Source: a virus
DNA: 64,000 nucleotides
Virus record (IMG/VR): IMGVR_UViG_3300030329_005371
Location: 38,631 to 102,630 of that record
Strand: one strand, 5' to 3'
Shown here: one piece after another, positions 1 through 64,000 of the stretch
Position numbering within the stretch: position 1 is the first letter of the stretch
How the letters are laid out: the number at the start of each line of letters is the position of its first letter
Program-made: the position numbers and the translations under genes
The notes under the pieces: generated by a model
What the model saw: the letters and a program-made list of their open reading frames with translations, nothing else
The model's database searches: none
Told to the model about the DNA's origin: nothing

Positions 1-1
1 T

Positions 2-691
2 AGCCATCATGCGCCCTTAAAAAAGATTATACATGATAGACTTCCTGATTGGAAAATTAATTCTAGAAACAAGGAGCAAGCCTTCGCGATGGATTTACTG
101 ATGGATCCTAGTGTTAAAATTGTTTCATTAATTGGTAGAGCCGGCTCTGGAAAAACATTAATGGCCATTGCGGCTGGTTTACAGCAAACTATTGGCTTGC
201 GCTCTGAAAATAATCACTATTCTAGACTTATAGTTTCTAGACCCGTTCAGCCGCTCGGAAAAGATATTGGTTTTTTACCAGGAACAATGGAAGAAAAGAT
301 GCTTCCTTGGCTTATGCCCATTCAAGATAATTTGAAATTTCTTATGGGCGATCGCACATCCTTAGAAATGTATATGGAGAAGGGTAAAATTGAGATTGAG
401 GCTCTTACATATATTCGCGGCCGCTCGATTGCGAACGCATTTGTTGTAATAGACGAGGCTCAAAATTTAACAAAACACGAAATTAAGACTATTATTACTC
501 GTATCGGAGATGGAACGAAGATTATTTTAACAGGAGATATTGAACAAATTGACAATATTTATGTTAATGAAACTTCAAATGGCTTAGCGCATGCTGTAGA
601 AAATTTTAAACAATATCCCATCGCTGGCCACGTTACGTTTAAGAAAGGAGAGCGCTCTGAATTGGCTACGCTAGCCTCAAAAGTTTTATAG
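2..691 (+). CDS. phoH: PhoH-like P-loop ATPase, 5' end cut by window edge
   Basis: The frame is open from base 2, so the start lies outside the window and about 229 C-terminal residues are visible. They contain a Walker A loop, G-R-A-G-S-G-K-T, at 134-157, and a Walker B strand, V-V-I-D-E-A, at 443-460, followed by Q-N and a T-G-D-I-E-Q-I-D segment, the order expected in the PhoH family. An internal ATG at 89 would drop the conserved N-R-N-K-E-Q-A-F lead-in to the ATPase core (about 56-85), so it is not the true start. PhoH homologues are frequent in marine phages; their role is unsettled, with RNA helicase/nuclease functions proposed. The missing N-terminal part may carry a PIN nuclease domain. 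Confidence 0.9.
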   Translation, partial: SHHAPLKKIIHDRLPDWKINSRNKEQAFAMDLLMDPSVKIVSLIGRAGSGKTLMAIAAGLQQTIGLRSENNHYSRLIVSRPVQPLGKDIGFLPGTMEEKMLPWLMPIQDNLKFLMGDRTSLEMYMEKGKIEIEALTYIRGRSIANAFVVIDEAQNLTKHEIKTIITRIGDGTKIILTGDIEQIDNIYVNETSNGLAHAVENFKQYPIAGHVTFKKGERSELATLASKVL

Positions 692-724
692 CCGACAAAT
701 ATTTATTTAATAAGGAATTAAGAT

Positions 725-1033
725 ATGCCCGAAAAAACTACAGAAAAAGTAATCACAGAAGAAGAAGTTCACACCAACCCTATGTTAGCAATGCCAGTTG
801 TTCCTGATTCTAAATTAAAAAGCTTTTTGGTTGATTATGTGGGAGAAAAGTTGGCTCCCGACAATGAAGAAGTAACTGTTAATATGATCGCAGAAGTTTT
901 AGCTACGGATTTCCCAGAGTTTACTTTTGCGTTTGCCGAAGAAAATTTTCTTCGTGGATATCAATTAGGACTAGACGATGCTCAAAGCTTACATCCAGCA
1001 GAAACAGAGCAAACTGTTGGAACAACAGACTGA
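725..1033 (+). CDS. Hypothetical small acidic protein
   Basis: A 102-residue protein with no motif I recognise. The N-terminus is rich in Glu, Lys and Thr, the middle could form helices, and the tail is Glu/Thr-rich. A ribosome site (taagga, 711-716) sits at a normal distance from the ATG. The 34-base gap before it is one of the longer ones in this compact window and holds a TATTTAT string. The last 56 bases overlap the metallopeptidase-like gene in another frame, which suggests linked translation. Likely a real gene because of its ribosome site and its place in the series; function unknown. Confidence 0.65.
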   Translation: MPEKTTEKVITEEEVHTNPMLAMPVVPDSKLKSFLVDYVGEKLAPDNEEVTVNMIAEVLATDFPEFTFAFAEENFLRGYQLGLDDAQSLHPAETEQTVGTTD

Positions 1034-1673
1034 TTTTTATACCTCTACAGGTTTACATGTTTTTTTTAAAGAACCTGTTGAAAATGTAGATGTAGAAAAA
1101 GTAATTGCCAAAGTAGAATCAACACTGCCTGCTCATTTAATATCTGAAATTGAGATGATTATATTTGGGTGGTTTGATGAGTTTGAAGAAAGAAGCTTAA
1201 ATGCTTTTTATGACGGAGGCACATTATATATCTCCAATATTCAAGATGACGCATCGGACTTATATGACGATATAATTCACGAAATATCTCACTCGCTAGA
1301 AGAGCCTCATGGCTATTTTCTTTATGGCGATAAAAAGATTGAAAATGAATTCTTAAGAAAACGCAAATATGCTCACGATATGCTATGGAAAATGGGATAC
1401 AAGATTCCTTTATCTGTTTTTATGAATCCGGAATATAATGAAGAATTGGATATGTTTTTATATGAAAAGGTTGGCTATGACAAATTAGGCCCTATTCTTA
1501 CTGGTGCTTTTCTCACTCCATATGCGATTACATCTCTGAGAGAATATTTTGCCACCGGATTTACGGAATTTTATCTTCATCCCGAAGAGCATGATTTTTT
1601 TAAAAAGGTGAGCCCCGAACTTTATAAAAAATTAGTTTTACTCCATGATCCAGAAAAACTTGACAACCAGTAA
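978..1673 (+). CDS. Putative zinc metallopeptidase-like protein (HExxH)
   Basis: A 231-residue protein with H-E-I-S-H at residues 101-105, the zinc-binding HExxH motif, preceded by D-D-I-I as a likely amphipathic helix. About 84 residues on, R-E-Y-F-A-T-G-F-T-E-F-Y (188-199) supplies a candidate third zinc ligand (Glu189 or Glu197), as in compact gluzincin-type peptidases. No signal peptide or membrane segment is visible, so it should act in the cell or virion. The start at 978 overlaps the preceding gene by 56 bases and has only a weak AGGA upstream. The substrate is unknown; it could also be an inactive relative used for binding. Confidence 0.7.
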   Translation: MLKAYIQQKQSKLLEQQTDFYTSTGLHVFFKEPVENVDVEKVIAKVESTLPAHLISEIEMIIFGWFDEFEERSLNAFYDGGTLYISNIQDDASDLYDDIIHEISHSLEEPHGYFLYGDKKIENEFLRKRKYAHDMLWKMGYKIPLSVFMNPEYNEELDMFLYEKVGYDKLGPILTGAFLTPYAITSLREYFATGFTEFYLHPEEHDFFKKVSPELYKKLVLLHDPEKLDNQ

Positions 1674-1688
1674 AAAAGTGGTTATAAT
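1660..1688 (+). promoter_or_regulatory. Consensus sigma70-type promoter
   Basis: TTGACA at 1660-1665 and TATAAT at 1683-1688 are separated by exactly 17 bases: both hexamers match the bacterial housekeeping consensus and the spacing is optimal. The predicted start near 1695 leaves a leader of about 16 bases before the TTG start at 1711, with GGAGG at 1702-1706 inside it. The -35 box overlaps the end of the preceding gene. Host RNA polymerase should read it early in infection. It probably drives the nuclease gene and perhaps the glycan island behind it, since no comparable promoter was noticed further down. Confidence 0.8.
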
Positions 1689-1710
1689 ATAGTATAAATC
1701 TGGAGGGATT

Positions 1711-2475
1711 TTGCCACATATTTCATATTCGGAACTCAAAGATTGGGTAACTTGCGCGTTTTATCATAAACTTACGCGTATTGATAAGCTCAAGGGATTT
1801 AAAGGAAACGAGTTTACCGCATTCGGATCAGCTATTCACGCTGTATGCGAGAAAAAACTATTAAAAGAGGACATTGACGATGAAAGATTTTTTGTTCGTA
1901 GCTTTAATGATCATATTACTGACCTCGGAGACGATGTGCCTGTGGATAGCGGATTGGTTGATCAAATGGTGGGACAGGGGAAAGCTTTACTACCAGAAAT
2001 CGAAGAAGCAGTCGCAGAATACTTCGGAGAATACAACGTCGAAGCAGTAGAATTAAAGCTTTATGAACCAATATCAGGCGAAGAAGACTATATGTTCAAA
2101 GGCTATATCGATGCGATTGTCTCTACGCCAGATGGAAAGGTTCATATTTTTGATTGGAAGACTTGTTCTTGGGGCTGGGACTCTCGCCGTCGCAGCGAGA
2201 AGATGACAACTTATCAACTTACACTCTATAAGCATTTCTTTGCTCAAAAAATGGAGGTCGATCCAAAGAGCATCGAAACTCACTTTGCTCTTCTTAAAAG
2301 AACAGCAAAGAAAAATAGGGTAGAACTATTTAGGGTGACGAGCGGCCCAAGAAAAACCGAAAACGCTCTTAAATTATTGCACAAAGCATTATACAATATC
2401 AAAAATAAGCGATACATTAAGAACAGGCTCTCATGTGAGCGATGTACGTTTAGGCACACAAAAGAATGTCCATGA
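1711..2475 (+). CDS. PD-(D/E)XK nuclease with Fe-S cysteine set (Cas4/RecB-like)
   Basis: A 254-residue protein of the RecB/Cas4-like nuclease superfamily. Visible motifs are F-G-S-A-I-H (38-43, motif I His43), G-Y-I-D (131-134, metal-binding Asp134), F-D-W-K-T (147-151, Asp148 and Lys150) and a Q-L-T-L-Y helix (169-173). Cys15 plus Cys242, Cys245 and Cys253 form the one-plus-three pattern that holds a 4Fe-4S cluster in Cas4 and AddB. The start is TTG with a strong GGAGG site, right behind a consensus promoter. Expected activity is DNA exonuclease or endonuclease in phage replication, recombination or host DNA breakdown. No helicase domain is present. Confidence 0.85.
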   Translation: MPHISYSELKDWVTCAFYHKLTRIDKLKGFKGNEFTAFGSAIHAVCEKKLLKEDIDDERFFVRSFNDHITDLGDDVPVDSGLVDQMVGQGKALLPEIEEAVAEYFGEYNVEAVELKLYEPISGEEDYMFKGYIDAIVSTPDGKVHIFDWKTCSWGWDSRRRSEKMTTYQLTLYKHFFAQKMEVDPKSIETHFALLKRTAKKNRVELFRVTSGPRKTENALKLLHKALYNIKNKRYIKNRLSCERCTFRHTKECP

Positions 2476-2482
2476 GGAATAA

Positions 2483-3769
2483 ATGACAAAAAAGAAAATA
2501 ATGGTCATCGCAGACCATCCACTATCGCCTTCCGGCGTTGGTACCCAGACAAGGTACTTTATTGAAGCTCTCTTAAACACTGATAGATATAAATTTATTT
2601 GTTTAGGAGGAGCATTACAGCATCAGGATTATAGACCGCAGAGAGTCGCTCCATTTGAAGATGATTGGGTAATATATCCAGTCGAAGGATATGGTAATGA
2701 CGAAATGATTCGCTCTATTCTTCGCAAAGAAAAGCCTGACGTGCTTTGGTTTATGACAGATCCCAGGTTCTATGGATGGCTGTGGGAAATTGAAAATGAA
2801 GTAAGAGTAAATGTCCCCATGATCTATTATCATGTGTGGGATAATTTTCCGGCTCCTTATTATAATGCTCCATTTTATAATTCTAATGATAAAGTTGTAG
2901 CTATTTCAAAAGTCACACACGAAATTGTTAAAACTGTCGCGCCTGATGTGGCGTGTGAATATCTACCACACGCAGTTGATCCTCAATATTTTAAGCCTGC
3001 GAAAGGTGGCGAAGCCGAAAGAAAAGTCGAAGCTGTAAAGAAAGCATTGCTAGAGAAAAATAGTGCGATTACTGCCAATCCCAAAAAGAAGATATTTTTC
3101 TGGAACAGCAGAAACGCTCGCAGAAAGCAAAGCGGTACGGTGATTTGGTGGTTTAAGGAATTTCTAGATGAAGTAGGGCACGATAAAGCATGCTTGTTAA
3201 TGCATACAGATGCTAGAGATCCTCACGGGCAAGACTTGCCCCATCTTATTGAGCACTTGGGAGTCAATGAAGGTCAGATATTTTTATCTACCAACAAGGT
3301 CCCTGCCGAAGATATGGCGGCTATGTACAACGCATGTGATTATACAATTAATATTTCAGATGCGGAAGGTTTTGGTCTCTCCGCATTAGAGTCATTAAGT
3401 TGTGGTGTGCCTGTTATAGTAACCATGACAGGAGGTCTTCAAGAGCAAGTAACAGATGGCAAAGACTGGTTTGGCTATGGAATCCAGCCCGCCTCTAGAT
3501 CAATTATAGGCTCCCTTCAGGTTCCATATATTTATGAAGATCGTATTTCTAAAGAAGATTTTATATCCACTCTCAAAAAGGCTCTTAATTTAAGTCCAAA
3601 GGCATACAAGAATTTGTCCAAAAAGGGACTTAAACATGTGGAGGAGAATTACAATTTTCAAACTTATAAAAAGAGATGGATAGAAATTATGGATAATTTA
3701 ATTGAAGAACATGGCTCTTGGAGCGAAAGAAAAAATTATACTCGCTGGCATTTAATGGAGGTAGCGTGA
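2483..3769 (+). CDS. Glycosyltransferase, GT4-like (GT-B fold)
   Basis: A 428-residue protein and the first gene of the glycan island. The N-terminus has a Rossmann strand followed by a Ser/Gly-rich loop (P-S-G-V-G-T-Q-T), and the C-terminal half has D-A-E-G-F-G-L-S-A-L-E-S, the E-x7-E type donor-binding motif of retaining GT4 enzymes, followed by C-G-V-P-V-I. It should move a sugar from a nucleotide donor onto an acceptor in the cytoplasm; donor and acceptor cannot be read from the sequence. A GAGGA site precedes the ATG. Its stop overlaps the GTG start of the next glycosyltransferase, so the two are probably co-translated. Confidence 0.88.
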   Translation: MTKKKIMVIADHPLSPSGVGTQTRYFIEALLNTDRYKFICLGGALQHQDYRPQRVAPFEDDWVIYPVEGYGNDEMIRSILRKEKPDVLWFMTDPRFYGWLWEIENEVRVNVPMIYYHVWDNFPAPYYNAPFYNSNDKVVAISKVTHEIVKTVAPDVACEYLPHAVDPQYFKPAKGGEAERKVEAVKKALLEKNSAITANPKKKIFFWNSRNARRKQSGTVIWWFKEFLDEVGHDKACLLMHTDARDPHGQDLPHLIEHLGVNEGQIFLSTNKVPAEDMAAMYNACDYTINISDAEGFGLSALESLSCGVPVIVTMTGGLQEQVTDGKDWFGYGIQPASRSIIGSLQVPYIYEDRISKEDFISTLKKALNLSPKAYKNLSKKGLKHVEENYNFQTYKKRWIEIMDNLIEEHGSWSERKNYTRWHLMEVA

Positions 3770-5016
3770 AAAAGAAAATTTTATTAAAAGGACCCCTTCT
3801 GACGCGTTCGGGTTATGGAGAACAAGCGCGCTTTGCGCTTAGAGCGCTCAGAAGTAAGCCAGACTTATTTGATGTCTATATACAGCCATTAAGATGGGGC
3901 GCCACATCTTGGTTATTTGAAGATAACGAAGAACGCGAGTGGATCGATCAAGCAATAGAAAAGACTATCGGGTTTATTCAGCAGGGGGGCCAATTTGACA
4001 TCTCTCTCCAGGTTACCATTCCTAATGAATGGGAAAAATTGGCTCCTTACAATGTAGGATATACTGCTGGTTTGGAGGCCACGCGAGTTCCTCCGGTATG
4101 GATAGAAAAGCTTAATTCAATGGATAAGGTGATTACGATCTCTTCTTTTTCAAAAGATATCTTTGAATCATCCACCTACGAAGGCACTCACTCTGAAACA
4201 GGCCAGCAAGTACAGCTAGTCCCCAACACACCAATTTCAGTAGTAGGCTATCCTGTAAAGACGCATTCTGCGACACCTCCGTTGGATTTAGATCTAAAGT
4301 ATGATTTTAATTTTCTCAGTATTGCTCAATTTGCTGTAAGAAAAAACATTGAGCAAACTATAAAATGGTTTATGCAAGAATTCCGTGATGATGAGGTTGG
4401 CTTAGTATTAAAAACTAATCTAGCGAAAAACTGTTTGATGGATCGAGAAGCTACCTTAAACAAGCTTAAGCAGCTTGTCTCGTCTCTAAGTGACGGCGCC
4501 AAATGTAAACTTTATTTATTACACGGAGATATGACCGATGAAGAGATTCATTCACTTTATTGTCATCCTAAATTAAAGGCTCTGATTGCGTTGCCTCATG
4601 GAGAAGGATTCGGGCTTCCTATATTTGAAGCAGCATATTCTGGCATGCCGATTGTTGCCACTGGGTGGTCTGGCCAGCTAGATTATCTGGTAGACGAAAA
4701 TAAAAAAGAGCAATTTTACAATGTAAGTTATGATATCCAACCTATTCAAGAAAAAGCTGTCTGGGACGGTGTGCTCATGAAAGAAGCGATGTGGGCATAT
4801 GCCAAGGAGTCTTCCGCTAAAACACAGATGAGAAGATGTTACGAGGAAGTAATAGAAAATACTGGCTTAGCCGCAAAAAGTTGTGCGTATGCTGAACAAT
4901 TGAAAGAGCGCTTCAGTGAAGAAAAAATGTTTTCATTATTTACCGAAGCAGTACACCGGCAAGATCCTGAAATTGATGCGTGGTTAGCTAAACTTGAAGC
5001 AATTGAAGAGTTATGA
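3766..5016 (+). CDS. Glycosyltransferase, GT4-like (GT-B fold)
   Basis: The preferred start is GTG at 3766, with GGAGG at 3755-3759 and a start that overlaps the preceding stop; an upstream ATG at 3718 would add 16 residues lying inside the preceding gene. The protein is about 416 residues. Near the N-terminus G-P-L-L-T-R-S-G-Y-G-E-Q resembles the acceptor-side glycine loop of GT-B enzymes. The C-terminal half has H-G-E-G-F-G-L-P-I-F-E-A and S-G-M-P-I-V-A-T, the donor-binding E-x7-E motif. It is a second, diverged GT4-like enzyme beside the first. Donor and acceptor are unknown. Confidence 0.87.
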   Translation: MKKKILLKGPLLTRSGYGEQARFALRALRSKPDLFDVYIQPLRWGATSWLFEDNEEREWIDQAIEKTIGFIQQGGQFDISLQVTIPNEWEKLAPYNVGYTAGLEATRVPPVWIEKLNSMDKVITISSFSKDIFESSTYEGTHSETGQQVQLVPNTPISVVGYPVKTHSATPPLDLDLKYDFNFLSIAQFAVRKNIEQTIKWFMQEFRDDEVGLVLKTNLAKNCLMDREATLNKLKQLVSSLSDGAKCKLYLLHGDMTDEEIHSLYCHPKLKALIALPHGEGFGLPIFEAAYSGMPIVATGWSGQLDYLVDENKKEQFYNVSYDIQPIQEKAVWDGVLMKEAMWAYAKESSAKTQMRRCYEEVIENTGLAAKSCAYAEQLKERFSEEKMFSLFTEAVHRQDPEIDAWLAKLEAIEEL

Positions 5017-5708
5017 TAGATTTTTTGCCTTACGTAGAAGAATTTAAAAAAGCAATAACCAGCACATGGCTTACACCGCGCGGCATTATGTTTAGTGAGG
5101 GTTTTGCGTTAGTTAGCTTGATGAAGCATTTTGACATAGATCTGATGATTGAGTCGGGGGTGGCATATGGAGGATCAACCGAAATGATGGCCCTCGCGAC
5201 ACAGAAACCAATTGTTGGGATTGATACATTTACTTGTTATGATGATTCATATGTATATGCCAAGAATCGATTAGCTAAATATAAGAATGTGTTGTTAATA
5301 AAAGGCGACAGTTTTGATAAACTTCCTGGGATTTTAAATACTTTTACTGGCAACAAAATTGGAATTTTCATTGATGGGCCAAAAGGCGAGATGGCTATAG
5401 ATATGTCTCGCCAATTGTATGAGGGAGATCATAGAATTAAGTTTATATGTATCCACGATCTTTGCCATGGAACTCCAGAAGCTGAAAAATGCGCGCGGAT
5501 TTTTGATGATATAATTTTTACAGATGAGCCTGCTGGCTACTTTGCTGAAGCCCGAGAACAAATTGACTCGCATATGCTTAAGATAAATAAACAATTATGT
5601 GAGGAAAGCAAATCTTCTTTAAATCCGGCTCAGGGATTGGGATATTTACAGACTTCATTAAGAGAGTATCCTTATGGCTTTGGAATGGCAATTATAGTAA
5701 GAACATGA
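5013..5708 (+). CDS. Putative SAM-dependent methyltransferase (CmcI/TylF-like fold)
   Basis: A 231-residue protein. M-I-E-S-G-V-A-Y-G-G-S-T (about residues 44-55) has the shape of the SAM-binding motif I of the cephalosporin hydroxylase/macrocin O-methyltransferase group, followed by V-G-I-D-T-F as the acidic motif II strand. I-F-I-D-G-P-K-G and I-C-I-H-D-L further on are typical of the same group, where Asp and His can bind a metal. Its place among glycosyltransferases suggests O-methylation of a sugar. The start overlaps the previous stop by four bases (ATGA), showing tight coupling. The exact subfamily is uncertain. Confidence 0.65.
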   Translation: MIDFLPYVEEFKKAITSTWLTPRGIMFSEGFALVSLMKHFDIDLMIESGVAYGGSTEMMALATQKPIVGIDTFTCYDDSYVYAKNRLAKYKNVLLIKGDSFDKLPGILNTFTGNKIGIFIDGPKGEMAIDMSRQLYEGDHRIKFICIHDLCHGTPEAEKCARIFDDIIFTDEPAGYFAEAREQIDSHMLKINKQLCEESKSSLNPAQGLGYLQTSLREYPYGFGMAIIVRT

Positions 5709-6559
5709 CTAAAAAAGTTATCTTTATTGCTGACGCGTTCGCTCATCAGCACACTGGTGGCGCCGAACTACATGATGCTGTTGTGATTGATTTTTTTCAG
5801 ACGAAGAATATTTTACATGATGTTAAAAACACTTCTCTTATTACTGTAGATTATATTAAGAAAAATACTGATAAAATATGGTTTATCTCAAATTTTGTTG
5901 CGCTAAAAAATGTGTGTAAAGCGTTATTGGCTAAAGAGTGTGAGTACTATATCTACGAACATGACTATAAATTTTCTAAAGTACGAAATCCTATAAACTT
6001 TCCAGATTTTTTGTGCCCCAAAAGCGATCTTATGAATCTTAATTTCTACGCTGCTGCAAAAAAAGTAATATGTTTAAGCAAGATGCACCGAGAAATTTTT
6101 GATAAAAACTTACACCTACCTAATATTGTCAATATTAATTGTAGTATGTGGTCGGATAGTCAGCTCGATCTGTTTAAGAGGCTTCAAAAGCCGCATAAGA
6201 ATGGAAAATTTGCCGTCATTAAAACCGGCAACCCCACCAAAAGAATGCCTCAAGCAATTGAATTTTGTAGGGCCCGGAACATTCCTTTTGATCTGATAGC
6301 ATCTCAAAACTATGAAGAATTTATTGACATATTGTCAAACTATAGAGGTCTTGCTTTTATGACTGGGCACCCCGAACCCACTCCTCGTGTAGCTATTGAG
6401 GCCAAAATGCTAAATTGTAAATTTATAGCGCCCAAACACTTGATTAGCGTGGCTCATGAGGATTATTTTCACTTACAAGGTCTTCATATGATAGAAGAAG
6501 TAAAGAAAATGCGAGATGTTGCATTAAATCGTTTTATGGGCTGGTTTGATGAGACATAA
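5705..6559 (+). CDS. Glycosyltransferase-like protein (short GT4 type)
   Basis: A 284-residue protein, shorter than usual for GT-B enzymes (about 350-420). The N-terminus has a beta strand followed by H-T-G-G-A-E-L-H-D, a glycine loop common in GT4 proteins. The second half has G-N-P-T-K-R-M-P-Q-A-I-E-F as the linker and donor-domain entry, then G-H-P-E-P-T-P-R-V-A-I-E-A, where Glu-Pro-Thr-Pro and the later Glu replace the usual E-G-F-G-x3-x-E. Some loops may be lost or the enzyme may use another donor. It starts four bases inside the preceding gene. Function as a transferase is likely; substrate unknown. Confidence 0.65.
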   Translation: MTKKVIFIADAFAHQHTGGAELHDAVVIDFFQTKNILHDVKNTSLITVDYIKKNTDKIWFISNFVALKNVCKALLAKECEYYIYEHDYKFSKVRNPINFPDFLCPKSDLMNLNFYAAAKKVICLSKMHREIFDKNLHLPNIVNINCSMWSDSQLDLFKRLQKPHKNGKFAVIKTGNPTKRMPQAIEFCRARNIPFDLIASQNYEEFIDILSNYRGLAFMTGHPEPTPRVAIEAKMLNCKFIAPKHLISVAHEDYFHLQGLHMIEEVKKMRDVALNRFMGWFDET

Positions 6560-7253
6560 CATTCTAACTGTGGCTAATGAAGATTATCGTTCTTTTTTGA
6601 TATTATTTGTTAATTCTCTTTTTGAATTTGGCAATTTAAGCGAAACTGAAAAGATATATGTATTCGATACAGGCCTTAGTCAAGAAACCCGTGATTATCT
6701 TTTGTGTTTTCCTAAGATAGAAATTCGAAATGCTGGATTTACAGCTCAATCAGACGCTATACATGATTCTGGATGGAAGCGCAATACTTATTCTAAGACT
6801 AAATTTTTGAAAGATATATTAACAAATACTCAACTTCCTACATTTATGATTGATGCCGATTGTATTTTTATTCAAGATTTTTTAGACTTGATAGATGAAA
6901 AGTGTGATATAATAGGATGTGAGCGACAACGAGAAGGATTTTCTAAATATATTGGCTCTTTTTTTGGAGCCATTAATGTTGAGCAATCAATTAAGTTTAT
7001 AGATTTGTGGATAAAAAATATTCAAATATTACAAGACACCACGGCGCTTAAACATTGTGAAAGCCCTGCTTTGGCTAAAACTATCGAGGAATATGATTTT
7101 AAAGTTCAAGACTTAAAAGAGCAAATAGTATCGGCGGTATTTCCTTCACAAGAATCACGCATAATACATCTTAAGTCTGATCACTATGCGCTGACAGTAC
7201 AAGATCGACTAAATCTTCAACATGCGCAAGAATTTGTAAAAAGGTACTTATAA
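6549..7253 (+). CDS. Putative GT-A fold glycosyltransferase (GT8-like)
   Basis: About 234 residues. The N-terminal strand I-L-T-V-A-N-E-D-Y and the segment T-F-M-I-D-A-D-C-I-F give a D-x-D motif (D-A-D) in the place where GT8 and related nucleotide-diphospho-sugar transferases bind metal and donor. A later segment, E-C-Q/R-x-G-F-S-K-Y-I-G-S-F-F-G-A-I-N, fits the acceptor side. ATG at 6549 is chosen over a TTG one codon earlier; it overlaps the previous gene by 11 bases. The stop overlaps the next start by one base. Family placement rests on the DxD motif and overall layout. Confidence 0.6.
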   Translation: MRHNILTVANEDYRSFLILFVNSLFEFGNLSETEKIYVFDTGLSQETRDYLLCFPKIEIRNAGFTAQSDAIHDSGWKRNTYSKTKFLKDILTNTQLPTFMIDADCIFIQDFLDLIDEKCDIIGCERQREGFSKYIGSFFGAINVEQSIKFIDLWIKNIQILQDTTALKHCESPALAKTIEEYDFKVQDLKEQIVSAVFPSQESRIIHLKSDHYALTVQDRLNLQHAQEFVKRYL

Positions 7254-7960
7254 TGTTATTGTCAGTAGTAATCTCAACGTATAATAGATCAGATGTACTG
7301 AAACAAAATTTAGATCACTTTAAGAATCAGACTGATATGGAATTCGAAATAGTGGTAGGTATTGATGGTTCGACCGACGATACAATACAAATGTTGAATT
7401 CTTATCAGGGCCCATTTAGTTTACGCTGGATCAATACCGGTGAAACTGAAAAATACTGTTTAGCAAAAGTTCGCAACATGGCTATTGTTGAAACTGTAGG
7501 ACAAGCCGTTGTTATTTTGGATGATGATAGCTTTCCGACTCCTGAGTTTATAGCAGCGCACAAAAGCTCTGCGCAAAGAGGAGTTATTACAGGTGGATAT
7601 AGAAACTCTCACGATCCTAAAGACTCGCTACATCCAAAGATGAAACGTACGCTTTTAAAATATGGAATCAATAAACTAAACCCAATCACTGAAAGAATAG
7701 TAGAAAATAATGCCTGTATGATGCGGTCAGATTTGATTGGCTGCGGCATGTTTTCTGAAAGATTTGAAGGATACGGCGGCTGTGGTCAAGAGTTTATATG
7801 GAGATTGGCCTATCAAGGCTACCAATATAAATTTAATCCCGAAGCAATGATCTATCACCACCGCGAATTCGAGGGAGACAATGGTCTAACAAGAGAGATA
7901 AAAGATCAACAGGCCATGGAGATGTCTAAAATGATTTATAAACACTGCGGGAATTTTTAA
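7253..7960 (+). CDS. Glycosyltransferase family 2 (GT-A fold)
   Basis: A 235-residue protein with the hallmarks of GT2: S-V-V-I-S-T-Y-N-R at residues 4-12, V-G-I-D-G-S-T-D-D-T for nucleotide binding, and V-I-L-D-D-D-S as the D-x-D metal site. A later C-G-Q-E-F-I-W-R segment fits the ED/QxxRW-like region near the catalytic base, and I-Y-H-H follows as in many GT2 proteins. It should transfer a sugar by inversion from a UDP-, GDP- or dTDP-sugar. No membrane helices, so it acts in the cytoplasm. It overlaps both neighbours by one base. Confidence 0.9.
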   Translation: MLLSVVISTYNRSDVLKQNLDHFKNQTDMEFEIVVGIDGSTDDTIQMLNSYQGPFSLRWINTGETEKYCLAKVRNMAIVETVGQAVVILDDDSFPTPEFIAAHKSSAQRGVITGGYRNSHDPKDSLHPKMKRTLLKYGINKLNPITERIVENNACMMRSDLIGCGMFSERFEGYGGCGQEFIWRLAYQGYQYKFNPEAMIYHHREFEGDNGLTREIKDQQAMEMSKMIYKHCGNF

Positions 7961-9051
7961 TGAACATTCCACTACTAGATTTAAAAAGACAATATCAAGC
8001 TATAAAAAAGGAGATTGTTCCCCTTGTGAATGAGATCATGGAATCTCAATGGTTTGTTAACGGCCCGCGCGTTAAAGAATTTGAAGAGAATTTTGCTAAT
8101 TTCTGCGGAGCATCTCATGCGGTTGGGTGCTCTTCGGGCACAGACGCGTTAATTATGGCACTAACAGCATTAGACATTGGCTGTGAGGACGAAGTAATCA
8201 CAGTGCCATTTACTTTTTTTGCCACTGTCGAAGCAATTATTAGACGAGGCGCCTCTCCTGTATTTGTTGATATTGAAGAAGAGACCTTTAATATTGATAC
8301 TTCACAAATTGAGGCGGCTATTACCCCTAATACTAAAGCTATTATTCCTGTTCACCTTTTTGGACAATGTTCAAATATGGAGGAGATTAGAAATATAGCA
8401 GCCAAGTATGATCTAAAAGTCATAGAAGATTCAGCACAAGCGGTAGGTGCGACATGGAAGTCCGACCGGGCTGGCTCAATGGGCACATTAGGGTGTTTTA
8501 GTTTTTTTCCTTCTAAGAATTTAGGCGCCTTCGGAGATGGAGGCATTGTTACTACTAATGATGAAGAGCTGTATGAGAAAATGTTGCGTACGCGTCAACA
8601 CGGCATTGATATGAAAAATCCTTATTATTATGAACACATTGGAGGAAACTTCAGACTTGATGCCTTACAAGCAGCTGTATTAAACGTAAAACTTAAGTAT
8701 ATTGAACAATGGCAAGCACAGCGCCATCAGAATGCGCTATATTATAACGAACGCCTGAAAGGGGTGATTACACCTCCGTCCTATGAATATGCTTATCATG
8801 TTTATAATCAGTATGTAATTCGTAGTTCTATGCGCGATAAATTAAAGCAAAAACTACATGATAATAATATTGGATGTTCCGTTTATTATCCTTATCCTAT
8901 ACACCTACAGCCTTGCGTGGAGATGCTTGGTTATAAAGCAGGTGATTTTCCTGTAACGGAGAAAGCTTGTTCTGAAGTATTGGCCCTTCCAATATTTCCC
9001 GAGCTAAGTCAAGCGGAATTAGATCGTGTTATCGAGGTGATAAACCAATGA
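7960..9051 (+). CDS. DegT/DnrJ/EryC1/StrS-family sugar aminotransferase
   Basis: A 363-residue PLP-dependent enzyme of normal family length. Landmarks are G-C-S-S-G-T-D-A-L (phosphate-binding, 56-64), V-H-L-F-G-Q-C (131-137), I-E-D-S-A-Q (155-160) and S-F-F-P-S-K-N-L-G (181-189), in which Lys186 is the Schiff-base lysine. It should transfer an amino group to a keto-sugar nucleotide. The spacing and sequence remind me of WbpE and GnnB, which aminate C3 of UDP-sugars. The next gene is a Gfo/Idh/MocA oxidoreductase that could provide the 3-keto substrate. The exact sugar is inference; assignment to the family is firm. Confidence 0.92.
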   Translation: MNIPLLDLKRQYQAIKKEIVPLVNEIMESQWFVNGPRVKEFEENFANFCGASHAVGCSSGTDALIMALTALDIGCEDEVITVPFTFFATVEAIIRRGASPVFVDIEEETFNIDTSQIEAAITPNTKAIIPVHLFGQCSNMEEIRNIAAKYDLKVIEDSAQAVGATWKSDRAGSMGTLGCFSFFPSKNLGAFGDGGIVTTNDEELYEKMLRTRQHGIDMKNPYYYEHIGGNFRLDALQAAVLNVKLKYIEQWQAQRHQNALYYNERLKGVITPPSYEYAYHVYNQYVIRSSMRDKLKQKLHDNNIGCSVYYPYPIHLQPCVEMLGYKAGDFPVTEKACSEVLALPIFPELSQAELDRVIEVINQ

Positions 9052-9932
9052 GAGTGGTTCTGGTTGGGTGTGGTTCTATGGGACAAAAGCATCTTAATGT
9101 GCTGGACTCTATTGATAATTTAGAAGTAGTGGGAGTTATTGATCCTACTTTTGAAAGAGAAGGTATTAATTTCAGCTCCATAGAACAATTTTTAGAAACA
9201 GAAGTTCCAGTTGATTTTGCCATCGTGGCAACTCCAACCAGTTATCATCACAAAAGTGCCATATCTCTTATTCATAATGGCATTCATGTATTGATTGAGA
9301 AACCAATCGCCCCCACTCTTCAAGAGGCAGAAGAGATTAGATACGCAGCTACCAAGCACAATGTTAAAGTAGCAGTGGGTCATATTGAAAGATTTAATCC
9401 GGCAATTGTTGCTTTACGTAACGATTTAAAAGAGCAAAATGTTTTGACCTGTAATATTAAGCGTATCAGCCCCTATCCTGCTCGTATTCAAGATATAGGG
9501 GTAAAGTTAGATTTAGGCATTCATGATGTAGATTTGGTGAGATATATAACCGGCAAAGAGGTTAAGAATTATCATTGTACTTCTTCCAAGGTAACACATC
9601 CAGATCGAGAAGACACAGCTTTATTTTATTTTCATTTAGGAAATACGTCCGCTACGATTTTAAACAGCTGGATGTCTCCTTTTCGGGAGAGAAAAATAGA
9701 TGTCATGACAGAAGAACATTATTATAAAATTGATTTGATGACACAAAGCGTGGCAAAATATTCCATTATGGAATCGAACAGCTATGGGATTACGGATTTA
9801 TATATTCAGCGTACAAATGCTCTACAGGACCAAACTATCGCATTTATAAATTTTATTGAAACGAATGATGCGGGAGATTTAGCGCAATTAGAAGATGCGA
9901 TGATTGCTTTGGGATATGTTTTAGGAGATTAA
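9048..9932 (+). CDS. Gfo/Idh/MocA-family sugar oxidoreductase
   Basis: A 294-residue protein. The N-terminal Rossmann loop is G-C-G-S-M-G (7-12); E-K-P-I-A at 84-88 has the family's catalytic lysine; V-G-H-I-E-R-F-N-P (109-117) and D-L-G-I-H-D-V-D (154-161) carry the substrate-side residues, including His158. The G-H-x-E-R-F-N-P string is one I associate with nucleotide-sugar 3-dehydrogenases (GnnA, WbpB and WlbA type). With the aminotransferase just before it, which it overlaps by four bases, it probably oxidises C3 of a UDP-sugar so that an amino group can be added. NAD is the expected cofactor. Confidence 0.88.
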   Translation: MRVVLVGCGSMGQKHLNVLDSIDNLEVVGVIDPTFEREGINFSSIEQFLETEVPVDFAIVATPTSYHHKSAISLIHNGIHVLIEKPIAPTLQEAEEIRYAATKHNVKVAVGHIERFNPAIVALRNDLKEQNVLTCNIKRISPYPARIQDIGVKLDLGIHDVDLVRYITGKEVKNYHCTSSKVTHPDREDTALFYFHLGNTSATILNSWMSPFRERKIDVMTEEHYYKIDLMTQSVAKYSIMESNSYGITDLYIQRTNALQDQTIAFINFIETNDAGDLAQLEDAMIALGYVLGD

Positions 9933-9933
9933 G

Positions 9934-10824
9934 ATGAAAGCCTGTATAAGTTATATTTCTTCGCGTACACGGTGTATTGAGTATAGCCTTAAATCGTTAT
10001 GGGATAATTTCAATTGTGATTACAATTATCCGGTATATGTAAATTATTTTGATGATATTTATGATAATTTGGATTTACGCTCTCACATTACAAGACACAA
10101 TGAGCAAAATGTTATCTTTTGTCAAGTCCCCTATCAAACTCCCTCTTTTTTGAAAGAGGAAGAACTTTTTTATAATCGTAAAGATTTGTGGTATGCTCGT
10201 GAAAGATTTTCAATTGCTCGTAAAGGATATCTTCATATGTGTCATTACACAAGCAATATGTATGGATATCCTAATACTAATTTACATGAATATGATTATG
10301 TGATGACGCATGATGACGAGGCCGGATATACTAAGAAAATGCCCTATAATCCTTTTGAAGTTATGGAAAAACAACCTTACTGGATCGGAGCATATGCGGT
10401 TAATCAACGCCTTAAAAATGGCCACCCCCATCAGGGACACTTAGATACTCGAACTGGACTGTGGGAGTTCACTCGTAATTTTCTTAAGGAAAACGAAATA
10501 GTTCCCGAATCTCCCGTTCTACAAGCGCTGCTAAAAGAAACGAAAGCAGAGAACCTATATCATTATATTAAATGGTGCGATACGTATGTTATTAAAACTG
10601 AAATATTCAGATCGGAATTGTGGAATAAGTGGATCACTGCGATTAATAATAATGGTGGCATATACAAATATCGATGGGGAGATAATGAGATTGTAACATT
10701 ATTTGCTTATATGAGCCAAGATAAAATATTTGATTTAAAAACAGTCCCAGAAGGCTACCATGATCAAGGAATGTTTAGAAATATTCAAGACTACGCACCT
10801 GGAGTTAAAGATGTCGCAAAATAA
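9934..10824 (+). CDS. GT15-like (KRE2/MNT1 type) mannosyltransferase homologue
   Basis: A 296-residue protein whose motif order matches the fungal GT15 alpha-1,2-mannosyltransferases as I recall them: Y-L-H-M-C-H-Y-T-S-N-M-Y (99-110), then Y-D-Y-V-M-T-H-D-D-E-A (120-130) where KRE2 has a metal-binding E-P-D, Y-N-P-F-E-V-M (138-144), I-F-R-S (224-227) and G-G-I-Y-K-Y-R-W-G-D (241-250), followed by a G-Y-H-D segment. Acidic residues are kept at the metal site. The Glu proposed as nucleophile in fungal enzymes seems to be Tyr218 here, so activity is not certain. No membrane anchor, unlike the Golgi enzymes. Likely donor: GDP-mannose (inference). Confidence 0.7.
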   Translation: MKACISYISSRTRCIEYSLKSLWDNFNCDYNYPVYVNYFDDIYDNLDLRSHITRHNEQNVIFCQVPYQTPSFLKEEELFYNRKDLWYARERFSIARKGYLHMCHYTSNMYGYPNTNLHEYDYVMTHDDEAGYTKKMPYNPFEVMEKQPYWIGAYAVNQRLKNGHPHQGHLDTRTGLWEFTRNFLKENEIVPESPVLQALLKETKAENLYHYIKWCDTYVIKTEIFRSELWNKWITAINNNGGIYKYRWGDNEIVTLFAYMSQDKIFDLKTVPEGYHDQGMFRNIQDYAPGVKDVAK

Positions 10825-11626
10825 TATTGAGAAAAAACTAAAGCGCGAATTAGAAGACATGCAGAATTTGTGGCTTAATGGATCTAATCCGTCTTTGTGG
10901 GGATGGGAAAAAGCCTTGGAGAATTTCAACAAGAGTCCATATCCCATAGACATAGATTATATCGAACGAAGATGTATTTTACCATGTATGACTCCCGCGT
11001 CCACTGTTTTAGATATCGGCACTAACGGAGGATTTTGGCTTGGCAGGATGAAAAACGCTAAAAGACTTATTGGAATAGATGCGCTCCCTGCGGCACATCT
11101 TGGATTTTGGAGCCGCATGACTAGAGATCTATCGCCAGAAGAATTAAAAAAGGTAGAATTCCATCAAATATCAGACTTTAAGTGTTCGTTCTTGGAGGAC
11201 AATAGTATAGATTACGTATTTTCATATGATGTATTTTGTCATATCTCATATTCCGGCGCCAAAGCTTATATAGAAAATTTAGCACCAAAACTTAAAAAAG
11301 GGGCAAATTGCTTTATTATGATTGCAGATTATGATAAATATATCTACAAAGATCGAGCACTTTTTATAGGTGACGCCGAAGATTCCAATAAATTTATTAA
11401 CTTAAATGGATTAAATAAGCTAGCTAAAGGCGCCGGATTCGATAGTGTAGATGAATTTGTCGCCGATTATGATGGCATTAAGAAACAATCTCCAGGTCGG
11501 TGGTATTTTTACAATACCGATCGGTTTGTAGAACTGATTGAGAATAATGACTATGAATTGATAAATCGCGATGTGGCAGTAATCGCCGATCCATTAAATC
11601 CCATAATTCACTTTAGGAAGCTATAA
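10811..11626 (+). CDS. SAM-dependent methyltransferase
   Basis: About 271 residues when started at the ATG at 10811, which has GGAG at 10801-10804; an ATG at 10760 would force a 65-base overlap and lacks a ribosome site. T-V-L-D-I-G-T-N-G-G-F-W is motif I for SAM binding, G-I-D-A-L-P motif II, and D-Y-V-F-S-Y-D-V-F motif IV, all of a class I Rossmann methyltransferase. The N-terminal W-x-W/N-P/K-rich part is not assigned. In this setting it probably O-methylates a sugar, though the acceptor is unknown. The stop and next start share one base. Confidence 0.8.
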   Translation: MSQNNIEKKLKRELEDMQNLWLNGSNPSLWGWEKALENFNKSPYPIDIDYIERRCILPCMTPASTVLDIGTNGGFWLGRMKNAKRLIGIDALPAAHLGFWSRMTRDLSPEELKKVEFHQISDFKCSFLEDNSIDYVFSYDVFCHISYSGAKAYIENLAPKLKKGANCFIMIADYDKYIYKDRALFIGDAEDSNKFINLNGLNKLAKGAGFDSVDEFVADYDGIKKQSPGRWYFYNTDRFVELIENNDYELINRDVAVIADPLNPIIHFRKL

Positions 11627-12288
11627 TGAAATCATCACTAAAAGATAGTATTTTGAGAAAATTTATTACCCCTGACTCTAATGGGAATACATTAATGACG
11701 CCGATTGTTATTTCTCGCGAAAAGAAAGTGCTTTATTTTCATATCGCCAAAACAGGAGGATCCTCTATCGCTCAGCTTCTCCGAAATAACAAAATGGATG
11801 ATATGGTGTTAGGAAACAAACGAGGCATTCATGAAGAAAAAGTTGCTTACTTTGAGGAAGTCCTGGAGGAGTGGGAGGAATATTATAAATTTACATTTGT
11901 GCGAAACAAGTTTGATCTTTTAATCTCGCTCTACAATTATGACAGACAGTTGAATGGAAAATATAGTCTTCCTAATCATGTAACTTTTGAAGAGTTTATC
12001 ACCAACCATGTTGGAGTCCAAGATCCTATTTATACACACTGGATTGACCAATATTATTTGACATACGCTGATGGCGAGTGTATGTATGATTTTGTTGGAA
12101 GATTCGAGAATTATAATGAAGATTTAAATACAGTCTGTAAACATCTCGGAATTGAAAATACCCAGATTCGCACAAATATAGGCAACTATGATCGCAGCAA
12201 AAAACAAGAATACTACACTGAAGATCTAAAACAAATTGTAAAGGATAGATTTTCTGACGAAATAGAGTGTTTTAATTGGTGGTATTAA
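11626..12288 (+). CDS. Sulfotransferase family protein
   Basis: A 220-residue protein. Y-F-H-I-A-K-T-G-G-S-S (37-47) is the 5'-phosphosulfate-binding loop of carbohydrate sulfotransferases, and F-T-F-V-R-N-K-F-D-L-L-I-S (89-101) is the 3'-phosphate-binding strand and helix with Arg93 and Ser101. Later Y-D-F-V-G-R-F-E-N-Y is also typical of the Sulfotransfer_2 type. It should move sulfate from PAPS to a sugar hydroxyl. No signal or membrane anchor, unlike Golgi homologues. PAPS must come from the host, since no APS kinase is seen here. A related copy lies at 17597. Confidence 0.86.
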   Translation: MKSSLKDSILRKFITPDSNGNTLMTPIVISREKKVLYFHIAKTGGSSIAQLLRNNKMDDMVLGNKRGIHEEKVAYFEEVLEEWEEYYKFTFVRNKFDLLISLYNYDRQLNGKYSLPNHVTFEEFITNHVGVQDPIYTHWIDQYYLTYADGECMYDFVGRFENYNEDLNTVCKHLGIENTQIRTNIGNYDRSKKQEYYTEDLKQIVKDRFSDEIECFNWWY

Positions 12289-13107
12289 ATGGGAAAATTT
12301 AAGACTTGGAAAGAATTTGATGAATCGCGAGAGCTTGGATCTCCTACGATACACATTAAACCACGCGACTACGCATTGAGACTGATGCGATATCAGATGT
12401 CCTGCAACCGCCCTAAAAGACCTGACCGGCCTGGAAGACCTCCTAGAAGTGTTGAAAGATTTGCTGCCCATGGTGAGGATGGTATACTAGAAGAGATATT
12501 TTTAAATCGCTTGAACATTCAAAAAGGAATAGCATGCGAATTCGGTGCTTGGGACGGTATAGCATATAGTAATACTTTTAATCTTGTAAAAAATTATGGT
12601 TGGAAATGCCACATGATCGAGGCCGATCCGCAAAAAGCAAAAGAACTGCGAAAAACCGCATCAAGACCAGGATTAGATATTATTCCATATGAATATCTTA
12701 TTGATTATAAATCAAGATTTATTGGAGATGATAAAACAAATCCATGTGAATCTGTTGCCAAACAAACTATCACCTTAGAATCATTTTTAGACGAAATTAA
12801 CATGCCTCACGATTTTGATCTTTTAAGTATTGATGTTGATGGGCCTGATTATCAAATATGGCAGTCTTTAGAAAATTATCATCCTAAAATTGTAATAATC
12901 GAAGCAAATAATAATGATTTAGATATAATCTACAAAGAAGGCGCAGATCATAGAATACATATGGAGGGGAGCACATCTTTTGGCCCTATGAAAAAACTTG
13001 GAGAGGCAAAAGGATATACTCTTTTGGTCTATACGGGGAATTTGATTTTTGCTAGAAATGATATTTATGAAATTTTAAAGCAATTTAAATCTGTGAGCTT
13101 GGATTGA
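12289..13107 (+). CDS. FkbM-like methyltransferase-fold protein
   Basis: A 272-residue protein with an unassigned basic, Pro-rich N-terminus (R-P-K-R-P-D-R-P-G-R-P near residues 41-51), then G-I-A-C-E-F-G-A-W-D-G-I as a SAM-binding loop, C-H-M-I-E-A-D-P as motif II and L-L-S-I-D-V-D-G-P-D-Y as the FkbM-type I-D-V-x-G strand. The gene at 16725 has the same E-F-G-A-W-D-G and S-I-D-I-D-G strings and is a clear paralogue. Both sit next to a sulfotransferase gene. A sugar O-methyltransferase role is likely but not shown. Start follows the previous stop directly. Confidence 0.72.
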   Translation: MGKFKTWKEFDESRELGSPTIHIKPRDYALRLMRYQMSCNRPKRPDRPGRPPRSVERFAAHGEDGILEEIFLNRLNIQKGIACEFGAWDGIAYSNTFNLVKNYGWKCHMIEADPQKAKELRKTASRPGLDIIPYEYLIDYKSRFIGDDKTNPCESVAKQTITLESFLDEINMPHDFDLLSIDVDGPDYQIWQSLENYHPKIVIIEANNNDLDIIYKEGADHRIHMEGSTSFGPMKKLGEAKGYTLLVYTGNLIFARNDIYEILKQFKSVSLD

Positions 13108-13113
13108 GATAAC

Positions 13114-13917
13114 ATGGAACAAAAGAAGATTAAAATTTTTAGTCCTGGCGCCTGTGGAACTAGATTTTTAACTGGTATTTTTTCGTATACCCATGGACAA
13201 GAGAGCCCAACAATTCAGGAAGAAATTCTAGAAGATATTTGTAATAAATTTAAATTTCGTTCCGCGGGCCCCACACACTCTCCTTACCACAAGATAGAAA
13301 GTAAAGATCTGAACACCTTACGAAAAATAATTTTTCTTTATGGAGATCCTCGAAATACTTTTTTATCCATTTGTAATAAACACGTTGATAGGAGGCATCG
13401 TCATTTGCTACATTTAGGCTATTTGGGCGATCGAAGCGAACTGGCAACATCTTTGAAGGACTTAGATACTATGCATCGAACGCACATTCCCACAAGATCG
13501 ATTCAATCATCGCGCGAAGCCATGACATTTCAGCGCATATCCCTTGGAGCCCCTAGGGTTACGGTCACTACCGGTTGTCCGGACTATCTGGAGGCTGTAG
13601 CTATTATCATCGAGCAAATTAAATCTTTTTCTGGCCTAGAAGATCACTTCAATTCGTGGCTTCATGCCGATTGTCCAATTCCTATAGCATTTGTAAAATA
13701 TGAATATTTGTTGGAAGTTTTTGATCAGCTTCTAGACTTTGTTGAAATTTATGAATCGCGAAGTTTAATAAAGGCGTATGCTAATGCTGAGTGGAAACCA
13801 AGAAGATCAAAACACGAAGAACACACACATTCGGATAAATTAAATAAATTGTTCGACTCTCTTTTGTCGATACAATCACAATTACCTCCATTTTGGATTA
13901 AGGAGCCAACAAAATGA
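13114..13917 (+). CDS. Possible sulfotransferase-like protein
   Basis: A 267-residue protein of uncertain family. Near the N-terminus I-F-S-P-G-A-C-G-T-R-F-L has the strand-loop-helix form of a phosphosulfate-binding loop, and I-I-F-L-Y-G-D-P-R-N-T-F-L-S-I could be the 3'-phosphate-binding strand, with Arg and Ser seven residues apart (compare R-N-P-W-D-R-Y-V-S in the copy at 17597). The rest, including a basic R-R-H-R-H stretch, is not recognised. If the reading is right it would be the third sulfotransferase of the island. A kinase-like or unknown P-loop protein is an alternative. Confidence 0.45.
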   Translation: MEQKKIKIFSPGACGTRFLTGIFSYTHGQESPTIQEEILEDICNKFKFRSAGPTHSPYHKIESKDLNTLRKIIFLYGDPRNTFLSICNKHVDRRHRHLLHLGYLGDRSELATSLKDLDTMHRTHIPTRSIQSSREAMTFQRISLGAPRVTVTTGCPDYLEAVAIIIEQIKSFSGLEDHFNSWLHADCPIPIAFVKYEYLLEVFDQLLDFVEIYESRSLIKAYANAEWKPRRSKHEEHTHSDKLNKLFDSLLSIQSQLPPFWIKEPTK

Positions 13918-14891
13918 AGATATTATTTATAGATCCAGCCGTCCATAGCGCGAAGTCAGCGACATACCACCATTATAATTATCTTTACGATCGATTAAAG
14001 ATGAGGCATTATCACGAAGTTTTTCTTTATAATAAAACTTCCTTTAATAACATTGGAGATGTTTTAATGGAGTGTCATCTAAACAATTTTAAGCCCGATA
14101 TTATTTTCTTTGGAATGGGATGGTTCGCACTAAAGCCTCCACACTTTTCAAAAAATCTACATTTAGACAAAGTAGATATACCAGCCGTAGGATTTTTATT
14201 TAAGCCCCAGAACTTTTTAGAAGAAAAAATAAAATTTTTAAAGAATAATAATTTTGATTTGATTATAAGCTCTGTTCCTCAATGCGATGAATACCAAGAA
14301 AAATCCGGAATTGAGTGTAAATTATTGTCCCAAGCCGGCGATCCGAGGACCTTTTATGATCGTAAAATTGACAAAATTTATGATATTGGCTTTAGCGGAG
14401 CATTACACGACAACCATATCTATGTAGACGGCGCTTTCAAGACCTTCAACATACGCTCACGCGCTCAAGATTTGTTGCGCGAACAAGAAGGCATCTCTGC
14501 TTTTTTAAATGGTAGCGACGATGTAGCGGCCCGCATACCAAGTTATGAGGAGTATGCCAAAAAGATAAGCCAATGTAAGATGTGGATAGCAACCCCCGCG
14601 CCCTTCGAGGAAATTACAGGTAGATATTATGAAATTGGAATGGCTAAGACGCTACTTTTTTGTAGTGAAGTGCCAGAAATTTACAAAGATGTGTTGCGTG
14701 ATGGTGAAAATTGTGTTATATTCTCTAATGATTTAAGTGATTTCTTAGATAAATTTTATTATTATCGAGATAACTGGGAAATTACGCAGCAAATTATTGA
14801 GAATTCCTATAAAGAATTTCACTCAGCCCACACTTGGGAACAGCGTGTAGAATTTTTATTAAGTTATTTTAAAGAGGTACTGGAAAAATAG
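13914..14891 (+). CDS. CgeB-like glycosyltransferase
   Basis: A 325-residue protein. The first half has a Rossmann-like start and a segment P-D-I-I-F-F-G-M-G-W-F-A. The second half matches the C-terminal domain of CgeB-type glycosyltransferases: D-I-G-F-S-G-A-L-H, Y-A-K-K-I-S-Q-C-K-M-W-I-A, a G-R-Y-Y-E-I-G-M-A-K-T-L-L-F donor helix with Glu, and D-G-E-N-C-V-I-F-S-N-D, then a helical tail. CgeB-like enzymes add sugars to proteins or glycans; the acceptor here is unknown. It starts four bases inside the preceding gene. Confidence 0.75.
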   Translation: MKILFIDPAVHSAKSATYHHYNYLYDRLKMRHYHEVFLYNKTSFNNIGDVLMECHLNNFKPDIIFFGMGWFALKPPHFSKNLHLDKVDIPAVGFLFKPQNFLEEKIKFLKNNNFDLIISSVPQCDEYQEKSGIECKLLSQAGDPRTFYDRKIDKIYDIGFSGALHDNHIYVDGAFKTFNIRSRAQDLLREQEGISAFLNGSDDVAARIPSYEEYAKKISQCKMWIATPAPFEEITGRYYEIGMAKTLLFCSEVPEIYKDVLRDGENCVIFSNDLSDFLDKFYYYRDNWEITQQIIENSYKEFHSAHTWEQRVEFLLSYFKEVLEK

Positions 14892-14892
14892 A

Positions 14893-16026
14893 ATGGAAAA
14901 AATAAGTGTTATAGGCATCGGAAAATTAGGATTATGTTTTGGTTTAAGCTTAGAAGCAGCCGGCTATCATGTAGTGGGGGTAGACATCAATGAGTCTTAT
15001 GTAGAAGCCATCAACAATAAAACATTTAATAGCTCTGAGCCAATGGTAGAAGAAATGCTAAAAAATAGCAAGCACTTTGAGGCCACCACTAACCTTAAAA
15101 AAGCAATACTCCACTCAGATATAATTTTTGTGATTGTAGCCACTCCTTCTTTATCAAATGGGCGTTATGACCATAAGCAAATAGAAGATCTTTGTGACAA
15201 CCTCATGGCCATGGGCCCTCAAGCCGCACCTAAGCATCTTATTATTAATTGTACTACGATGCCTCAATATTGCGAAAAGCTTCAAGAGCGAGTAGGGTTA
15301 AATAACTGGACTGTTTCTTATAATCCAGAGTTTATAGCCCAAGGAACAATTATAGCCAATCAAGAAAATCCAGATATGGTATTAATTGGAGAATCCAATG
15401 TGGACGTCGGAGATCGATTACAGAAGATATATGAGACGATGACACTAAACACTCCAAAAATTCACAGAATGACTCCCACCGAGGCTGAAATTACAAAAAT
15501 TGCTCTTAATTGTTTTTTAACAACGAAAATTTCTTATACTAATATGATCGGAGATATTGTATCGGCTTCGGGAGGAAGGCCTCAAGTTGTCCTTAATGCT
15601 GTGGGCGCAGACAGCCGCGTTGGCTCTAAGCTCACTCGTTATGGTTTTGGATATGGGGGGCCATGTTTCCCCCGAGATAATCGAGCCATTGGCATCTATG
15701 CTCAAGATATAGGCCTCCCAGCCGATATTAGTGCGGCCACCGACGAAATCAATATTAAACATTTGAGGTTTCAAATCAATGACTTTATAAGAAAGAATGA
15801 TAAACATACCAAGATCTCTTTTGGGGATTGTCCGGAACCAGACCGAGTAATATATGAGAACGTAACATATAAAAAAGGCTCTACCATGATTGAAGAGTCT
15901 CAACAATTAGCTTTTGCGGTGGCGCTAGCAGAGTGTGGATATGAAGTAAGGATTTATGATTGTCGAGAGGTAATAGAGAGCGTACGCGCCTTACATGGTG
16001 AGTTATTTGAATATGTGGAAATATAA
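14893..16026 (+). CDS. UDP-glucose/GDP-mannose dehydrogenase family protein
   Basis: A 377-residue protein, somewhat shorter than the usual 430. The N-terminus is an NAD Rossmann fold (G-I-G-K-L-G near residues 7-12). Y-N-P-E-F-I-A-Q-G is a family signature, T-K-I-A-L-N-C-F the central helix with Lys and Asn, and G-F-G-Y-G-G-P-C-F-P-R-D carries the catalytic cysteine. The C-terminal domain is reduced but present (K-K-G-S-T-M-I-E-E-S, then a strand and D-C-R). It should oxidise C6 of a UDP- or GDP-sugar to the uronic acid with two NAD. A second, shorter relative is at 23243. Substrate unknown. Confidence 0.88.
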   Translation: MEKISVIGIGKLGLCFGLSLEAAGYHVVGVDINESYVEAINNKTFNSSEPMVEEMLKNSKHFEATTNLKKAILHSDIIFVIVATPSLSNGRYDHKQIEDLCDNLMAMGPQAAPKHLIINCTTMPQYCEKLQERVGLNNWTVSYNPEFIAQGTIIANQENPDMVLIGESNVDVGDRLQKIYETMTLNTPKIHRMTPTEAEITKIALNCFLTTKISYTNMIGDIVSASGGRPQVVLNAVGADSRVGSKLTRYGFGYGGPCFPRDNRAIGIYAQDIGLPADISAATDEINIKHLRFQINDFIRKNDKHTKISFGDCPEPDRVIYENVTYKKGSTMIEESQQLAFAVALAECGYEVRIYDCREVIESVRALHGELFEYVEI

Positions 16027-16728
16027 ATGAGTTGGATGAAAAGATATCAAAAGAAGTTTAATATATTTAAAGTAATCTTAGATAAGAAGGATCCTGTTAT
16101 TGTGGAAGTAGGCGCACACTATGGAGAAGATAGTGTAAGATTTACTGAAGCTTTTGAGGATTGTACTGTTTATTGCTTCGAACCGGATCCGCGTAATGTG
16201 GCAGTCTTTAAGAAGTATGTCAATAGCTCTAATATTCATCTCTTCGAATGCGCGTTGTCTAACGAAGAAGGTACCGCAGAATTTTATCAAAGTTTCCAAG
16301 ATTTTGAAAACGAACAGGTACCAGACAAATATGATTGGATATCTCCAGAAGATTACCGCGACTATAACATCAATAGTTCCGGAGCTTCTTCTCTCAAAAA
16401 GGGCTATGAGCATGCTCTAGAAAAGACAGTTACGGTAACAACTAAGCGTTTCGATAATTGGATGGTTGAGAACGATCTTGTTCATGTCGATCTTTTGTGG
16501 ATAGATGTCCAGGGAGCTGAAGAACAAGTAATTGATGGCGCCTCAACTGAATTAGCCAATGTAGATTTCATTTGGATTGAATACGGAGAAACTTTTTACG
16601 AAGGTGCTTTGTCCAGGATGCAAACTATAGCTCTTTTATCAGCCAAAGGTTTTAAAGTGTTAAAAGATTATCCAAATTCATCGGACACCGGAGATCTTTT
16701 ATTTTATAACTTAGCGAGAAAGAAATGA
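16027..16728 (+). CDS. FkbM family methyltransferase
   Basis: A 233-residue protein that fits the FkbM family well: V-I-V-E-V-G-A-H-Y-G-E-D is motif I, C-F-E-P-D-P-R-N motif II, C-A-L-S-N-E-E-G-T-A the typical middle segment, and L-L-W-I-D-V-Q-G-A-E the signature strand, followed by W-I-E-Y-G-E. Such enzymes O-methylate sugars or polyketides with SAM. It sits between the dehydrogenase and a second FkbM-like gene and overlaps the latter by four bases. It is shorter at the N-terminus than the two FkbM-like paralogues at 12289 and 16725 and is not closely similar to them. Confidence 0.85.
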   Translation: MSWMKRYQKKFNIFKVILDKKDPVIVEVGAHYGEDSVRFTEAFEDCTVYCFEPDPRNVAVFKKYVNSSNIHLFECALSNEEGTAEFYQSFQDFENEQVPDKYDWISPEDYRDYNINSSGASSLKKGYEHALEKTVTVTTKRFDNWMVENDLVHVDLLWIDVQGAEEQVIDGASTELANVDFIWIEYGETFYEGALSRMQTIALLSAKGFKVLKDYPNSSDTGDLLFYNLARKK

Positions 16729-17597
16729 ATAATTATGAAAATCTTTTAGATTATATTGGATATCACGACAAATGGCACGGCACCAGACAGTCTCAACGTA
16801 CTCCATATGTGTATAATCAGAATGAACACTTAACTAAAGAAATTTTAGATAGAATGAATATCGAAGAAGGTGTTTGTGTGGAATTTGGAGCATGGGACGG
16901 CCTTTATAATTCTAATACTAAGAACTTGATTGACAAAGGATGGCAAGCGATTCTAATCGAGCCAGATGAACAAAAATATACTGAATTAGTTAGAAATTTT
17001 AGTTATAATTCGAGAGTCCGCTGTGTAAAAAGTTTTGTAAATGATACAAATAGTCTTTTGGATGATATTCTCAGAAGAGAGAATGTAGAAGAAATCGATT
17101 TTTGTAGTATCGATATTGATGGTTTAGACCTGGACGTATTTGAGGCGGTCCAAGAATTTTTGCCAAAATTAGTGTGTATAGAGGGAGGGCAAGTAATTCA
17201 CCCTCGCGGCAACAGAATATCAACAGATATATCTAAAAATAATATTCAACAGAGCCTTAAAGTAATGGTACAGAGCTTTGAATATAAGGGATATAAGTTG
17301 CTATGTTCTTATCAGGACGCATTCTTTATTAAAAAAGAGTATTATCATTTATTTAATGTAGATGAAAATTTGATGAATCAGTATATTAATGGCTTGTTAG
17401 CTCTTCCGAGAATTCCATATATTAAGAAACTATTGGATGAAAATAATCTACACAATTCGGTCTTGGAATACGCGCTAAAAGATGTACCAGATTCTATTAC
17501 AGATTACGTTGCCAGAGCTACGAAAAAATACAAAATGAGATGGGTGGATGATTTTTATGCTAATATCCAAGGGCGCTTAGAGGAGTTACGAGAATAA
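16725..17597 (+). CDS. FkbM-like methyltransferase-fold protein
   Basis: A 290-residue paralogue of the protein at 12289. Shared strings include G-V-C-V-E-F-G-A-W-D-G, S-N-T-K-N-L, I-E-P-D-E-Q-K and C-S-I-D-I-D-G-L-D, in the same order. The C-terminal 60 residues, helical and charged, have no counterpart in the other copy. The SAM loop is intact and a sugar O-methyltransferase role is the simplest guess. The next gene is a sulfotransferase, so the pair mirrors the sulfotransferase plus FkbM-like pair at 11626-13107 in reversed order. Confidence 0.7.
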   Translation: MNNYENLLDYIGYHDKWHGTRQSQRTPYVYNQNEHLTKEILDRMNIEEGVCVEFGAWDGLYNSNTKNLIDKGWQAILIEPDEQKYTELVRNFSYNSRVRCVKSFVNDTNSLLDDILRRENVEEIDFCSIDIDGLDLDVFEAVQEFLPKLVCIEGGQVIHPRGNRISTDISKNNIQQSLKVMVQSFEYKGYKLLCSYQDAFFIKKEYYHLFNVDENLMNQYINGLLALPRIPYIKKLLDENNLHNSVLEYALKDVPDSITDYVARATKKYKMRWVDDFYANIQGRLEELRE

Positions 17598-18310
17598 TGT
17601 ATCGCGCTTTATATACTCATGTGCCAAAGACAGGAGGCACAAGCATCAAAGATGCGCTAGAATCTCATAAAGATAGTTTAGTAATCACAGAAAACAGTAG
17701 CGTAATCAAGGAACATCCTAATATGAATATGGAGCATATTCTGGTCCTAAACTTTAGAAAATCCAACTCAATGCGCAAAAAAGAAGCGATAGGAGAGAAG
17801 ACGTGGAACAATCTTTATAAATTTGCTTTTGTGAGAAATCCTTGGGATCGGTACGTATCTAATTGGCAGTGGCTAGCCCTGAGACTAGGCCAGCGCAATA
17901 GCTGGGTTATGAGAGGCTGGCGAGGTATTGATGGTCATGTTTCTTTTACAAGTTTTGTAAAACAAATGGAAGCATGTTATATCGATTCTCCAAAACTACA
18001 CCACTATCAACACGACAAGTGGCATATTCGCAATCAACTTCATCATCTTGTCGATTATGAAGGGAATATTATGATAGATTATGTCGGACGCTTTGAGAAT
18101 TTACAGGAAGAGTTTTCTACTATATGTAAGGAGATTGACTTAAAGATAGAGCTTCCTCATTTGAACTATTTTGGCCATCAAGAAGGTCTTCCTATGCAAA
18201 AAGAAAAGCCACATTATTCAACATATTATACGGATGAATTAGTAGAAATTGTTAGACAGCGCTCTCAGGCTGATATTGAAGCATTTGGTTACGAATTTGA
18301 GTGGAAATAA
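17597..18310 (+). CDS. Sulfotransferase family protein
   Basis: A 237-residue protein. Y-T-H-V-P-K-T-G-G-T-S (6-16) is the phosphosulfate-binding loop and F-A-F-V-R-N-P-W-D-R-Y-V-S-N-W (76-90) the 3'-phosphate site with Arg80 and Ser88; both match carbohydrate sulfotransferases more fully than the copy at 11626. Y-V-G-R-F-E-N-L follows, then a C-terminal Y-Y-T-D-E-L-V-E-I-V segment that both copies share. It should transfer sulfate from PAPS to a sugar hydroxyl. It overlaps the preceding gene by one base. No membrane anchor. Confidence 0.9.
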   Translation: MYRALYTHVPKTGGTSIKDALESHKDSLVITENSSVIKEHPNMNMEHILVLNFRKSNSMRKKEAIGEKTWNNLYKFAFVRNPWDRYVSNWQWLALRLGQRNSWVMRGWRGIDGHVSFTSFVKQMEACYIDSPKLHHYQHDKWHIRNQLHHLVDYEGNIMIDYVGRFENLQEEFSTICKEIDLKIELPHLNYFGHQEGLPMQKEKPHYSTYYTDELVEIVRQRSQADIEAFGYEFEWK

Positions 18311-19149
18311 TGAATAATTATGTATTAGTAAATATGACAAATGGTTTTGGAAACAATATTTTCCAATACACGGCCGCTCGACTTTTGGCGACTTTTCATA
18401 AGAAAGAAGTATATGCCAATCCTCCTTGGGAAGACTACTACGGAATCTCAGATCTGGAAAAATTAGGCATTAAGTTCAGTGAACAAAAAGCAAATAATGA
18501 GGTATTATATATAAGTGATCAGAACTATCTTCACGCCTTCGATGAAAAATATAGCGATAGAAATTTTATACTAACGGGATATTTTGAAGATTATAGATAT
18601 TATCTCAATCAACGAGAGATGATTAAAAACTGGTTTCCTAACGTACAGGAAAGAAGCAGAGATGATCTGGTTGTCCACATGCGCACAGGAGATAGACTAT
18701 TCATGAAGAATGAATTTTATAGTAAGCCCCGCGCAAAGAACTATTTAGAGGCGATTGAGCAATTTGATTTTAAAAACTTATATATTGTTACAGATATGCC
18801 TAAGTGGGACTATGTAACGGCAGATGAATTACAAGGTATGAAATTTCATCTTAATGTACCTGACAACGAGAGGGTGCCTATCCAAGAGTCCGTGAAGTTT
18901 TTTAATGAGTTTGTGGACGGCTTTAAGAAATACAGCCCAATTGTCGAAAGACGTAGTGTTGGAGAGGATTTTGATTTTATTAGAAGTTTTAAAAACATTT
19001 TATTTGAACACGGAACGCTTTCGTGGTGGGCTGCGTTTTTAAGTGACGCAGACAAAGTGGGCGTTTATGGTCCATGGCGCCCCTTTAAAGGAAATAAAAA
19101 TAAGAATTTAAGTCAAATACCTCTTGACAATTGGTTTAAATGGGAATAA
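18310..19149 (+). CDS. GT11-like (alpha-1,2-fucosyltransferase type) glycosyltransferase
   Basis: About 279 residues from the ATG at 18310, which overlaps the previous stop; a GTG three codons earlier is the alternative. N-G-F-G-N-N-I-F-Q-Y-T-A-A-R near the N-terminus matches the G-x-G-N-Q-x-F-Q-Y start of GT11 enzymes, L-V-V-H-M-R-T-G-D-R holds the H-x-R-x-G-D donor motif, and F-E-H-G-T-L-S-W-W-A-A-F-L matches the C-terminal S-W-W-A-A motif. The usual donor is GDP-L-fucose. GDP-L-galactose, the product of the epimerase at 20651, is a close analogue and may be the donor here (inference). Confidence 0.8.
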   Translation: MNNYVLVNMTNGFGNNIFQYTAARLLATFHKKEVYANPPWEDYYGISDLEKLGIKFSEQKANNEVLYISDQNYLHAFDEKYSDRNFILTGYFEDYRYYLNQREMIKNWFPNVQERSRDDLVVHMRTGDRLFMKNEFYSKPRAKNYLEAIEQFDFKNLYIVTDMPKWDYVTADELQGMKFHLNVPDNERVPIQESVKFFNEFVDGFKKYSPIVERRSVGEDFDFIRSFKNILFEHGTLSWWAAFLSDADKVGVYGPWRPFKGNKNKNLSQIPLDNWFKWE

Positions 19150-19150
19150 T

Positions 19151-19870
19151 ATGAATATTGAAGAACATCTTAAATTTTGGGAAGATGCCAAACCACACCA
19201 GATGAATGCGACAGCAGCAATTCGATGGTTCGGTACTCCGACCCCATGGCACTATCGTATATGTAATATGATAGCAAAAAGGCGCCTAACTAATATATTT
19301 GATGCTGGCTGCGGAGTAGGACTTATAAGAACACTATTAAAATCAGAATACTCAGACCATAAATTTAATTATAAAGGAATCGATATCACTCCTAAATTCG
19401 TTAATATTTGTCAAAAGCTTGAAATGGATGTGTCGATAGGAAATATTGAAAATATTGATGAGAGTGATAATACCTATGATTTGGCGATGGCGTTGGATGT
19501 ATTGAATCATCAAATGGATTTTAAAAAGTCCTTAAGCGAGCTTATAAGAATAAGTAATAAAATTGTTTATATATCGTTTTTTAGAGAGTTTAAAGATCCT
19601 TCCGAGATAGTTTATAAACACACGGACCCTGTTTTGATTTATCACCATTACAATAAGCAAGATATAATAGATTATTTAAATACTTTTGATAACATTGAGA
19701 TGTTTGAGTTTTTTAACGCTGGTCGTCAAACACACCATAGAGTGGCCCACAGCACCGTAACATTAAAAAATACTCCTAATCCCCACAAATGGGGATTCAT
19801 CTGGGAAAATCATCCGGAACAGCGGCCAACTTTATTACCACATGAAGATCTATTGATCATAAAGGCTTAA
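19151..19870 (+). CDS. SAM-dependent methyltransferase
   Basis: About 239 residues from ATG at 19151; a TTG nine codons upstream would run into the preceding gene. I-F-D-A-G-C-G-V-G-L-I is a textbook SAM-binding motif I, G-I-D-I-T-P motif II, and Y-D-L-A-M-A-L-D-V-L-N-H motif IV of class I methyltransferases. It resembles the Methyltransf_11 or _25 type. No strong ribosome site is visible. Within this island the probable acceptor is a sugar hydroxyl, but a small molecule or protein cannot be excluded. Confidence 0.82.
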   Translation: MNIEEHLKFWEDAKPHQMNATAAIRWFGTPTPWHYRICNMIAKRRLTNIFDAGCGVGLIRTLLKSEYSDHKFNYKGIDITPKFVNICQKLEMDVSIGNIENIDESDNTYDLAMALDVLNHQMDFKKSLSELIRISNKIVYISFFREFKDPSEIVYKHTDPVLIYHHYNKQDIIDYLNTFDNIEMFEFFNAGRQTHHRVAHSTVTLKNTPNPHKWGFIWENHPEQRPTLLPHEDLLIIKA

Positions 19871-19871
19871 G

Positions 19872-20654
19872 ATGAACATTGACGAAAAAAAGAACATAAT
19901 TATTAATTGGCTAAAGTCCTATTCGCAAGATAGCGATAGAATTTTTGTTGTTGGCGTATCGGGAGGTATTGATTCTGCTCTCACATCGACTTTGTGCGCC
20001 GAAACTGGCATTCGTACGATGGCTGTATCGATGCCTATATATCAGCAATCCTCGCAACTAGACAGGGCCCATGCTCATATCGCATGGCTTAAAGAAAACT
20101 ATGAGAATGTGGAAGATACAGAAATCGATTTAACATTTGCTTTTTATTCATTTAAGAATATGCTCCCTGGCGAGTTTAAAAGTGAATTAGGGCTGGCAAA
20201 TACTAGATCTCGCCTTAGAATGCTCACTTTATATCAGGTTGCGTCTTCTATCGGCGGCTTAGTGATAGGAACCGGCAACAAGGTAGAAGACTTTGGAGTT
20301 GGCTTCTATACAAAATATGGCGATGGTGGTGTAGACTTAAGTCCTATAGCAGATTTAATGAAGTCTGAAGTGAGAGAGATGGCATCGTTACTAGGAGTTT
20401 CACAACATATCATTACGGCGCCCCCCACTGATGGGCTGTGGGAAGATCATAGGACCGATGAAGAGCAAATCGGCGCTACGTACGAAGAATTAGAATGGGC
20501 TATGAATTATATCGATTCCTATATCAACACTGAAACGCCCCCAGCCCCCACAACGCGCCAACAAGAAGTATTAAAGATTTATAATGAATTTCATAGGACA
20601 AACTCTCATAAGATGAGACCTATACCAGTTTGTACATTTAAGGAGCAAAAATGA
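19872..20654 (+). CDS. nadE: NAD synthetase (NadE, ammonia-dependent type)
   Basis: A 260-residue protein of the right length for single-domain NadE. V-S-G-G-I-D-S-A (29-36) is the ATP pyrophosphatase loop; N-T-R-S-R-L-R-M, G-T-G-N-K-V-E-D, Y-G-D-G-G-V-D-L-S-P-I and P-T-D-G-L-W-E-D-H-R-T-D-E are the deamido-NAD and ATP sites in the family's order. It should turn deamido-NAD and ammonia into NAD with ATP. No glutaminase domain is fused. The C-terminal F-H-R-T-N-S-H-K-M-R-P-I-P-V-C recalls Bacteroidota versions. It overlaps the epimerase gene by four bases and may feed the island's dehydrogenases. Confidence 0.92.
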   Translation: MNIDEKKNIIINWLKSYSQDSDRIFVVGVSGGIDSALTSTLCAETGIRTMAVSMPIYQQSSQLDRAHAHIAWLKENYENVEDTEIDLTFAFYSFKNMLPGEFKSELGLANTRSRLRMLTLYQVASSIGGLVIGTGNKVEDFGVGFYTKYGDGGVDLSPIADLMKSEVREMASLLGVSQHIITAPPTDGLWEDHRTDEEQIGATYEELEWAMNYIDSYINTETPPAPTTRQQEVLKIYNEFHRTNSHKMRPIPVCTFKEQK

Positions 20655-21661
20655 AGAAAGCGTTGGTTTGTGGAGCGGGAGGGTTTATCGGCGGCCACCT
20701 CGTAAAGTTTTTAAAAGAGCGCGGATATTGGGTTCGCGGCGTTGATTTGAAATATAATGAATTTCATGCTGTTCATGAAGCAGCCGATGACTTTGTAGTC
20801 GGAGATCTGCGCGATCCTTTGGTAGTCGCATCGGTTGTTGACGATGAAATGGATGAAATCTATCAACTAGCCGCTGATATGGGAGGCGCCGGGTTTGTAT
20901 TTACAGGTGAGAATGATGCCGATATTATGCATAACTCTGCGTTAATTAACTTAAATATTGCGCACGAAGCCTCTAAAAAGAGTGTCGGAAGGGTGTTCTA
21001 CTCTTCGTCTGCGTGTATGTATCCAGAGCACAATCAGCTCGATCCAGACAACCCTAATTGCGTGGAAGATTCCGCATATCCAGCAAATCCCGATTCAGAA
21101 TATGGATGGGAAAAGCTTTTTTCTGAGCGCATGTTCTTATCTTTCATGAGAAATAAAGGCCTAGAAGTGCGCATCGCGCGCTATCATAACATCTTCGGAC
21201 CTTATGGAACGTGGACAGGCGGCAGAGAGAAGGCACCGGCTGCGTTCTGTCGAAAGGTGGCGGTTGCTCCCGAAGGCGGCTCTGTAGAAATTTGGGGCCC
21301 CGGCAATCAAACTCGCTCATTCCTTTATGTAGATGAATGTGTTGAAGCAACATACCGCCTAATGCAATCGGACTTCACTGGCCCAGTTAATATTGGCTCA
21401 GAAGAGATGATCTCGATGAACGATTTTGCTCAAATGGTTATTGGTATATCTGGTAAGGATTTATCCATTTATAATATTGATGGCGAAGAATTCGAAGCTA
21501 AATATGGCCATCGTTGCCCTGTAGGGGTAAATGGCCGAAATTCAGATAACAACCTTTATCGAGAAAAGATTGGCTGGGCAGTTTCTGAGCCTTTGGTAGA
21601 TGGAATGCGAAAGACTTATGCTTGGATTGAAGAAAGAGCTTCGGAGGCTGTCAATGCATGA
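20651..21661 (+). CDS. GDP-mannose 3,5-epimerase-like SDR enzyme
   Basis: A 336-residue extended SDR. The match to plant GDP-mannose 3,5-epimerase (as recalled) is striking: A-A-D-M-G-G-A-G-F (74-82), S-S-S-A-C-M-Y-P-E (118-126) with Cys122 as acid/base, Y-G-W-E-K (151-155) with the SDR Tyr and Lys, H-N-I-F-G-P-Y-G-T-W (179-188), G-R-E-K-A-P-A-A-F-C-R-K (191-202) with Lys194 as second acid/base, T-R-S-F (221-224) and G-R-N-S-D-N-N near the end. It should convert GDP-D-mannose to GDP-L-galactose (and GDP-L-gulose). A useful donor for the GT11-like gene upstream. Start overlaps nadE by four bases. Confidence 0.88.
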   Translation: MKKALVCGAGGFIGGHLVKFLKERGYWVRGVDLKYNEFHAVHEAADDFVVGDLRDPLVVASVVDDEMDEIYQLAADMGGAGFVFTGENDADIMHNSALINLNIAHEASKKSVGRVFYSSSACMYPEHNQLDPDNPNCVEDSAYPANPDSEYGWEKLFSERMFLSFMRNKGLEVRIARYHNIFGPYGTWTGGREKAPAAFCRKVAVAPEGGSVEIWGPGNQTRSFLYVDECVEATYRLMQSDFTGPVNIGSEEMISMNDFAQMVIGISGKDLSIYNIDGEEFEAKYGHRCPVGVNGRNSDNNLYREKIGWAVSEPLVDGMRKTYAWIEERASEAVNA

Positions 21662-22355
21662 ATTAACGGAGTTAGCCAATAAATATGGATCCGATAAGGG
21701 CTCAGTACACGTTTTTACTGAAAAAATTTATGGACCTCTTTTTCAAAGTAAAAAAGAAAAACCTATTAATATTTTAGAAATTGGCGCCGGTAAAGTTGGC
21801 GGCTCTCATAAGATGTGGAAAGAATATTTCATAAATGGGGAAGTCTACTGTATGGATCCTTTCTTTTTGCCAGATCAGGTAGTAACAATTAAAGAGCTTG
21901 AAGATTTGGGTATTAATATTATTAGAGGAAATCAGCTAAATAGAGAGGATTTATTAGCCGCCGGCCAAGCAGCAAAAGGTGGCTACGATATTATCATTGA
22001 CGATGGGGCTCATATGCCTGATGCTATCCAGCTTTCGGTAGGTCTTTTATTTCCCTATCTCAAGAGTGGCGGCTATTTTATCATAGAAGATCTCGCGACA
22101 GCGCGCCGCCGCGGCGGGAATATAGATGATGTTAATGAAAATCTTCTCAAATTAGATACTAAAAATTTAATGAAAGAACGACATGTTCCAGATTATACTT
22201 TAGAACAATCTCTCGCACACTATCAATCTGAAGAATGGTTGTCCAATGTTCTACAACACGAAGAAAAACAATATTTAGTAGATAATATCCGCGATTGGAA
22301 AGTTTTCGATGATGGTGGACGTCTACAGAATATTTGTGTTATAGTAAAGAAATAG
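21654..22355 (+). CDS. Class I SAM methyltransferase (sugar O-methyltransferase-like)
   Basis: About 233 residues from ATG at 21654, supported by GGAGG at 21643-21647; an in-frame start at 21600 would add 18 residues inside the epimerase gene. K-Y-G-S-D-K-G-S near the N-terminus, I-L-E-I-G-A-G-K-V-G-G-S as motif I, Y-C-M-D-P-F as motif II and I-I-I-D-D-G-A-H-M-P-D resemble the macrolide and rhamnosyl-tetracenomycin O-methyltransferases, where Asp residues bind Mg and the acceptor is a sugar hydroxyl. That makes a sugar target likely here. The stop precedes the next gene by 8 bases. Confidence 0.82.
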   Translation: MHELTELANKYGSDKGSVHVFTEKIYGPLFQSKKEKPINILEIGAGKVGGSHKMWKEYFINGEVYCMDPFFLPDQVVTIKELEDLGINIIRGNQLNREDLLAAGQAAKGGYDIIIDDGAHMPDAIQLSVGLLFPYLKSGGYFIIEDLATARRRGGNIDDVNENLLKLDTKNLMKERHVPDYTLEQSLAHYQSEEWLSNVLQHEEKQYLVDNIRDWKVFDDGGRLQNICVIVKK

Positions 22356-22363
22356 GGAATAAA

Positions 22364-23233
22364 ATGGCAAGATGCTTAGTTACAGGACACAAAGGTTACA
22401 TTGGTAGCCGCCTGTATCAAAAATTACAAGAAGATGGTCACGAAGTTATGGGAATTGATTTGAATACGGATATTCCTCATGATGTGGTTAAAGTTCTCGA
22501 CGAAGGTGCTGATGGCAAGTTTCATCCGCATTATTATAATTTTCAGCCTGAATATATTTTTCACTTAGCATGTTGGCCTAGAGTTGGCTATAGCATTGAA
22601 AAGCCCGTGGATACGATGAAAAATAATGTATTGGCCGGTAGCGTTCTTTTAAATTTTGCGCGCAAGGTAGGGTCTGTTAAGCGCGTTATATACTCTAGTT
22701 CTTCGTCGGTTGTTGGTAATGGCGCCGGTCCAACAAATCCATATGCCTTACAAAAGCTTACAACTGAAATGGAAATGGGCATTTATTCTAGAATTTACGG
22801 CTTAGACACTGTATCTTTGCGCTATTTTAATGTTTATTCAGAAGATCAAAAGGCAACGGGCCCCTATGCTACTGTGGTTGCTCATTGGATGCATTCTATT
22901 AGGAACAATATCAGCCCTTTTATAACCGGAGATGGTAGCCAAAGAAGAGATATGGTTTATTTAGATGATGCTGTATCGGCTAATATATTTGCTATGGAAT
23001 ATAAGGATAGTTTTAAAGGCGCCATTTTCGATGTTGGAACAGGTAACAATATTTCTTTGATGGAATTAAAAGAAATAGTAGAAGCACACCATAAAGACTT
23101 AAATTTCGTATATAAACCAGATCGTCTGGGCGAAGTAAAAGTTACTCGGGCGTTCACAGAGCCACTGCGAATGCTTGGTTGGGATGCTTCAATATGTATT
23201 GAAGATGGCATGAAAAGGTGTTTTTCGTTTTAA
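22364..23233 (+). CDS. NAD-dependent sugar epimerase/dehydratase (extended SDR)
   Basis: About 289 residues from the ATG at 22364. G-H-K-G-Y-I-G-S is the Rossmann glycine motif, H-L-A-C-W-P-R-V-G-Y the nucleotide-sugar strand, I-Y-S-S-S-S-S-V-V-G the Ser/Thr-rich catalytic strand, P-Y-A-L-Q-K the Y-x3-K pair, L-R-Y-F-N-V-Y the next family motif, and R-R-D-M-V-Y-L-D-D the C-terminal substrate motif. It is closest in layout to UDP-glucose 4-epimerase-like enzymes but a dehydratase or other epimerase cannot be ruled out. The loop after S-S-S-S-S-V-V-G is short. An upstream in-frame start at 22334 lies within the previous gene. Confidence 0.85.
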   Translation: MARCLVTGHKGYIGSRLYQKLQEDGHEVMGIDLNTDIPHDVVKVLDEGADGKFHPHYYNFQPEYIFHLACWPRVGYSIEKPVDTMKNNVLAGSVLLNFARKVGSVKRVIYSSSSSVVGNGAGPTNPYALQKLTTEMEMGIYSRIYGLDTVSLRYFNVYSEDQKATGPYATVVAHWMHSIRNNISPFITGDGSQRRDMVYLDDAVSANIFAMEYKDSFKGAIFDVGTGNNISLMELKEIVEAHHKDLNFVYKPDRLGEVKVTRAFTEPLRMLGWDASICIEDGMKRCFSF

Positions 23234-23242
23234 GGAGGAAAA

Positions 23243-24091
23243 TTGGACACTATTGGAATTATTGGGCAGGGATTTGTAGGAACTGCTGTTAGAGAAGGTT
23301 TTAGAAACCATTTTAATATTGAGACTTATGATAAGTTTAAGAGGGATGTATCTACATGTGATACATTAACTGAACTATGCGGCAAAGCAAATGTGATTTT
23401 TGTATGTTTGCCTACACCTATGCGCAAAGATGGATCGTGCGATCTTTCAATTGTCCAACAGACTGTAATGAATATTGATGCTGAAGGCCAAGGCAATGTG
23501 GCTGTTATTAAGTCGACAGTGCCCCCTGGGACGACCGGCGCTCTCAACGATAAGTGTAAAAATATTCAGGTTGTATTTAATCCTGAATTTTTGACGGAGG
23601 CCAACTATATTGATGACTTCAAAAATCAAAATCGTATTATTATCGGGGGCCCTCGACCGGCCTCAACTATTGTCAAGAATCTTTTTAAGAAAGCTTTTTA
23701 CACTACACCTATAATTAAGACCGGTTCAAGCACCGCAGAGATGGTTAAGTATTTTATTAATTGTTTTCTTGCCACTAAAGTAAGTTTTGCTAACGAGCTT
23801 AAACAAATTTGCGAGCATACTGATATTGATTATGATAAGGTTGTAGAATATGCGCTTTACGACGAACGCATTGGAAAGTCTCATTTTTCTACACCGGGTC
23901 CAGACGGCCGCCGAGGATTTGGCGGCTCATGCTTTCCCAAAGATATCAATGCTATGATCACATTTGCTAGCAGTTTAAATGTCGATCCATTGGTTTTGAG
24001 CGCAGCCTGGAATAAAAATTTAGAAGTACGACCTGAAAGAGACTGGGAACAGCTCAAAGGACGTGCCGTATCACAAGAGGAAGAACAATGA
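23243..24091 (+). CDS. UDP-glucose/GDP-mannose dehydrogenase-like, lacking the C-terminal domain
   Basis: A 282-residue protein with TTG start and a strong AGGAGG at 23233-23238. The Rossmann loop is G-I-I-G-Q-G-F-V-G (5-13); V-C-L-P-T-P, S-T-V-P-P-G-T-T, F-N-P-E-F-L-T-E, Y-F-I-N-C-F-L-A-T-K and G-F-G-G-S-C-F-P-K-D (with the catalytic Cys) follow in family order. The protein then stops about 45 residues after the Cys, so the usual C-terminal UDP-sugar domain is missing. It may use a partner, bind the sugar differently or be a reduced enzyme. It is only distantly like the copy at 14893. Last gene of the glycan island. Confidence 0.82.
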   Translation: MDTIGIIGQGFVGTAVREGFRNHFNIETYDKFKRDVSTCDTLTELCGKANVIFVCLPTPMRKDGSCDLSIVQQTVMNIDAEGQGNVAVIKSTVPPGTTGALNDKCKNIQVVFNPEFLTEANYIDDFKNQNRIIIGGPRPASTIVKNLFKKAFYTTPIIKTGSSTAEMVKYFINCFLATKVSFANELKQICEHTDIDYDKVVEYALYDERIGKSHFSTPGPDGRRGFGGSCFPKDINAMITFASSLNVDPLVLSAAWNKNLEVRPERDWEQLKGRAVSQEEEQ

Positions 24092-24309
24092 AACAATATA
24101 AAACACACAAATTGTCTACACAGGCACTAGGAGCCGTTATGATGGCTTTACAAGAATCGCTATTAAATGAATTAGACATCGTACCGATTCTTAAAAACTT
24201 TGATCTCGTTGAAACGGATGATGGGCTTGTCGTCAAAAATCCGCCCACTGTAAGATTTAGTGACAACAGTACGATTAGCGAACAAGATTTAAAGAATATG
24301 GCAGAATAG
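24088..24309 (+). CDS. Hypothetical small protein
   Basis: A 73-residue protein with no family I recognise. It starts on ATG four bases inside the preceding gene and its stop overlaps the next start, so it is part of the same transcript. The N-terminal half could form a helix; the rest reads like two short strands (G-L-V-V-K, T-V-R-F). Similar short proteins fill phage operons between functional blocks. Real because of position and continuous reading frame; function unknown. Confidence 0.6.
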   Translation: MKQYKTHKLSTQALGAVMMALQESLLNELDIVPILKNFDLVETDDGLVVKNPPTVRFSDNSTISEQDLKNMAE

Positions 24310-24563
24310 TGCCTCGGTATCGTTACCATTGTGAAGCGTGCGAAAAAGAGATTGTGATTTTTCACCGCATTAACGATATCGTTACAAAGTGCCCCCAGTG
24401 TGAGTCAGAGACTATCGAAAAGATGCTCTCTGTTCCGGTAGTTATAAATAAAGATCGCAATCAAAGTTCTCAAGTTGGCAAACTCACTCATGAATATATT
24501 AAAGCCAATAAAGAAATTCTAAAAAATCAAAAGAAGGAAGCAGAAAAACAGAATTATGAGTAG
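24309..24563 (+). CDS. FmdB-like zinc-ribbon protein
   Basis: An 84-residue protein that starts on GTG overlapping the previous stop. M-P-R-Y-R-Y-H-C-E-A-C-E at the N-terminus and K-C-P-Q-C-E-S give two C-x2-C knuckles (Cys8, Cys11, Cys28, Cys31) and the P-x-Y-x-Y-x-C start of the FmdB putative regulatory family. The C-terminal half is lysine-rich and probably helical. FmdB-like ribbons are found in bacteria and phages with unknown roles, perhaps binding nucleic acid or regulating transcription. Near the late sigma factor, which may matter. Confidence 0.78.
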   Translation: MPRYRYHCEACEKEIVIFHRINDIVTKCPQCESETIEKMLSVPVVINKDRNQSSQVGKLTHEYIKANKEILKNQKKEAEKQNYE

Positions 24564-24906
24564 ACTAGAAATTATATTATCAGCAGTCTTAACTTTTTCT
24601 ATTATTTTAAATATAGGATTTTTCCTGTATGCTCGCGCCTCCGTCTTACGTTTATTAGCGGTTGCTGAAGAGTTGGGAGATCTCCAGCGAATGATGGATG
24701 CCTTTGCTAGGCACCTTAAGGCTGTTTATGAGCTTGACTCTTTTTATGGCGATCAGACTTTGGAGTCACTTCTTAATCACGCAATTTCACTAAACGAACA
24801 GATGGAGACGTTTGAATTCATATACTCCCTAATTGAAGAAACAGATAAAATAGATGACGCAGAAAACCCCCCCGAAAACGAAGAAACGGCGCCAGAAGCG
24901 AAATAA
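24556..24906 (+). CDS. Single-pass membrane protein, hypothetical
   Basis: A 116-residue protein with one hydrophobic segment at about residues 5-27, followed by a charged, probably helical or coiled-coil region and an acidic tail (D-D-A-E-N-P-P-E-N-E-E). This looks like an N-terminal membrane anchor with a cytoplasmic or periplasmic domain. It starts eight bases inside the zinc-ribbon gene and overlaps the sigma-factor gene by 53 bases. No family recognised; a role in lysis control or anchoring is only a guess. Confidence 0.6.
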   Translation: MSRLEIILSAVLTFSIILNIGFFLYARASVLRLLAVAEELGDLQRMMDAFARHLKAVYELDSFYGDQTLESLLNHAISLNEQMETFEFIYSLIEETDKIDDAENPPENEETAPEAK

Positions 24907-25570
24907 AAATTATTATTTCACTCAGGTGCATGAAGACGCAATAATACGATATTCTCAAATTACATGTATAAGAGAGCGTACTGAATTATATGTAAAGTGG
25001 ATACAGCCAGCATTCAATGAAATGGTTGATAAAATTGTTTTTACTTATAAATTTACTAATCTTCCTAATTGTGATTCACTGCGAGATGAATGCAAGATTT
25101 GGTTAATGACCATATTAGATAAATATGATCCATCTAAGGGCTCGAAGGCCTTTTCTTATTTTTCAGTTATAACAAAGAATTGGTTCATACACAAGGTTAA
25201 AAGACAGCAGAAACGTAATATTCGCGAGGTAGATTTTGATAATGTTTCTAAGCGCTTTGAGGAAGAGTTTTTAGCAACCAACGATTCATATTTAACCCAA
25301 CGAGAAGAAGAGGAATTTTGGCAATTATTCTATACAGAATTGCGTTCATGGGATGTATCGTCTATGAAAGAAAATGATTTGAAGGTATATAAAGCCATCG
25401 TTATACTTTTTGAATCAAAAGATGAGATAGAGATTTTTAACAAAAAAGCTATTTATTTATACCTTAGAGAGATTACAGGCTTAAATACAAAGCAAATTGT
25501 TAATTCCTTAAAGAAATTTAAAAAACGATATTATATGTTTAGAAACGAATGGGAAGACGGAAAATTATGA
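24854..25570 (+). CDS. gp55-like late sigma factor
   Basis: A 238-residue protein. R-D-E-C-K-I-W-L-M-T-I-L-D-K-Y-D (77-92) followed by G-S-K-A-F-S-Y-F-S-V-I-T-K-N-W-F-I (96-112) and a basic K-R-Q-Q-K-R-N stretch reproduce the pattern of sigma region 2 in T4 gp55 and its phage relatives. The C-terminus (about 203-232) could form a helix-turn-helix, which T4 gp55 lacks. The N-terminus is very basic. It would direct RNA polymerase to late promoters, and it lies directly before the virion genes. The chosen ATG overlaps the preceding gene by 53 bases; a GTG near 24925 is an alternative start. Confidence 0.72.
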   Translation: MTQKTPPKTKKRRQKRNKNYYFTQVHEDAIIRYSQITCIRERTELYVKWIQPAFNEMVDKIVFTYKFTNLPNCDSLRDECKIWLMTILDKYDPSKGSKAFSYFSVITKNWFIHKVKRQQKRNIREVDFDNVSKRFEEEFLATNDSYLTQREEEEFWQLFYTELRSWDVSSMKENDLKVYKAIVILFESKDEIEIFNKKAIYLYLREITGLNTKQIVNSLKKFKKRYYMFRNEWEDGKL

Positions 25571-25860
25571 GCGGTAAAGATTTAGATTCTCTTATTGATG
25601 AAGCTTTAAGCAATATCAGAAACGATAGAAAAATAGCTCGTGAATTTCTTAACGAGATAGCCAATCAGATTGCTATGGATGCCGCACAAAATAAATATTT
25701 AAGTCCTGTTGCCGCAAAACACGTTGAAACACTTCAGCGCTCAAATGAGCAACTTGTAAAACTTATCAATATTCGACAGAAGGATAATACTCAAACCGGC
25801 GTTCTGACCGAAGATGATAAAACTAATTTATTTGATCTAATTCAGGAGAAAAAGATGTAA
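25567..25860 (+). CDS. Hypothetical 97-residue helical protein next to the late sigma factor
   Basis: The preferred start is ATG at 25567, which overlaps the preceding stop in an ATGA; an ATG six codons earlier is possible. The sequence is mostly helical, with no Cys or aromatic core, and ends T-N-L-F-D-L-I-Q-E-K-K-M. That tail resembles short hydrophobic sliding-clamp-binding motifs. In T4, gp33 and gp55 both carry such a tail for late transcription, so a gp33-like role is possible, but the rest is not recognisably gp33. Its stop overlaps the next start by one base. Confidence 0.6.
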   Translation: MSGKDLDSLIDEALSNIRNDRKIAREFLNEIANQIAMDAAQNKYLSPVAAKHVETLQRSNEQLVKLINIRQKDNTQTGVLTEDDKTNLFDLIQEKKM

Positions 25861-27629
25861 TGGACTTTACTAGTAATTCGGATGGTCTTACTTTGGCTGC
25901 TGGCCAGTCTCAAGCGATTGGAGCAGGAGAATATAACAAAACTAATAATGCGATTGTATTTTATGTTCGGGTGCTGAACGATCCTATGGCAATGGATGCT
26001 CGCTATGCGGATATGCTTCTTAAAGAAAGTTGGATGCCCCCCAAGACTAGATCAGATCGAGACCCTATGAATGCTAGCGGAGACCTAGTGCGACCTCGTA
26101 TTATGTTTAGAGGAAGAGTGCTTAGAGCTTCGAATGGCCTGCGGCCGCATATTTTCCTTCCTGATCCGTGTAAAATGGCTTCCGCTGGCACCGAATCTTT
26201 AGATTATATCAACAGTGTAATATTACAGCACACTCTTTTTATTTCCAATGATGGAAATTTTGGTGAGATGCCCAAGGCCAATGACGTAGTAGTCGTCAAT
26301 ATGAGAGTTTCGGATTTTGAAGGCCCAGACCTAAAATATTCTAATTTTGAAACTATCGCTAGTACGGCTGATGTTCTGGCTTATGATTATCAAAAATCTA
26401 CCGCATGCGATAGTCTTGTAGAGCGTTTTGATATGGCCGGCGCCGGCGCAATCTATGGAGAATTTTTACCTCCGAAGAAGCCCGAAGCCCGGTTTCTTGA
26501 TTTTACGTGGGAAGAATTGTCTAAACTAAGACAGAGTAAGATTTTTGAGCCTATTTTGGCAATTCTCCGAGCCGGCGAAGCTGGCGCCGCTTCGTCTACC
26601 GATGTATGTAAGACCAAGTGGTGTAAGCCTTATGGGGTATATAATATGGGTACTGCCGGCCATGCGCCAGTTGAGTTTACTGGGCTGTACTACTGGCATA
26701 ACTTGAAGAATCAACAACTTGTACCCCGCGGCTGGGACCCAATGCCGACAACCACACGTACCGTTTCAACAGCTAAACCGATCACTTTTAAAAAATCATC
26801 GACAGTAACATCGGGAGTAATATCTAATAAATATTACAATGAAGCCACCCCAGCAATTGAATTTGATATAGAATTGAAAGATTTGTGGATTAGGAATGTG
26901 TGCGATCTCCAAGGCCTCGCGTTCTCGACCGCGACCGAAAATTACGTAAACACCAAGGCGATATGGAGACCCGAATATAGAACATTTAATAATTTATTTG
27001 CCGTTGGAGCTTATCAAATAATTCCAAAAACGATGTATAGCCTGATCGAGAGCATCACAGATTTGAAGAATCAAGTGGTTACTGAATTTGATCGATCGAT
27101 CGCTGCTAATAAGCTTCCTAATTCTCCTCTTTTTAACGAAATCGGTCAAGATATGCTAGCTATCTATTTGCTTCTCTGTAAGGCGGGAAATGAATACAAT
27201 AGAGGAAGGAGATTTACACAACCTAGCTTCCTTGGTACTTGGCTTATGGGCCTATACACGGATGATGAGATGACCAAACCGGACTCCTCAGATCCCACTC
27301 CAGCTGAATTGGGGATCCCTGGCGCCTGCCTGTGGGCCGGCCAAGCCTTGGCGTATGAATGGGCTTTCGCTCCTGTACAATTTAATGGTACGGATCATAT
27401 CCCGCCCAACAAACATCGAGGCCAAAGTGCGTACGGAGGAATTGCTGGAAATGCTGCTAATATCTTACCAGAGACAGTCGTCGAGGCTTTGAGAGATCAC
27501 CTTGCAATGCTCAAGAAACCCAACTCTGATCAGCAGAAGGGTCTGAAAATAATTCTTGACAAGGCCAAAACTGCCGGTTTTGCGGCTGGAACTGTTTTGG
27601 AGACATCCGGCACCACGCACGGATTTTAG
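25860..27629 (+). CDS. Virion/baseplate protein with possible lysozyme-like domain
   Basis: A 589-residue protein starting on the last base of the previous stop. The first 150 residues are strand-rich, as in baseplate hub proteins. Around 377-425, L-F-A-V-G-A-Y-Q-I-I-P-K-T-M and then L-F-N-E-I-G-Q-D-M-L-A-I-Y-L-L resemble the G-R-Y-Q-x-I-P-x-T and S-P-x-x-Q-D segments of phage lysozyme or transglycosylase domains, as in tail-associated muralytic proteins. The catalytic Glu cannot be placed with certainty. First of the virion genes; a hub or spike protein that opens the cell wall is plausible. Confidence 0.55.
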   Translation: MDFTSNSDGLTLAAGQSQAIGAGEYNKTNNAIVFYVRVLNDPMAMDARYADMLLKESWMPPKTRSDRDPMNASGDLVRPRIMFRGRVLRASNGLRPHIFLPDPCKMASAGTESLDYINSVILQHTLFISNDGNFGEMPKANDVVVVNMRVSDFEGPDLKYSNFETIASTADVLAYDYQKSTACDSLVERFDMAGAGAIYGEFLPPKKPEARFLDFTWEELSKLRQSKIFEPILAILRAGEAGAASSTDVCKTKWCKPYGVYNMGTAGHAPVEFTGLYYWHNLKNQQLVPRGWDPMPTTTRTVSTAKPITFKKSSTVTSGVISNKYYNEATPAIEFDIELKDLWIRNVCDLQGLAFSTATENYVNTKAIWRPEYRTFNNLFAVGAYQIIPKTMYSLIESITDLKNQVVTEFDRSIAANKLPNSPLFNEIGQDMLAIYLLLCKAGNEYNRGRRFTQPSFLGTWLMGLYTDDEMTKPDSSDPTPAELGIPGACLWAGQALAYEWAFAPVQFNGTDHIPPNKHRGQSAYGGIAGNAANILPETVVEALRDHLAMLKKPNSDQQKGLKIILDKAKTAGFAAGTVLETSGTTHGF

Positions 27630-27643
27630 GAATAATATTATAG

Positions 27644-28681
27644 ATGTCAATAAAAGTATACGATCCTTCCGAACTCCCGCCTACTACTCAAGAGCTAACT
27701 AAGACTCTTGAGGAGAAACAATTAGACGGCGAACTTGGTCCCGCGGCAACTGCGACGGACGGACCTATTCAAACAGGCGCCCCAGCAAAGTTAATTTTCC
27801 ATCGCCGTGCGCGTAACGAAAAAGTTATACAGAACAAGCAAAAGAATTCTTTTATTATTTTAGGAGAAGATCGCCCAGCCGGCCAAGGAACTGGATGGGG
27901 AGCTATTGGCGCCTCTCCCCATTCCAAGGGAACCAATAGAATAGAATTAACAGTAGGCAAGATGGCGCGCGCCAGAAATGGAAAAGGAGCCCCCGCAGGA
28001 ACAACCGCAGATCCTTCTCCATTTGGAGACGCGGCCAAAATTTATATTGCCGATATGACAAATGCTGATACTAACTTTGGATTTTGCGGCGCTCAACTTG
28101 GTACCGTTAACGCTAATTCTGCGGTGGTAAGCTTTGCCGATCAGATAAGAATCTTTGGCCTAGGGGGAGTACAGATTTCTACTGGCCACCCCAAGAACGC
28201 AAAGGGGTTTGGCCTAGGCGGGATTACTAATTGCTTAGGAGGCACTGTTCCGAAAGCTCCTCCTATTGTTTTATCAGCCGGCAATCAAGACGGCTTCTAT
28301 GAACATGCTATTTCACCCGGCGATGGTACCCTCGCACAGAATTTAAAAATAGAAATGGTCCCCATTATACAAGGGGTGGCCAAGGGATACAACACTACGC
28401 AATGTATAGTTAAACTATCGGAGATAATAGATGGGATTTTATCTGCTTTAATGAGATTGAGCACTTTTCAAGGCGCTTTTTTCGCTACCACTAGTATACA
28501 AATTCCGCCTCCCATCAATCCACATATACCCGCCGCGGCCAACATGATGATACAGGAAAACTTTGAATCATTTATGACTACTTTGACGTCATTGCGGGTC
28601 GAAAAACAAGTGTGGGAAGCGACTTACACGGGATTCCGCGCCCCTAAAGCAATCGAGAGTCCTAATGTGTTTACATCATAG
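27644..28681 (+). CDS. Putative virion protein, unknown
   Basis: A 345-residue protein rich in Gly, Ala, Pro and Asn. The middle has repeated glycine turns (F-G-L-G-G-V, F-G-L-G-G-I) that fit a beta-rich structural protein, and the C-terminal third is helical. I do not recognise a family. Position between the lysozyme-like protein and the 2168-residue protein, and just ahead of gp25 and gp6 homologues, suggests a baseplate or hub part. The first 90 codons are unusually rich in GGC, GCC and GCG. Confidence 0.55.
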   Translation: MSIKVYDPSELPPTTQELTKTLEEKQLDGELGPAATATDGPIQTGAPAKLIFHRRARNEKVIQNKQKNSFIILGEDRPAGQGTGWGAIGASPHSKGTNRIELTVGKMARARNGKGAPAGTTADPSPFGDAAKIYIADMTNADTNFGFCGAQLGTVNANSAVVSFADQIRIFGLGGVQISTGHPKNAKGFGLGGITNCLGGTVPKAPPIVLSAGNQDGFYEHAISPGDGTLAQNLKIEMVPIIQGVAKGYNTTQCIVKLSEIIDGILSALMRLSTFQGAFFATTSIQIPPPINPHIPAAANMMIQENFESFMTTLTSLRVEKQVWEATYTGFRAPKAIESPNVFTS

Positions 28682-28690
28682 AGAAAGAAT

Positions 28691-31600
28691 ATGGCAAATT
28701 CAAAATTTTTAGAACTTCAAGATACTGATAATTCTAATTTAATAGACAAATGTGATGAGTTAACGGCCGTCCCATCCGAGAACGTATGTGTTCGATGTAA
28801 GAAAGATCCGAACTATACACCGCCGGACTGGAAAGCTCGAAATGTTGATGAGCCATGGCTAAATGAGAGAAACTGTAAATATTTCATCACCATTAACACT
28901 AACGAGAAATCAGTAACACCATCAGCTTCCGCCACAGATGCTGAAATTTCCGAATTTATGGAAAGAATGTTTCAGACCTATATGACTGAGGCTATTGATG
29001 GCATCTTAGCATTTTATGAAAAAGAGAATTCAGATGATAATATTGATAGCTTAAGAGACAAAACTACTGTTGAAAAATATGATTTAGATATTCGAATTCA
29101 TTCGAGAGTACAGTTGCTTTATTCTATTGCTTTTGAGGATGTGGCGCTCATTCCTGATGCGCCCGAAAGACCCTCAGACGAGGAAGAAGAAGACGAGGCA
29201 GAGGAAGAAGATTCTGATGCTGCTGATATTACAGTTGCTTATCAGGTTGATGAGTTGACAGAAAATCTTTTGAAAGTTCGAAAAGGCCTACATCTTTATG
29301 CCAATTATTTAAAAATCTATAGATTGACTCAAAAAGGAAACTTAATTAAAGTAAACGACAACAGTGTCTTTAATCTTAAGCGTTATGGGGATAATGGCTT
29401 TGAAGGGACAGGAGTTCTAGAAAGAATTATTAAAGATATTGATAGATTTCTCCACGATAGGGGATATAAAATTCGAGGAGGGTTTGTTAATGTACTCCAA
29501 GGAATGGGACAGCAAATAGTTGATAATATTGAATTTACCTTTTCAAAGGATTATGAACTTAAGAAAATGGTTATTACCACTTTTCAATGTGGTGAAAAGA
29601 GAATAGTCTTTAAAAAGAAGCTTCATCCGTTATTGAGGAAGGGCCACTTTAAAGATAAAACAGCCATGGCATATTTATCTAAAGTAGACGAAATGGCAAA
29701 TGACTTGATGGCGCGCGAGCCTATGCCATGGCTAGAGTTTGTAATTTCTCATACATATCCCGAATTAGTCGAAACGTTTAATTGGCCTATAGATTCCCCG
29801 GTTAATGAAGAGACAACCAAGAGCTGTATCGGCGAAGCGCTGCTTAGTGAAATGAAGCAAGTGGGCAGCGATATTTTAGATATAGATTTTGGCCTTCATG
29901 ATGCCATACTAATGTTGTTCAATAATGAAGCTTGTAAAACTAATTTGGCTGAGGTACATGATGACGAAGTGAAATTAAATTTAGTATATGATCCACAATT
30001 TCGCGATCCGAAAACTATGTGGGCTACCGCTAAAGCCCAAGCATTTGAACAGATTGAGAATGAAGGCGGCGCCTTCCTGACTGCGTGTATGTCTTTGTTT
30101 GGTGAAGAGGCCGACTCCGGAGGCGGATCGGAAGCTGCCAAGCAAAAGACCGGTCGTTTCCTAGATCGCATAAAGTTGTGCGGCCTTACGGATATGGGAG
30201 TTGAGGCGATAAAATGTTTAATGGGGGGCTTGAGTTTCGAAGAGGCCGTTGGAAAAATTCTCAAGGCCACCATACGAAACATGTCATTAGAAAACTTTGG
30301 TGAGTTTTTTGAATTGTTGTCTCCGGAGCAACAGATGAGATTAGAGGCCCACGCCCGAAACAATATGGAATCCGGAACTGGTATTTTTAAAGATGGTTCT
30401 AATAATCAAAGAATCAACGCTTATATCGAAGCAGGAGAAGGTACGTCAGAAATTACTGACTTTAGACCTTGGAGTAATCGCCGCGGCATGAAAGAAAGAA
30501 TTGAAGCCGGTGACGCCAGCCGCGACAAGGTTTCCAAGTGGGGCACCCGCGGCTCCGAGATTGGCGCGATAGAAGAGCACGCTAATCCTCATCCATCGAC
30601 TGGAACGCTCGCTCAAAGCTATCTGGGTCCTCCGAATGTAGTGGATAGCAGCACTTTTGGTCTTCTTATGGAACTATATGCCGAAGCAATTATTGATGTG
30701 TTTCAGGATGATTTATTGAATATTGTTCAGCTTCTTAATCGTTTTCCCGGTGCTCAGATTTTAGCAAGAAGCTTGATGTTGCTTGACTGTCCAAAGCCCC
30801 CTTTATTTGAGCCCTCCGTATTGGATTTTATAAAAGACCGTGAGCTACCTTTTTGCGGAGGCATGAAAGACATTACGCTTCCCCAGTTCCAAAATCCTAT
30901 GGCCTGGGTACCTGTTCGTAAAGATATTTGGTCAGCAATCAAGGTTGCTTTTAAGTTAGCTCTCCAGAAAGTTTTAGTTGCTGTTATAACGCGTATAATA
31001 ACTAAGATTTGTAATTTATTAGGAACAACTTTGTGTACCGCTCTTAAGACCACTGGCCAGCTAGTAGCTGCGGCGGCAAATCCCAACGATCCTCGCGCAA
31101 TTGAAGACATAATAAGAGATACGATATGCGATGCTGATGCATCAGACGAGACAGTAAAAGACACCCTTATGGATATGTTTTCTAAATTAGGCCTTGGGGC
31201 CGCAGCAATGGCTGACACCGAAAAGCTTATGAATTTCAGCAATGATTTGTCTAATAGTTTGACGCGCGCAGAAATGATGGGGGCTTTCTTGGGCAAGCCC
31301 ACTAACGAAGCGTTAACAGTTATGGATAATTTAATAGAAAATGAATATCCGGAATATAGAGATGCGCTTCCCAATAAAGATGCCTTGGCAGATTTTACTA
31401 ATGGGATCGGAAATTTACTGCCGGCCGATTATCGTTCCGCCATGAATGATTTCGTAGATCAGTTGCCTCCGGATGATGCTTTTCCGGCTAATCCGTCACT
31501 TTGCGCAACTCCACAAGATTTTGAAAACTTCTGTAATCTTCGCGAAGGCCTTTTACAAGGTAGAGCCTCCCCCGGTCAGGCCCGAGCCATGGCAGAGCAA

Positions 31601-34600
31601 TATTGTGAAGGCTTGGGAGATGAATTAGAGGATATAGCAGACTTACTACAAAAAGGACCCCAAAAGGCCATGGCCGACGCAATGCCGCAATTGATATCGG
31701 ATCCTGGCTGCGATAACGGGATTATCCCTTTTCAGCCTGAAGGCGCCACCACCGCCGCAAATCAAGCCTTGGGACGAATGATGAAACAGCTTCATCTTAA
31801 ATTCTCAATGGATATGATAGGAAATGGCCCAGGCGAAAGAAATTGGGGAATGATGAATATGATTATGAGCGATACTATGGGAAATCCATTGACGGCGCAT
31901 AATCGTAAGGCTTATTTTAATAAAGCATATGTAAATTTTCTAGTAGATGACGCCGACGCTGGCGATGAAGATGACGTAGCAAACTTCAGAAAGGAGGGAC
32001 AATTTCCTTATAAAGTGGCCGGCTGGCTCCAAGAGCAACTCAGCACCATGATGCCGATAATAGAGACTCATAACGATTTTACTGAAGATACGTATATAAA
32101 TAAAACGTTTGAGGAACTCGGTCTTTCGTTATACGGAGGAGTGAGTGCAATTGAGTTACCAGAATTTGGATATCGAACTGTGGCATGGATTGATAACGAA
32201 CAAGAGGCGGTTACTTTTGTTCGCTTGGGTAGAAAGAAGACTCCTGATTTGACACTATCTTTTTATGACAACAATAGAGGTAGGGCAGAGGGAGATGCTT
32301 CTATGTATTCTGAAGCATTTGACGTAGATTTATTTTTAGGAGATCTCGTTGAGGCCAATGTGGGAGAAGCAACTTTGATTAGAAATATACCGGCCGACGC
32401 CTCTCGAATTAATGTCGTTGTGCGCTTAAATCAGAATGCTGATGGCGCTGAGCCTCTTGAAGAAGGGATGACTAGAGACCAAAGGAAGGAAATGAAAAAG
32501 CGCGGCCGCGACCCATCGATTATTGTTGATCGCGCATATGAATTTTTAGCTGTCGACGATGAGTTCTCCAATCTACAAGCGCTATCTGAATATACCAATT
32601 TCCAGAGATGCTTTACAACCCAGACCGAGCACACTCCTCAGCTTACTTTATTTCATGAAATTTTGACTCAAAATGGTCGTAGCGTTACGATCGGAGGTTT
32701 GAAATCGGTTTATGATAATCTTTTAACTGTTATGATGAGTGATTTTATATCTAAGGTGGCAAATAATGAAGAGGCTTTTCTTTATGGCGCCAAATTTGAC
32801 GAGCTAACTAGGGAAGATGCTGCTTATGTGGTTAAAGATGATCAAACGGATTCACCGGGCGGCACACCATATGGAGAAGCAACTATCGATGGCGAAATAA
32901 TCACCAATGATAATATGATTTTAGGCGTAAGCTATGACCAATACATCAATGACTCGCTAGGTACCCCAGAAAATACAAGGGTCTTCTATTTGAATCCTGC
33001 TGATTATGGTGGCAAATATATTAATCCGCCAATTCACGTCAAGCCTATGGTTGGCGAGGGGTGGATGGGGATTATAGATGTAGTTTTCCCTGAAATAAGC
33101 CCCTGTAAGCCAACGCGTACTGATTTGATAGACTTCCAAGACATAGAAGATGAAATTCAAGAAACTTATCGTAATTTACCAGAAGATAAGAGACTTCAAC
33201 ATGATCCCGATTGTGTAAGAGAATTGCCGTACAATAGAGTCTTGGAAAGAATGAGCGTAGCAAAGATACAGGGTATTATAAAAGCTGCCTGTCGAATTTA
33301 TTCGAGTGCACATTTTATTAAAACATTAGCAACATTTACAACTTTTGCTCCGGATTTTGACAAAGTTTTTAGCTCTATTTACCCACAATACATTGTAGAG
33401 GTTATGGAGGAATCCTTCAAAGACGCCCAGCCGGATGGATGGGAGCGTTTAAGTACTTTTAAAGATGAGGAATTTTGGTATGCTTTTTTAGAGCAGTCAG
33501 TTCAAGCTTATGGAAGATTATTAGATGAAGGTAAAATAGAGGATCCTCCTGAATCGGTTTTACGAGCATTAGAAGAGCTTAATAATGTGCAGTCTTCTTA
33601 TGATTTTCCTAGTCGAGATGACTGGCTAAAGGCTCAAGATGTGGCCGGTGATGTGGGAAAATCGTTGGCCGCCGGCGCCGCCGCAGCCGCCATCCCTGTC
33701 CCTGGCTCAGCCGTTGTTGCTGGAACCGCGGTAGCAATTTCACAATGGAAAACATATAAACAATACAAAGAGGAATTAAATTTTGAAGCGATTAAATCTT
33801 CAGAAGAACAAGCAAAAATTGTTCTTAAAGAATGGGTAAAAACAGAACTTCAAAATACTAGCGCTAGGTTTATAGAAAATCTTAAAGATTTAGGAGTCGA
33901 ACCTGAAGTTAGGGATATAGACTATTATTTTCTGGAAACATTTACGCAAGGTGGCATTAATCTTAATTTAAATCAAGAAATTGTAGAAATCGAAGAAGAT
34001 TATCCTTCGGGACCTTCTCATGGACAAACATCTAATAATTTAGGACATACTCATGTTTATTATGTGGATGAAGATGGAAACGGCTGGGCTTATGAGGCCT
34101 CCAATCCGACAGAGCCTCGAATTAGGCACAAGCACGAAATTATTAACTGGGTGGTTCAGCCGGCCTCTAGCGATTGTTATCCGAAATGTAAGGAGGTGTT
34201 CGAAGGCCCCGCTGGGTTGGGCCCCCACGATCACAGTATCACCAACTTGATTGTCCCGATTGGGGATGTTGAATCTTATGATTATACGCCGGCAACCAAT
34301 TCTTCTGCGCCTTTTGTAATTGAAAAATATATTAGCATCGATGGGACAAAATATAGCATCGAGAGAGGGACAGAAATTATTAAATCGCGCGACCCTACTC
34401 TGAATATTTCAGATATATATCCAGGCACCTTGGAACTGACTTATGAGGCAGATCCAAACACAGGCGAGCCTATACCATCTGGCCTGACAGGAGAACTAGG
34501 AGTACGACATGGGTTGTTATTTTCTTATTATGAAGCTTATGAAAAGACCCCGATTACGTCTGTAGAAATAGATGCTCTAGATTATGAAACTCAAGCATTC

Positions 34601-35197
34601 GTAGGAGTTCAAGGCGATTCGAAAGAATTACTATGTTTAATTAATTTACTCAAGCAAGATGAAACGTTTAGATTGATTACAAGGTATATTTTTCCAAGTA
34701 AGAAATTATTATCTACGTTGGCTATTTATAATGATATGGGCTTTTTAAGATCAATCGGAGAAATAACGGTGGCCGATGGCGACGCCGCAGGCATCGATTC
34801 CACCTTTGCCTCCAAGCCGGGCTCCAAAGTTACTTTTGACGATGATGGAAATCTTAGCTATGAAGAATCGATTGTAGGATGGGCCTCTGCTGATGATCGA
34901 GAGCCGGGCATGTTTAGCGGCTGGTTTATTCGAGAATGGGACAATTGGGACGCTCAGATACTCGGCAAATCAAATGTAAAGCTGAAAAGAATGTTTAAGC
35001 GCGCCTATAATTCTAGAGATTGGAAATTTAATTTAGATCTTATGTTTTCCTTTAATCCAACAGGATTTTGGATTAATCGACTCAAGAATCTAATGCGCCC
35101 ACGCCCAGGCCAAGCGCTCGTACCGCGATGGCGCCGGCGCAAACTTAGAAGGAATCCTTTCGATGCAAACGGAAAGTTATGTAAAAAAGATCAATGA
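28691..35197 (+). CDS. Giant virion protein of 2168 residues with HxH metal-site region
   Basis: No family is recognised for most of its length. Visible parts are an acidic linker near residues 163-182 (E-E-E-E-D-E-A-E-E-E-D), a long mixed helical middle, a Gly/Ala-rich hydrophobic stretch near 1651-1683 that could enter a membrane, and a 65-residue region near 1780-1850 with three H-x-H pairs (H-T-H, H-K-H, H-D-H). H-x-H pairs hold iron in T4 gp37 fibre tips and recur in phage structural proteins. The C-terminus is basic. It sits directly before gp25, so a baseplate or tail hub role is likely; a tape-measure protein is less likely given its mixed composition. Confidence 0.6.
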   Translation: MANSKFLELQDTDNSNLIDKCDELTAVPSENVCVRCKKDPNYTPPDWKARNVDEPWLNERNCKYFITINTNEKSVTPSASATDAEISEFMERMFQTYMTEAIDGILAFYEKENSDDNIDSLRDKTTVEKYDLDIRIHSRVQLLYSIAFEDVALIPDAPERPSDEEEEDEAEEEDSDAADITVAYQVDELTENLLKVRKGLHLYANYLKIYRLTQKGNLIKVNDNSVFNLKRYGDNGFEGTGVLERIIKDIDRFLHDRGYKIRGGFVNVLQGMGQQIVDNIEFTFSKDYELKKMVITTFQCGEKRIVFKKKLHPLLRKGHFKDKTAMAYLSKVDEMANDLMAREPMPWLEFVISHTYPELVETFNWPIDSPVNEETTKSCIGEALLSEMKQVGSDILDIDFGLHDAILMLFNNEACKTNLAEVHDDEVKLNLVYDPQFRDPKTMWATAKAQAFEQIENEGGAFLTACMSLFGEEADSGGGSEAAKQKTGRFLDRIKLCGLTDMGVEAIKCLMGGLSFEEAVGKILKATIRNMSLENFGEFFELLSPEQQMRLEAHARNNMESGTGIFKDGSNNQRINAYIEAGEGTSEITDFRPWSNRRGMKERIEAGDASRDKVSKWGTRGSEIGAIEEHANPHPSTGTLAQSYLGPPNVVDSSTFGLLMELYAEAIIDVFQDDLLNIVQLLNRFPGAQILARSLMLLDCPKPPLFEPSVLDFIKDRELPFCGGMKDITLPQFQNPMAWVPVRKDIWSAIKVAFKLALQKVLVAVITRIITKICNLLGTTLCTALKTTGQLVAAAANPNDPRAIEDIIRDTICDADASDETVKDTLMDMFSKLGLGAAAMADTEKLMNFSNDLSNSLTRAEMMGAFLGKPTNEALTVMDNLIENEYPEYRDALPNKDALADFTNGIGNLLPADYRSAMNDFVDQLPPDDAFPANPSLCATPQDFENFCNLREGLLQGRASPGQARAMAEQYCEGLGDELEDIADLLQKGPQKAMADAMPQLISDPGCDNGIIPFQPEGATTAANQALGRMMKQLHLKFSMDMIGNGPGERNWGMMNMIMSDTMGNPLTAHNRKAYFNKAYVNFLVDDADAGDEDDVANFRKEGQFPYKVAGWLQEQLSTMMPIIETHNDFTEDTYINKTFEELGLSLYGGVSAIELPEFGYRTVAWIDNEQEAVTFVRLGRKKTPDLTLSFYDNNRGRAEGDASMYSEAFDVDLFLGDLVEANVGEATLIRNIPADASRINVVVRLNQNADGAEPLEEGMTRDQRKEMKKRGRDPSIIVDRAYEFLAVDDEFSNLQALSEYTNFQRCFTTQTEHTPQLTLFHEILTQNGRSVTIGGLKSVYDNLLTVMMSDFISKVANNEEAFLYGAKFDELTREDAAYVVKDDQTDSPGGTPYGEATIDGEIITNDNMILGVSYDQYINDSLGTPENTRVFYLNPADYGGKYINPPIHVKPMVGEGWMGIIDVVFPEISPCKPTRTDLIDFQDIEDEIQETYRNLPEDKRLQHDPDCVRELPYNRVLERMSVAKIQGIIKAACRIYSSAHFIKTLATFTTFAPDFDKVFSSIYPQYIVEVMEESFKDAQPDGWERLSTFKDEEFWYAFLEQSVQAYGRLLDEGKIEDPPESVLRALEELNNVQSSYDFPSRDDWLKAQDVAGDVGKSLAAGAAAAAIPVPGSAVVAGTAVAISQWKTYKQYKEELNFEAIKSSEEQAKIVLKEWVKTELQNTSARFIENLKDLGVEPEVRDIDYYFLETFTQGGINLNLNQEIVEIEEDYPSGPSHGQTSNNLGHTHVYYVDEDGNGWAYEASNPTEPRIRHKHEIINWVVQPASSDCYPKCKEVFEGPAGLGPHDHSITNLIVPIGDVESYDYTPATNSSAPFVIEKYISIDGTKYSIERGTEIIKSRDPTLNISDIYPGTLELTYEADPNTGEPIPSGLTGELGVRHGLLFSYYEAYEKTPITSVEIDALDYETQAFVGVQGDSKELLCLINLLKQDETFRLITRYIFPSKKLLSTLAIYNDMGFLRSIGEITVADGDAAGIDSTFASKPGSKVTFDDDGNLSYEESIVGWASADDREPGMFSGWFIREWDNWDAQILGKSNVKLKRMFKRAYNSRDWKFNLDLMFSFNPTGFWINRLKNLMRPRPGQALVPRWRRRKLRRNPFDANGKLCKKDQ

Positions 35198-35223
35198 AGC
35201 GATAATTATTAAGGAGAAAGAAA

Positions 35224-35589
35224 ATGCCGTCTATTGGACTTAGTTTGCCTATCACTTATAATTCTAATGATGGCTTCACTATGATTAAAAATCTTCATCA
35301 TATGATTAGGCAAAATTTAAAAATGCTCATTCTTACAAACCCAGGAGAGAGAGTAATGGAGCCAACATACGGAGTAGGTCTTTCAAGGTTTTTGTTTTCT
35401 AATTATAGTGAAAATATAGAAGCTACAATTCGTACGCGCATCCAAGAACAAGTAGAAATGTATTTGCCTGTTGTCGCAATTCAGAATATCTTTTTTGAAA
35501 ATAAGATGGAAACTAATACTATTTTAATAACGCTTAAGTATGTGGTGCCGGGTCTAGGAATAGACGATTTATTACAATTAGCTATTTAG
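35224..35589 (+). CDS. Baseplate wedge protein, gp25/GPW family
   Basis: A 121-residue protein of the normal length for the family. I-R-Q-N-L-K-M-L-I-L-T-N-P-G-E-R-V-M-E-P-T-Y-G-V-G-L form the signature: a helix ending in a strand, then N-P-G-E-R and the G-x-G-L segment, followed by I-x2-R-I-x-E-Q-V as the second helix. T4 gp25 joins the wedge to the sheath and starts sheath polymerisation. It marks this phage as having a contractile tail. AAGGAG precedes the ATG at a good distance. The next gene is the gp6-like wedge protein, the usual order. Confidence 0.92.
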   Translation: MPSIGLSLPITYNSNDGFTMIKNLHHMIRQNLKMLILTNPGERVMEPTYGVGLSRFLFSNYSENIEATIRTRIQEQVEMYLPVVAIQNIFFENKMETNTILITLKYVVPGLGIDDLLQLAI

Positions 35590-35606
35590 AATAAGGAAAT
35601 TTGATA

Positions 35607-37397
35607 ATGCCCCAAGATAAAATTATCCCCATAAACTATACGAGTAGAGACTATATCACTATTCGAGAAGATTTGATGGAACTAGCAGAGAGATTCTATC
35701 CTGATAATTTTCAAGATTGGAGTGAGGGCTCTTTTGGCTCAATGATGATTGACGCAGTAGCATATGTTGGAGATCAGTTATCTTTCTATCTTGATTATAA
35801 TGTCAATGAGTCATTTCTGGACACGGCCTACGGATTAGGTAATATAATTCGCCATGGCCGAGCGTTAGGATATAAAGATCCCGGCCGCGCCTCTACGTAT
35901 GGCGAGCTAGCCTTTTATGTAGAAGTGCCAGCCTCTCCGTCAGGCCTAGGCCCTGATTCGCGTTATATTCCTGTTCTAAAGAAAGGAAGCCGATTTAGCT
36001 CTACTTCGGGACAGAACTTTCTTCTAACAGCAAATGTAGACTTCGCCAATCCCGCTAATCCCGTGGTGGTTTCTAAGGTGACAGACTCCACCGGCGCGCC
36101 CACGCACTATGCTTATAAAGCGTATGGAACAGTTGTTTCCGGACGCCTGGGAACTACCACAGTTACAGTGGGTAGTTTTCAAAAATTCCGAAGAGTACTT
36201 TTACCGATTCCGGACGTAGCTGAAATTATTTCGGTTACAGATTCTAGTGGCCAGCAATATTTTGAAGTAGAGAATCTCGCACAAGATATTGTCTATAGGG
36301 AAATAACAAACAAAAACTTTCAAAATGATAATGTCCCTTCTATCTTGAAGCCTCTGATCGTTAATCGTAAATTTGTATTAGTTAGAGAAAATATGGCTAC
36401 CTTTTTACAGTTTGGGAGCGGTGATGCGGCAGAGATCGACATAGTTGCGGAGCCTCAGCAGGTCGCGCTCGATATTTTCGGAAAAAACTATGTCTCTAGT
36501 ACTTCATTTGACCCCACTCGTCTTTCTAAGAATAGAAGTTATGGGCTTGTTCCTACGAATACTAAACTGACAGTAACTTATAGGGTGACAAATTCCGCTA
36601 ATTCGAATGCTGCGGTAGGAAGTATTACCCGAGTGTCGGATGCTAGTATGAGATTTGCCAATCTATCAACGTTAGCGCCAAGTACAATCACAAGCGTACG
36701 TAACTCTTTAGAATGCTCCAACGAATCTCCTATCGTGGGAGATATTACTTACGCTAGTACGACTGAAATTAAACAACGCATTTACGACACATTCCCCACG
36801 CAGAATCGCGCCGTAACACAAGCAGATTATGAAAATATTGCGTATAGGATGGCCCCTCAGTTTGGCTCTATTAAGCGCTGCTCTGTTCAAAAAGATACTG
36901 CTTCTCTTAAGCGAAACCTTAATATGTATGTTATTTCTGAAGACGTGTACGGCAAATTAATAAAAACTAATTCTACTATTAAAAATAATTTAAAAACTTG
37001 GCTAAACAATTATAGAATGATTAATGATACTGTCGATATTCAGGATGCTTATGTTATAAATCTTGGTTTAGATTTTTCTATTTCGGTCTTAAGTGCTGGC
37101 AACAAGGAAATGGCCATGGCTCAAGCCTTGGCAACTTTACGCAGTTATTTAACCAGAGGATACTATATTGGTGAACAGTTTTCAATTAGTCAAATATATT
37201 CACTATTAAAAAGTGTTCCGTCTGTTTTAGATGTGAAGGCTTTGAGAATTTTTGCCAAAACAGGCGCGCAATATTCTAATGTAGCCTTTTCGGTAAATCA
37301 AAATACTTCTCCGGATGGAAGCTATATAATTTGTCCAAAAAATGCTATTTTTGAGATTAAATATCCTCAAGTCGACATTAAAGGTAAGGCTAGATAA
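35607..37397 (+). CDS. Baseplate wedge protein, T4 gp6-like
   Basis: A 596-residue protein started at ATG 35607 with AAGGA at 35593-35597; a TTG two codons upstream is less likely. The N-terminus I-N-Y-T-S-R-D-Y-x-T-I-R-E-D-L and then D-W-S-E-G-S-F-G-S-M-M-I-D-A-V-A-Y-V-G-D-Q-L and S-F-Y-L-D are the gp6/J family hallmark. A later Q-A-D-Y-E-N-I-A-Y segment is also typical. T4 gp6 forms the inner ring of the wedge and opens on contraction. Follows gp25 as expected. Confidence 0.88.
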   Translation: MPQDKIIPINYTSRDYITIREDLMELAERFYPDNFQDWSEGSFGSMMIDAVAYVGDQLSFYLDYNVNESFLDTAYGLGNIIRHGRALGYKDPGRASTYGELAFYVEVPASPSGLGPDSRYIPVLKKGSRFSSTSGQNFLLTANVDFANPANPVVVSKVTDSTGAPTHYAYKAYGTVVSGRLGTTTVTVGSFQKFRRVLLPIPDVAEIISVTDSSGQQYFEVENLAQDIVYREITNKNFQNDNVPSILKPLIVNRKFVLVRENMATFLQFGSGDAAEIDIVAEPQQVALDIFGKNYVSSTSFDPTRLSKNRSYGLVPTNTKLTVTYRVTNSANSNAAVGSITRVSDASMRFANLSTLAPSTITSVRNSLECSNESPIVGDITYASTTEIKQRIYDTFPTQNRAVTQADYENIAYRMAPQFGSIKRCSVQKDTASLKRNLNMYVISEDVYGKLIKTNSTIKNNLKTWLNNYRMINDTVDIQDAYVINLGLDFSISVLSAGNKEMAMAQALATLRSYLTRGYYIGEQFSISQIYSLLKSVPSVLDVKALRIFAKTGAQYSNVAFSVNQNTSPDGSYIICPKNAIFEIKYPQVDIKGKAR

Positions 37398-39364
37398 TGC
37401 TTAGAAGATATTCGGCTAGCGCCGATAATACAATTGTGAATGCTTACCAGCCTAATTTGGTAACACGCGGTACCGGTGCTAATGCTGGTCGAGCAGACAT
37501 CCTAGAGACATTTTCTATCTACGGAAGACAGGCTACCGGCTCGCAAGAATTGTCTCGTATTCTTCTTAAATTTCCGGTAGCCAAGATAAACACAGATCGT
37601 ACAGCTGGAAAGATTCCTGATAGTGGTTCTGTGAGTTTTTATTTGCGGATGTTTAATGCGCCTAGTTCAAAAACTGTACCGCGAGATTATAAACTTGTAA
37701 TTCAAGCGCTTTCTTCTTCATGGCAGGAAGGAGATGGGTTAGACTTAGAGGGCTATAAAGATACAACTTATGATAAATATGGCTCTAACTGGATTGTAGC
37801 AAACGATACTTTGGCCAATGCTAGCGCAACTTTTGGGGGACTAGCGGCTTTAGTTTCTGATAATGGAACCGAGCTTACTCTTATTGACTATAATGGCGAC
37901 ACAGTTACACTTACAACGGACAGCAGTCTAGCTCCTACTGCTGGGACTGCCACCAAAATAGGCACTAACGGAATTAGTTCCAATGCACAAGCAACCCAGG
38001 CTTTACATGTGACTTTTGCCGCGGCAATTGCTGCCGGCAATCTTTCGATGACACTGACACCCACTACTTGGACTAGTGAAACGTCTATTACTTTAACTTA
38101 TAAATACCCAGGCCCCGCCGGCAATAGGGCCATTGTTGTGCCGGCGAATGTTACAACTCAAGGAGGCGCTTCTGGAGTAGATGGATATTTTACCGGAGGT
38201 ACCGGCCGCTGGTATTCAGTTGGCGGTGATTATGTCACTAAACGCAGGCCCGTAACTCAACATTTTAGCGCCGGTACTGAAAATTTAGAGGTTAATGTAA
38301 CACAATTTGTAGAGGATTGGATCAAAGGCGCCACTAGTTCTGTTGGCGATGGATATGTTAATTATGGCTTAGGAATCAGATTTTCTTCTTCTTATGAGGC
38401 TTCGTCCTCCGCGCGCGCCGTCCGAAAAGATAGCAATGTAATTTTTAATCCCGCCGGCGCAGTAAAATCTTATTATACTAAACGATTTTTTGGTCGCGGT
38501 TCCCAATATTTTTTCTTTAAGCCTATCATAGAAGCTCGTTGGAATTCGGCCAAAACAGATGATCGCGGCAATTTCTTCTTCAGCAGCTCGCGCGCGCCAG
38601 CTTCAGAAAACTTAAATACTCTTTATTTTTATAATGTCGTTCGAGGAAGATTAACGAACCTCCCAGGCATCGGCTCTTCAGGTAAATTAGTAGTTAGTTT
38701 GTTTTCAGGCTCTAAAGACAACACCGGCCCATCCGGATCGGGAGTGGCGCGCAACCCGCTAACCTTGTGCGCATCAACATACTTCGCTACAGCAAGTTAT
38801 GTATCGACAGGAATTTATTCTTGTAACGTTTGTTTGCCCTCCTCTTCAGTTAAAACGGTTTATGATGTATGGTTTTCAGGAAGTGACGATATTGGTAACC
38901 CCAATAAAGCTAAGCAATATTTTACTGGCTCCTTCCGGCCGATGTCTATAGATGGTGGAGAGTCTACTGCTACATCGCTGTACTATCTTTCACTAACCAA
39001 CCTTCAGCCAAAATATTTACGAAATGATACGGCGCGCCTTAATTTATTTGTAAGAAAGAAAGGCTGGAAACCTACGATCTATACAGTGGCAAACACCAAG
39101 ATTGAGACAGAAACAATCATTAGTGCTTCTTATAGAGTGTATAGACTACTAGATGGCTACCCTGCTGTTCCGTATGGAACGGGGAGTGAAAATCACACAG
39201 GCTTATCTTATGATGTATCAGGAAATTATTTTGATTTAGACATGACGTTGTTAGAGCCGGGATATGCCTATGGCTTGAAGTTTGCTTTTTATGATGAGAG
39301 AAATCTGTCGTGGAATGAACAACACGAGGTGTTTAAGTTTAGAGTAGAAGACTATGAGTATTAA
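37397..39364 (+). CDS. Virion protein with DNRLRE-like head and inserted domain
   Basis: A 655-residue beta-rich protein. Residues 1-135 have the layout of a DNRLRE-type jelly roll (S-R-I-L-L-K-F, L-V-I-Q-A-L-S-S-S-W-Q-E-G-D-G). Residues about 141-270 form a Thr/Gly/Ala-rich insert of the type T-L-I-D-Y-N-G-D-T-V-T, then A-A-A-I-A-A-G, then A-G-N-R-A-I-V-V. A similar insert occurs in the next gene. The rest continues the beta structure. Likely a baseplate-attached appendage or adaptor. The stop overlaps the next start by 11 bases. Confidence 0.6.
   Translation: MLRRYSASADNTIVNAYQPNLVTRGTGANAGRADILETFSIYGRQATGSQELSRILLKFPVAKINTDRTAGKIPDSGSVSFYLRMFNAPSSKTVPRDYKLVIQALSSSWQEGDGLDLEGYKDTTYDKYGSNWIVANDTLANASATFGGLAALVSDNGTELTLIDYNGDTVTLTTDSSLAPTAGTATKIGTNGISSNAQATQALHVTFAAAIAAGNLSMTLTPTTWTSETSITLTYKYPGPAGNRAIVVPANVTTQGGASGVDGYFTGGTGRWYSVGGDYVTKRRPVTQHFSAGTENLEVNVTQFVEDWIKGATSSVGDGYVNYGLGIRFSSSYEASSSARAVRKDSNVIFNPAGAVKSYYTKRFFGRGSQYFFFKPIIEARWNSAKTDDRGNFFFSSSRAPASENLNTLYFYNVVRGRLTNLPGIGSSGKLVVSLFSGSKDNTGPSGSGVARNPLTLCASTYFATASYVSTGIYSCNVCLPSSSVKTVYDVWFSGSDDIGNPNKAKQYFTGSFRPMSIDGGESTATSLYYLSLTNLQPKYLRNDTARLNLFVRKKGWKPTIYTVANTKIETETIISASYRVYRLLDGYPAVPYGTGSENHTGLSYDVSGNYFDLDMTLLEPGYAYGLKFAFYDERNLSWNEQHEVFKFRVEDYEY
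37819..38205 (+). other. Inserted beta-domain, first copy
   Basis: This stretch encodes a compact Thr/Ala/Gly-rich unit with a D-G-D-T-V-T-like strand, a central A-A-I-A-A helix and an A-G-N-R-A/N-S-I-x strand before the exit. A unit with the same order lies at 44570-45020 in the next, giant gene. Both interrupt otherwise unrelated beta-rich proteins, so it looks like a movable domain in phage structural proteins. Its function is not known; capsid or tail decoration is a guess. Confidence 0.45.
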
Positions 39365-42300
39365 AAAATTATTCGATTCCGCTAATCCAAGCATTATTTT
39401 CGAAGATTATAAAAATGAAAAAGAGATGTTTGAGTTTGTTGAGTCTCGCGACAATGCACGCCAGATCAACATTAAGAATGAAACATTTGTACCACACCTA
39501 GATTACTCTCAGCCAGTAAATTTTATTCGTTATGGTTCTGCGTATTATTTTTATCAGGGCGCCCTTAAGAAAATATCAGATTACTATCCTTATGATGGAT
39601 CCTCGGCCGAAAAAGTAAAGTTCTACAATAGTCTTTTCGAGGGTGAAAAATACGTTTTTGATAAGAGGTACCCCACCACTACAGGATATGTTATTATGTC
39701 TGTGGATGGTTGGGGCTCACGTTCTGGAGCGCAGGTTAACGGCTACGGTATGCCTGCTACTCCTGAATATATCACCTTCAAGGGCGGCCCTCTTACAGCA
39801 TCGGGCACTTCAATGGTTTCACGCGGCCCCGATCCGGATACCAATAAAGTAAATTATTCTAATATCTATGACGAAAACATATATGAAACCGCAGGGTTGC
39901 CTGATGATTATGGAAAAGGCACTCGACTTTCTAATTTGCGCTCAAATTTCGATGACGGAGTGACAGCGGAATTTTGGCTTAAAAAGACGAGCTTCGATCT
40001 TACAAAAACTGGTAAGGAAGTTGTCGCAGATATATGGAACAATTATTCGTTATCTACAGGAAAATATGGTCGGATAACTTTAGAATTGACAGGAGGTTTT
40101 TCCGGCAATACACCTTTCATGTTTACGGTTCAGTCGGGTACCACCTCGGTAGCCCTTCAGCGTATGCGAATTGGAAACAATATAACGCCGGCCTCTCTTA
40201 AGAATTGGGGGCACTATGCGTTTACTTTCCAAAATTCAGGTAGTAGTTTTGTGGTTAAACTCTATGAGAATGGAGTACTCAATGACATTAACATTTATAA
40301 TGGCAATATAAGTGAATTAAATTCTAAAGGGATGATGGGGCGCCTAGGCGGATTGATGCGGCCTCCCTCCGGATCTGCTATCGGAGCCGGCGCCGGAAAA
40401 CTAAGCGCTTCGCTAGATGAGTTTAGATTTTGGAAAGTTGCCCGAAATTCTCAACAAATTAGTCGTAATTGGTTCGCGCCAGTTAATGGCGGCACAAATA
40501 CAGATATTTCTAACACTACTTTGGGCGTCTATTATAAATTTAATGAAGGAATTGTAGGAAGCAGTTCAATTGATAGTATGGTTTTGGACTATTCTGGCCG
40601 ATTAAGTAATGGTGTTTGGACGGGCTATTCTGCCACTAGTCGAAATACAGGTTCGGCCATTGTATCAGCTAGTGCTGCGCGCACTGAAGCCGCCGATCCT
40701 ATTATCAGAGTAGAGCATCCTAAATTCATAGCGCTTAGTTCTTCGTTGCTGGCCACAGGCTCTTATTATGATTTGAATAACAACTCCTCGTTTATGAGTT
40801 ACGTGCCTAGTTGGATTATTGAAGAACACGAAGCCTTGGGTAATCCTAATATAAAGATTATTTCTCATATCTTAGGCTCTTATTTTGACAAGCTATATTT
40901 CTTAATCAAAGAAGTTCCTAAGATAAGAGAGTCTGATTACATCACTTCTTCGGTCGCTCCAGTTCCCTTTGCCAGACATCTGCCTCAATCTTTAGGCTTG
41001 TACACTCCTAATACTTTTATTGATGCGGATATTGTTGAAAAACTATTAAATCGAGACGCAACAAGATTCTTCGAAGGAGATTTAGTAGAAGCAAAAAATG
41101 AAATTTACGTAAATTTATATAATAATTTGGCTGAGATCTTTAAATCTAAAGGCACTGGCCGAGCTATTAGAAATGTATTAAGATGTTTTAATCTTGATGA
41201 TTCCTTATTACAATTCCGTCAATATTCCACTGGAGAGACCTATAGTTTAGCTAATAATTTACGCCAAAAACAGTATCAAAAGACATTTCTTAACAATGAT
41301 CATCGCAATAATCTGGCCGGTGTTGTATATCAGTGTACAGCCTCTTCTAATAGCGATAGTCGTGGTTATATTTCCGGAAGTTATGAAAGTTCGATAGCTG
41401 GCGCAGAGAACCCCTATGGGGCTACAATAGAAGCAGATATTATGTTTCCTACATATAATTTGCTTTCTAATACATTTCGTCGCCAACACGATCTTAGTAA
41501 AATGTCTCTGTTTGGCATGTACACGGCCAATACGGGAAGTGCCCGGGCCCTCGCCGGCGCCAACACAGCGTTCGTTTCTAGTTCAGATTATAGTAACTTT
41601 CAGGTATACGCCCAGCGCCCAACACCCCGCAGCAAAGATGTACAATTTATATTAAGTTCTTCTCGCTCGCCGTATCCGATCCCCTTGTTGACGAGCAGCG
41701 TGTTCTTTAATGTTTATGATAATAATTTATGGAATTTGTCGGTACGCCTACGACCCCAGGGGTATCCAATGGCCGCAGTTGTTAGCGGATCTATTGGATA
41801 TGGATATGATGTGGTGTTTCGTGGGACTAACTATATTCTAGACACCGAGTTGGAAAGCTTTGAAGTTTCAAGCAGCATTAGTCACGAAGCTGGTACTCGC
41901 TTTCTTCAATCAGCAAAAAGGCTTTATGTTGGTGCGCACCGCGATAATTTAACTGGTACTATTTCTCAATCGTGCGATGTGACCTTCTCTAGTGTCAAAT
42001 ATTGGACTAAATATTTAGATAATTATTCTTTAAGACAACACTCCAGAAATAGTCACAATAGTGGTATTTCCGGCTCGTATCGTAATATTTCTCCTCTTGA
42101 CCCTAACAACAAGAATAAGGATTTATTAAATTTAAATACATTAGCTCTTGAGTGGAATTTTACGGCTTTGTCCAAGAGCACCACTCATGGTAAATTCTTC
42201 GTAGAAGATTACAGCTCCGGGTCTGCCACCATGAGAAATAATTATGGTTGGCTTGGAAAAGTAAGCGGCTATCAGCATACTGGCCGCGGCTTTAGTTATG

Positions 42301-45300
42301 CGACCTCTTCCACTGACATAGCTTCAATTAAATCTCTTAATGTGTATGAGTTTATAGACCCAGAACAGGTGGTTTCTGACGAGATGATTAGAATTGTCTC
42401 CGGAGATGAAGAAGTATTCGATCTTACTCACACAGTACCCGACTATCTTTTCACGTTAGAGAAAAGCATGTATGGCGCTGTTTCAGCAGAGATGTTAAAC
42501 TTTTTTGCGGGCGTTATTGATTTTAATAGTTTGATTGGCGATCCGGTCAATCGCTATCGTGAGCGTTATAAAGATTTAGAAAAATTACGAGAAATTTTCT
42601 TTCGTAGGGTTACGAAAGTCACCGATGTAGAAAAGTTTTTAAATTATTATAAATGGTTTGATGATGCCATATCTATGATTATTCAACAGCTTGTTCCGGG
42701 ATCTTCTCCATATGTGGAAAATATTTTAAATATGATCGAGCCGCATGTGCTAGAGAGGTCGAAATACCAAACTAAGTTCCCGACATTAGAATTTAAAGAA
42801 CCAGAAATAGAATTTGCCCCCTTTAAGGGAATTTGGGAGAAAACGTATAGCTGGAAATTTGGCCACAGCCCCCTTCCGTCCAGCCCTCGCGACACTGAAG
42901 AGAATATTCTTTATTGGAAAAACCGGGCGCAAAGATGGAAGACTGAACTGAAAAAAGCAACTAATGGTCCACCAGATGCTATTGTAAATGAACAGCGCGA
43001 AAAAGTAAGAAAAGCGGTTGTAACGAATCCTCACGTTAGCAGTTCTATTCCCAAAGTCCGCACCCGCGGAGGCATGTCATATCAAGCGCCAAGGTATCCT
43101 CGTAGAAATTTCCAAAAGCCATATAGATTGGGAATACAAACTCCAGGCTCTGCTTCGGTATTATATGGAGGTGTAAACTTTGAGGCGTCTAAGAATATCC
43201 ACTTTACATATAATGCTTTGACCCCTGCAGGCCCAGTAAATACTGATAGCGGTGTTTTTGTTCCAGAAAATGTTTTGATGTCATTCATGAGTTCATTGAC
43301 AAAGATACCTCCATCTAAAGATCCTAAGCCAGCCTGGGTCAAAACTAAAAGATATTCTAAAGTTTTACATGGTCGCGATTATGAATCAGGCCTGGGCTAT
43401 AAAAATGTAAAGTCGTCCATTGCGTTTCCTTTTAATTTGTATGATAGCAGTGATGTAGTTAAAGCAGGTTATCAGGCACAGATTCGAAAAGTATTAAGCG
43501 GTGGCATCACCATTACCAACCTTCATAATGATGTGTATGGTCCTTATATTCTTGAAAGGCCCATGCAGGGCCCGTTTACAGAATATGCGGTTGGAGGCCA
43601 TCAATCAAGGCACATAACTATCAATAAAGGTGCGGACACTTGGAAAACCAGACCCGAAGCTTGGAAGCTTCTTTTAGCATGTTGTACAGATTTGTCCCGC
43701 AGTATTGAAGATTCTGGCGCTATTGGTTTGGTGGGAGCTGACTACCCGTATCCCGGATCCAACGGCGGCGCCGAAGGTGATATTCGCCCATATCCCCAGA
43801 CGGCTAGCCAAAAGGCGGTCTATTATCGAGACTTTGTGTCGAAGCGTCCGGTTAATATACGCAACATTCACCATACCACTGGTTCGACAATCTTAGGAAA
43901 TTATAACAATAATTATGACTTCTTAAATACGGTGGGCGCCTATTCTAATCCTAGACAGTTTGTGGAAAAACAGCCTCAGCTGCCCAATATTATTTTTGAG
44001 AACTCCGGATCTAATTTTGGTCGACTTGGTTCAACTCGCACACTGGTCGACCGCGGCCCTACTAGCGTTCGTAATCTTTTGAATATTCGCCGAAGCGAGC
44101 CTTTTAAAAATGTACGCTATAGTCATTTTAACTTTTTATCTTCTTCTAAGCTTCCAGCAAGAATTAACGGCAGAGGATATCCCGGCGAATATTCTGTAGG
44201 CTATTTGACCGGATCCAAGAACAAATCAGTTATACGCGGCCGATTTGCTGCACCCGGAGGTATTGAAATTGCCACTCCCGGCTATAATGATTTTAGATCT
44301 GATTCTTATTCGGTATATAACAGTGTCAATAATAGAAATCTGATGGTAAAAAGACCATTTCAGGCTTTCCCGCAGAATAAGTCTTTTATATCAGCTGAAA
44401 TTACTGGCGCAGGTCCAGCTGGTATTTCTGTCTTCGACATTCATGGTAAGGACTATGGACTTTACGCTCACCTGACAAGACATTCGGCTAAGTTTGGACG
44501 GTCATCAGTATGGATAACGGGCTCTCATACCGGCAGCGTTGAGCCTTTTCCAGGAGCGCTCGCTACGGGCGGCAGTCTAACAACTCCTGGCACTATTGCT
44601 AATGGTACTCAAATCACCATTACGGTGCCTGTATCCGCCGGCGGCGCCGGAAAGGCTGTTACGATTGAATTTACGACATCGGACTCTACTGGTGCTGGAG
44701 CTGCTGGCGCCAATAAGATTGGCATAGGCACCCCTGCTATATTTACCACATATAGGAATGCAGAATATGCGCGCGCACTAAGAGATGCGATTAACGGCGC
44801 CGAAAATAGTCTTGTAACATATGCTACGAGCGGTGAAGGTATTAAGGGAATAGGAGTAAAGGGAGTGAGCGCCTCTCCTAAAGGAGATTTATATGGATTT
44901 ACTAATGTTGCGGTAAGGGCGTTGTATGCGGGTACTGCCGGAAATAGTATCACTATGGCAAATGTGGCGGGAACTAGCCTTGTAACAGTGGGAACATTTA
45001 CTAGTGGCCAGAATAAGAAAAAGGGCCTCCTCACATACGGCGGACCCGGTAAGACTTACAACCAGCTTCCAAGTTTCCACAAAGTCAATAGAAATAATTT
45101 AACAGTACTTAAGCAATCGCACGCCGCGGCCGGCTTGGCTCAATACTCACCTAGTTCGGTATATGATAATTGGTATATAACTCACCAAATTCCTCGCTCC
45201 ACATTACAATATGCTTGGATTACGGCTTCGTGCCAATATCGTCGCGACGGTGCCTACGGTATGGTTAGCTCTGATTTCTTAACTAAAGACAGTACTGGAA

Positions 45301-48300
45301 AGTGGATCGACTCTTTGGATTTCGTTTCTGCTAGCGAGTTCGTATCATATATTAACGCCGCGCCGAGAGCGTTTGGTTGGGACTACTCGGGTGTTTTCGC
45401 CAACCGTCAAGTACAGAGAACTGATTTCGTAGGCTTAAATTTAAATACACTGGAAACTTGTAATACTGGTTCGGGTATTTTAGGAAAAATGATTTTGTCT
45501 GCCCTTCCTGGAGGGGAGGGCGGATTTCTTAATCATCCGGATTTAGCCTTCAGGAGCCTTAATAGGCACCCAGGCCAAATTGCTACTATAAATACGGCCG
45601 GCACAGCTAGTGCTTTAAATGCTATTCTTCTTAATCGCCAAAGTGTTTATGGATGGCCTACATGGCGCCAAATGCGCTGGGCAGATCATAAACTTCTGAG
45701 AACCTATAAGAAACATAATGCTGTTTATATGGAATCGATTACCGGCGCCGTAGCATCGACTACCAAGTTTATTATGCCTCCCGTATCTATGCGCGGCCGA
45801 CCACTTTATGTTTCTTTAGAGGTAGACGAGAATACACAGGTCTGGAAAGCTGATTATAGTAACAATTATGTCTATTTTAATAGATACGAGACAGACGATC
45901 AGTTCCCAGATTTTGGGCGAGATTACACTTCCACAACAGTGGGTGAACAGATTATTGATAACGCAGTCACTGAAGCTTTTGACAGTATCGATCTTAATTG
46001 GATTTTGTATACTGAGAATATCTTCCCTTCTCAGAGAAATGAATTTTTAAATCATTCTCGTAATAAAAAGATGTTCGATAATAGATTCTGGCGCGACAGT
46101 CAAAATGCGCGAGTAACACTAGGTACCACCATATCAAGTAGTCAAGATATTGTGCCGCTTCTCACTCAAAGTTGTTTTGTTTTGGACGCGCCGCTCGATT
46201 TCTTAACTCGTCGGATGGTGCCCCTTGTCTCTTATTCGCTCGCCTCGGGCCAACTCAGAGGACGCGAAGGCACCATTTTGCGGAATCGAAAGAGTCTCAT
46301 AGATCAAGCCACAGCTGGTGAGCTGCAGAACACATATTCTACTTATTTCACTAGCAGCAATATAGGACGCTTACGAGTTAGCAACTATCAAAAAGCCAAT
46401 GTTTTAACTCCTGGTCTTTTATATGCGCGCAAGCATACCATTTCTACACCCACCTCGGTTGTGTGCCCTGCTGGAATAGATATTCCCCAGTCTGGATCGG
46501 GCAAGATGCTTCCATTTGCTAGTACTAAGCAGATTCAAATCTTCGCCGGCGAGGCTCAATGGCAAGCTGGCTCTCAAGCTGGGTATATGTGGTATGATCT
46601 AGATGCGCCGCATAGAAATTACTTACAATTTATTCCCAAGCCGTCAAAACCATGGTTTAACAATTATGAAGAATTCAATTATTTATTAAACAAAGTTAGT
46701 AAAGCCAAAGAATTTGCGATTGTTCCAGAATATCGCATGAGCGTCCACATAGAAGATTATTCCCGTGCCGGCTGGTCTATGACAGATATCCAGAATAAAA
46801 AATATGATATGTTGGAATTTCCCGAAACAAGAGGCTGCGCAGAAACTCAACAGGCTAGCGAAGATGGATCTTTTGCTCCAGCTTGTCAGAATAGCCAGGA
46901 GACTTATTTTTACGTAGATTATTCGAATTCTGAGTTTCTACAAAATTATGGAGATCTTAAATGGGCAAGCGGCCTTGAGGCTAAACAAATTAAGATTGAA
47001 TGTAGCGCTTCAATTAGGTTTAATCCGTACAAAGGATTTTATCCAGTACAGAGAACAATTCAGCTTGCGCATAAGCTAAGAGAAGAATTAGGCCTTCAGA
47101 CAAGCTGGGATGCGGCAGGGGCCCCATATTATAATGATCCGCCTTGGTACATTGATGGTCTTGATAATAATTTTTCTGGCTCACTTACAAAGCCGTTATT
47201 TCAGCCTATGTTTGCGCCTGGAATTATGTTCAACACCATTAAGTCTGGCCTCGCCGTAGATTTTCCGGTAGTTGAAGATCCGCGCTTTGTACAGCGTACT
47301 CCATTTGGAGATTCTGCCGCCTTAAAAGAGAACAATTACGCCATTACTATTGATCCTACTACCATGAGGCTTCTAGGTATGCGTAGAAATGCGCTGTTTG
47401 ATAGAAGAATTCCTTTCGAAGCGATGATTAACCCCGATCTTGGTTTTATGGGATCGACAGCGCTTTATGTTGATCTGGATTCTCACCCTTCTTGTTCGAT
47501 TGACTTAACTAGTTCTGGTACTGGAGATCCTCTCACTGGGCGCCTTATTGACGCAGAGTGTGCCGAGACTAGTTATGGCTGGATGGCTGATAATTTCTTT
47601 GGCGAGGTTATGAATACATATTTGGCAGATGGTCAGCCTACACAGCTCAAGTCAGATGGTTGGCCGCGCGCAGGCCAGACTATCGAAGTAGGTACGTATA
47701 TGATGAGAATTAAATTACGCCGCAGTATGGAAGGAATAAAAAGCTATTCTAACGAACGTGGCTCAAAAGTATATTTAAATCCAGTTGGCACCTATGGTGG
47801 TCGTGGTCGTGGCCGCGGGCCCGGTGGAACTCCCTTTAATTTCTCGTCTCTTTCTCCATACGTACAAAACGGAGGTCGCAGAATCTTTAGTGGCACCCAG
47901 GGCAGTGGGCGCCCAGCAAACGCTAAAGGAAAAATGGGCTTTTCTACTAGCTCTATAGGATATCCTATCCCGCAAGATCCTTTTTCCTCGGCAAGCTCCT
48001 ATAGAGAAACGTTTACGATGTATAGTCGGCCTACTGCTTTCGGTCCTCCTTTGGCCGGCATGGGCGAGCAAAGCAAAACATCTGTGTCGAGATATATGAA
48101 TAATACTATTGTAGATAGCTTTTCTGGCCATAACCCTGCTTATACGCCCCCTTATTATGATGGCGAGTCGTGGTGTGATGTCGTATTTAGAGTGCCTGAG
48201 TCTATGAGCGATCATAAATATACCATGACAGATATTATAAATAATTGTAAATATAAGTATTGGCGTATTGATCCTGGTTATGCTACAGCTAGTTACCGTG

Positions 48301-49964
48301 TTTTAGACGTAATGACCGGCCGGTATATAGATCGCTCTGCTGGTACAACCTTGGTGTATGATGATTCCATTAGCCTAAGTTTATTAGGACTTACTCCTGC
48401 CCCTTACAGTGGAAACCGAATCAATGAACACTGTATGCAAATAAGCGCCAGCATACGTATCAATGATGTGGTAACGGCGCCAAAAGTTGAAATTGATACT
48501 GGCACAACTGGCACTGTCACCATAGTAGAGACTGATAGTTGGGTAATTCGTCCGCGCATGGAAACCCCAATGATGAACTTTAATGATAAACAGTTACAAA
48601 GACCTCTTACTAGTTCTGAATTGGCAATACCGCAAGGCTATGGAGCCGCATCAGTACCCCGAGGCATGTGGCATCAGTTTGGCGTTTTAGAGCGAGATCC
48701 TACCAAAGGAATTTTCCTAGAAGTTGAGGATATGCCTCTAGATTGGTTAAATAATCACTATGATGTGTATATTAATAATTCTGTCTATAACGACTACAAC
48801 GCTAAACAAAGCGGCTCTAACGTTATACTTTCCACAAAATCGCTAATAGATTTGGTTGGCTTCGATTCGGATAACAGGAGCGCCAAGCTTGGAAAGCTTA
48901 AAACGTCCCTAACGATTAATGAAGCTGTGGTGGCGATTCCGTATATTGTAGAGGGCGCCGAATCTTCTGATGGATTTGAGGCCGCCACGGCCGCCACCAT
49001 GACCTCTCCAGAAAATATGGAGAGAAAGAAATTTATAAGTATTCCTGAAAGCAGAATAGAAGCAGCTGTTCTTGAGGGTACGACCGCATCCGACTCGCTG
49101 GATGCCGCTGGTGAATCCATCAGGCGCCAAATCGAGCTAATGAGAAAGTATATCTTCCCCCCCAACCTAGATTGGGTTAACTTCCCAGCTGAATCAGAAA
49201 CTGGAGGTATTCCTTCATGGTATCAATCATTAAGGCCCGATTGGCTGGAATCGGATTGTCCAGATAGTGTTACTGATGAAGCCGCAGCTGAGCCTTTTGT
49301 CGCCTATATATTTGAATTTTCATATGATTTTAGTGAAGATGATTTGTCTTATATGTGGCAAAATCTCGCACCACCTGAGTATAAAAAGATAACTCTTCAA
49401 AATACCGCTGTTGCTCATGAGTTAATAGATTCCGAACTTCTATCTGAAACTAACTTGGCAGATAACGAGAGCCTTAGATGGATGGTATTTAAGGTGAAGC
49501 AGAGATCTCAAGTAAATTATTATGACCACTATAAGGAAATAGGCACCTATAGTGCCTATACTGAGCAATGTATTCGCGATGCTAGAAAGTTTGGATATAA
49601 TTGGCCGTATGATTATTTATCATTTGTAGAGAAGATCAAGATAGATGTGAAATTGGCTATGGAATCTCCTTTTGTTGATGGAGAGTCGCCAATGATGGGC
49701 GCTGACGATGAGAGCGGATTGAGTAGCGCCGGTCCCGCTGCCGGCTCAGAATTGAGCAGGCCATCCGATGCCCCATCGATGCTTTCTCACTTTGAGGCCA
49801 ACTCTGCTCTTGCGTTTTCGGTAACTCATATACAGACATTTACTGAGGATGACGAGTCGGAGAACGGCATGTCTGTTTTTACTGACGTAGATTTTTCACA
49901 GGCTGTGAATTCGCCTACTTTAAATCAGTCTATGTGGGATGCTCTTAGAGATGAGTATGGTTGA
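39354..49964 (+). CDS. Giant virion protein of 3536 residues with LamG-like domains
   Basis: One reading frame fills 10.6 kb. A LamG/concanavalin-like jelly roll lies at about 199-400 (A-E-F-W-L, W-G-H-Y-A-F-T-F, L-D-E-F-R-F-W, Y-K-F-N-E-G). A second lectin-like stretch lies at about 687-885 (A-T-I-E-A-D-I-M-F, K-R-L-Y-V-G-A-H-R, V-K-Y-W-T-K-Y-L). A helical segment with W-F-D-D-A-I-S-M-I-I-Q-Q-L follows. The insert shared with the previous gene is at about 1739-1889. A short G-R-G-R-G-R-G-P-G-G run lies near 2816. Large size, Ser/Gly/Asn richness and lectin folds suggest a long tail appendage or receptor-binding fibre, and a possible target for the glycan enzymes. Confidence 0.68.
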   Translation: MSIKKLFDSANPSIIFEDYKNEKEMFEFVESRDNARQINIKNETFVPHLDYSQPVNFIRYGSAYYFYQGALKKISDYYPYDGSSAEKVKFYNSLFEGEKYVFDKRYPTTTGYVIMSVDGWGSRSGAQVNGYGMPATPEYITFKGGPLTASGTSMVSRGPDPDTNKVNYSNIYDENIYETAGLPDDYGKGTRLSNLRSNFDDGVTAEFWLKKTSFDLTKTGKEVVADIWNNYSLSTGKYGRITLELTGGFSGNTPFMFTVQSGTTSVALQRMRIGNNITPASLKNWGHYAFTFQNSGSSFVVKLYENGVLNDINIYNGNISELNSKGMMGRLGGLMRPPSGSAIGAGAGKLSASLDEFRFWKVARNSQQISRNWFAPVNGGTNTDISNTTLGVYYKFNEGIVGSSSIDSMVLDYSGRLSNGVWTGYSATSRNTGSAIVSASAARTEAADPIIRVEHPKFIALSSSLLATGSYYDLNNNSSFMSYVPSWIIEEHEALGNPNIKIISHILGSYFDKLYFLIKEVPKIRESDYITSSVAPVPFARHLPQSLGLYTPNTFIDADIVEKLLNRDATRFFEGDLVEAKNEIYVNLYNNLAEIFKSKGTGRAIRNVLRCFNLDDSLLQFRQYSTGETYSLANNLRQKQYQKTFLNNDHRNNLAGVVYQCTASSNSDSRGYISGSYESSIAGAENPYGATIEADIMFPTYNLLSNTFRRQHDLSKMSLFGMYTANTGSARALAGANTAFVSSSDYSNFQVYAQRPTPRSKDVQFILSSSRSPYPIPLLTSSVFFNVYDNNLWNLSVRLRPQGYPMAAVVSGSIGYGYDVVFRGTNYILDTELESFEVSSSISHEAGTRFLQSAKRLYVGAHRDNLTGTISQSCDVTFSSVKYWTKYLDNYSLRQHSRNSHNSGISGSYRNISPLDPNNKNKDLLNLNTLALEWNFTALSKSTTHGKFFVEDYSSGSATMRNNYGWLGKVSGYQHTGRGFSYATSSTDIASIKSLNVYEFIDPEQVVSDEMIRIVSGDEEVFDLTHTVPDYLFTLEKSMYGAVSAEMLNFFAGVIDFNSLIGDPVNRYRERYKDLEKLREIFFRRVTKVTDVEKFLNYYKWFDDAISMIIQQLVPGSSPYVENILNMIEPHVLERSKYQTKFPTLEFKEPEIEFAPFKGIWEKTYSWKFGHSPLPSSPRDTEENILYWKNRAQRWKTELKKATNGPPDAIVNEQREKVRKAVVTNPHVSSSIPKVRTRGGMSYQAPRYPRRNFQKPYRLGIQTPGSASVLYGGVNFEASKNIHFTYNALTPAGPVNTDSGVFVPENVLMSFMSSLTKIPPSKDPKPAWVKTKRYSKVLHGRDYESGLGYKNVKSSIAFPFNLYDSSDVVKAGYQAQIRKVLSGGITITNLHNDVYGPYILERPMQGPFTEYAVGGHQSRHITINKGADTWKTRPEAWKLLLACCTDLSRSIEDSGAIGLVGADYPYPGSNGGAEGDIRPYPQTASQKAVYYRDFVSKRPVNIRNIHHTTGSTILGNYNNNYDFLNTVGAYSNPRQFVEKQPQLPNIIFENSGSNFGRLGSTRTLVDRGPTSVRNLLNIRRSEPFKNVRYSHFNFLSSSKLPARINGRGYPGEYSVGYLTGSKNKSVIRGRFAAPGGIEIATPGYNDFRSDSYSVYNSVNNRNLMVKRPFQAFPQNKSFISAEITGAGPAGISVFDIHGKDYGLYAHLTRHSAKFGRSSVWITGSHTGSVEPFPGALATGGSLTTPGTIANGTQITITVPVSAGGAGKAVTIEFTTSDSTGAGAAGANKIGIGTPAIFTTYRNAEYARALRDAINGAENSLVTYATSGEGIKGIGVKGVSASPKGDLYGFTNVAVRALYAGTAGNSITMANVAGTSLVTVGTFTSGQNKKKGLLTYGGPGKTYNQLPSFHKVNRNNLTVLKQSHAAAGLAQYSPSSVYDNWYITHQIPRSTLQYAWITASCQYRRDGAYGMVSSDFLTKDSTGKWIDSLDFVSASEFVSYINAAPRAFGWDYSGVFANRQVQRTDFVGLNLNTLETCNTGSGILGKMILSALPGGEGGFLNHPDLAFRSLNRHPGQIATINTAGTASALNAILLNRQSVYGWPTWRQMRWADHKLLRTYKKHNAVYMESITGAVASTTKFIMPPVSMRGRPLYVSLEVDENTQVWKADYSNNYVYFNRYETDDQFPDFGRDYTSTTVGEQIIDNAVTEAFDSIDLNWILYTENIFPSQRNEFLNHSRNKKMFDNRFWRDSQNARVTLGTTISSSQDIVPLLTQSCFVLDAPLDFLTRRMVPLVSYSLASGQLRGREGTILRNRKSLIDQATAGELQNTYSTYFTSSNIGRLRVSNYQKANVLTPGLLYARKHTISTPTSVVCPAGIDIPQSGSGKMLPFASTKQIQIFAGEAQWQAGSQAGYMWYDLDAPHRNYLQFIPKPSKPWFNNYEEFNYLLNKVSKAKEFAIVPEYRMSVHIEDYSRAGWSMTDIQNKKYDMLEFPETRGCAETQQASEDGSFAPACQNSQETYFYVDYSNSEFLQNYGDLKWASGLEAKQIKIECSASIRFNPYKGFYPVQRTIQLAHKLREELGLQTSWDAAGAPYYNDPPWYIDGLDNNFSGSLTKPLFQPMFAPGIMFNTIKSGLAVDFPVVEDPRFVQRTPFGDSAALKENNYAITIDPTTMRLLGMRRNALFDRRIPFEAMINPDLGFMGSTALYVDLDSHPSCSIDLTSSGTGDPLTGRLIDAECAETSYGWMADNFFGEVMNTYLADGQPTQLKSDGWPRAGQTIEVGTYMMRIKLRRSMEGIKSYSNERGSKVYLNPVGTYGGRGRGRGPGGTPFNFSSLSPYVQNGGRRIFSGTQGSGRPANAKGKMGFSTSSIGYPIPQDPFSSASSYRETFTMYSRPTAFGPPLAGMGEQSKTSVSRYMNNTIVDSFSGHNPAYTPPYYDGESWCDVVFRVPESMSDHKYTMTDIINNCKYKYWRIDPGYATASYRVLDVMTGRYIDRSAGTTLVYDDSISLSLLGLTPAPYSGNRINEHCMQISASIRINDVVTAPKVEIDTGTTGTVTIVETDSWVIRPRMETPMMNFNDKQLQRPLTSSELAIPQGYGAASVPRGMWHQFGVLERDPTKGIFLEVEDMPLDWLNNHYDVYINNSVYNDYNAKQSGSNVILSTKSLIDLVGFDSDNRSAKLGKLKTSLTINEAVVAIPYIVEGAESSDGFEAATAATMTSPENMERKKFISIPESRIEAAVLEGTTASDSLDAAGESIRRQIELMRKYIFPPNLDWVNFPAESETGGIPSWYQSLRPDWLESDCPDSVTDEAAAEPFVAYIFEFSYDFSEDDLSYMWQNLAPPEYKKITLQNTAVAHELIDSELLSETNLADNESLRWMVFKVKQRSQVNYYDHYKEIGTYSAYTEQCIRDARKFGYNWPYDYLSFVEKIKIDVKLAMESPFVDGESPMMGADDESGLSSAGPAAGSELSRPSDAPSMLSHFEANSALAFSVTHIQTFTEDDESENGMSVFTDVDFSQAVNSPTLNQSMWDALRDEYG
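44570..45020 (+). other. Inserted beta-domain, second copy
   Basis: Encodes about 150 residues with I-T-I-T-V-P and V-T-I-E-F strands, a Y-A-R-A-L-R-D-A-I-N helix, an L-Y-G-F-T-N-V-A-V-R-A-L strand and A-G-T-A-G-N-S-I-T-M near the end. This order fits a known kind of small domain recurring in phage structural proteins and matches the copy at 37819-38205. The coding DNA is locally richer in G and C than its surroundings, with several GGCGCC palindromes, which is consistent with separate acquisition. Confidence 0.45.
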
Positions 49965-50011
49965 TGGTGAATATTTCCCTTATATGGATAGTTATTGTTA
50001 GAGAATAAAAG

Positions 50012-51052
50012 ATGAAATTTTTAAACAAAAAAGAACAAGTAATGGACTTTAAGTTAACGTCTTATGGTCACTATTTGCTTTCTATGGGCAGATTTAAGCC
50101 AGCTTATTATGCTTTTTATGATGATAATGTGCTATATGATGGCGCTTATGCGAACATAAGCGAGTCCGCGAATCAAATTCATGATCGCATTAAGCACGAA
50201 ACACAATATTTAGAAACACAAGTTCTTTTCCAAGAAGTAGATACCCCGGCCGAAATTATTGATGAAGGATCAATGTCTTATTATTTAACAGACATAAGCC
50301 CCATCATGAGAGAGCCTCGAAAAGATACCTTTAGATTTGAAGCCATGATAGGTGACGCATTTTTAGAGGGAAGCAACAACATAGCCCCAGCCTGGAAGAT
50401 AGTAACACTTCAAGGGCATATAAAAGACAACACGCTTCAGGATAAGGTAAACAATTTTGATATCCCACAGCTTAATATCACTCTTAACTACTATAAAAGG
50501 CTTATTGATCCAGATTATATGACGACACTACCCACGGACTCAGTGCGAAATGCCGGCATGACTACGCCGCCTTTTGCCGATGGAAAAGCAATACAATTAG
50601 TGGTAGATGACCTGTTGTTATATGCGGAAGAAGTAAATACTGAATTGCTACATGAGAATTTTGATATTGAGGTGTTTGAAATAGTTACCGGCGCTTATGG
50701 TAAATTATGTGCCACGTGCCCTCGTCAAGATAAATTTAAAAGAAAGTACTTTCTTGAGAATTTATTTAAATTAGATGGAGAGGCGATTACTGAGGAGTAC
50801 TTAAGAAAAGTTTCTCTCAATCCCAAGCAACTTTATTTAGAAAGTGCTTTAGTGTCTTCAAGTGTTGCTTACTATTTTGATATTTTTAAAGACGGCCAGA
50901 TATCACCAGAAGATGCCTGTAAAGGATCAGAGGTATTTAATAGGCAATCTCTGTATATCGACTTAGACTTCGACTGCGATATCGAGAGCCCAACGGATTC
51001 TCAATATTATGACATTTACGGCGTAGTAACGGAGCCTGAAATATGTCAGTAA
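50012..51052 (+). CDS. Virion protein with a diverged LTxxG N-terminal domain
   Basis: A 346-residue protein. Its start, V-M-D-F-K-L-T-S-Y-G-H-Y-L-L-S-M-G-R-F then A-F-Y-D-D-N-V-L-Y-D, follows the same pattern as the proteins at 58290 and 59357 (D-A-V-L-T-D-V-G-R-x2-x-x-x-G-x-F then L-G-D-D-E-x-x-Y). The remainder is unrelated and unassigned, with paired cysteines (C-A-T-C-P) near 230. The 47-base gap upstream shows no clear promoter. Probably part of the tail or its appendages, using the shared N-terminal piece for attachment. Confidence 0.6.
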   Translation: MKFLNKKEQVMDFKLTSYGHYLLSMGRFKPAYYAFYDDNVLYDGAYANISESANQIHDRIKHETQYLETQVLFQEVDTPAEIIDEGSMSYYLTDISPIMREPRKDTFRFEAMIGDAFLEGSNNIAPAWKIVTLQGHIKDNTLQDKVNNFDIPQLNITLNYYKRLIDPDYMTTLPTDSVRNAGMTTPPFADGKAIQLVVDDLLLYAEEVNTELLHENFDIEVFEIVTGAYGKLCATCPRQDKFKRKYFLENLFKLDGEAITEEYLRKVSLNPKQLYLESALVSSSVAYYFDIFKDGQISPEDACKGSEVFNRQSLYIDLDFDCDIESPTDSQYYDIYGVVTEPEICQ

Positions 51053-53940
51053 ATATTGGTAACAATGTAATCAATGTAGCTGGGAGAATGTTGCCCATTC
51101 CATACGTAGAGCGCGCCGTCGTTCGCGATGATGTGATAGATATCAAGTTAGCTTTGTATGTTCCTTATTCGGAGGGTCAGGTTTTGGGCGATGTAACCGG
51201 CTCCTTAAAGAAGCTTAAATATTATGTAGGGCAGGTTTTTGATGGTGACGCTAGTGGTTCGTTGGATACCGATAGCGACGGTAGTCTTGACTATGATTAT
51301 ACTGAGGCAAACATCTTTGGAGGCAGAACTCGGCGTTTTGATGCCATAGTTTCAGATAAAGGCGCCTTAGATTATCTTATTGACGTGACAAAGCCTCATC
51401 ACTACACGGACCTGTTTATCCATTCAGATTCCCTTTCGTCGTCACTCGGCGCCACTGGATACTCTTCGGGAGATTTGGTAATTTATCGGATAGATGGACA
51501 CAAACAACTCTCAGCGTTAAATTTCGAAGATTTTACTTTAGTAGATGACGCGGAAGACGAGGATGAATCCAACATGCCGACCATGATAGCTCATTATACT
51601 GCGGATATCACATTAAGTGCTGTTGGTTCAGCCGCATATTTTGCTAATGGAGTTTACTCTGGTTCGGTGAATGTGGATTATGATTTGTCTCTGATAGCCT
51701 TTTCGTCTTTATTGGACTTTTCCACAGTGGGCGATGGCTCCGGAGAAACACCAGAGGCCCTCGAAAAAGCTATTGAAGATCCTCGCTATGCTACTTTATA
51801 TAGTGCTCTATGTTCTCAAGTATCTCACGAGAAAGTTTTTAGAAATGGATATATTGTGCTCGATCCTACTGCGGTATATTATCTTAACACAGGAAAGGTT
51901 TATAATGGAAACCCAATACAAACTATAGACGGATCTTTTCACGTATCAACCCCTAAAATAAATCGCGGAACCATGGTGGAGCAGTTTGAAACACTATATA
52001 CCAATCCGTCGACGGACACTCAAACCCCGGGCTTAGCAGAAATGGTTAGCGGCTTTAAATACATTATAAACACATATGGCCAGACTGAAGAGCTATTGCC
52101 TAGATTAAACTTGTTTAAAAAGTCCTTTATTGATAAATCTCCTGGCACCACCACTGGACAATGGTATAACTTATTCGAACGTTCGCTAATGACGGTTAAC
52201 CGTATGGCGTTTGAAAACCCATCCGTCCGTCGCGAATTGGTTACTACGCCTGTAGTGGTAGATTCGAGAACCAAGATTTCTGATACTTATAGTCCTCCTG
52301 CGGATCTTTCCGGAGAATATGATTTAGATACTGATTATGTATACGGATCCAGCAATAGCGTGATCATGACTCGTAATGCGTATTTTGAAGGCGAACCCCC
52401 GGAAGATAAATATGATAATGATTTTGTATTGGTGGAAGGTGGGTTTTTCTTCTTTGATTATGAAAAAGCACTCAAGACACAAAGTGCGATATCTAAGCTG
52501 ATGGATGTTAATAGAATTGAAGCATATTTTGGTAAGTCCGCCACAAATCAATATTTTAATTTAAAAGAGGCGGGATACCTACGACGAGGAGAAACAGATG
52601 GACTCATTCTCCCTATATATGCTTCCAGAGCTTACTTTCGTGCTAATGATGGAGGAGTAGGTCCTCCTACCACATCTTATCCTTATTTAGAATATTTTAC
52701 CACTTGGGGGTGGACTGAATCGGACGAAGACGGCGGCGCCGGCTATATCAAATACCGAACCTCGTTCGATCCATCAGGTAGTAGTAAGACTTTATATCCA
52801 GAGATAATGCTTAGAAATTTAGTAGTTCCCGGCGCCGATAGTCTTAATGATTATCGAATGATGTCTTTCCAATTTCAAAGTATTTTTGATAGCGAAGGTA
52901 GTTATTATGATTCTCCACGAAACAACGATACGATAGAATTTCAAACAGTTGTATATGATCACACCCGGGCCCTGGTAATGGCCATCACAAGTTCGTTGGC
53001 TGCGTTTTTGACAGAAACAGACACTACGGCCTATAGCCGTCACACCGGCAGTTTGAAAGACTATGTTCAATATGCTGAGCAGTTTTGTAGTTATAACGAT
53101 TTAGATGGAGTTTTTAACCAATTTTTTGTAGATGAGATGAATGCGACTTATGTTGCTAATCCTTCATCCGCGCCATGGTTCCGCGCTCCCGCGATGTTTA
53201 ACATATATAGAGATTTAATGTATGATACATTTGGAGGAGACACTTCCAAGATAACTGATGAGACCATAATTATAAGTCAAAAGATCTCGCCTTCTACCGG
53301 AAACTTAGAAGATTTGCAATCTTTCTACGTTGATTTTCAAAATTTAGTAGAAGCAGTTACAGATGGTATTGATTTAAGTTCTGTTAGTGATGAAATTAGA
53401 CTTGAATTTGGATTTACTAACGAAATTGATGTAATGGATTATGGATATCCTGATTTCGCTGCCATGGCCGATAGCGAAACCTACACGGCATGGGATTGGG
53501 AATATACCAAAGATATGTATGTTGATTTCTCGGCAGCCGGCGAGGAGGCCTGGGAGGCTGCCGATTATCAGACGCTATATGACAATGCCGGCTCAATAAT
53601 GACTGAATTTGCGCTACCAATGGATGCTGTTTATTCGGAATTGTTAAGTGAAATTAATACATTTGCCGACACCCAAGACAGTTGGGTTTTCCTGTATGGA
53701 TACGAAATTGGTGATGCTGTGACAATGTATTATACTGTTACTATAGATGGAACTGTGGCATCATCTACGGATATATCCACAATCCAGGCATATGCCGAGG
53801 ATGGATCTATGGTAGACAATACTTATTACAAAGTTCAACTATACGCATACCCCAATGCCGTCGATGGCAAAGGCGTCTACCAGAGGCTCAAGATCACCCA
53901 ATATGTTGGCACTAGTCGCGACGAAGCCGCTGGTTTTTAG
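51043..53940 (+). CDS. Large virion protein, unknown
   Basis: A 965-residue protein with acidic, Asp/Ser/Tyr-rich composition and no domain I can name. Stretches such as D-G-D-A-S-G-S-L-D-T-D-S-D-G-S-L-D-Y-D resemble calcium-binding loops but lack a clear repeat. The C-terminal 300 residues are strand-rich with many aromatic residues. It overlaps the preceding gene by ten bases. Place among appendage genes and low basic content favour an outer structural protein. Function unknown. Confidence 0.6.
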   Translation: MSVNIGNNVINVAGRMLPIPYVERAVVRDDVIDIKLALYVPYSEGQVLGDVTGSLKKLKYYVGQVFDGDASGSLDTDSDGSLDYDYTEANIFGGRTRRFDAIVSDKGALDYLIDVTKPHHYTDLFIHSDSLSSSLGATGYSSGDLVIYRIDGHKQLSALNFEDFTLVDDAEDEDESNMPTMIAHYTADITLSAVGSAAYFANGVYSGSVNVDYDLSLIAFSSLLDFSTVGDGSGETPEALEKAIEDPRYATLYSALCSQVSHEKVFRNGYIVLDPTAVYYLNTGKVYNGNPIQTIDGSFHVSTPKINRGTMVEQFETLYTNPSTDTQTPGLAEMVSGFKYIINTYGQTEELLPRLNLFKKSFIDKSPGTTTGQWYNLFERSLMTVNRMAFENPSVRRELVTTPVVVDSRTKISDTYSPPADLSGEYDLDTDYVYGSSNSVIMTRNAYFEGEPPEDKYDNDFVLVEGGFFFFDYEKALKTQSAISKLMDVNRIEAYFGKSATNQYFNLKEAGYLRRGETDGLILPIYASRAYFRANDGGVGPPTTSYPYLEYFTTWGWTESDEDGGAGYIKYRTSFDPSGSSKTLYPEIMLRNLVVPGADSLNDYRMMSFQFQSIFDSEGSYYDSPRNNDTIEFQTVVYDHTRALVMAITSSLAAFLTETDTTAYSRHTGSLKDYVQYAEQFCSYNDLDGVFNQFFVDEMNATYVANPSSAPWFRAPAMFNIYRDLMYDTFGGDTSKITDETIIISQKISPSTGNLEDLQSFYVDFQNLVEAVTDGIDLSSVSDEIRLEFGFTNEIDVMDYGYPDFAAMADSETYTAWDWEYTKDMYVDFSAAGEEAWEAADYQTLYDNAGSIMTEFALPMDAVYSELLSEINTFADTQDSWVFLYGYEIGDAVTMYYTVTIDGTVASSTDISTIQAYAEDGSMVDNTYYKVQLYAYPNAVDGKGVYQRLKITQYVGTSRDEAAGF

Positions 53941-53968
53941 GCACCTATTTATATAAAGGAGAGTTAAA

Positions 53969-54943
53969 ATGAAAAGTTATCAAAGAACGACTCTAAATAA
54001 AGAATCTCATTTTAAAGGCATTCAAAAAGCAGCCGTACCCAGATATATTAATGGCGTGTTGGTCAAAGAAGTTAACAGTCGAGATTTTAAAGTTCAAAAT
54101 GCGTTCAAGATTTTAGAGAAGAATGGCTCTACACCTCTTAATATGCCCTATAAACAATATGGTGCTGAAATTTCTACCTCTCACGCTGTTATGCAGGCGC
54201 TCGGAGCCTCTCCAGTTTCTGGCGGGAAAAAGAAGATTGATTTTATGCCACAACAAGAGATTTTTGTTCCTTCTAATCCTAATGTATTTGATAAAGAGAG
54301 GTATAAAAATCTAAAGAACAAGACGTTTACACCGTCAAAAAGTTTCCCCAATCCAGCAGATCCTTTTTATAATTTAGCCGGCTCTGCGCCCTCTAGAGCC
54401 ATGGCCAGCCGCGCAAGAAAGACTAAGGAGTTAAGCAATTTAATAAATCCAGCTGCCCTTGTAGAGTCTATTTTTGACGTCAATATAGGATTCTCTTATA
54501 GCACAAAACCGACGACATTGGTTGATAAAAATAGCGCTGAACGAAATGTAAAACTTATGGATAATCAAATATCTGCTGATAAAAGAAGATCTTCTGCGCA
54601 AATTAAAGCACCTCGCCACGACCAGATCTGGACGACCGGTGGTACCACGAGCATAATTCAACCAACGGAACCCGATATTCTCCTTCGCAATATCAGCGCT
54701 CGCAACATTAGCGCCCGCGATATTCGCACCGGTCGCTATGATTCAAATGACCCTGCTGGTAACAATATTAGCGCGCGCGATATTAGCGCCCGAGATATGA
54801 CGGCACAGAGCGCTGTGATTACGAGCTTGCGAAAAATACAACATAGCAAGAGGCGGCCTACAAATAGCGATCGTTCTCTTAAAAAGAGCGCCTTACAAGA
54901 AGCGTACACACGCCCAATAAGACGCTTGAGAGGACTTAAATAA
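53969..54943 (+). CDS. Basic virion-region protein with short pentapeptide repeats
   Basis: A 324-residue, strongly basic protein, unlike its acidic neighbours. Most of it is low in aromatic residues and looks flexible. Residues 240-279 hold two runs of three pentapeptides of the form R/N-N/D-I-S-A, separated by G-R-Y-D-S-N-D-P-A-G. The C-terminus is Lys/Arg-rich. It might bind nucleic acid or act as a chaperone or linker in assembly; nothing decides between these. AGGAG lies just before the ATG, after a 28-base gap with a TATTTAT string. Confidence 0.6.
   Translation: MKSYQRTTLNKESHFKGIQKAAVPRYINGVLVKEVNSRDFKVQNAFKILEKNGSTPLNMPYKQYGAEISTSHAVMQALGASPVSGGKKKIDFMPQQEIFVPSNPNVFDKERYKNLKNKTFTPSKSFPNPADPFYNLAGSAPSRAMASRARKTKELSNLINPAALVESIFDVNIGFSYSTKPTTLVDKNSAERNVKLMDNQISADKRRSSAQIKAPRHDQIWTTGGTTSIIQPTEPDILLRNISARNISARDIRTGRYDSNDPAGNNISARDISARDMTAQSAVITSLRKIQHSKRRPTNSDRSLKKSALQEAYTRPIRRLRGLK
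54686..54805 (+). repeat. Two runs of three 15-base (pentapeptide) repeats
   Basis: Units begin at 54686, 54701 and 54716, and again at 54761, 54776 and 54791. They encode R-N-I-S-A, R-N-I-S-A, R-D-I-R-T, then N-N-I-S-A, R-D-I-S-A, R-D-M-T-A. The 30 bases between the runs encode an unrelated loop. The pattern (x, N/D, I/M, S/T/R, A/T) is that of pentapeptide-repeat proteins, which form a four-sided beta helix, but six units would be very short. Silent differences between units show they are not recent copies. Confidence 0.75.
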
Positions 54944-55647
54944 TGACAATTGAGATAACAATAGACTATACCCAGGTTATTGATCCGACACATTATGCTG
55001 ATTATTACGGCGTCTTTGTTGCCGGCGATTTCTCTTCGGAGAATGGATACCTTACTATATTCTCTGAATATGATCAGGGCAACAGCCTTGATGAGAATGG
55101 ATTTTATTATGATATTACGCCTATTTTTAATATAATTCCGAATGAATCTTTTGCTAATGTATTTCTTGAAAAGCTTTCTTCTGAGCAATTAGCATTGCTT
55201 TGTCAAGTTGTGCCTTACACTTTTGATGGATATGATGAATCAAATCCCACCTTAGAGCTTTTAAGTATCGGCTATAACGGACTGACAGATCCTGTACTTC
55301 TGGAAGGAGCCGCCGATATTTTAGAAGACATCAACCTCGACGTCGAGGATGATACAGTAATTAATTTTAGCGTAACCTATGATTACCAAGAAATCTCTGG
55401 CCTTCGAAGTCGCTTTGGCTATGAGGCGGGCTCTTCGATTAGCGATATTATCAGCGACGGCGCCGCAACTATTGCCCTAGAGGCGGCTTCTTCGTATATA
55501 AGCGAAAGAAAAATTTATCACCGCACAACGATAGTACCTCTTCAGGGTAGTTTCTCTACCTTCGATTACCTACCTGTCGTTAATTTGTCCGCATTTAATT
55601 CTATAACGCCTTTTGTTTTAGGCGGAACCTCCACAACTGGATATTAA
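54943..55647 (+). CDS. Virion-region protein, unknown
   Basis: A 234-residue acidic protein with many Asp, Ser and Tyr residues and no family I recognise. It is strand-rich at both ends with a helical middle. Its ATG uses the last base of the preceding stop, and the next gene follows after one base, so it is translated with them. Size and composition fit a tail-completion or appendage protein, but this is context only. Confidence 0.55.
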   Translation: MTIEITIDYTQVIDPTHYADYYGVFVAGDFSSENGYLTIFSEYDQGNSLDENGFYYDITPIFNIIPNESFANVFLEKLSSEQLALLCQVVPYTFDGYDESNPTLELLSIGYNGLTDPVLLEGAADILEDINLDVEDDTVINFSVTYDYQEISGLRSRFGYEAGSSISDIISDGAATIALEAASSYISERKIYHRTTIVPLQGSFSTFDYLPVVNLSAFNSITPFVLGGTSTTGY

Positions 55648-55648
55648 A

Positions 55649-58270
55649 ATGATTACACGCACCGGTCATTATTTAAACGGCTCACTTATGTCAGGGTCAG
55701 ATTCTTTCAGAACCATGATGGGGGGATATTGGCAATTTGTAGAAGAGGATGACGGCGTACAGACTACAGTTGAATTTGTTCCGATGCGCGATAATGAGAC
55801 CGCAACGTGGATAACCACTTTTACAGAGGAAGATTTCCCCATCCAAGAAGTGATGATTAGAAATAACTATTATGATGCATCATTTTATACTGCTAGTGCT
55901 GCTTCTATTATCCCAACTTGGAAAAACCAAATTAGAATTGTAGGAAATCCAGATATTGTTGAAGATGATACCCACTGGCTTTCACTTAGTAACAAATTTT
56001 TATCGAGCACAGATACTATCGATATTAGTTTTCAGTATGAATATCCGTATGCTCCGCTTTATATTAAAAGCGTTGATTATGAGAATGTAGCAAATTATCA
56101 GGTTGCTAATTTTACCTATAACTATAACTATTATTTGCCAGAATATCAAAATGTCCGATATGGCGAATCAGTATTGTTAAAGCCGAATTATTATACTCTC
56201 ATTAGCGTGGGTGTCGGTAAGACCACAGCAGATACCGATGAAGATATGTACAACTTAGTCACAGTAGAGGGAACGGTAGATCCTGAAAGTCTCTTTTCCT
56301 CTCGCAACACTGAATATCCTCCCACTTACGATATTACATCTGCTGATTTAAGATCGGGTCGCTTAGGATATAAAGATAAATTACATAATATAAAAAAATA
56401 TTTAAGTAGCTCCTACAATGCCCCAGCATTGTCAGCGTCTAGCCTTTCTACGGCGATATCAAGATTCCCGAAAATAATGTTTAATAGAGAATCACAACTT
56501 AGTTTATTTCCTACTGCTCTTGAGTGGGAAGATAGAATGCCCTATATGGTAAAGTTAAATTTTCCTGTTGATAATTCCTCATATACATGGGGAGATATGA
56601 TTTACGATTCTGGTTTTGAAAATTTGATGCTATCGTTTATTAAAGATTCTTTTAGTTTTCCCCATCTGACACCCAACATTGTCCCTTATCCTTATGAAGC
56701 GGTTCATAATGTGATATCCTCATCATTGGGAGTAGTAAAAGAATACTCATTAACAACAGAGTCATCTTTTAATGAGACCAATTTCTATACTATGATCTTT
56801 GACACTCTATCAAAGCAACATGCCGGATTTACTACGCTTAATCGCGATTATCATATTCCCGGCGGTCAATCCGCTGCCATGAATCAACTTGACAATGCCT
56901 ATCGGACATTTAGATTTTCGCACTCTGTGCCAGCTCTTGATCTTTTAATGCGCGTTAATGAATATTTAGATCTTAACTATCCGTTGACGCAGGATACCTA
57001 CATGACAGTGCCGGATATTCTAAATGAAGCCGGCAATTCTAAGTATACTGAAACTTTGGCATATCGAGTCCGAAAGCTAAACACGGCCCAGCAAACTGTA
57101 CAAAACTTTATTGTAACCAATAGCAATCACATTTCAAAAGCCACAGATGGTTCGGACCAGTGTACTCTATATGATTCTCAGGTTAGATATGGTGAATCAT
57201 ATGATTATACAGTATACGCATATGTTTTAGTTTATGGATGGGGCTTGAGATATGAAGATTGGGGAGTGTCGCGACAAATTGGCTCTCCCAAAGAAATATC
57301 AAGCGGAGAAGTATACTGTTTGGAAATGATAAATCCCACCACAGGACAACCCACCCCGGCCGCATGGACAGCCGCAGATGTTTCGAGTGTAGAGATTACA
57401 AACGAATTATATACTTCGGCACAGATTAACTCTTTAGAGAGATATCAGGCACACATGACGCTAACGACGGAGCCAATAATACGTATTATAGAAGTTCCAC
57501 TATATAGTAAGAGAGTTACGGTTCTGGATCATCCGGCACCCCCAATCCAGCTGTCAAAGTTTCAAAGGATGGATGATTCTCAAATAATCGGCTTAATGGC
57601 CTCTGTTGATGTTCCTATGGCTTCGACTTTCCCCCTAACAGTGTTGCCGTCCGACGAACTTTATAAGGGCCTTTACCTTGCGTCTAATGATTTATTGGCA
57701 ACTGAAAAAAATTCTAATTATTGTAAATCATATGTAGATAAAATTCAGATATTCCGCAAAAGTGAAAGACCACTTTCGTTCACTGATTTCACAGAAAACG
57801 ATCTTATCGCGACTAAAGACTTGAAGATTCCAGGCTCTACTTATACTTATTCTTCGTGCGTTTATGAAGAAAAGGTAAGAACCAACACTAAGATCTATTA
57901 TCTTTTAAGAGCGGTTAGTCAAAATGGAACCCCTGGAGTTCTTAGCACTTTGGTTGAGGTAGAGTTAGTTAGCGATGGAGGCTATAAATACGCCACATTT
58001 GATGAAAAGATTCCGGCTGATTTTGAAGAAGATCTGTTGAACGAGGTGACCACACAATTCAAAAAGATATTTCAATTGGTGCCCAATATTAATCAGCTAG
58101 AATTCGATACAACAGAGGTAGATTTTGATAACAATGCTGGTGATGAAATAAATGGCATAGTGGTAGGTACGTCAGATGATAGTATTTTTGGAAAAACTTT
58201 TAAACTTAGATTAACTTCTAAAAAAACAGGAAAGAAAATCGATCTAAACGTTACATATAAATTAAATTAA
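55649..58270 (+). CDS. Large virion protein with possible fibronectin-like end
   Basis: An 873-residue protein. The N-terminal 200 residues are beta-rich with many Tyr and Asn; the middle is helical. Near residues 700-780 the pattern K-I-Q-I-F-R-K, then Y-T-Y-S-S-C-V-Y-E-E-K-V-R-T-N-T-K-I-Y-Y and L-L-R-A-V-S-Q-N-G-T-P-G is like a fibronectin type III strand set. The C-terminal 90 residues are Asp/Lys-rich. Probably a tail appendage or connector protein. No ribosome site stands out because the start is one base after the previous stop. Confidence 0.58.
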   Translation: MITRTGHYLNGSLMSGSDSFRTMMGGYWQFVEEDDGVQTTVEFVPMRDNETATWITTFTEEDFPIQEVMIRNNYYDASFYTASAASIIPTWKNQIRIVGNPDIVEDDTHWLSLSNKFLSSTDTIDISFQYEYPYAPLYIKSVDYENVANYQVANFTYNYNYYLPEYQNVRYGESVLLKPNYYTLISVGVGKTTADTDEDMYNLVTVEGTVDPESLFSSRNTEYPPTYDITSADLRSGRLGYKDKLHNIKKYLSSSYNAPALSASSLSTAISRFPKIMFNRESQLSLFPTALEWEDRMPYMVKLNFPVDNSSYTWGDMIYDSGFENLMLSFIKDSFSFPHLTPNIVPYPYEAVHNVISSSLGVVKEYSLTTESSFNETNFYTMIFDTLSKQHAGFTTLNRDYHIPGGQSAAMNQLDNAYRTFRFSHSVPALDLLMRVNEYLDLNYPLTQDTYMTVPDILNEAGNSKYTETLAYRVRKLNTAQQTVQNFIVTNSNHISKATDGSDQCTLYDSQVRYGESYDYTVYAYVLVYGWGLRYEDWGVSRQIGSPKEISSGEVYCLEMINPTTGQPTPAAWTAADVSSVEITNELYTSAQINSLERYQAHMTLTTEPIIRIIEVPLYSKRVTVLDHPAPPIQLSKFQRMDDSQIIGLMASVDVPMASTFPLTVLPSDELYKGLYLASNDLLATEKNSNYCKSYVDKIQIFRKSERPLSFTDFTENDLIATKDLKIPGSTYTYSSCVYEEKVRTNTKIYYLLRAVSQNGTPGVLSTLVEVELVSDGGYKYATFDEKIPADFEEDLLNEVTTQFKKIFQLVPNINQLEFDTTEVDFDNNAGDEINGIVVGTSDDSIFGKTFKLRLTSKKTGKKIDLNVTYKLN

Positions 58271-58289
58271 GGGTAATTAGGGATATATT

Positions 58290-59306
58290 ATGGCTTTTTT
58301 AGATAACACTGGAACAATTAAAATAGATGCGGTTCTGACAGATGTCGGAAGAAAAAGAATGGCGCAGGGCCAGTTTATGATAACTAAGTTTGCACTAGGC
58401 GATGATGAATTGGATTATTCGTTTGTAGATACTTCGGATCTTACTGAAGAAAGTTCGTTCGCTTCTCTAAAGACGTTTTCTATGTTTGAGGCATTTGCCG
58501 AAAAGAACGCAGTCATCACCTATCAGCTTAGAGATTTTAGAAGTGATGATATATTGTATATCCCGCAGATTAAGATTAACGAAAAAATAAGCGAATCAGT
58601 AAAGAAGGACACATCTTCTAATTCTACATTTTATTATTTAGGTGTCAATGTGGAGACTACTAAGAAATTAAAGACGCTAATAGGTAAAAGATTTTATCTG
58701 GAAAATGAGTCATCATTGCTCAATAAATTAGTATTTGAAGCAGGAATTCACAGCGATACATCAACAATAGATCTTCCTCATACACAAAAAGCTCGCGAGC
58801 GTTATCTTTTAAACTACAATTTATATGATAAATACTTTATAATCAATTGTGATAACAGGTTTATCGACAAGTTATTAGTTGTCGACCCTAAAGATACGAA
58901 ATTTGAGAATGACGCATCAAACAATATGTTTTACAACTTTCAGACATTGCGACCAATTCCGCCGGTGTCGCTTAAAAAAATAACTAAATATTTTGATTCA
59001 TATATTGTGCCCGGGATCGACAATGAGATATTTCCCTATTCCGGCATTGATGATAACAAATATTCAGCGATTAATGGGCCTCGCAGTACTGTTGGGGTTT
59101 TCAATTTAAAAGTGATCGATGAGCTAACTGGCGAATCAACCACAACCAGAGACTTTAGATACTTAAAGTTTGGAGAAATCAACAAGACATTGTTTGGCGG
59201 TAGCGATAAGTTTGATTATATTGACACAGTTCTGCGCATTGAAGGAACCGCTAGCGGCGCCACCCTTCAGGTACCTATTAGAATTTTAAGATATGCAGGC
59301 ACTTAA
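58290..59306 (+). CDS. Virion protein, first of a paralogous pair (LTDVG type)
   Basis: A 338-residue protein that opens with M-A-F-L-D-N-T-G-T-I-K-I-D-A-V-L-T-D-V-G and goes on with K-F-A-L-G-D-D-E-L-D-Y. The next gene is the same length and opens almost identically. The two diverge in the middle and agree again near the end (F-D-Y-I-D-T-V-L-R, S-G-A-T-L-Q-V-P-I-R here). They look like copies that have evolved into different parts of one structure, perhaps tail-fibre or sheath-associated proteins. GGG at 58271-58273 and a short AT-rich gap precede the start. Confidence 0.65.
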   Translation: MAFLDNTGTIKIDAVLTDVGRKRMAQGQFMITKFALGDDELDYSFVDTSDLTEESSFASLKTFSMFEAFAEKNAVITYQLRDFRSDDILYIPQIKINEKISESVKKDTSSNSTFYYLGVNVETTKKLKTLIGKRFYLENESSLLNKLVFEAGIHSDTSTIDLPHTQKARERYLLNYNLYDKYFIINCDNRFIDKLLVVDPKDTKFENDASNNMFYNFQTLRPIPPVSLKKITKYFDSYIVPGIDNEIFPYSGIDDNKYSAINGPRSTVGVFNLKVIDELTGESTTTRDFRYLKFGEINKTLFGGSDKFDYIDTVLRIEGTASGATLQVPIRILRYAGT

Positions 59307-59356
59307 AACTAACTTTATTAAAATAATTACTATTTATGTTAAGAGAGGAATAATAA

Positions 59357-60373
59357 ATGGCTTTTTTAGATAACTCAGGAGATATCATTCTTGATGCGGT
59401 GCTTACCGATGTAGGGCGCCAAAAGCTTTCAGATGGCAAGTTTGAGATTACTAAGTTTGGCTTAGGTGATGATGAAATTAATTACGGAACTTACGATCTC
59501 AATCACCCCTCTGGATCGGCATATTATGATTTAGAGATTATGCAGACGCCGGTATTAGAGGCCTGGACTGCTACTAATCAGAATATTAATTATGGATTGC
59601 TGACAAACACTAACTTAGAATTAGAATATTTGCCGGTATTGGTATGTAACGAGAAAGCAGATTGCTCAGTGTCACTCAGTAGGCGTAATAATCTTTTTTA
59701 TGTGGCCACCAATTCGGATACTTGGGCAACATTAAATGGAACTTATAGCGACAATCTTCTTTTGGCTAATTCGACATCTTTGACTCAGTATATTATTGTG
59801 GAGTCGGGCCTTGATACTTATGATGAGCCCGCAACTGCTGTAACACGCCGCGGCTTCTTAGAAGTTAATGATCTTATAGATACCATGTTCACAGTGAACG
59901 CAGATAGTCGATTTATTGTGGGAGTAGGCACTATTAAAAGCGGCCCCGGTGGCGGCACATTTGCGAATGTTGTTAGTGATAACTCTCCGAACTTTAGTAT
60001 AGCGATTGAGATAAATACCTCTATTGGCGATTCAACCGAATTGGAGGGTTTCGAGAGGTTTCGCTCTAAAGGCCTTGCGAACAGGGTTTTCGATCCTACT
60101 TCGGGAGATGGAGATATCTATTCAAGCCTTAAGGGGCCGCGCGGTAGTATTTGTGCTTTAAATGTTAGTATTAAAAGTAGCCTGACGAGCACCAGCCAAA
60201 CCGACAGACTTTTTCAAGAGCACGGCTCTGTGAATGTGACCCCTACGGCTGCGGGAGTGCCGTCCGGAACTGCGACTACCTATGACTTTTTAGATACAAT
60301 CCTCTACGTACAGGGAATGTTTAGTGGTGCCACGCTACAAATTCCCCTTAGACTCATAAGAAAGAATTCATAA
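59357..60373 (+). CDS. Virion protein, second of a paralogous pair (LTDVG type)
   Basis: A 338-residue paralogue of the preceding protein, with M-A-F-L-D-N-S-G-D-I-I-L-D-A-V-L-T-D-V-G at the start, K-F-G-L-G-D-D-E-I-N-Y next, and F-L-D-T-I-L-Y-V, S-G-A-T-L-Q-I-P-L-R near the end. The middle is more acidic and Asn-rich and aligns poorly. The 50-base gap in front is the longest in the window and holds a TATTTAT string at 59331-59337 and GAGAGGAA before the ATG. Both copies probably bind the same neighbour in the virion. Confidence 0.65.
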   Translation: MAFLDNSGDIILDAVLTDVGRQKLSDGKFEITKFGLGDDEINYGTYDLNHPSGSAYYDLEIMQTPVLEAWTATNQNINYGLLTNTNLELEYLPVLVCNEKADCSVSLSRRNNLFYVATNSDTWATLNGTYSDNLLLANSTSLTQYIIVESGLDTYDEPATAVTRRGFLEVNDLIDTMFTVNADSRFIVGVGTIKSGPGGGTFANVVSDNSPNFSIAIEINTSIGDSTELEGFERFRSKGLANRVFDPTSGDGDIYSSLKGPRGSICALNVSIKSSLTSTSQTDRLFQEHGSVNVTPTAAGVPSGTATTYDFLDTILYVQGMFSGATLQIPLRLIRKNS

Positions 60374-60388
60374 ACTGGAGATTATTTA

Positions 60389-61528
60389 ATGGCAGCACAA
60401 AATTTTGTAAACCTAAACAGCGATGACGATATTACAACAACTAGAACGTTGTTGCATGAGGCCATCCCGCTGACAGGAACTATCTATAAGTACCAAACGA
60501 GTTCGTACGGCGATAACAATATTAAAAATTATATTCATGGCATGTTTCAGTCTGTTTATGATTATCCGTATTTGAGTTCTTCGGCTAACCATATTTTTGA
60601 CTTAACGGCATGTTATGCGGCTACTTCAAATTGCTCATCTTCAACATCAGTTCAAAACGCCAAGAAGATTAATATGTACACTGAGTTTGCTCAGCTGTTG
60701 CTTGGCTATAGCGGCTCTTTAACAGATCCCCGTCGAGATGTTAGATACTTCGAGAATGATCTTACGCTCGATGGTAGCAATAAAATGCGTGAAGTTTTTA
60801 TAGTTAATTTTTCTCGCCTATTGACCAAGGATCAAGTCAAGAAGGGGAGCTTTAGTATGACTATTGGAACTGGCTCCTGGAAAAATCCCTTCAAAGATAA
60901 TCGCCTCAATATCACAGTTACAGACGCGTCCGCATCCGCCGATGGATCTGGCATTGCCACTACTTTGGGCGGCGATATGGCAGTCCTATTTGCCACGTCC
61001 AGCAATGGATTTCTTCGAAATGGAACAGATTATTCTACTTTAGCGGCCGGCGTGGTGTTTTATCAAGCGGGTATTGCGATTCTTACTGCTTCTATATTTT
61101 CGGGGTCCGTTGGTAGAGGTAAGGCCGGCCCGACAGCAGGGCCGAGTGGTGCCTTCTACCGGGCGCCATATGGACAAAGAAATAGAAATGTCCAACAAAC
61201 TCTTTCGAGTTCTGCTATTAGCGCTGCTTGTGATGCTGTGCGGCATAGAATAGGAAATATTGCCTTTAATAATACGACTGAGATTAACTCTAAGATTTAT
61301 TTCTGTCGTGTTCCGCACAATAAATTTAACTATAGCGCTAATCCTACTTATTTGTCGGGAAGCAAGATTAAGGTGAAGAATGTAGCATCCGACTCGCCAG
61401 TCGCTTATATTACAACAGTTGGACTCTACAACGATCAACAGGAACTCATGGCTGTCGCTAAGCTTTCCGAACCTATTAGGAAGGATCCCACTAACGATCT
61501 TACAATTAGAGTTCGTTTGGATTACTAA
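60389..61528 (+). CDS. Virion protein, first of a Ser/Tyr-rich paralogous pair
   Basis: A 379-residue protein. Its last 100 residues (K-F-N-Y-S-A-N-P-T-Y, I-T-T-V-G-L-Y-N/D-x-x-x-E-L, A-V-A-K-L-S-E-P-I-R-K-D, D-L-T-I-R-V-R-L-D) match the end of the next protein (N-Y-S-N-N-P-T-F, I-S-R-V-G-I-Y-D, G-M-A-T-L-A-N-P-V). This conserved end reads like a particle-attachment or trimerisation unit. The N-terminal half is variable, as in receptor-binding proteins. TGGAG lies upstream of the ATG. Function unknown. Confidence 0.62.
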   Translation: MAAQNFVNLNSDDDITTTRTLLHEAIPLTGTIYKYQTSSYGDNNIKNYIHGMFQSVYDYPYLSSSANHIFDLTACYAATSNCSSSTSVQNAKKINMYTEFAQLLLGYSGSLTDPRRDVRYFENDLTLDGSNKMREVFIVNFSRLLTKDQVKKGSFSMTIGTGSWKNPFKDNRLNITVTDASASADGSGIATTLGGDMAVLFATSSNGFLRNGTDYSTLAAGVVFYQAGIAILTASIFSGSVGRGKAGPTAGPSGAFYRAPYGQRNRNVQQTLSSSAISAACDAVRHRIGNIAFNNTTEINSKIYFCRVPHNKFNYSANPTYLSGSKIKVKNVASDSPVAYITTVGLYNDQQELMAVAKLSEPIRKDPTNDLTIRVRLDY

Positions 61529-61530
61529 AA

Positions 61531-62757
61531 ATGTCTTTGAAGAAGTTTGATGAAAACGATGTTTTCATTAATACCATGAAGGCATATCCTCATAATGAGT
61601 TTGTCGTCTTTAATTCAAAGATATATTGGAATAGTGTTCCGGCTCAATCCGGCGCCCGAAACAATCAGGTGCGAAATGTTCCGTCCGGATATGTGAGTCT
61701 CTATGAATACAATATTGATCGCCCTAAGTTATCGACCGGCCGCTCTATTGAAACTGGAAGTATTTTAGACACTGGGCGGATTTATCCATGGATTTCTAAG
61801 GATACCGCCGGCGGAAGCTTTAAGACTGTCTCTACTGAGACCTATCAAAACGAATTTCAGTGGGGCGATGTGCTGACTGGCTCCTACCCCCTGTCTGCTT
61901 CTATAACGCGAGAATACATAACGCGCCCGTATTATTCTACGGCATCTTATAATAAGCACTATATGTCGCTTAGAAATAGATTAAATTTTTACGGACTTAA
62001 GAGTCAGCACTATAATGTTACATCTGCTTTTGGAAACAAAGATCGTTCAAAGATTAACCTAGTTTCAATCCCTAGCATTTTTTATGGGTCTCAGATCAAG
62101 CCTGGGAGCGTTTCCCTTAAGTGGTATTTTACAGGCTCCCTTATTGGCGAACTTAGAGATACACGCCAGAATGGTGAATTGATTCAGGTAGGCCCTCGAT
62201 CAAGCCTAGGGAGCGGTTCTGTAGCGGGCGTTGTTCTTTATAACGAAGGGTTTGTTCTCTTAACTGGCTCTTGGGCGCTCAATACTGAAACAATTCGACT
62301 CACCACGGCTTCGTTTTCCATCGCACCGCAATGGTTACATTACGGCGCCGGCGCAAATGACGGAATTTCTACCAGTACCGCCGGCGCCACGTATGCTAGT
62401 GCTTCATTTTCTCTTTCCTTTAAGGGTACCACAGAAACACAAGTGGTTACCATGCTGGCTAAAGCAAAGCGCGGAGAAGTAAATTATTCAAATAATCCCA
62501 CATTTCTAAAATACGGACAAACAAGAACTTACGCCTCTTCGTCACAGATATTTGAAGAACCTACAGACGTGGAAATTAAAAATTGTGTGAGTTCTTCGTT
62601 TAATGATTATGAGGTGCCTTTTAAAAGACAAGTGTATATCTCGCGCGTTGGTATTTATGATGAGAATAAAAATTTGATAGGCATGGCTACTCTAGCAAAT
62701 CCTGTTTTGAAAGAATCGGGCCGAGATCTAGCATTTAAAATAAAAGTAGATATCTAG
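61531..62757 (+). CDS. Virion protein, second of a Ser/Tyr-rich paralogous pair
   Basis: A 408-residue protein, similar in its C-terminal third to the preceding one and also sharing a middle G-V-V-L-Y-N-E-G-F-V-L-L-T-G-S-W segment (the first copy has G-V-V-F-Y-Q-A-G-I-A-I-L-T-A-S). The N-terminal 150 residues are beta-rich and unlike the first copy's. The start follows the previous stop by two bases. The pair probably forms two parts of one tail or fibre assembly. Last virion gene before the replication genes resume. Confidence 0.62.
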   Translation: MSLKKFDENDVFINTMKAYPHNEFVVFNSKIYWNSVPAQSGARNNQVRNVPSGYVSLYEYNIDRPKLSTGRSIETGSILDTGRIYPWISKDTAGGSFKTVSTETYQNEFQWGDVLTGSYPLSASITREYITRPYYSTASYNKHYMSLRNRLNFYGLKSQHYNVTSAFGNKDRSKINLVSIPSIFYGSQIKPGSVSLKWYFTGSLIGELRDTRQNGELIQVGPRSSLGSGSVAGVVLYNEGFVLLTGSWALNTETIRLTTASFSIAPQWLHYGAGANDGISTSTAGATYASASFSLSFKGTTETQVVTMLAKAKRGEVNYSNNPTFLKYGQTRTYASSSQIFEEPTDVEIKNCVSSSFNDYEVPFKRQVYISRVGIYDENKNLIGMATLANPVLKESGRDLAFKIKVDI

Positions 62758-62769
62758 TATAATAGAATA

Positions 62770-63351
62770 ATGATACTTGGCATCGACATATCCACCAGCA
62801 TCACTGGGTTTGCAGTTGTCGCAGAAGGCGAAATTGTCTTCTATGATTCTGTTGACTTGCGTAAATATAAAAATTTATTTGAGAAAGCAGAAAGAATAAA
62901 AGAAGCTATCTTTACTATTTTTGATAATTATCAGTTTTGTCGAGAAGATGATCATTGGATGGAAGCAGAATCAGATCATCCAATTTCGCACATTTATATT
63001 GAGCAATCGCTTCACATGTTCATGGGCGGCAAATCATCTGCTAAGACTCTTTCAACGCTCACACGATTTAATGGCATTGTGTCGTGGCTTGTTTACGAAA
63101 TGTTTAGCATGGAGCCTAAATTCATCGGCGCTACGTCAGCACGTAAACACGCCGGCATTAAAGTTCCGAGAGGACAAAAAGCAAAACAGGTCGTTTTACA
63201 ATATTTACTTGACAACGAACCTGCTTTTACGATAGAATATACAAAGCATGGAAATCCGAAACCTGAATCGTATGACCGTGCGGACGCAATTGTTATAGCA
63301 AAAGCAGGGTGGGCGATTGAACAAGCAAGCAGCGAAGAAGATTCTCAATGA
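62770..63351 (+). CDS. RuvC-like Holliday junction resolvase (RNase H fold)
   Basis: A 193-residue protein. M-I-L-G-I-D-I-S-T-S-I-T-G holds the first catalytic Asp (Asp6), I-Y-I-E-Q-S-L the Glu (Glu78), and S-Y-D-R-A-D-A-I-V-I-A the last acids (Asp169 and Asp172), the layout of RuvC and related phage resolvases. The K-A/P-R-G-Q-K-A-K-Q stretch before them fits a DNA-binding loop. It should cut branched DNA in recombination or before packaging. A TATAAT-like string lies just upstream but has no good -35 box. The primase gene starts inside its last codons. Confidence 0.85.
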   Translation: MILGIDISTSITGFAVVAEGEIVFYDSVDLRKYKNLFEKAERIKEAIFTIFDNYQFCREDDHWMEAESDHPISHIYIEQSLHMFMGGKSSAKTLSTLTRFNGIVSWLVYEMFSMEPKFIGATSARKHAGIKVPRGQKAKQVVLQYLLDNEPAFTIEYTKHGNPKPESYDRADAIVIAKAGWAIEQASSEEDSQ

Positions 63352-64000
63352 AGCTTTAGGGAGGGGTCGAGATCATGGTTCGGAAATTCTTTTTAAATGC
63401 CCGAAATGTAATCACCACAAATCTAAGCTTTCTGTTAACTTGTCTAAAAATGTATTTAAGTGTTGGATTTGTGATTATCGCGGCCGCTCTATTAGGCGTG
63501 TTATTAGGTCTTTTGGTTCCTATACTCAACTACAGAAATGGGACGCGATATTCGGCAGGGAAGATCTGGAAAGATTTGATGATCTCTTTGCTGAGAGAGG
63601 CGTGGAGAGAAACGATCAGATCTTGGAACTCCCGCCAGAGTTCATAAGCCTCTGCCATGACAACATTCCAAAGACTGGTCTTTATGCTCGCAACTATCTG
63701 AAGTCACGCGGTATTACCGGCGAACAGATCGTAAAATGGAAGATCGGATACTGCTTTAGCGGAGAATATCGCAACAGAATTGTTGTGCCTTCTTTCAATG
63801 ATGACGGAAATGTTAGTTATTTTGTAGCAAGAAGTTATAATGGCGATACTTACAAATACAAGAATCCACGTGCCTCCAAAAACATCGTGTTTAACGAATT
63901 GTATGTTAATTGGAATGAAGACCTGATTCTTGTAGAGGGGGTATTCGATGCAATCAACGCAGGAAATTCTGTCCCAATATTGGGTTCGACGCTACGCACA
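63317..64000 (+). CDS. DNA primase with zinc ribbon and TOPRIM domain, 3' end cut
   Basis: The frame stays open to the right edge and gives 228 residues so far. F-K-C-P-K-C (Cys28, Cys31) and F-K-C-W-I-C (Cys49, Cys52) form the N-terminal zinc ribbon; Y-L-K-S-R-G-I-T and R-N-R-I-V-V-P-S-F are the usual linker and core strands; L-I-L-V-E-G-V-F-D-A (203-212) is the start of the TOPRIM catalytic site with Glu207 and Asp211. It should make RNA primers with the phage helicase. The most upstream good start is TTG at 63317, overlapping the RuvC-like gene by 35 bases; no ATG precedes the zinc ribbon in this frame, so the exact start is uncertain. Confidence 0.88.
   Translation, partial: MNKQAAKKILNEALGRGRDHGSEILFKCPKCNHHKSKLSVNLSKNVFKCWICDYRGRSIRRVIRSFGSYTQLQKWDAIFGREDLERFDDLFAERGVERNDQILELPPEFISLCHDNIPKTGLYARNYLKSRGITGEQIVKWKIGYCFSGEYRNRIVVPSFNDDGNVSYFVARSYNGDTYKYKNPRASKNIVFNELYVNWNEDLILVEGVFDAINAGNSVPILGSTLRT

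Follow-up and report, generated by a model that had tools for sequence, protein, structure and literature searches.

The gene at positions 9934–10824 of the window, by which we mean the whole stretch of 64,000 nucleotides analysed here (part of G000, a virus record of 102,630 bases), encodes a member of the GT15 sequence family, whose yeast enzymes add mannose to cell-wall proteins. The protein falls on a phage and bacterial side of this family that has attracted little notice, and several active-site residues of the yeast enzymes are changed in it. We propose that it is probably a retaining GT-A glycosyltransferase of the GT15 superfamily that is soluble and active, uses a GDP-hexose, has a rebuilt acceptor site and takes part in building a phage-directed glycan. 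GT15 is regarded as a family of fungi and as a target for antifungal agents. Among the genomes of plants, animals and fungi, one survey found PF01793 solely in fungi (PMC5225481), and GT15 was not found in those of green and red algae (PMC3797821). Our search of the open-licence literature gave no description of GT15, PF01793 or Kre2 in phages; being confined to such papers, it is weak evidence.

The sole Pfam-A match of the protein, even at E ≤ 10, is PF01793 (Glyco_transf_15) with 57 bits against a cut-off of 25 and an E-value of 2.7e-15; the alignment spans residues 12–258 of the protein and positions 68–304 of the profile. With the single sequence, phmmer against the PDB retrieved Kre2p (1s4n) at E 6.6e-6 and Ktr4p at 0.28, and a profile of the protein together with 24 phage relatives (A2, 25 sequences) matched the three solved GT15 sequences at E 1.4e-16, 2.7e-14 and 4.2e-14, with the next match at 0.18. 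The AlphaFold model, run on A2, reached a pLDDT of 93.6 and a pTM of 0.91. When it was compared with the PDB by Foldseek, ranks 1–11 were all GT15 enzymes (E 9.8e-15 to 5.5e-12, TMq 0.68–0.72); other GT-A families appeared at E 3e-6 or worse with TMq of at most 0.47. Profile, profile search and predicted fold thus bear out the earlier note, which had called the protein a GT15 homologue and had suggested a profile search and a structure prediction as checks. The four motifs it had listed occur in the order given, HMCHYTSNMY (101–110), YDYxxxxDDE (120–129), YNPF (137–140) and GGIYKYRWGD (241–250), and align with HMCRYQSGFF, EYDWYWRVEPD, YDVF and GGFFYERWGD of Kre2p. A chance resemblance of motifs is rejected on the profile and fold evidence. 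The 296-residue chain begins at the first strand (residues 3–9) with no hydrophobic segment ahead; the N-terminal membrane anchor of Kre2/Mnt1, a type II Golgi membrane protein, is missing. No PHROGs or NCBIfam model matched the protein, tblastn against 50,697 phage records and 72,556 plasmids returned nothing, and Foldseek against viral models gave only remote matches, the best being a giant-virus protein at TM 0.61.

Relatives are present on 38 further viral contigs, which form three clades, and on one Omnitrophota chromosome. Scans of IMG/VR yielded 28 and later 34 distinct contigs with relatives at 32–66% identity; a scan with clade 2 and Omnitrophota gained two remoter contigs, whose profile reached a total of four (clade 3). 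Clade 1, the kin of the window, comprises 30 contigs and clades 2 and 3 four each. The PF01793 cut-off was passed by all 16 relatives first tested independently and by four more records, and the three clade-3 members scored reached 102 to 123 bits. Against the PDB, the profiles of clade 2 plus Omnitrophota (E 3.8e-22) and of clade 3 (E 3.4e-30) find only GT15; tblastn of clade 3 against the 50,697 phage records matched nothing. Among 84,980 bacterial and archaeal species, scanned with patterns built from clades 1 and 2 that may miss remoter bacterial members, a single locus was found on an Omnitrophota contig, and a match over the cut-off occurs in one of 384 Omnitrophota genomes. The protein of this locus (L032, 9944–11641) joins a GT15 domain scoring 95 bits to a methyltransferase domain. 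Translations read from the contig include DnaK, tryptophan and histidine synthesis and two-component proteins, and we therefore regard it as bacterial chromosome. Another Omnitrophota candidate (L068) was dropped, as it scored 20 bits, under the cut-off, and resembles a different, DUF616-like protein. In the Omnitrophota stretch L109–L110 (about 1 to 26,100) a frame is open across the entire first 20 kb (6,666 codons); this giant gene apparently continues into the adjoining stretch and ends ahead of the glycan cluster.

Roles of active-site residues were taken from the Ktr4p–GDP structure (PMC4546622) and from modelling of CaMnt1 (PMC11077754) and transferred via alignments. Kre2 Arg130 contacts guanine (PMC11077754, PMC4546622), Kre2 Asp161, corresponding to Ktr4 Asp173, contacts N1 and N2 of guanine (PMC4546622), Kre2 Tyr220 is the catalytic tyrosine and Kre2 Asp361 binds O4 and O6 of the donor sugar (PMC11077754). 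Judged by alignment, the phage protein retains the catalytic tyrosine (Tyr99), the acidic metal ligand (Asp127), the aspartate of RWGD (Asp250) and both guanine contacts (Arg11 and Asp40), and these five residues are invariant throughout clade 1. Met223 (Met102) and the RWGD arginine Arg358 (Arg247) are also kept in the clade, and Glu247 is present as Asp127. Other positions have changed. Arg245, which bridges two carboxylates and contacts O3 and O4 of the donor, is Thr125 in the window and Thr, Ser, Val, Ile, Cys or His in clade 1; clades 2 and 3 and Omnitrophota have Arg. Kre2 Glu329 pairs with Tyr218, as the earlier note had correctly remarked, and the position is Tyr, Phe or Trp across clade 1, in which Asn327 has become Asp. 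The metal ligand His388 is replaced by Asp277 in the window and by varied residues in relatives, in a part of the alignment that is weak and where a nearby His is possible; clade 3 keeps His. Clade 2 and Omnitrophota retain Arg245 and Asn327 and carry Asn or Thr for Glu329, and in clade 3 L102 and L103 keep Arg245, Asn327, Glu329 and His388 and show a canonical DTD where fungi have EPD. On these alignments the change from Glu to Tyr belongs to a series of graded changes through the family. Due to the loss of Arg245, Asn327, Glu329 and His388 in clade 1, donor, metal use or rate may differ from those of the fungal enzymes. The name mannosyltransferase, which the earlier note had attached to the homologue, exceeds the evidence, because Arg245 and His388, which shape the mannose and metal sites of Kre2, and Glu329 are not kept; nor should the protein be named a Kre2-type alpha-1,2-mannosyltransferase, since several features of this type were looked for and are missing. 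Towards the acceptor, the clade-1 proteins share a conserved segment (QRLKNGHPHQGHLDTR in the window) at a place where the fungal sequences are shorter, which is consistent with a different acceptor. One phage (L064, with L066 the same) carries two GT15-like genes with one gene between them (7986–8891 and 9614–10699), and in the second of these Phe replaces the catalytic Tyr220.

Around the gene, between about 2.5 and 24 kb of the window, sugar genes form a 20-kb set that encodes glycosyltransferases, an aminotransferase, sugar dehydrogenases, methyltransferases, sulfotransferases and epimerases (Table 1). In most of the 30 clade-1 loci the order nuclease, GT4, GT4, DegT, GFO/IDH, GT15, Glyco_trans_1_2 and GT11-like gene recurs, with further genes after the second GT4 and ahead of the GT11-like gene. 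The Glyco_trans_1_2 partner is found in 28 of these loci as well as in clade 2 and Omnitrophota, often directly after the GT15 gene. A PDB search with the GT11-like protein returned nothing. About ten other GT15 loci have homologues of the GDP-mannose 3,5-epimerase (57–82% in phage loci, 43–44% in the Omnitrophota cluster), and GDP-mannose 4,6-dehydratase homologues accompany other GT15 loci, with one such homologue near each of L103, L106 and L107 of clade 3. A GDP-hexose donor is supported, if not proved, by the epimerase of the window and these homologues. The family 2 glycosyltransferase of the window has its counterpart at 14630–15289 of L032, and its 60% identity, compared with 36% between the GT15 proteins, suggests exchange between phage and bacterial glycan clusters. 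An NAD synthase-type gene is located within the glycan cluster (19872–20654 in the window, 12941–13714 in L003) and is kept in several related phages.

Table 1 Features of the window discussed in the text; residue equivalences are by alignment.
Feature	Coordinates	Strand	Remark
PD-(D/E)XK nuclease	1711–2475	+	Left border of glycan cluster; in 21/30 clade-1 loci
Two glycosyl transferases group 1	2483–5016	+	2483–3769 and 3718–5016
Family 2 glycosyltransferase	7253–7960	+	60% identity to Omnitrophota-cluster protein
DegT/DnrJ/EryC1 sugar aminotransferase	7960–9051	+
GFO/IDH/MocA sugar dehydrogenase	9048–9932	+	Directly upstream of GT15 gene
GT15-superfamily (PF01793) GT-A glycosyltransferase	9934–10824	+	296 aa, ATG start
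Arg11	9964–9966	+	Equivalent of Kre2 Arg130
Asp40	10051–10053	+	Equivalent of Kre2 Asp161/Ktr4 Asp173
GYLHMCHYTS (98–107)	10225–10254	+	Tyr99 = Kre2 Tyr220, Met102 = Met223
DDE (127–129)	10312–10320	+	Metal-binding acid; replaces EPD 247–249
Tyr218	10585–10587	+	Kre2 has Glu329
GGIYKYRWGD (241–250)	10654–10683	+	Asp250 = Kre2 Asp361
Methyltransferase	10760–11626	+
Sulfotransferase	11626–12288	+
FkbM methyltransferase	12289–13107	+
Sulfotransferase	13114–13917	+	Weak match
Glyco_trans_1_2 glycosyltransferase	13914–14891	+	Most constant GT15 partner
Nucleotide-sugar 6-dehydrogenase	14893–16026	+
Sulfotransfer_2 sulfotransferase	17597–18310	+
Possible GT11-like protein	18301–19149	+	Below cut-off; kept in 25/30 clade-1 loci
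GDP-mannose 3,5-epimerase	20651–21661	+	PDB 2c59, E 4.1e-89
SDR epimerase, second	22334–23233	+
UDPG/GDP-Man dehydrogenase-like ORF, second	23243–24091	+
Baseplate wedge subunit	35601–37397	+	Indicates contractile-tail phage

That the gene resides in a phage, as had been claimed from the letters alone, agrees with the baseplate wedge protein of the record itself and with T4 Gp23 capsid and terminase genes in related records. T4 Gp23 was detected in 5 and terminase in 9 of 14 GT15-bearing records tested, and on these genes the GT15-bearing records are tailed phages. Neither of the two was found in the window's own record, which is probably a fragment. Very large ORFs adjoin the tail genes of the window (28691–35197 with 2168 aa and 39354–49964 with 3536 aa), and the 2168-aa ORF has no match in PHROGs. 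Six ORFs share a near-identical leader, MKLLMENWRKYL (L004 at 13249, 14732, 15367, 18926 and 19587; L005 at 5618, in the record before the window), as if a shared N-terminal tag directed them to one place, perhaps the capsid. Positions 1–5000 of L004, the first 5 kb of the record, have 57% G+C, compared with about 40% in the rest, and include genes of MoxR-like ATPase and VWA type; this part may be acquired DNA or a chimeric join.

In an unrooted tree of 41 sequences and 298 columns, with three fungal rows from PDB alignments, a split supported at 100/99 separates fungi and phage clade 3 from Omnitrophota, clade 2 and clade 1, and each clade is one side of a strongly supported branch. The protein of the window lies deep in clade 1, where it groups with 27 other phage rows, then with clade 2 and then with Omnitrophota. 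With three phage clades and a bacterial chromosome, the family is wider than thought, as the earlier note had considered in suggesting an ancient family; its other suggestion, a gene taken from eukaryotes, is not supported for this gene, since the nearest kin are clade 2 and Omnitrophota and the fungi lie beyond the 100/99 branch, next to a different clade of phages. If a phage had recently taken a Kre2/Ktr gene from a fungus or another eukaryote and this gene had later diverged, it would suit the fact that the described GT15 members are fungal and that PF01793 was confined to fungi in the survey of plants, animals and fungi (PMC5225481). However, we consider such a recent transfer very improbable, because the position deep in clade 1 lends a recent fungus-to-phage gift no support, the fungi (three sequences) are found across the 100/99 branch, and a recent transfer would show much more than the approximately 20% identity to the solved fungal chains. 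On this unrooted tree with its three fungal rows, fungi and the phage/bacterial side may still have exchanged the gene long ago, in either direction. Tentatively, and as a scenario that we hold to be rather unlikely as a whole, GT15 might be an ancient family of phage and bacterial glycan enzymes with a canonical DxD, and the Kre2/Ktr enzymes of the fungal Golgi might have come from it via a clade-3-like phage or bacterial gene, and the clade-1 enzymes would then show that retaining transfer needs no Glu329, His388 or Arg245.

With regard to function, we hypothesize that this enzyme from the phage/bacterial branch of GT15 would bind a divalent metal and a GDP-hexose, which could be GDP-mannose or a derivative such as GDP-L-galactose or GDP-L-gulose, which the epimerase encoded in the cluster would produce. 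Tyr99 would do the job of Kre2 Tyr220 in sugar transfer, the sugar would go to a non-fungal acceptor in the rebuilt acceptor site, and neighbouring glycosyltransferases, methyltransferases and sulfotransferases might cooperate to yield a decorated glycan that ends on the virion or on the surface of the infected cell, a destination that we guess from gene context. The loss of Arg245, Glu329 and His388 equivalents in clade 1 could also indicate a degenerate protein that no longer catalyzes and has a structural or binding role among the proteins of the cluster. This is unlikely, given that Tyr99, Asp127 and Asp250 do not vary within clade 1, that the same glycosyltransferase partner is kept in 28 of 30 loci, and that dN/dS values of 0.09, 0.17 and 0.16 in three close unsaturated pairs (one each from clades 1, 2 and 3; relatives were used because the pair of the window is saturated) indicate purifying selection, as expected of a working protein. 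Moreover, clade 2 and Omnitrophota replace the Glu by Asn or Thr and yet keep Arg245, so that loss of the Glu is not confined to a lineage in decay. Slightly less probable again is a GT15-descended GT-A enzyme that now uses a UDP-sugar, e.g. UDP-glucuronate or UDP-galactose: the cluster also contains UDP-type nucleotide-sugar dehydrogenases, a UDP-GlcNAc 3-dehydrogenase-like protein and a PseC-like aminotransferase, and the donor could therefore be UDP-linked, but the Arg and Asp with which GT15 enzymes contact guanine are invariant and a GDP-mannose 3,5-epimerase is encoded in the same cluster. A retaining transfer from a GDP-hexose, our preferred reading, is compatible with a glycan that alters the host surface (O-antigen or capsule) rather than the virion. 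We give this destination a serious chance, if somewhat less than an even one, since the genes are similar in kind to those of O-antigen and capsule clusters in bacteria and a similar chromosomal set in Omnitrophota lies some 15–20 kb from ABC-2 type export genes; on the other hand, the phage cluster immediately precedes tail and baseplate genes, and our scan of the cluster proteins showed no export or ligase gene, which agrees no less well with virion decoration.

The mechanism of retaining glycosyltransferases is debated between a front-face attack helped by Tyr220 and a double displacement, and the phage/bacterial side of GT15 offers natural active-site variants for this question. Soluble, anchor-free phage GT15 proteins could be useful for crystallography, and they might give a clue to the origin of the fungal enzymes of mannan synthesis. 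Our findings further suggest that phages with GT15 genes handle GDP-hexoses themselves.

Compared with Kre2p/Mnt1p of S. cerevisiae (1s4n/1s4o/1s4p), the phage protein shares the profile and the fold (TM 0.72 over about 283 columns) as well as the catalytic Tyr, the metal-binding acid, the guanine-binding Arg and Asp and the GG..RWGD motif. It differs by an identity of only about 20%, by the replacement of Arg245, Asn327, Glu329 and His388, by the clade-1 segment QRLKNGHPHQGH where fungi are shorter, by the absence of a membrane anchor and by being encoded in a phage glycan cluster. Ktr4p of S. cerevisiae (5a07/5a08) and CmsA/Ktr4 of A. fumigatus (7boo/7bop) give the best Foldseek E-value (9.8e-15) and have the same layout of the GDP/Mn site; the low identity, the replaced residues, QRLKNGHPHQGH, the anchor and the gene context set them apart as for Kre2p, and Ktr4p has EPN in contrast to DDE of the phage protein. 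The members of phage clade 3 (L102, L103, L106 and L107) likewise belong to PF01793 and lie on phage contigs, whereas L102 and L103 keep Arg245, Glu329 and His388 and have the canonical form of DxD, and in the tree the clade joins the fungi. The Omnitrophota protein has a GT15 domain that branches beside phage clades 1 and 2, and its cluster shares the 60% identical family 2 glycosyltransferase and GDP-mannose 3,5-epimerase homologues; in contrast to the phage protein, it is fused to a methyltransferase, keeps Arg245 and is encoded on a bacterial chromosome.
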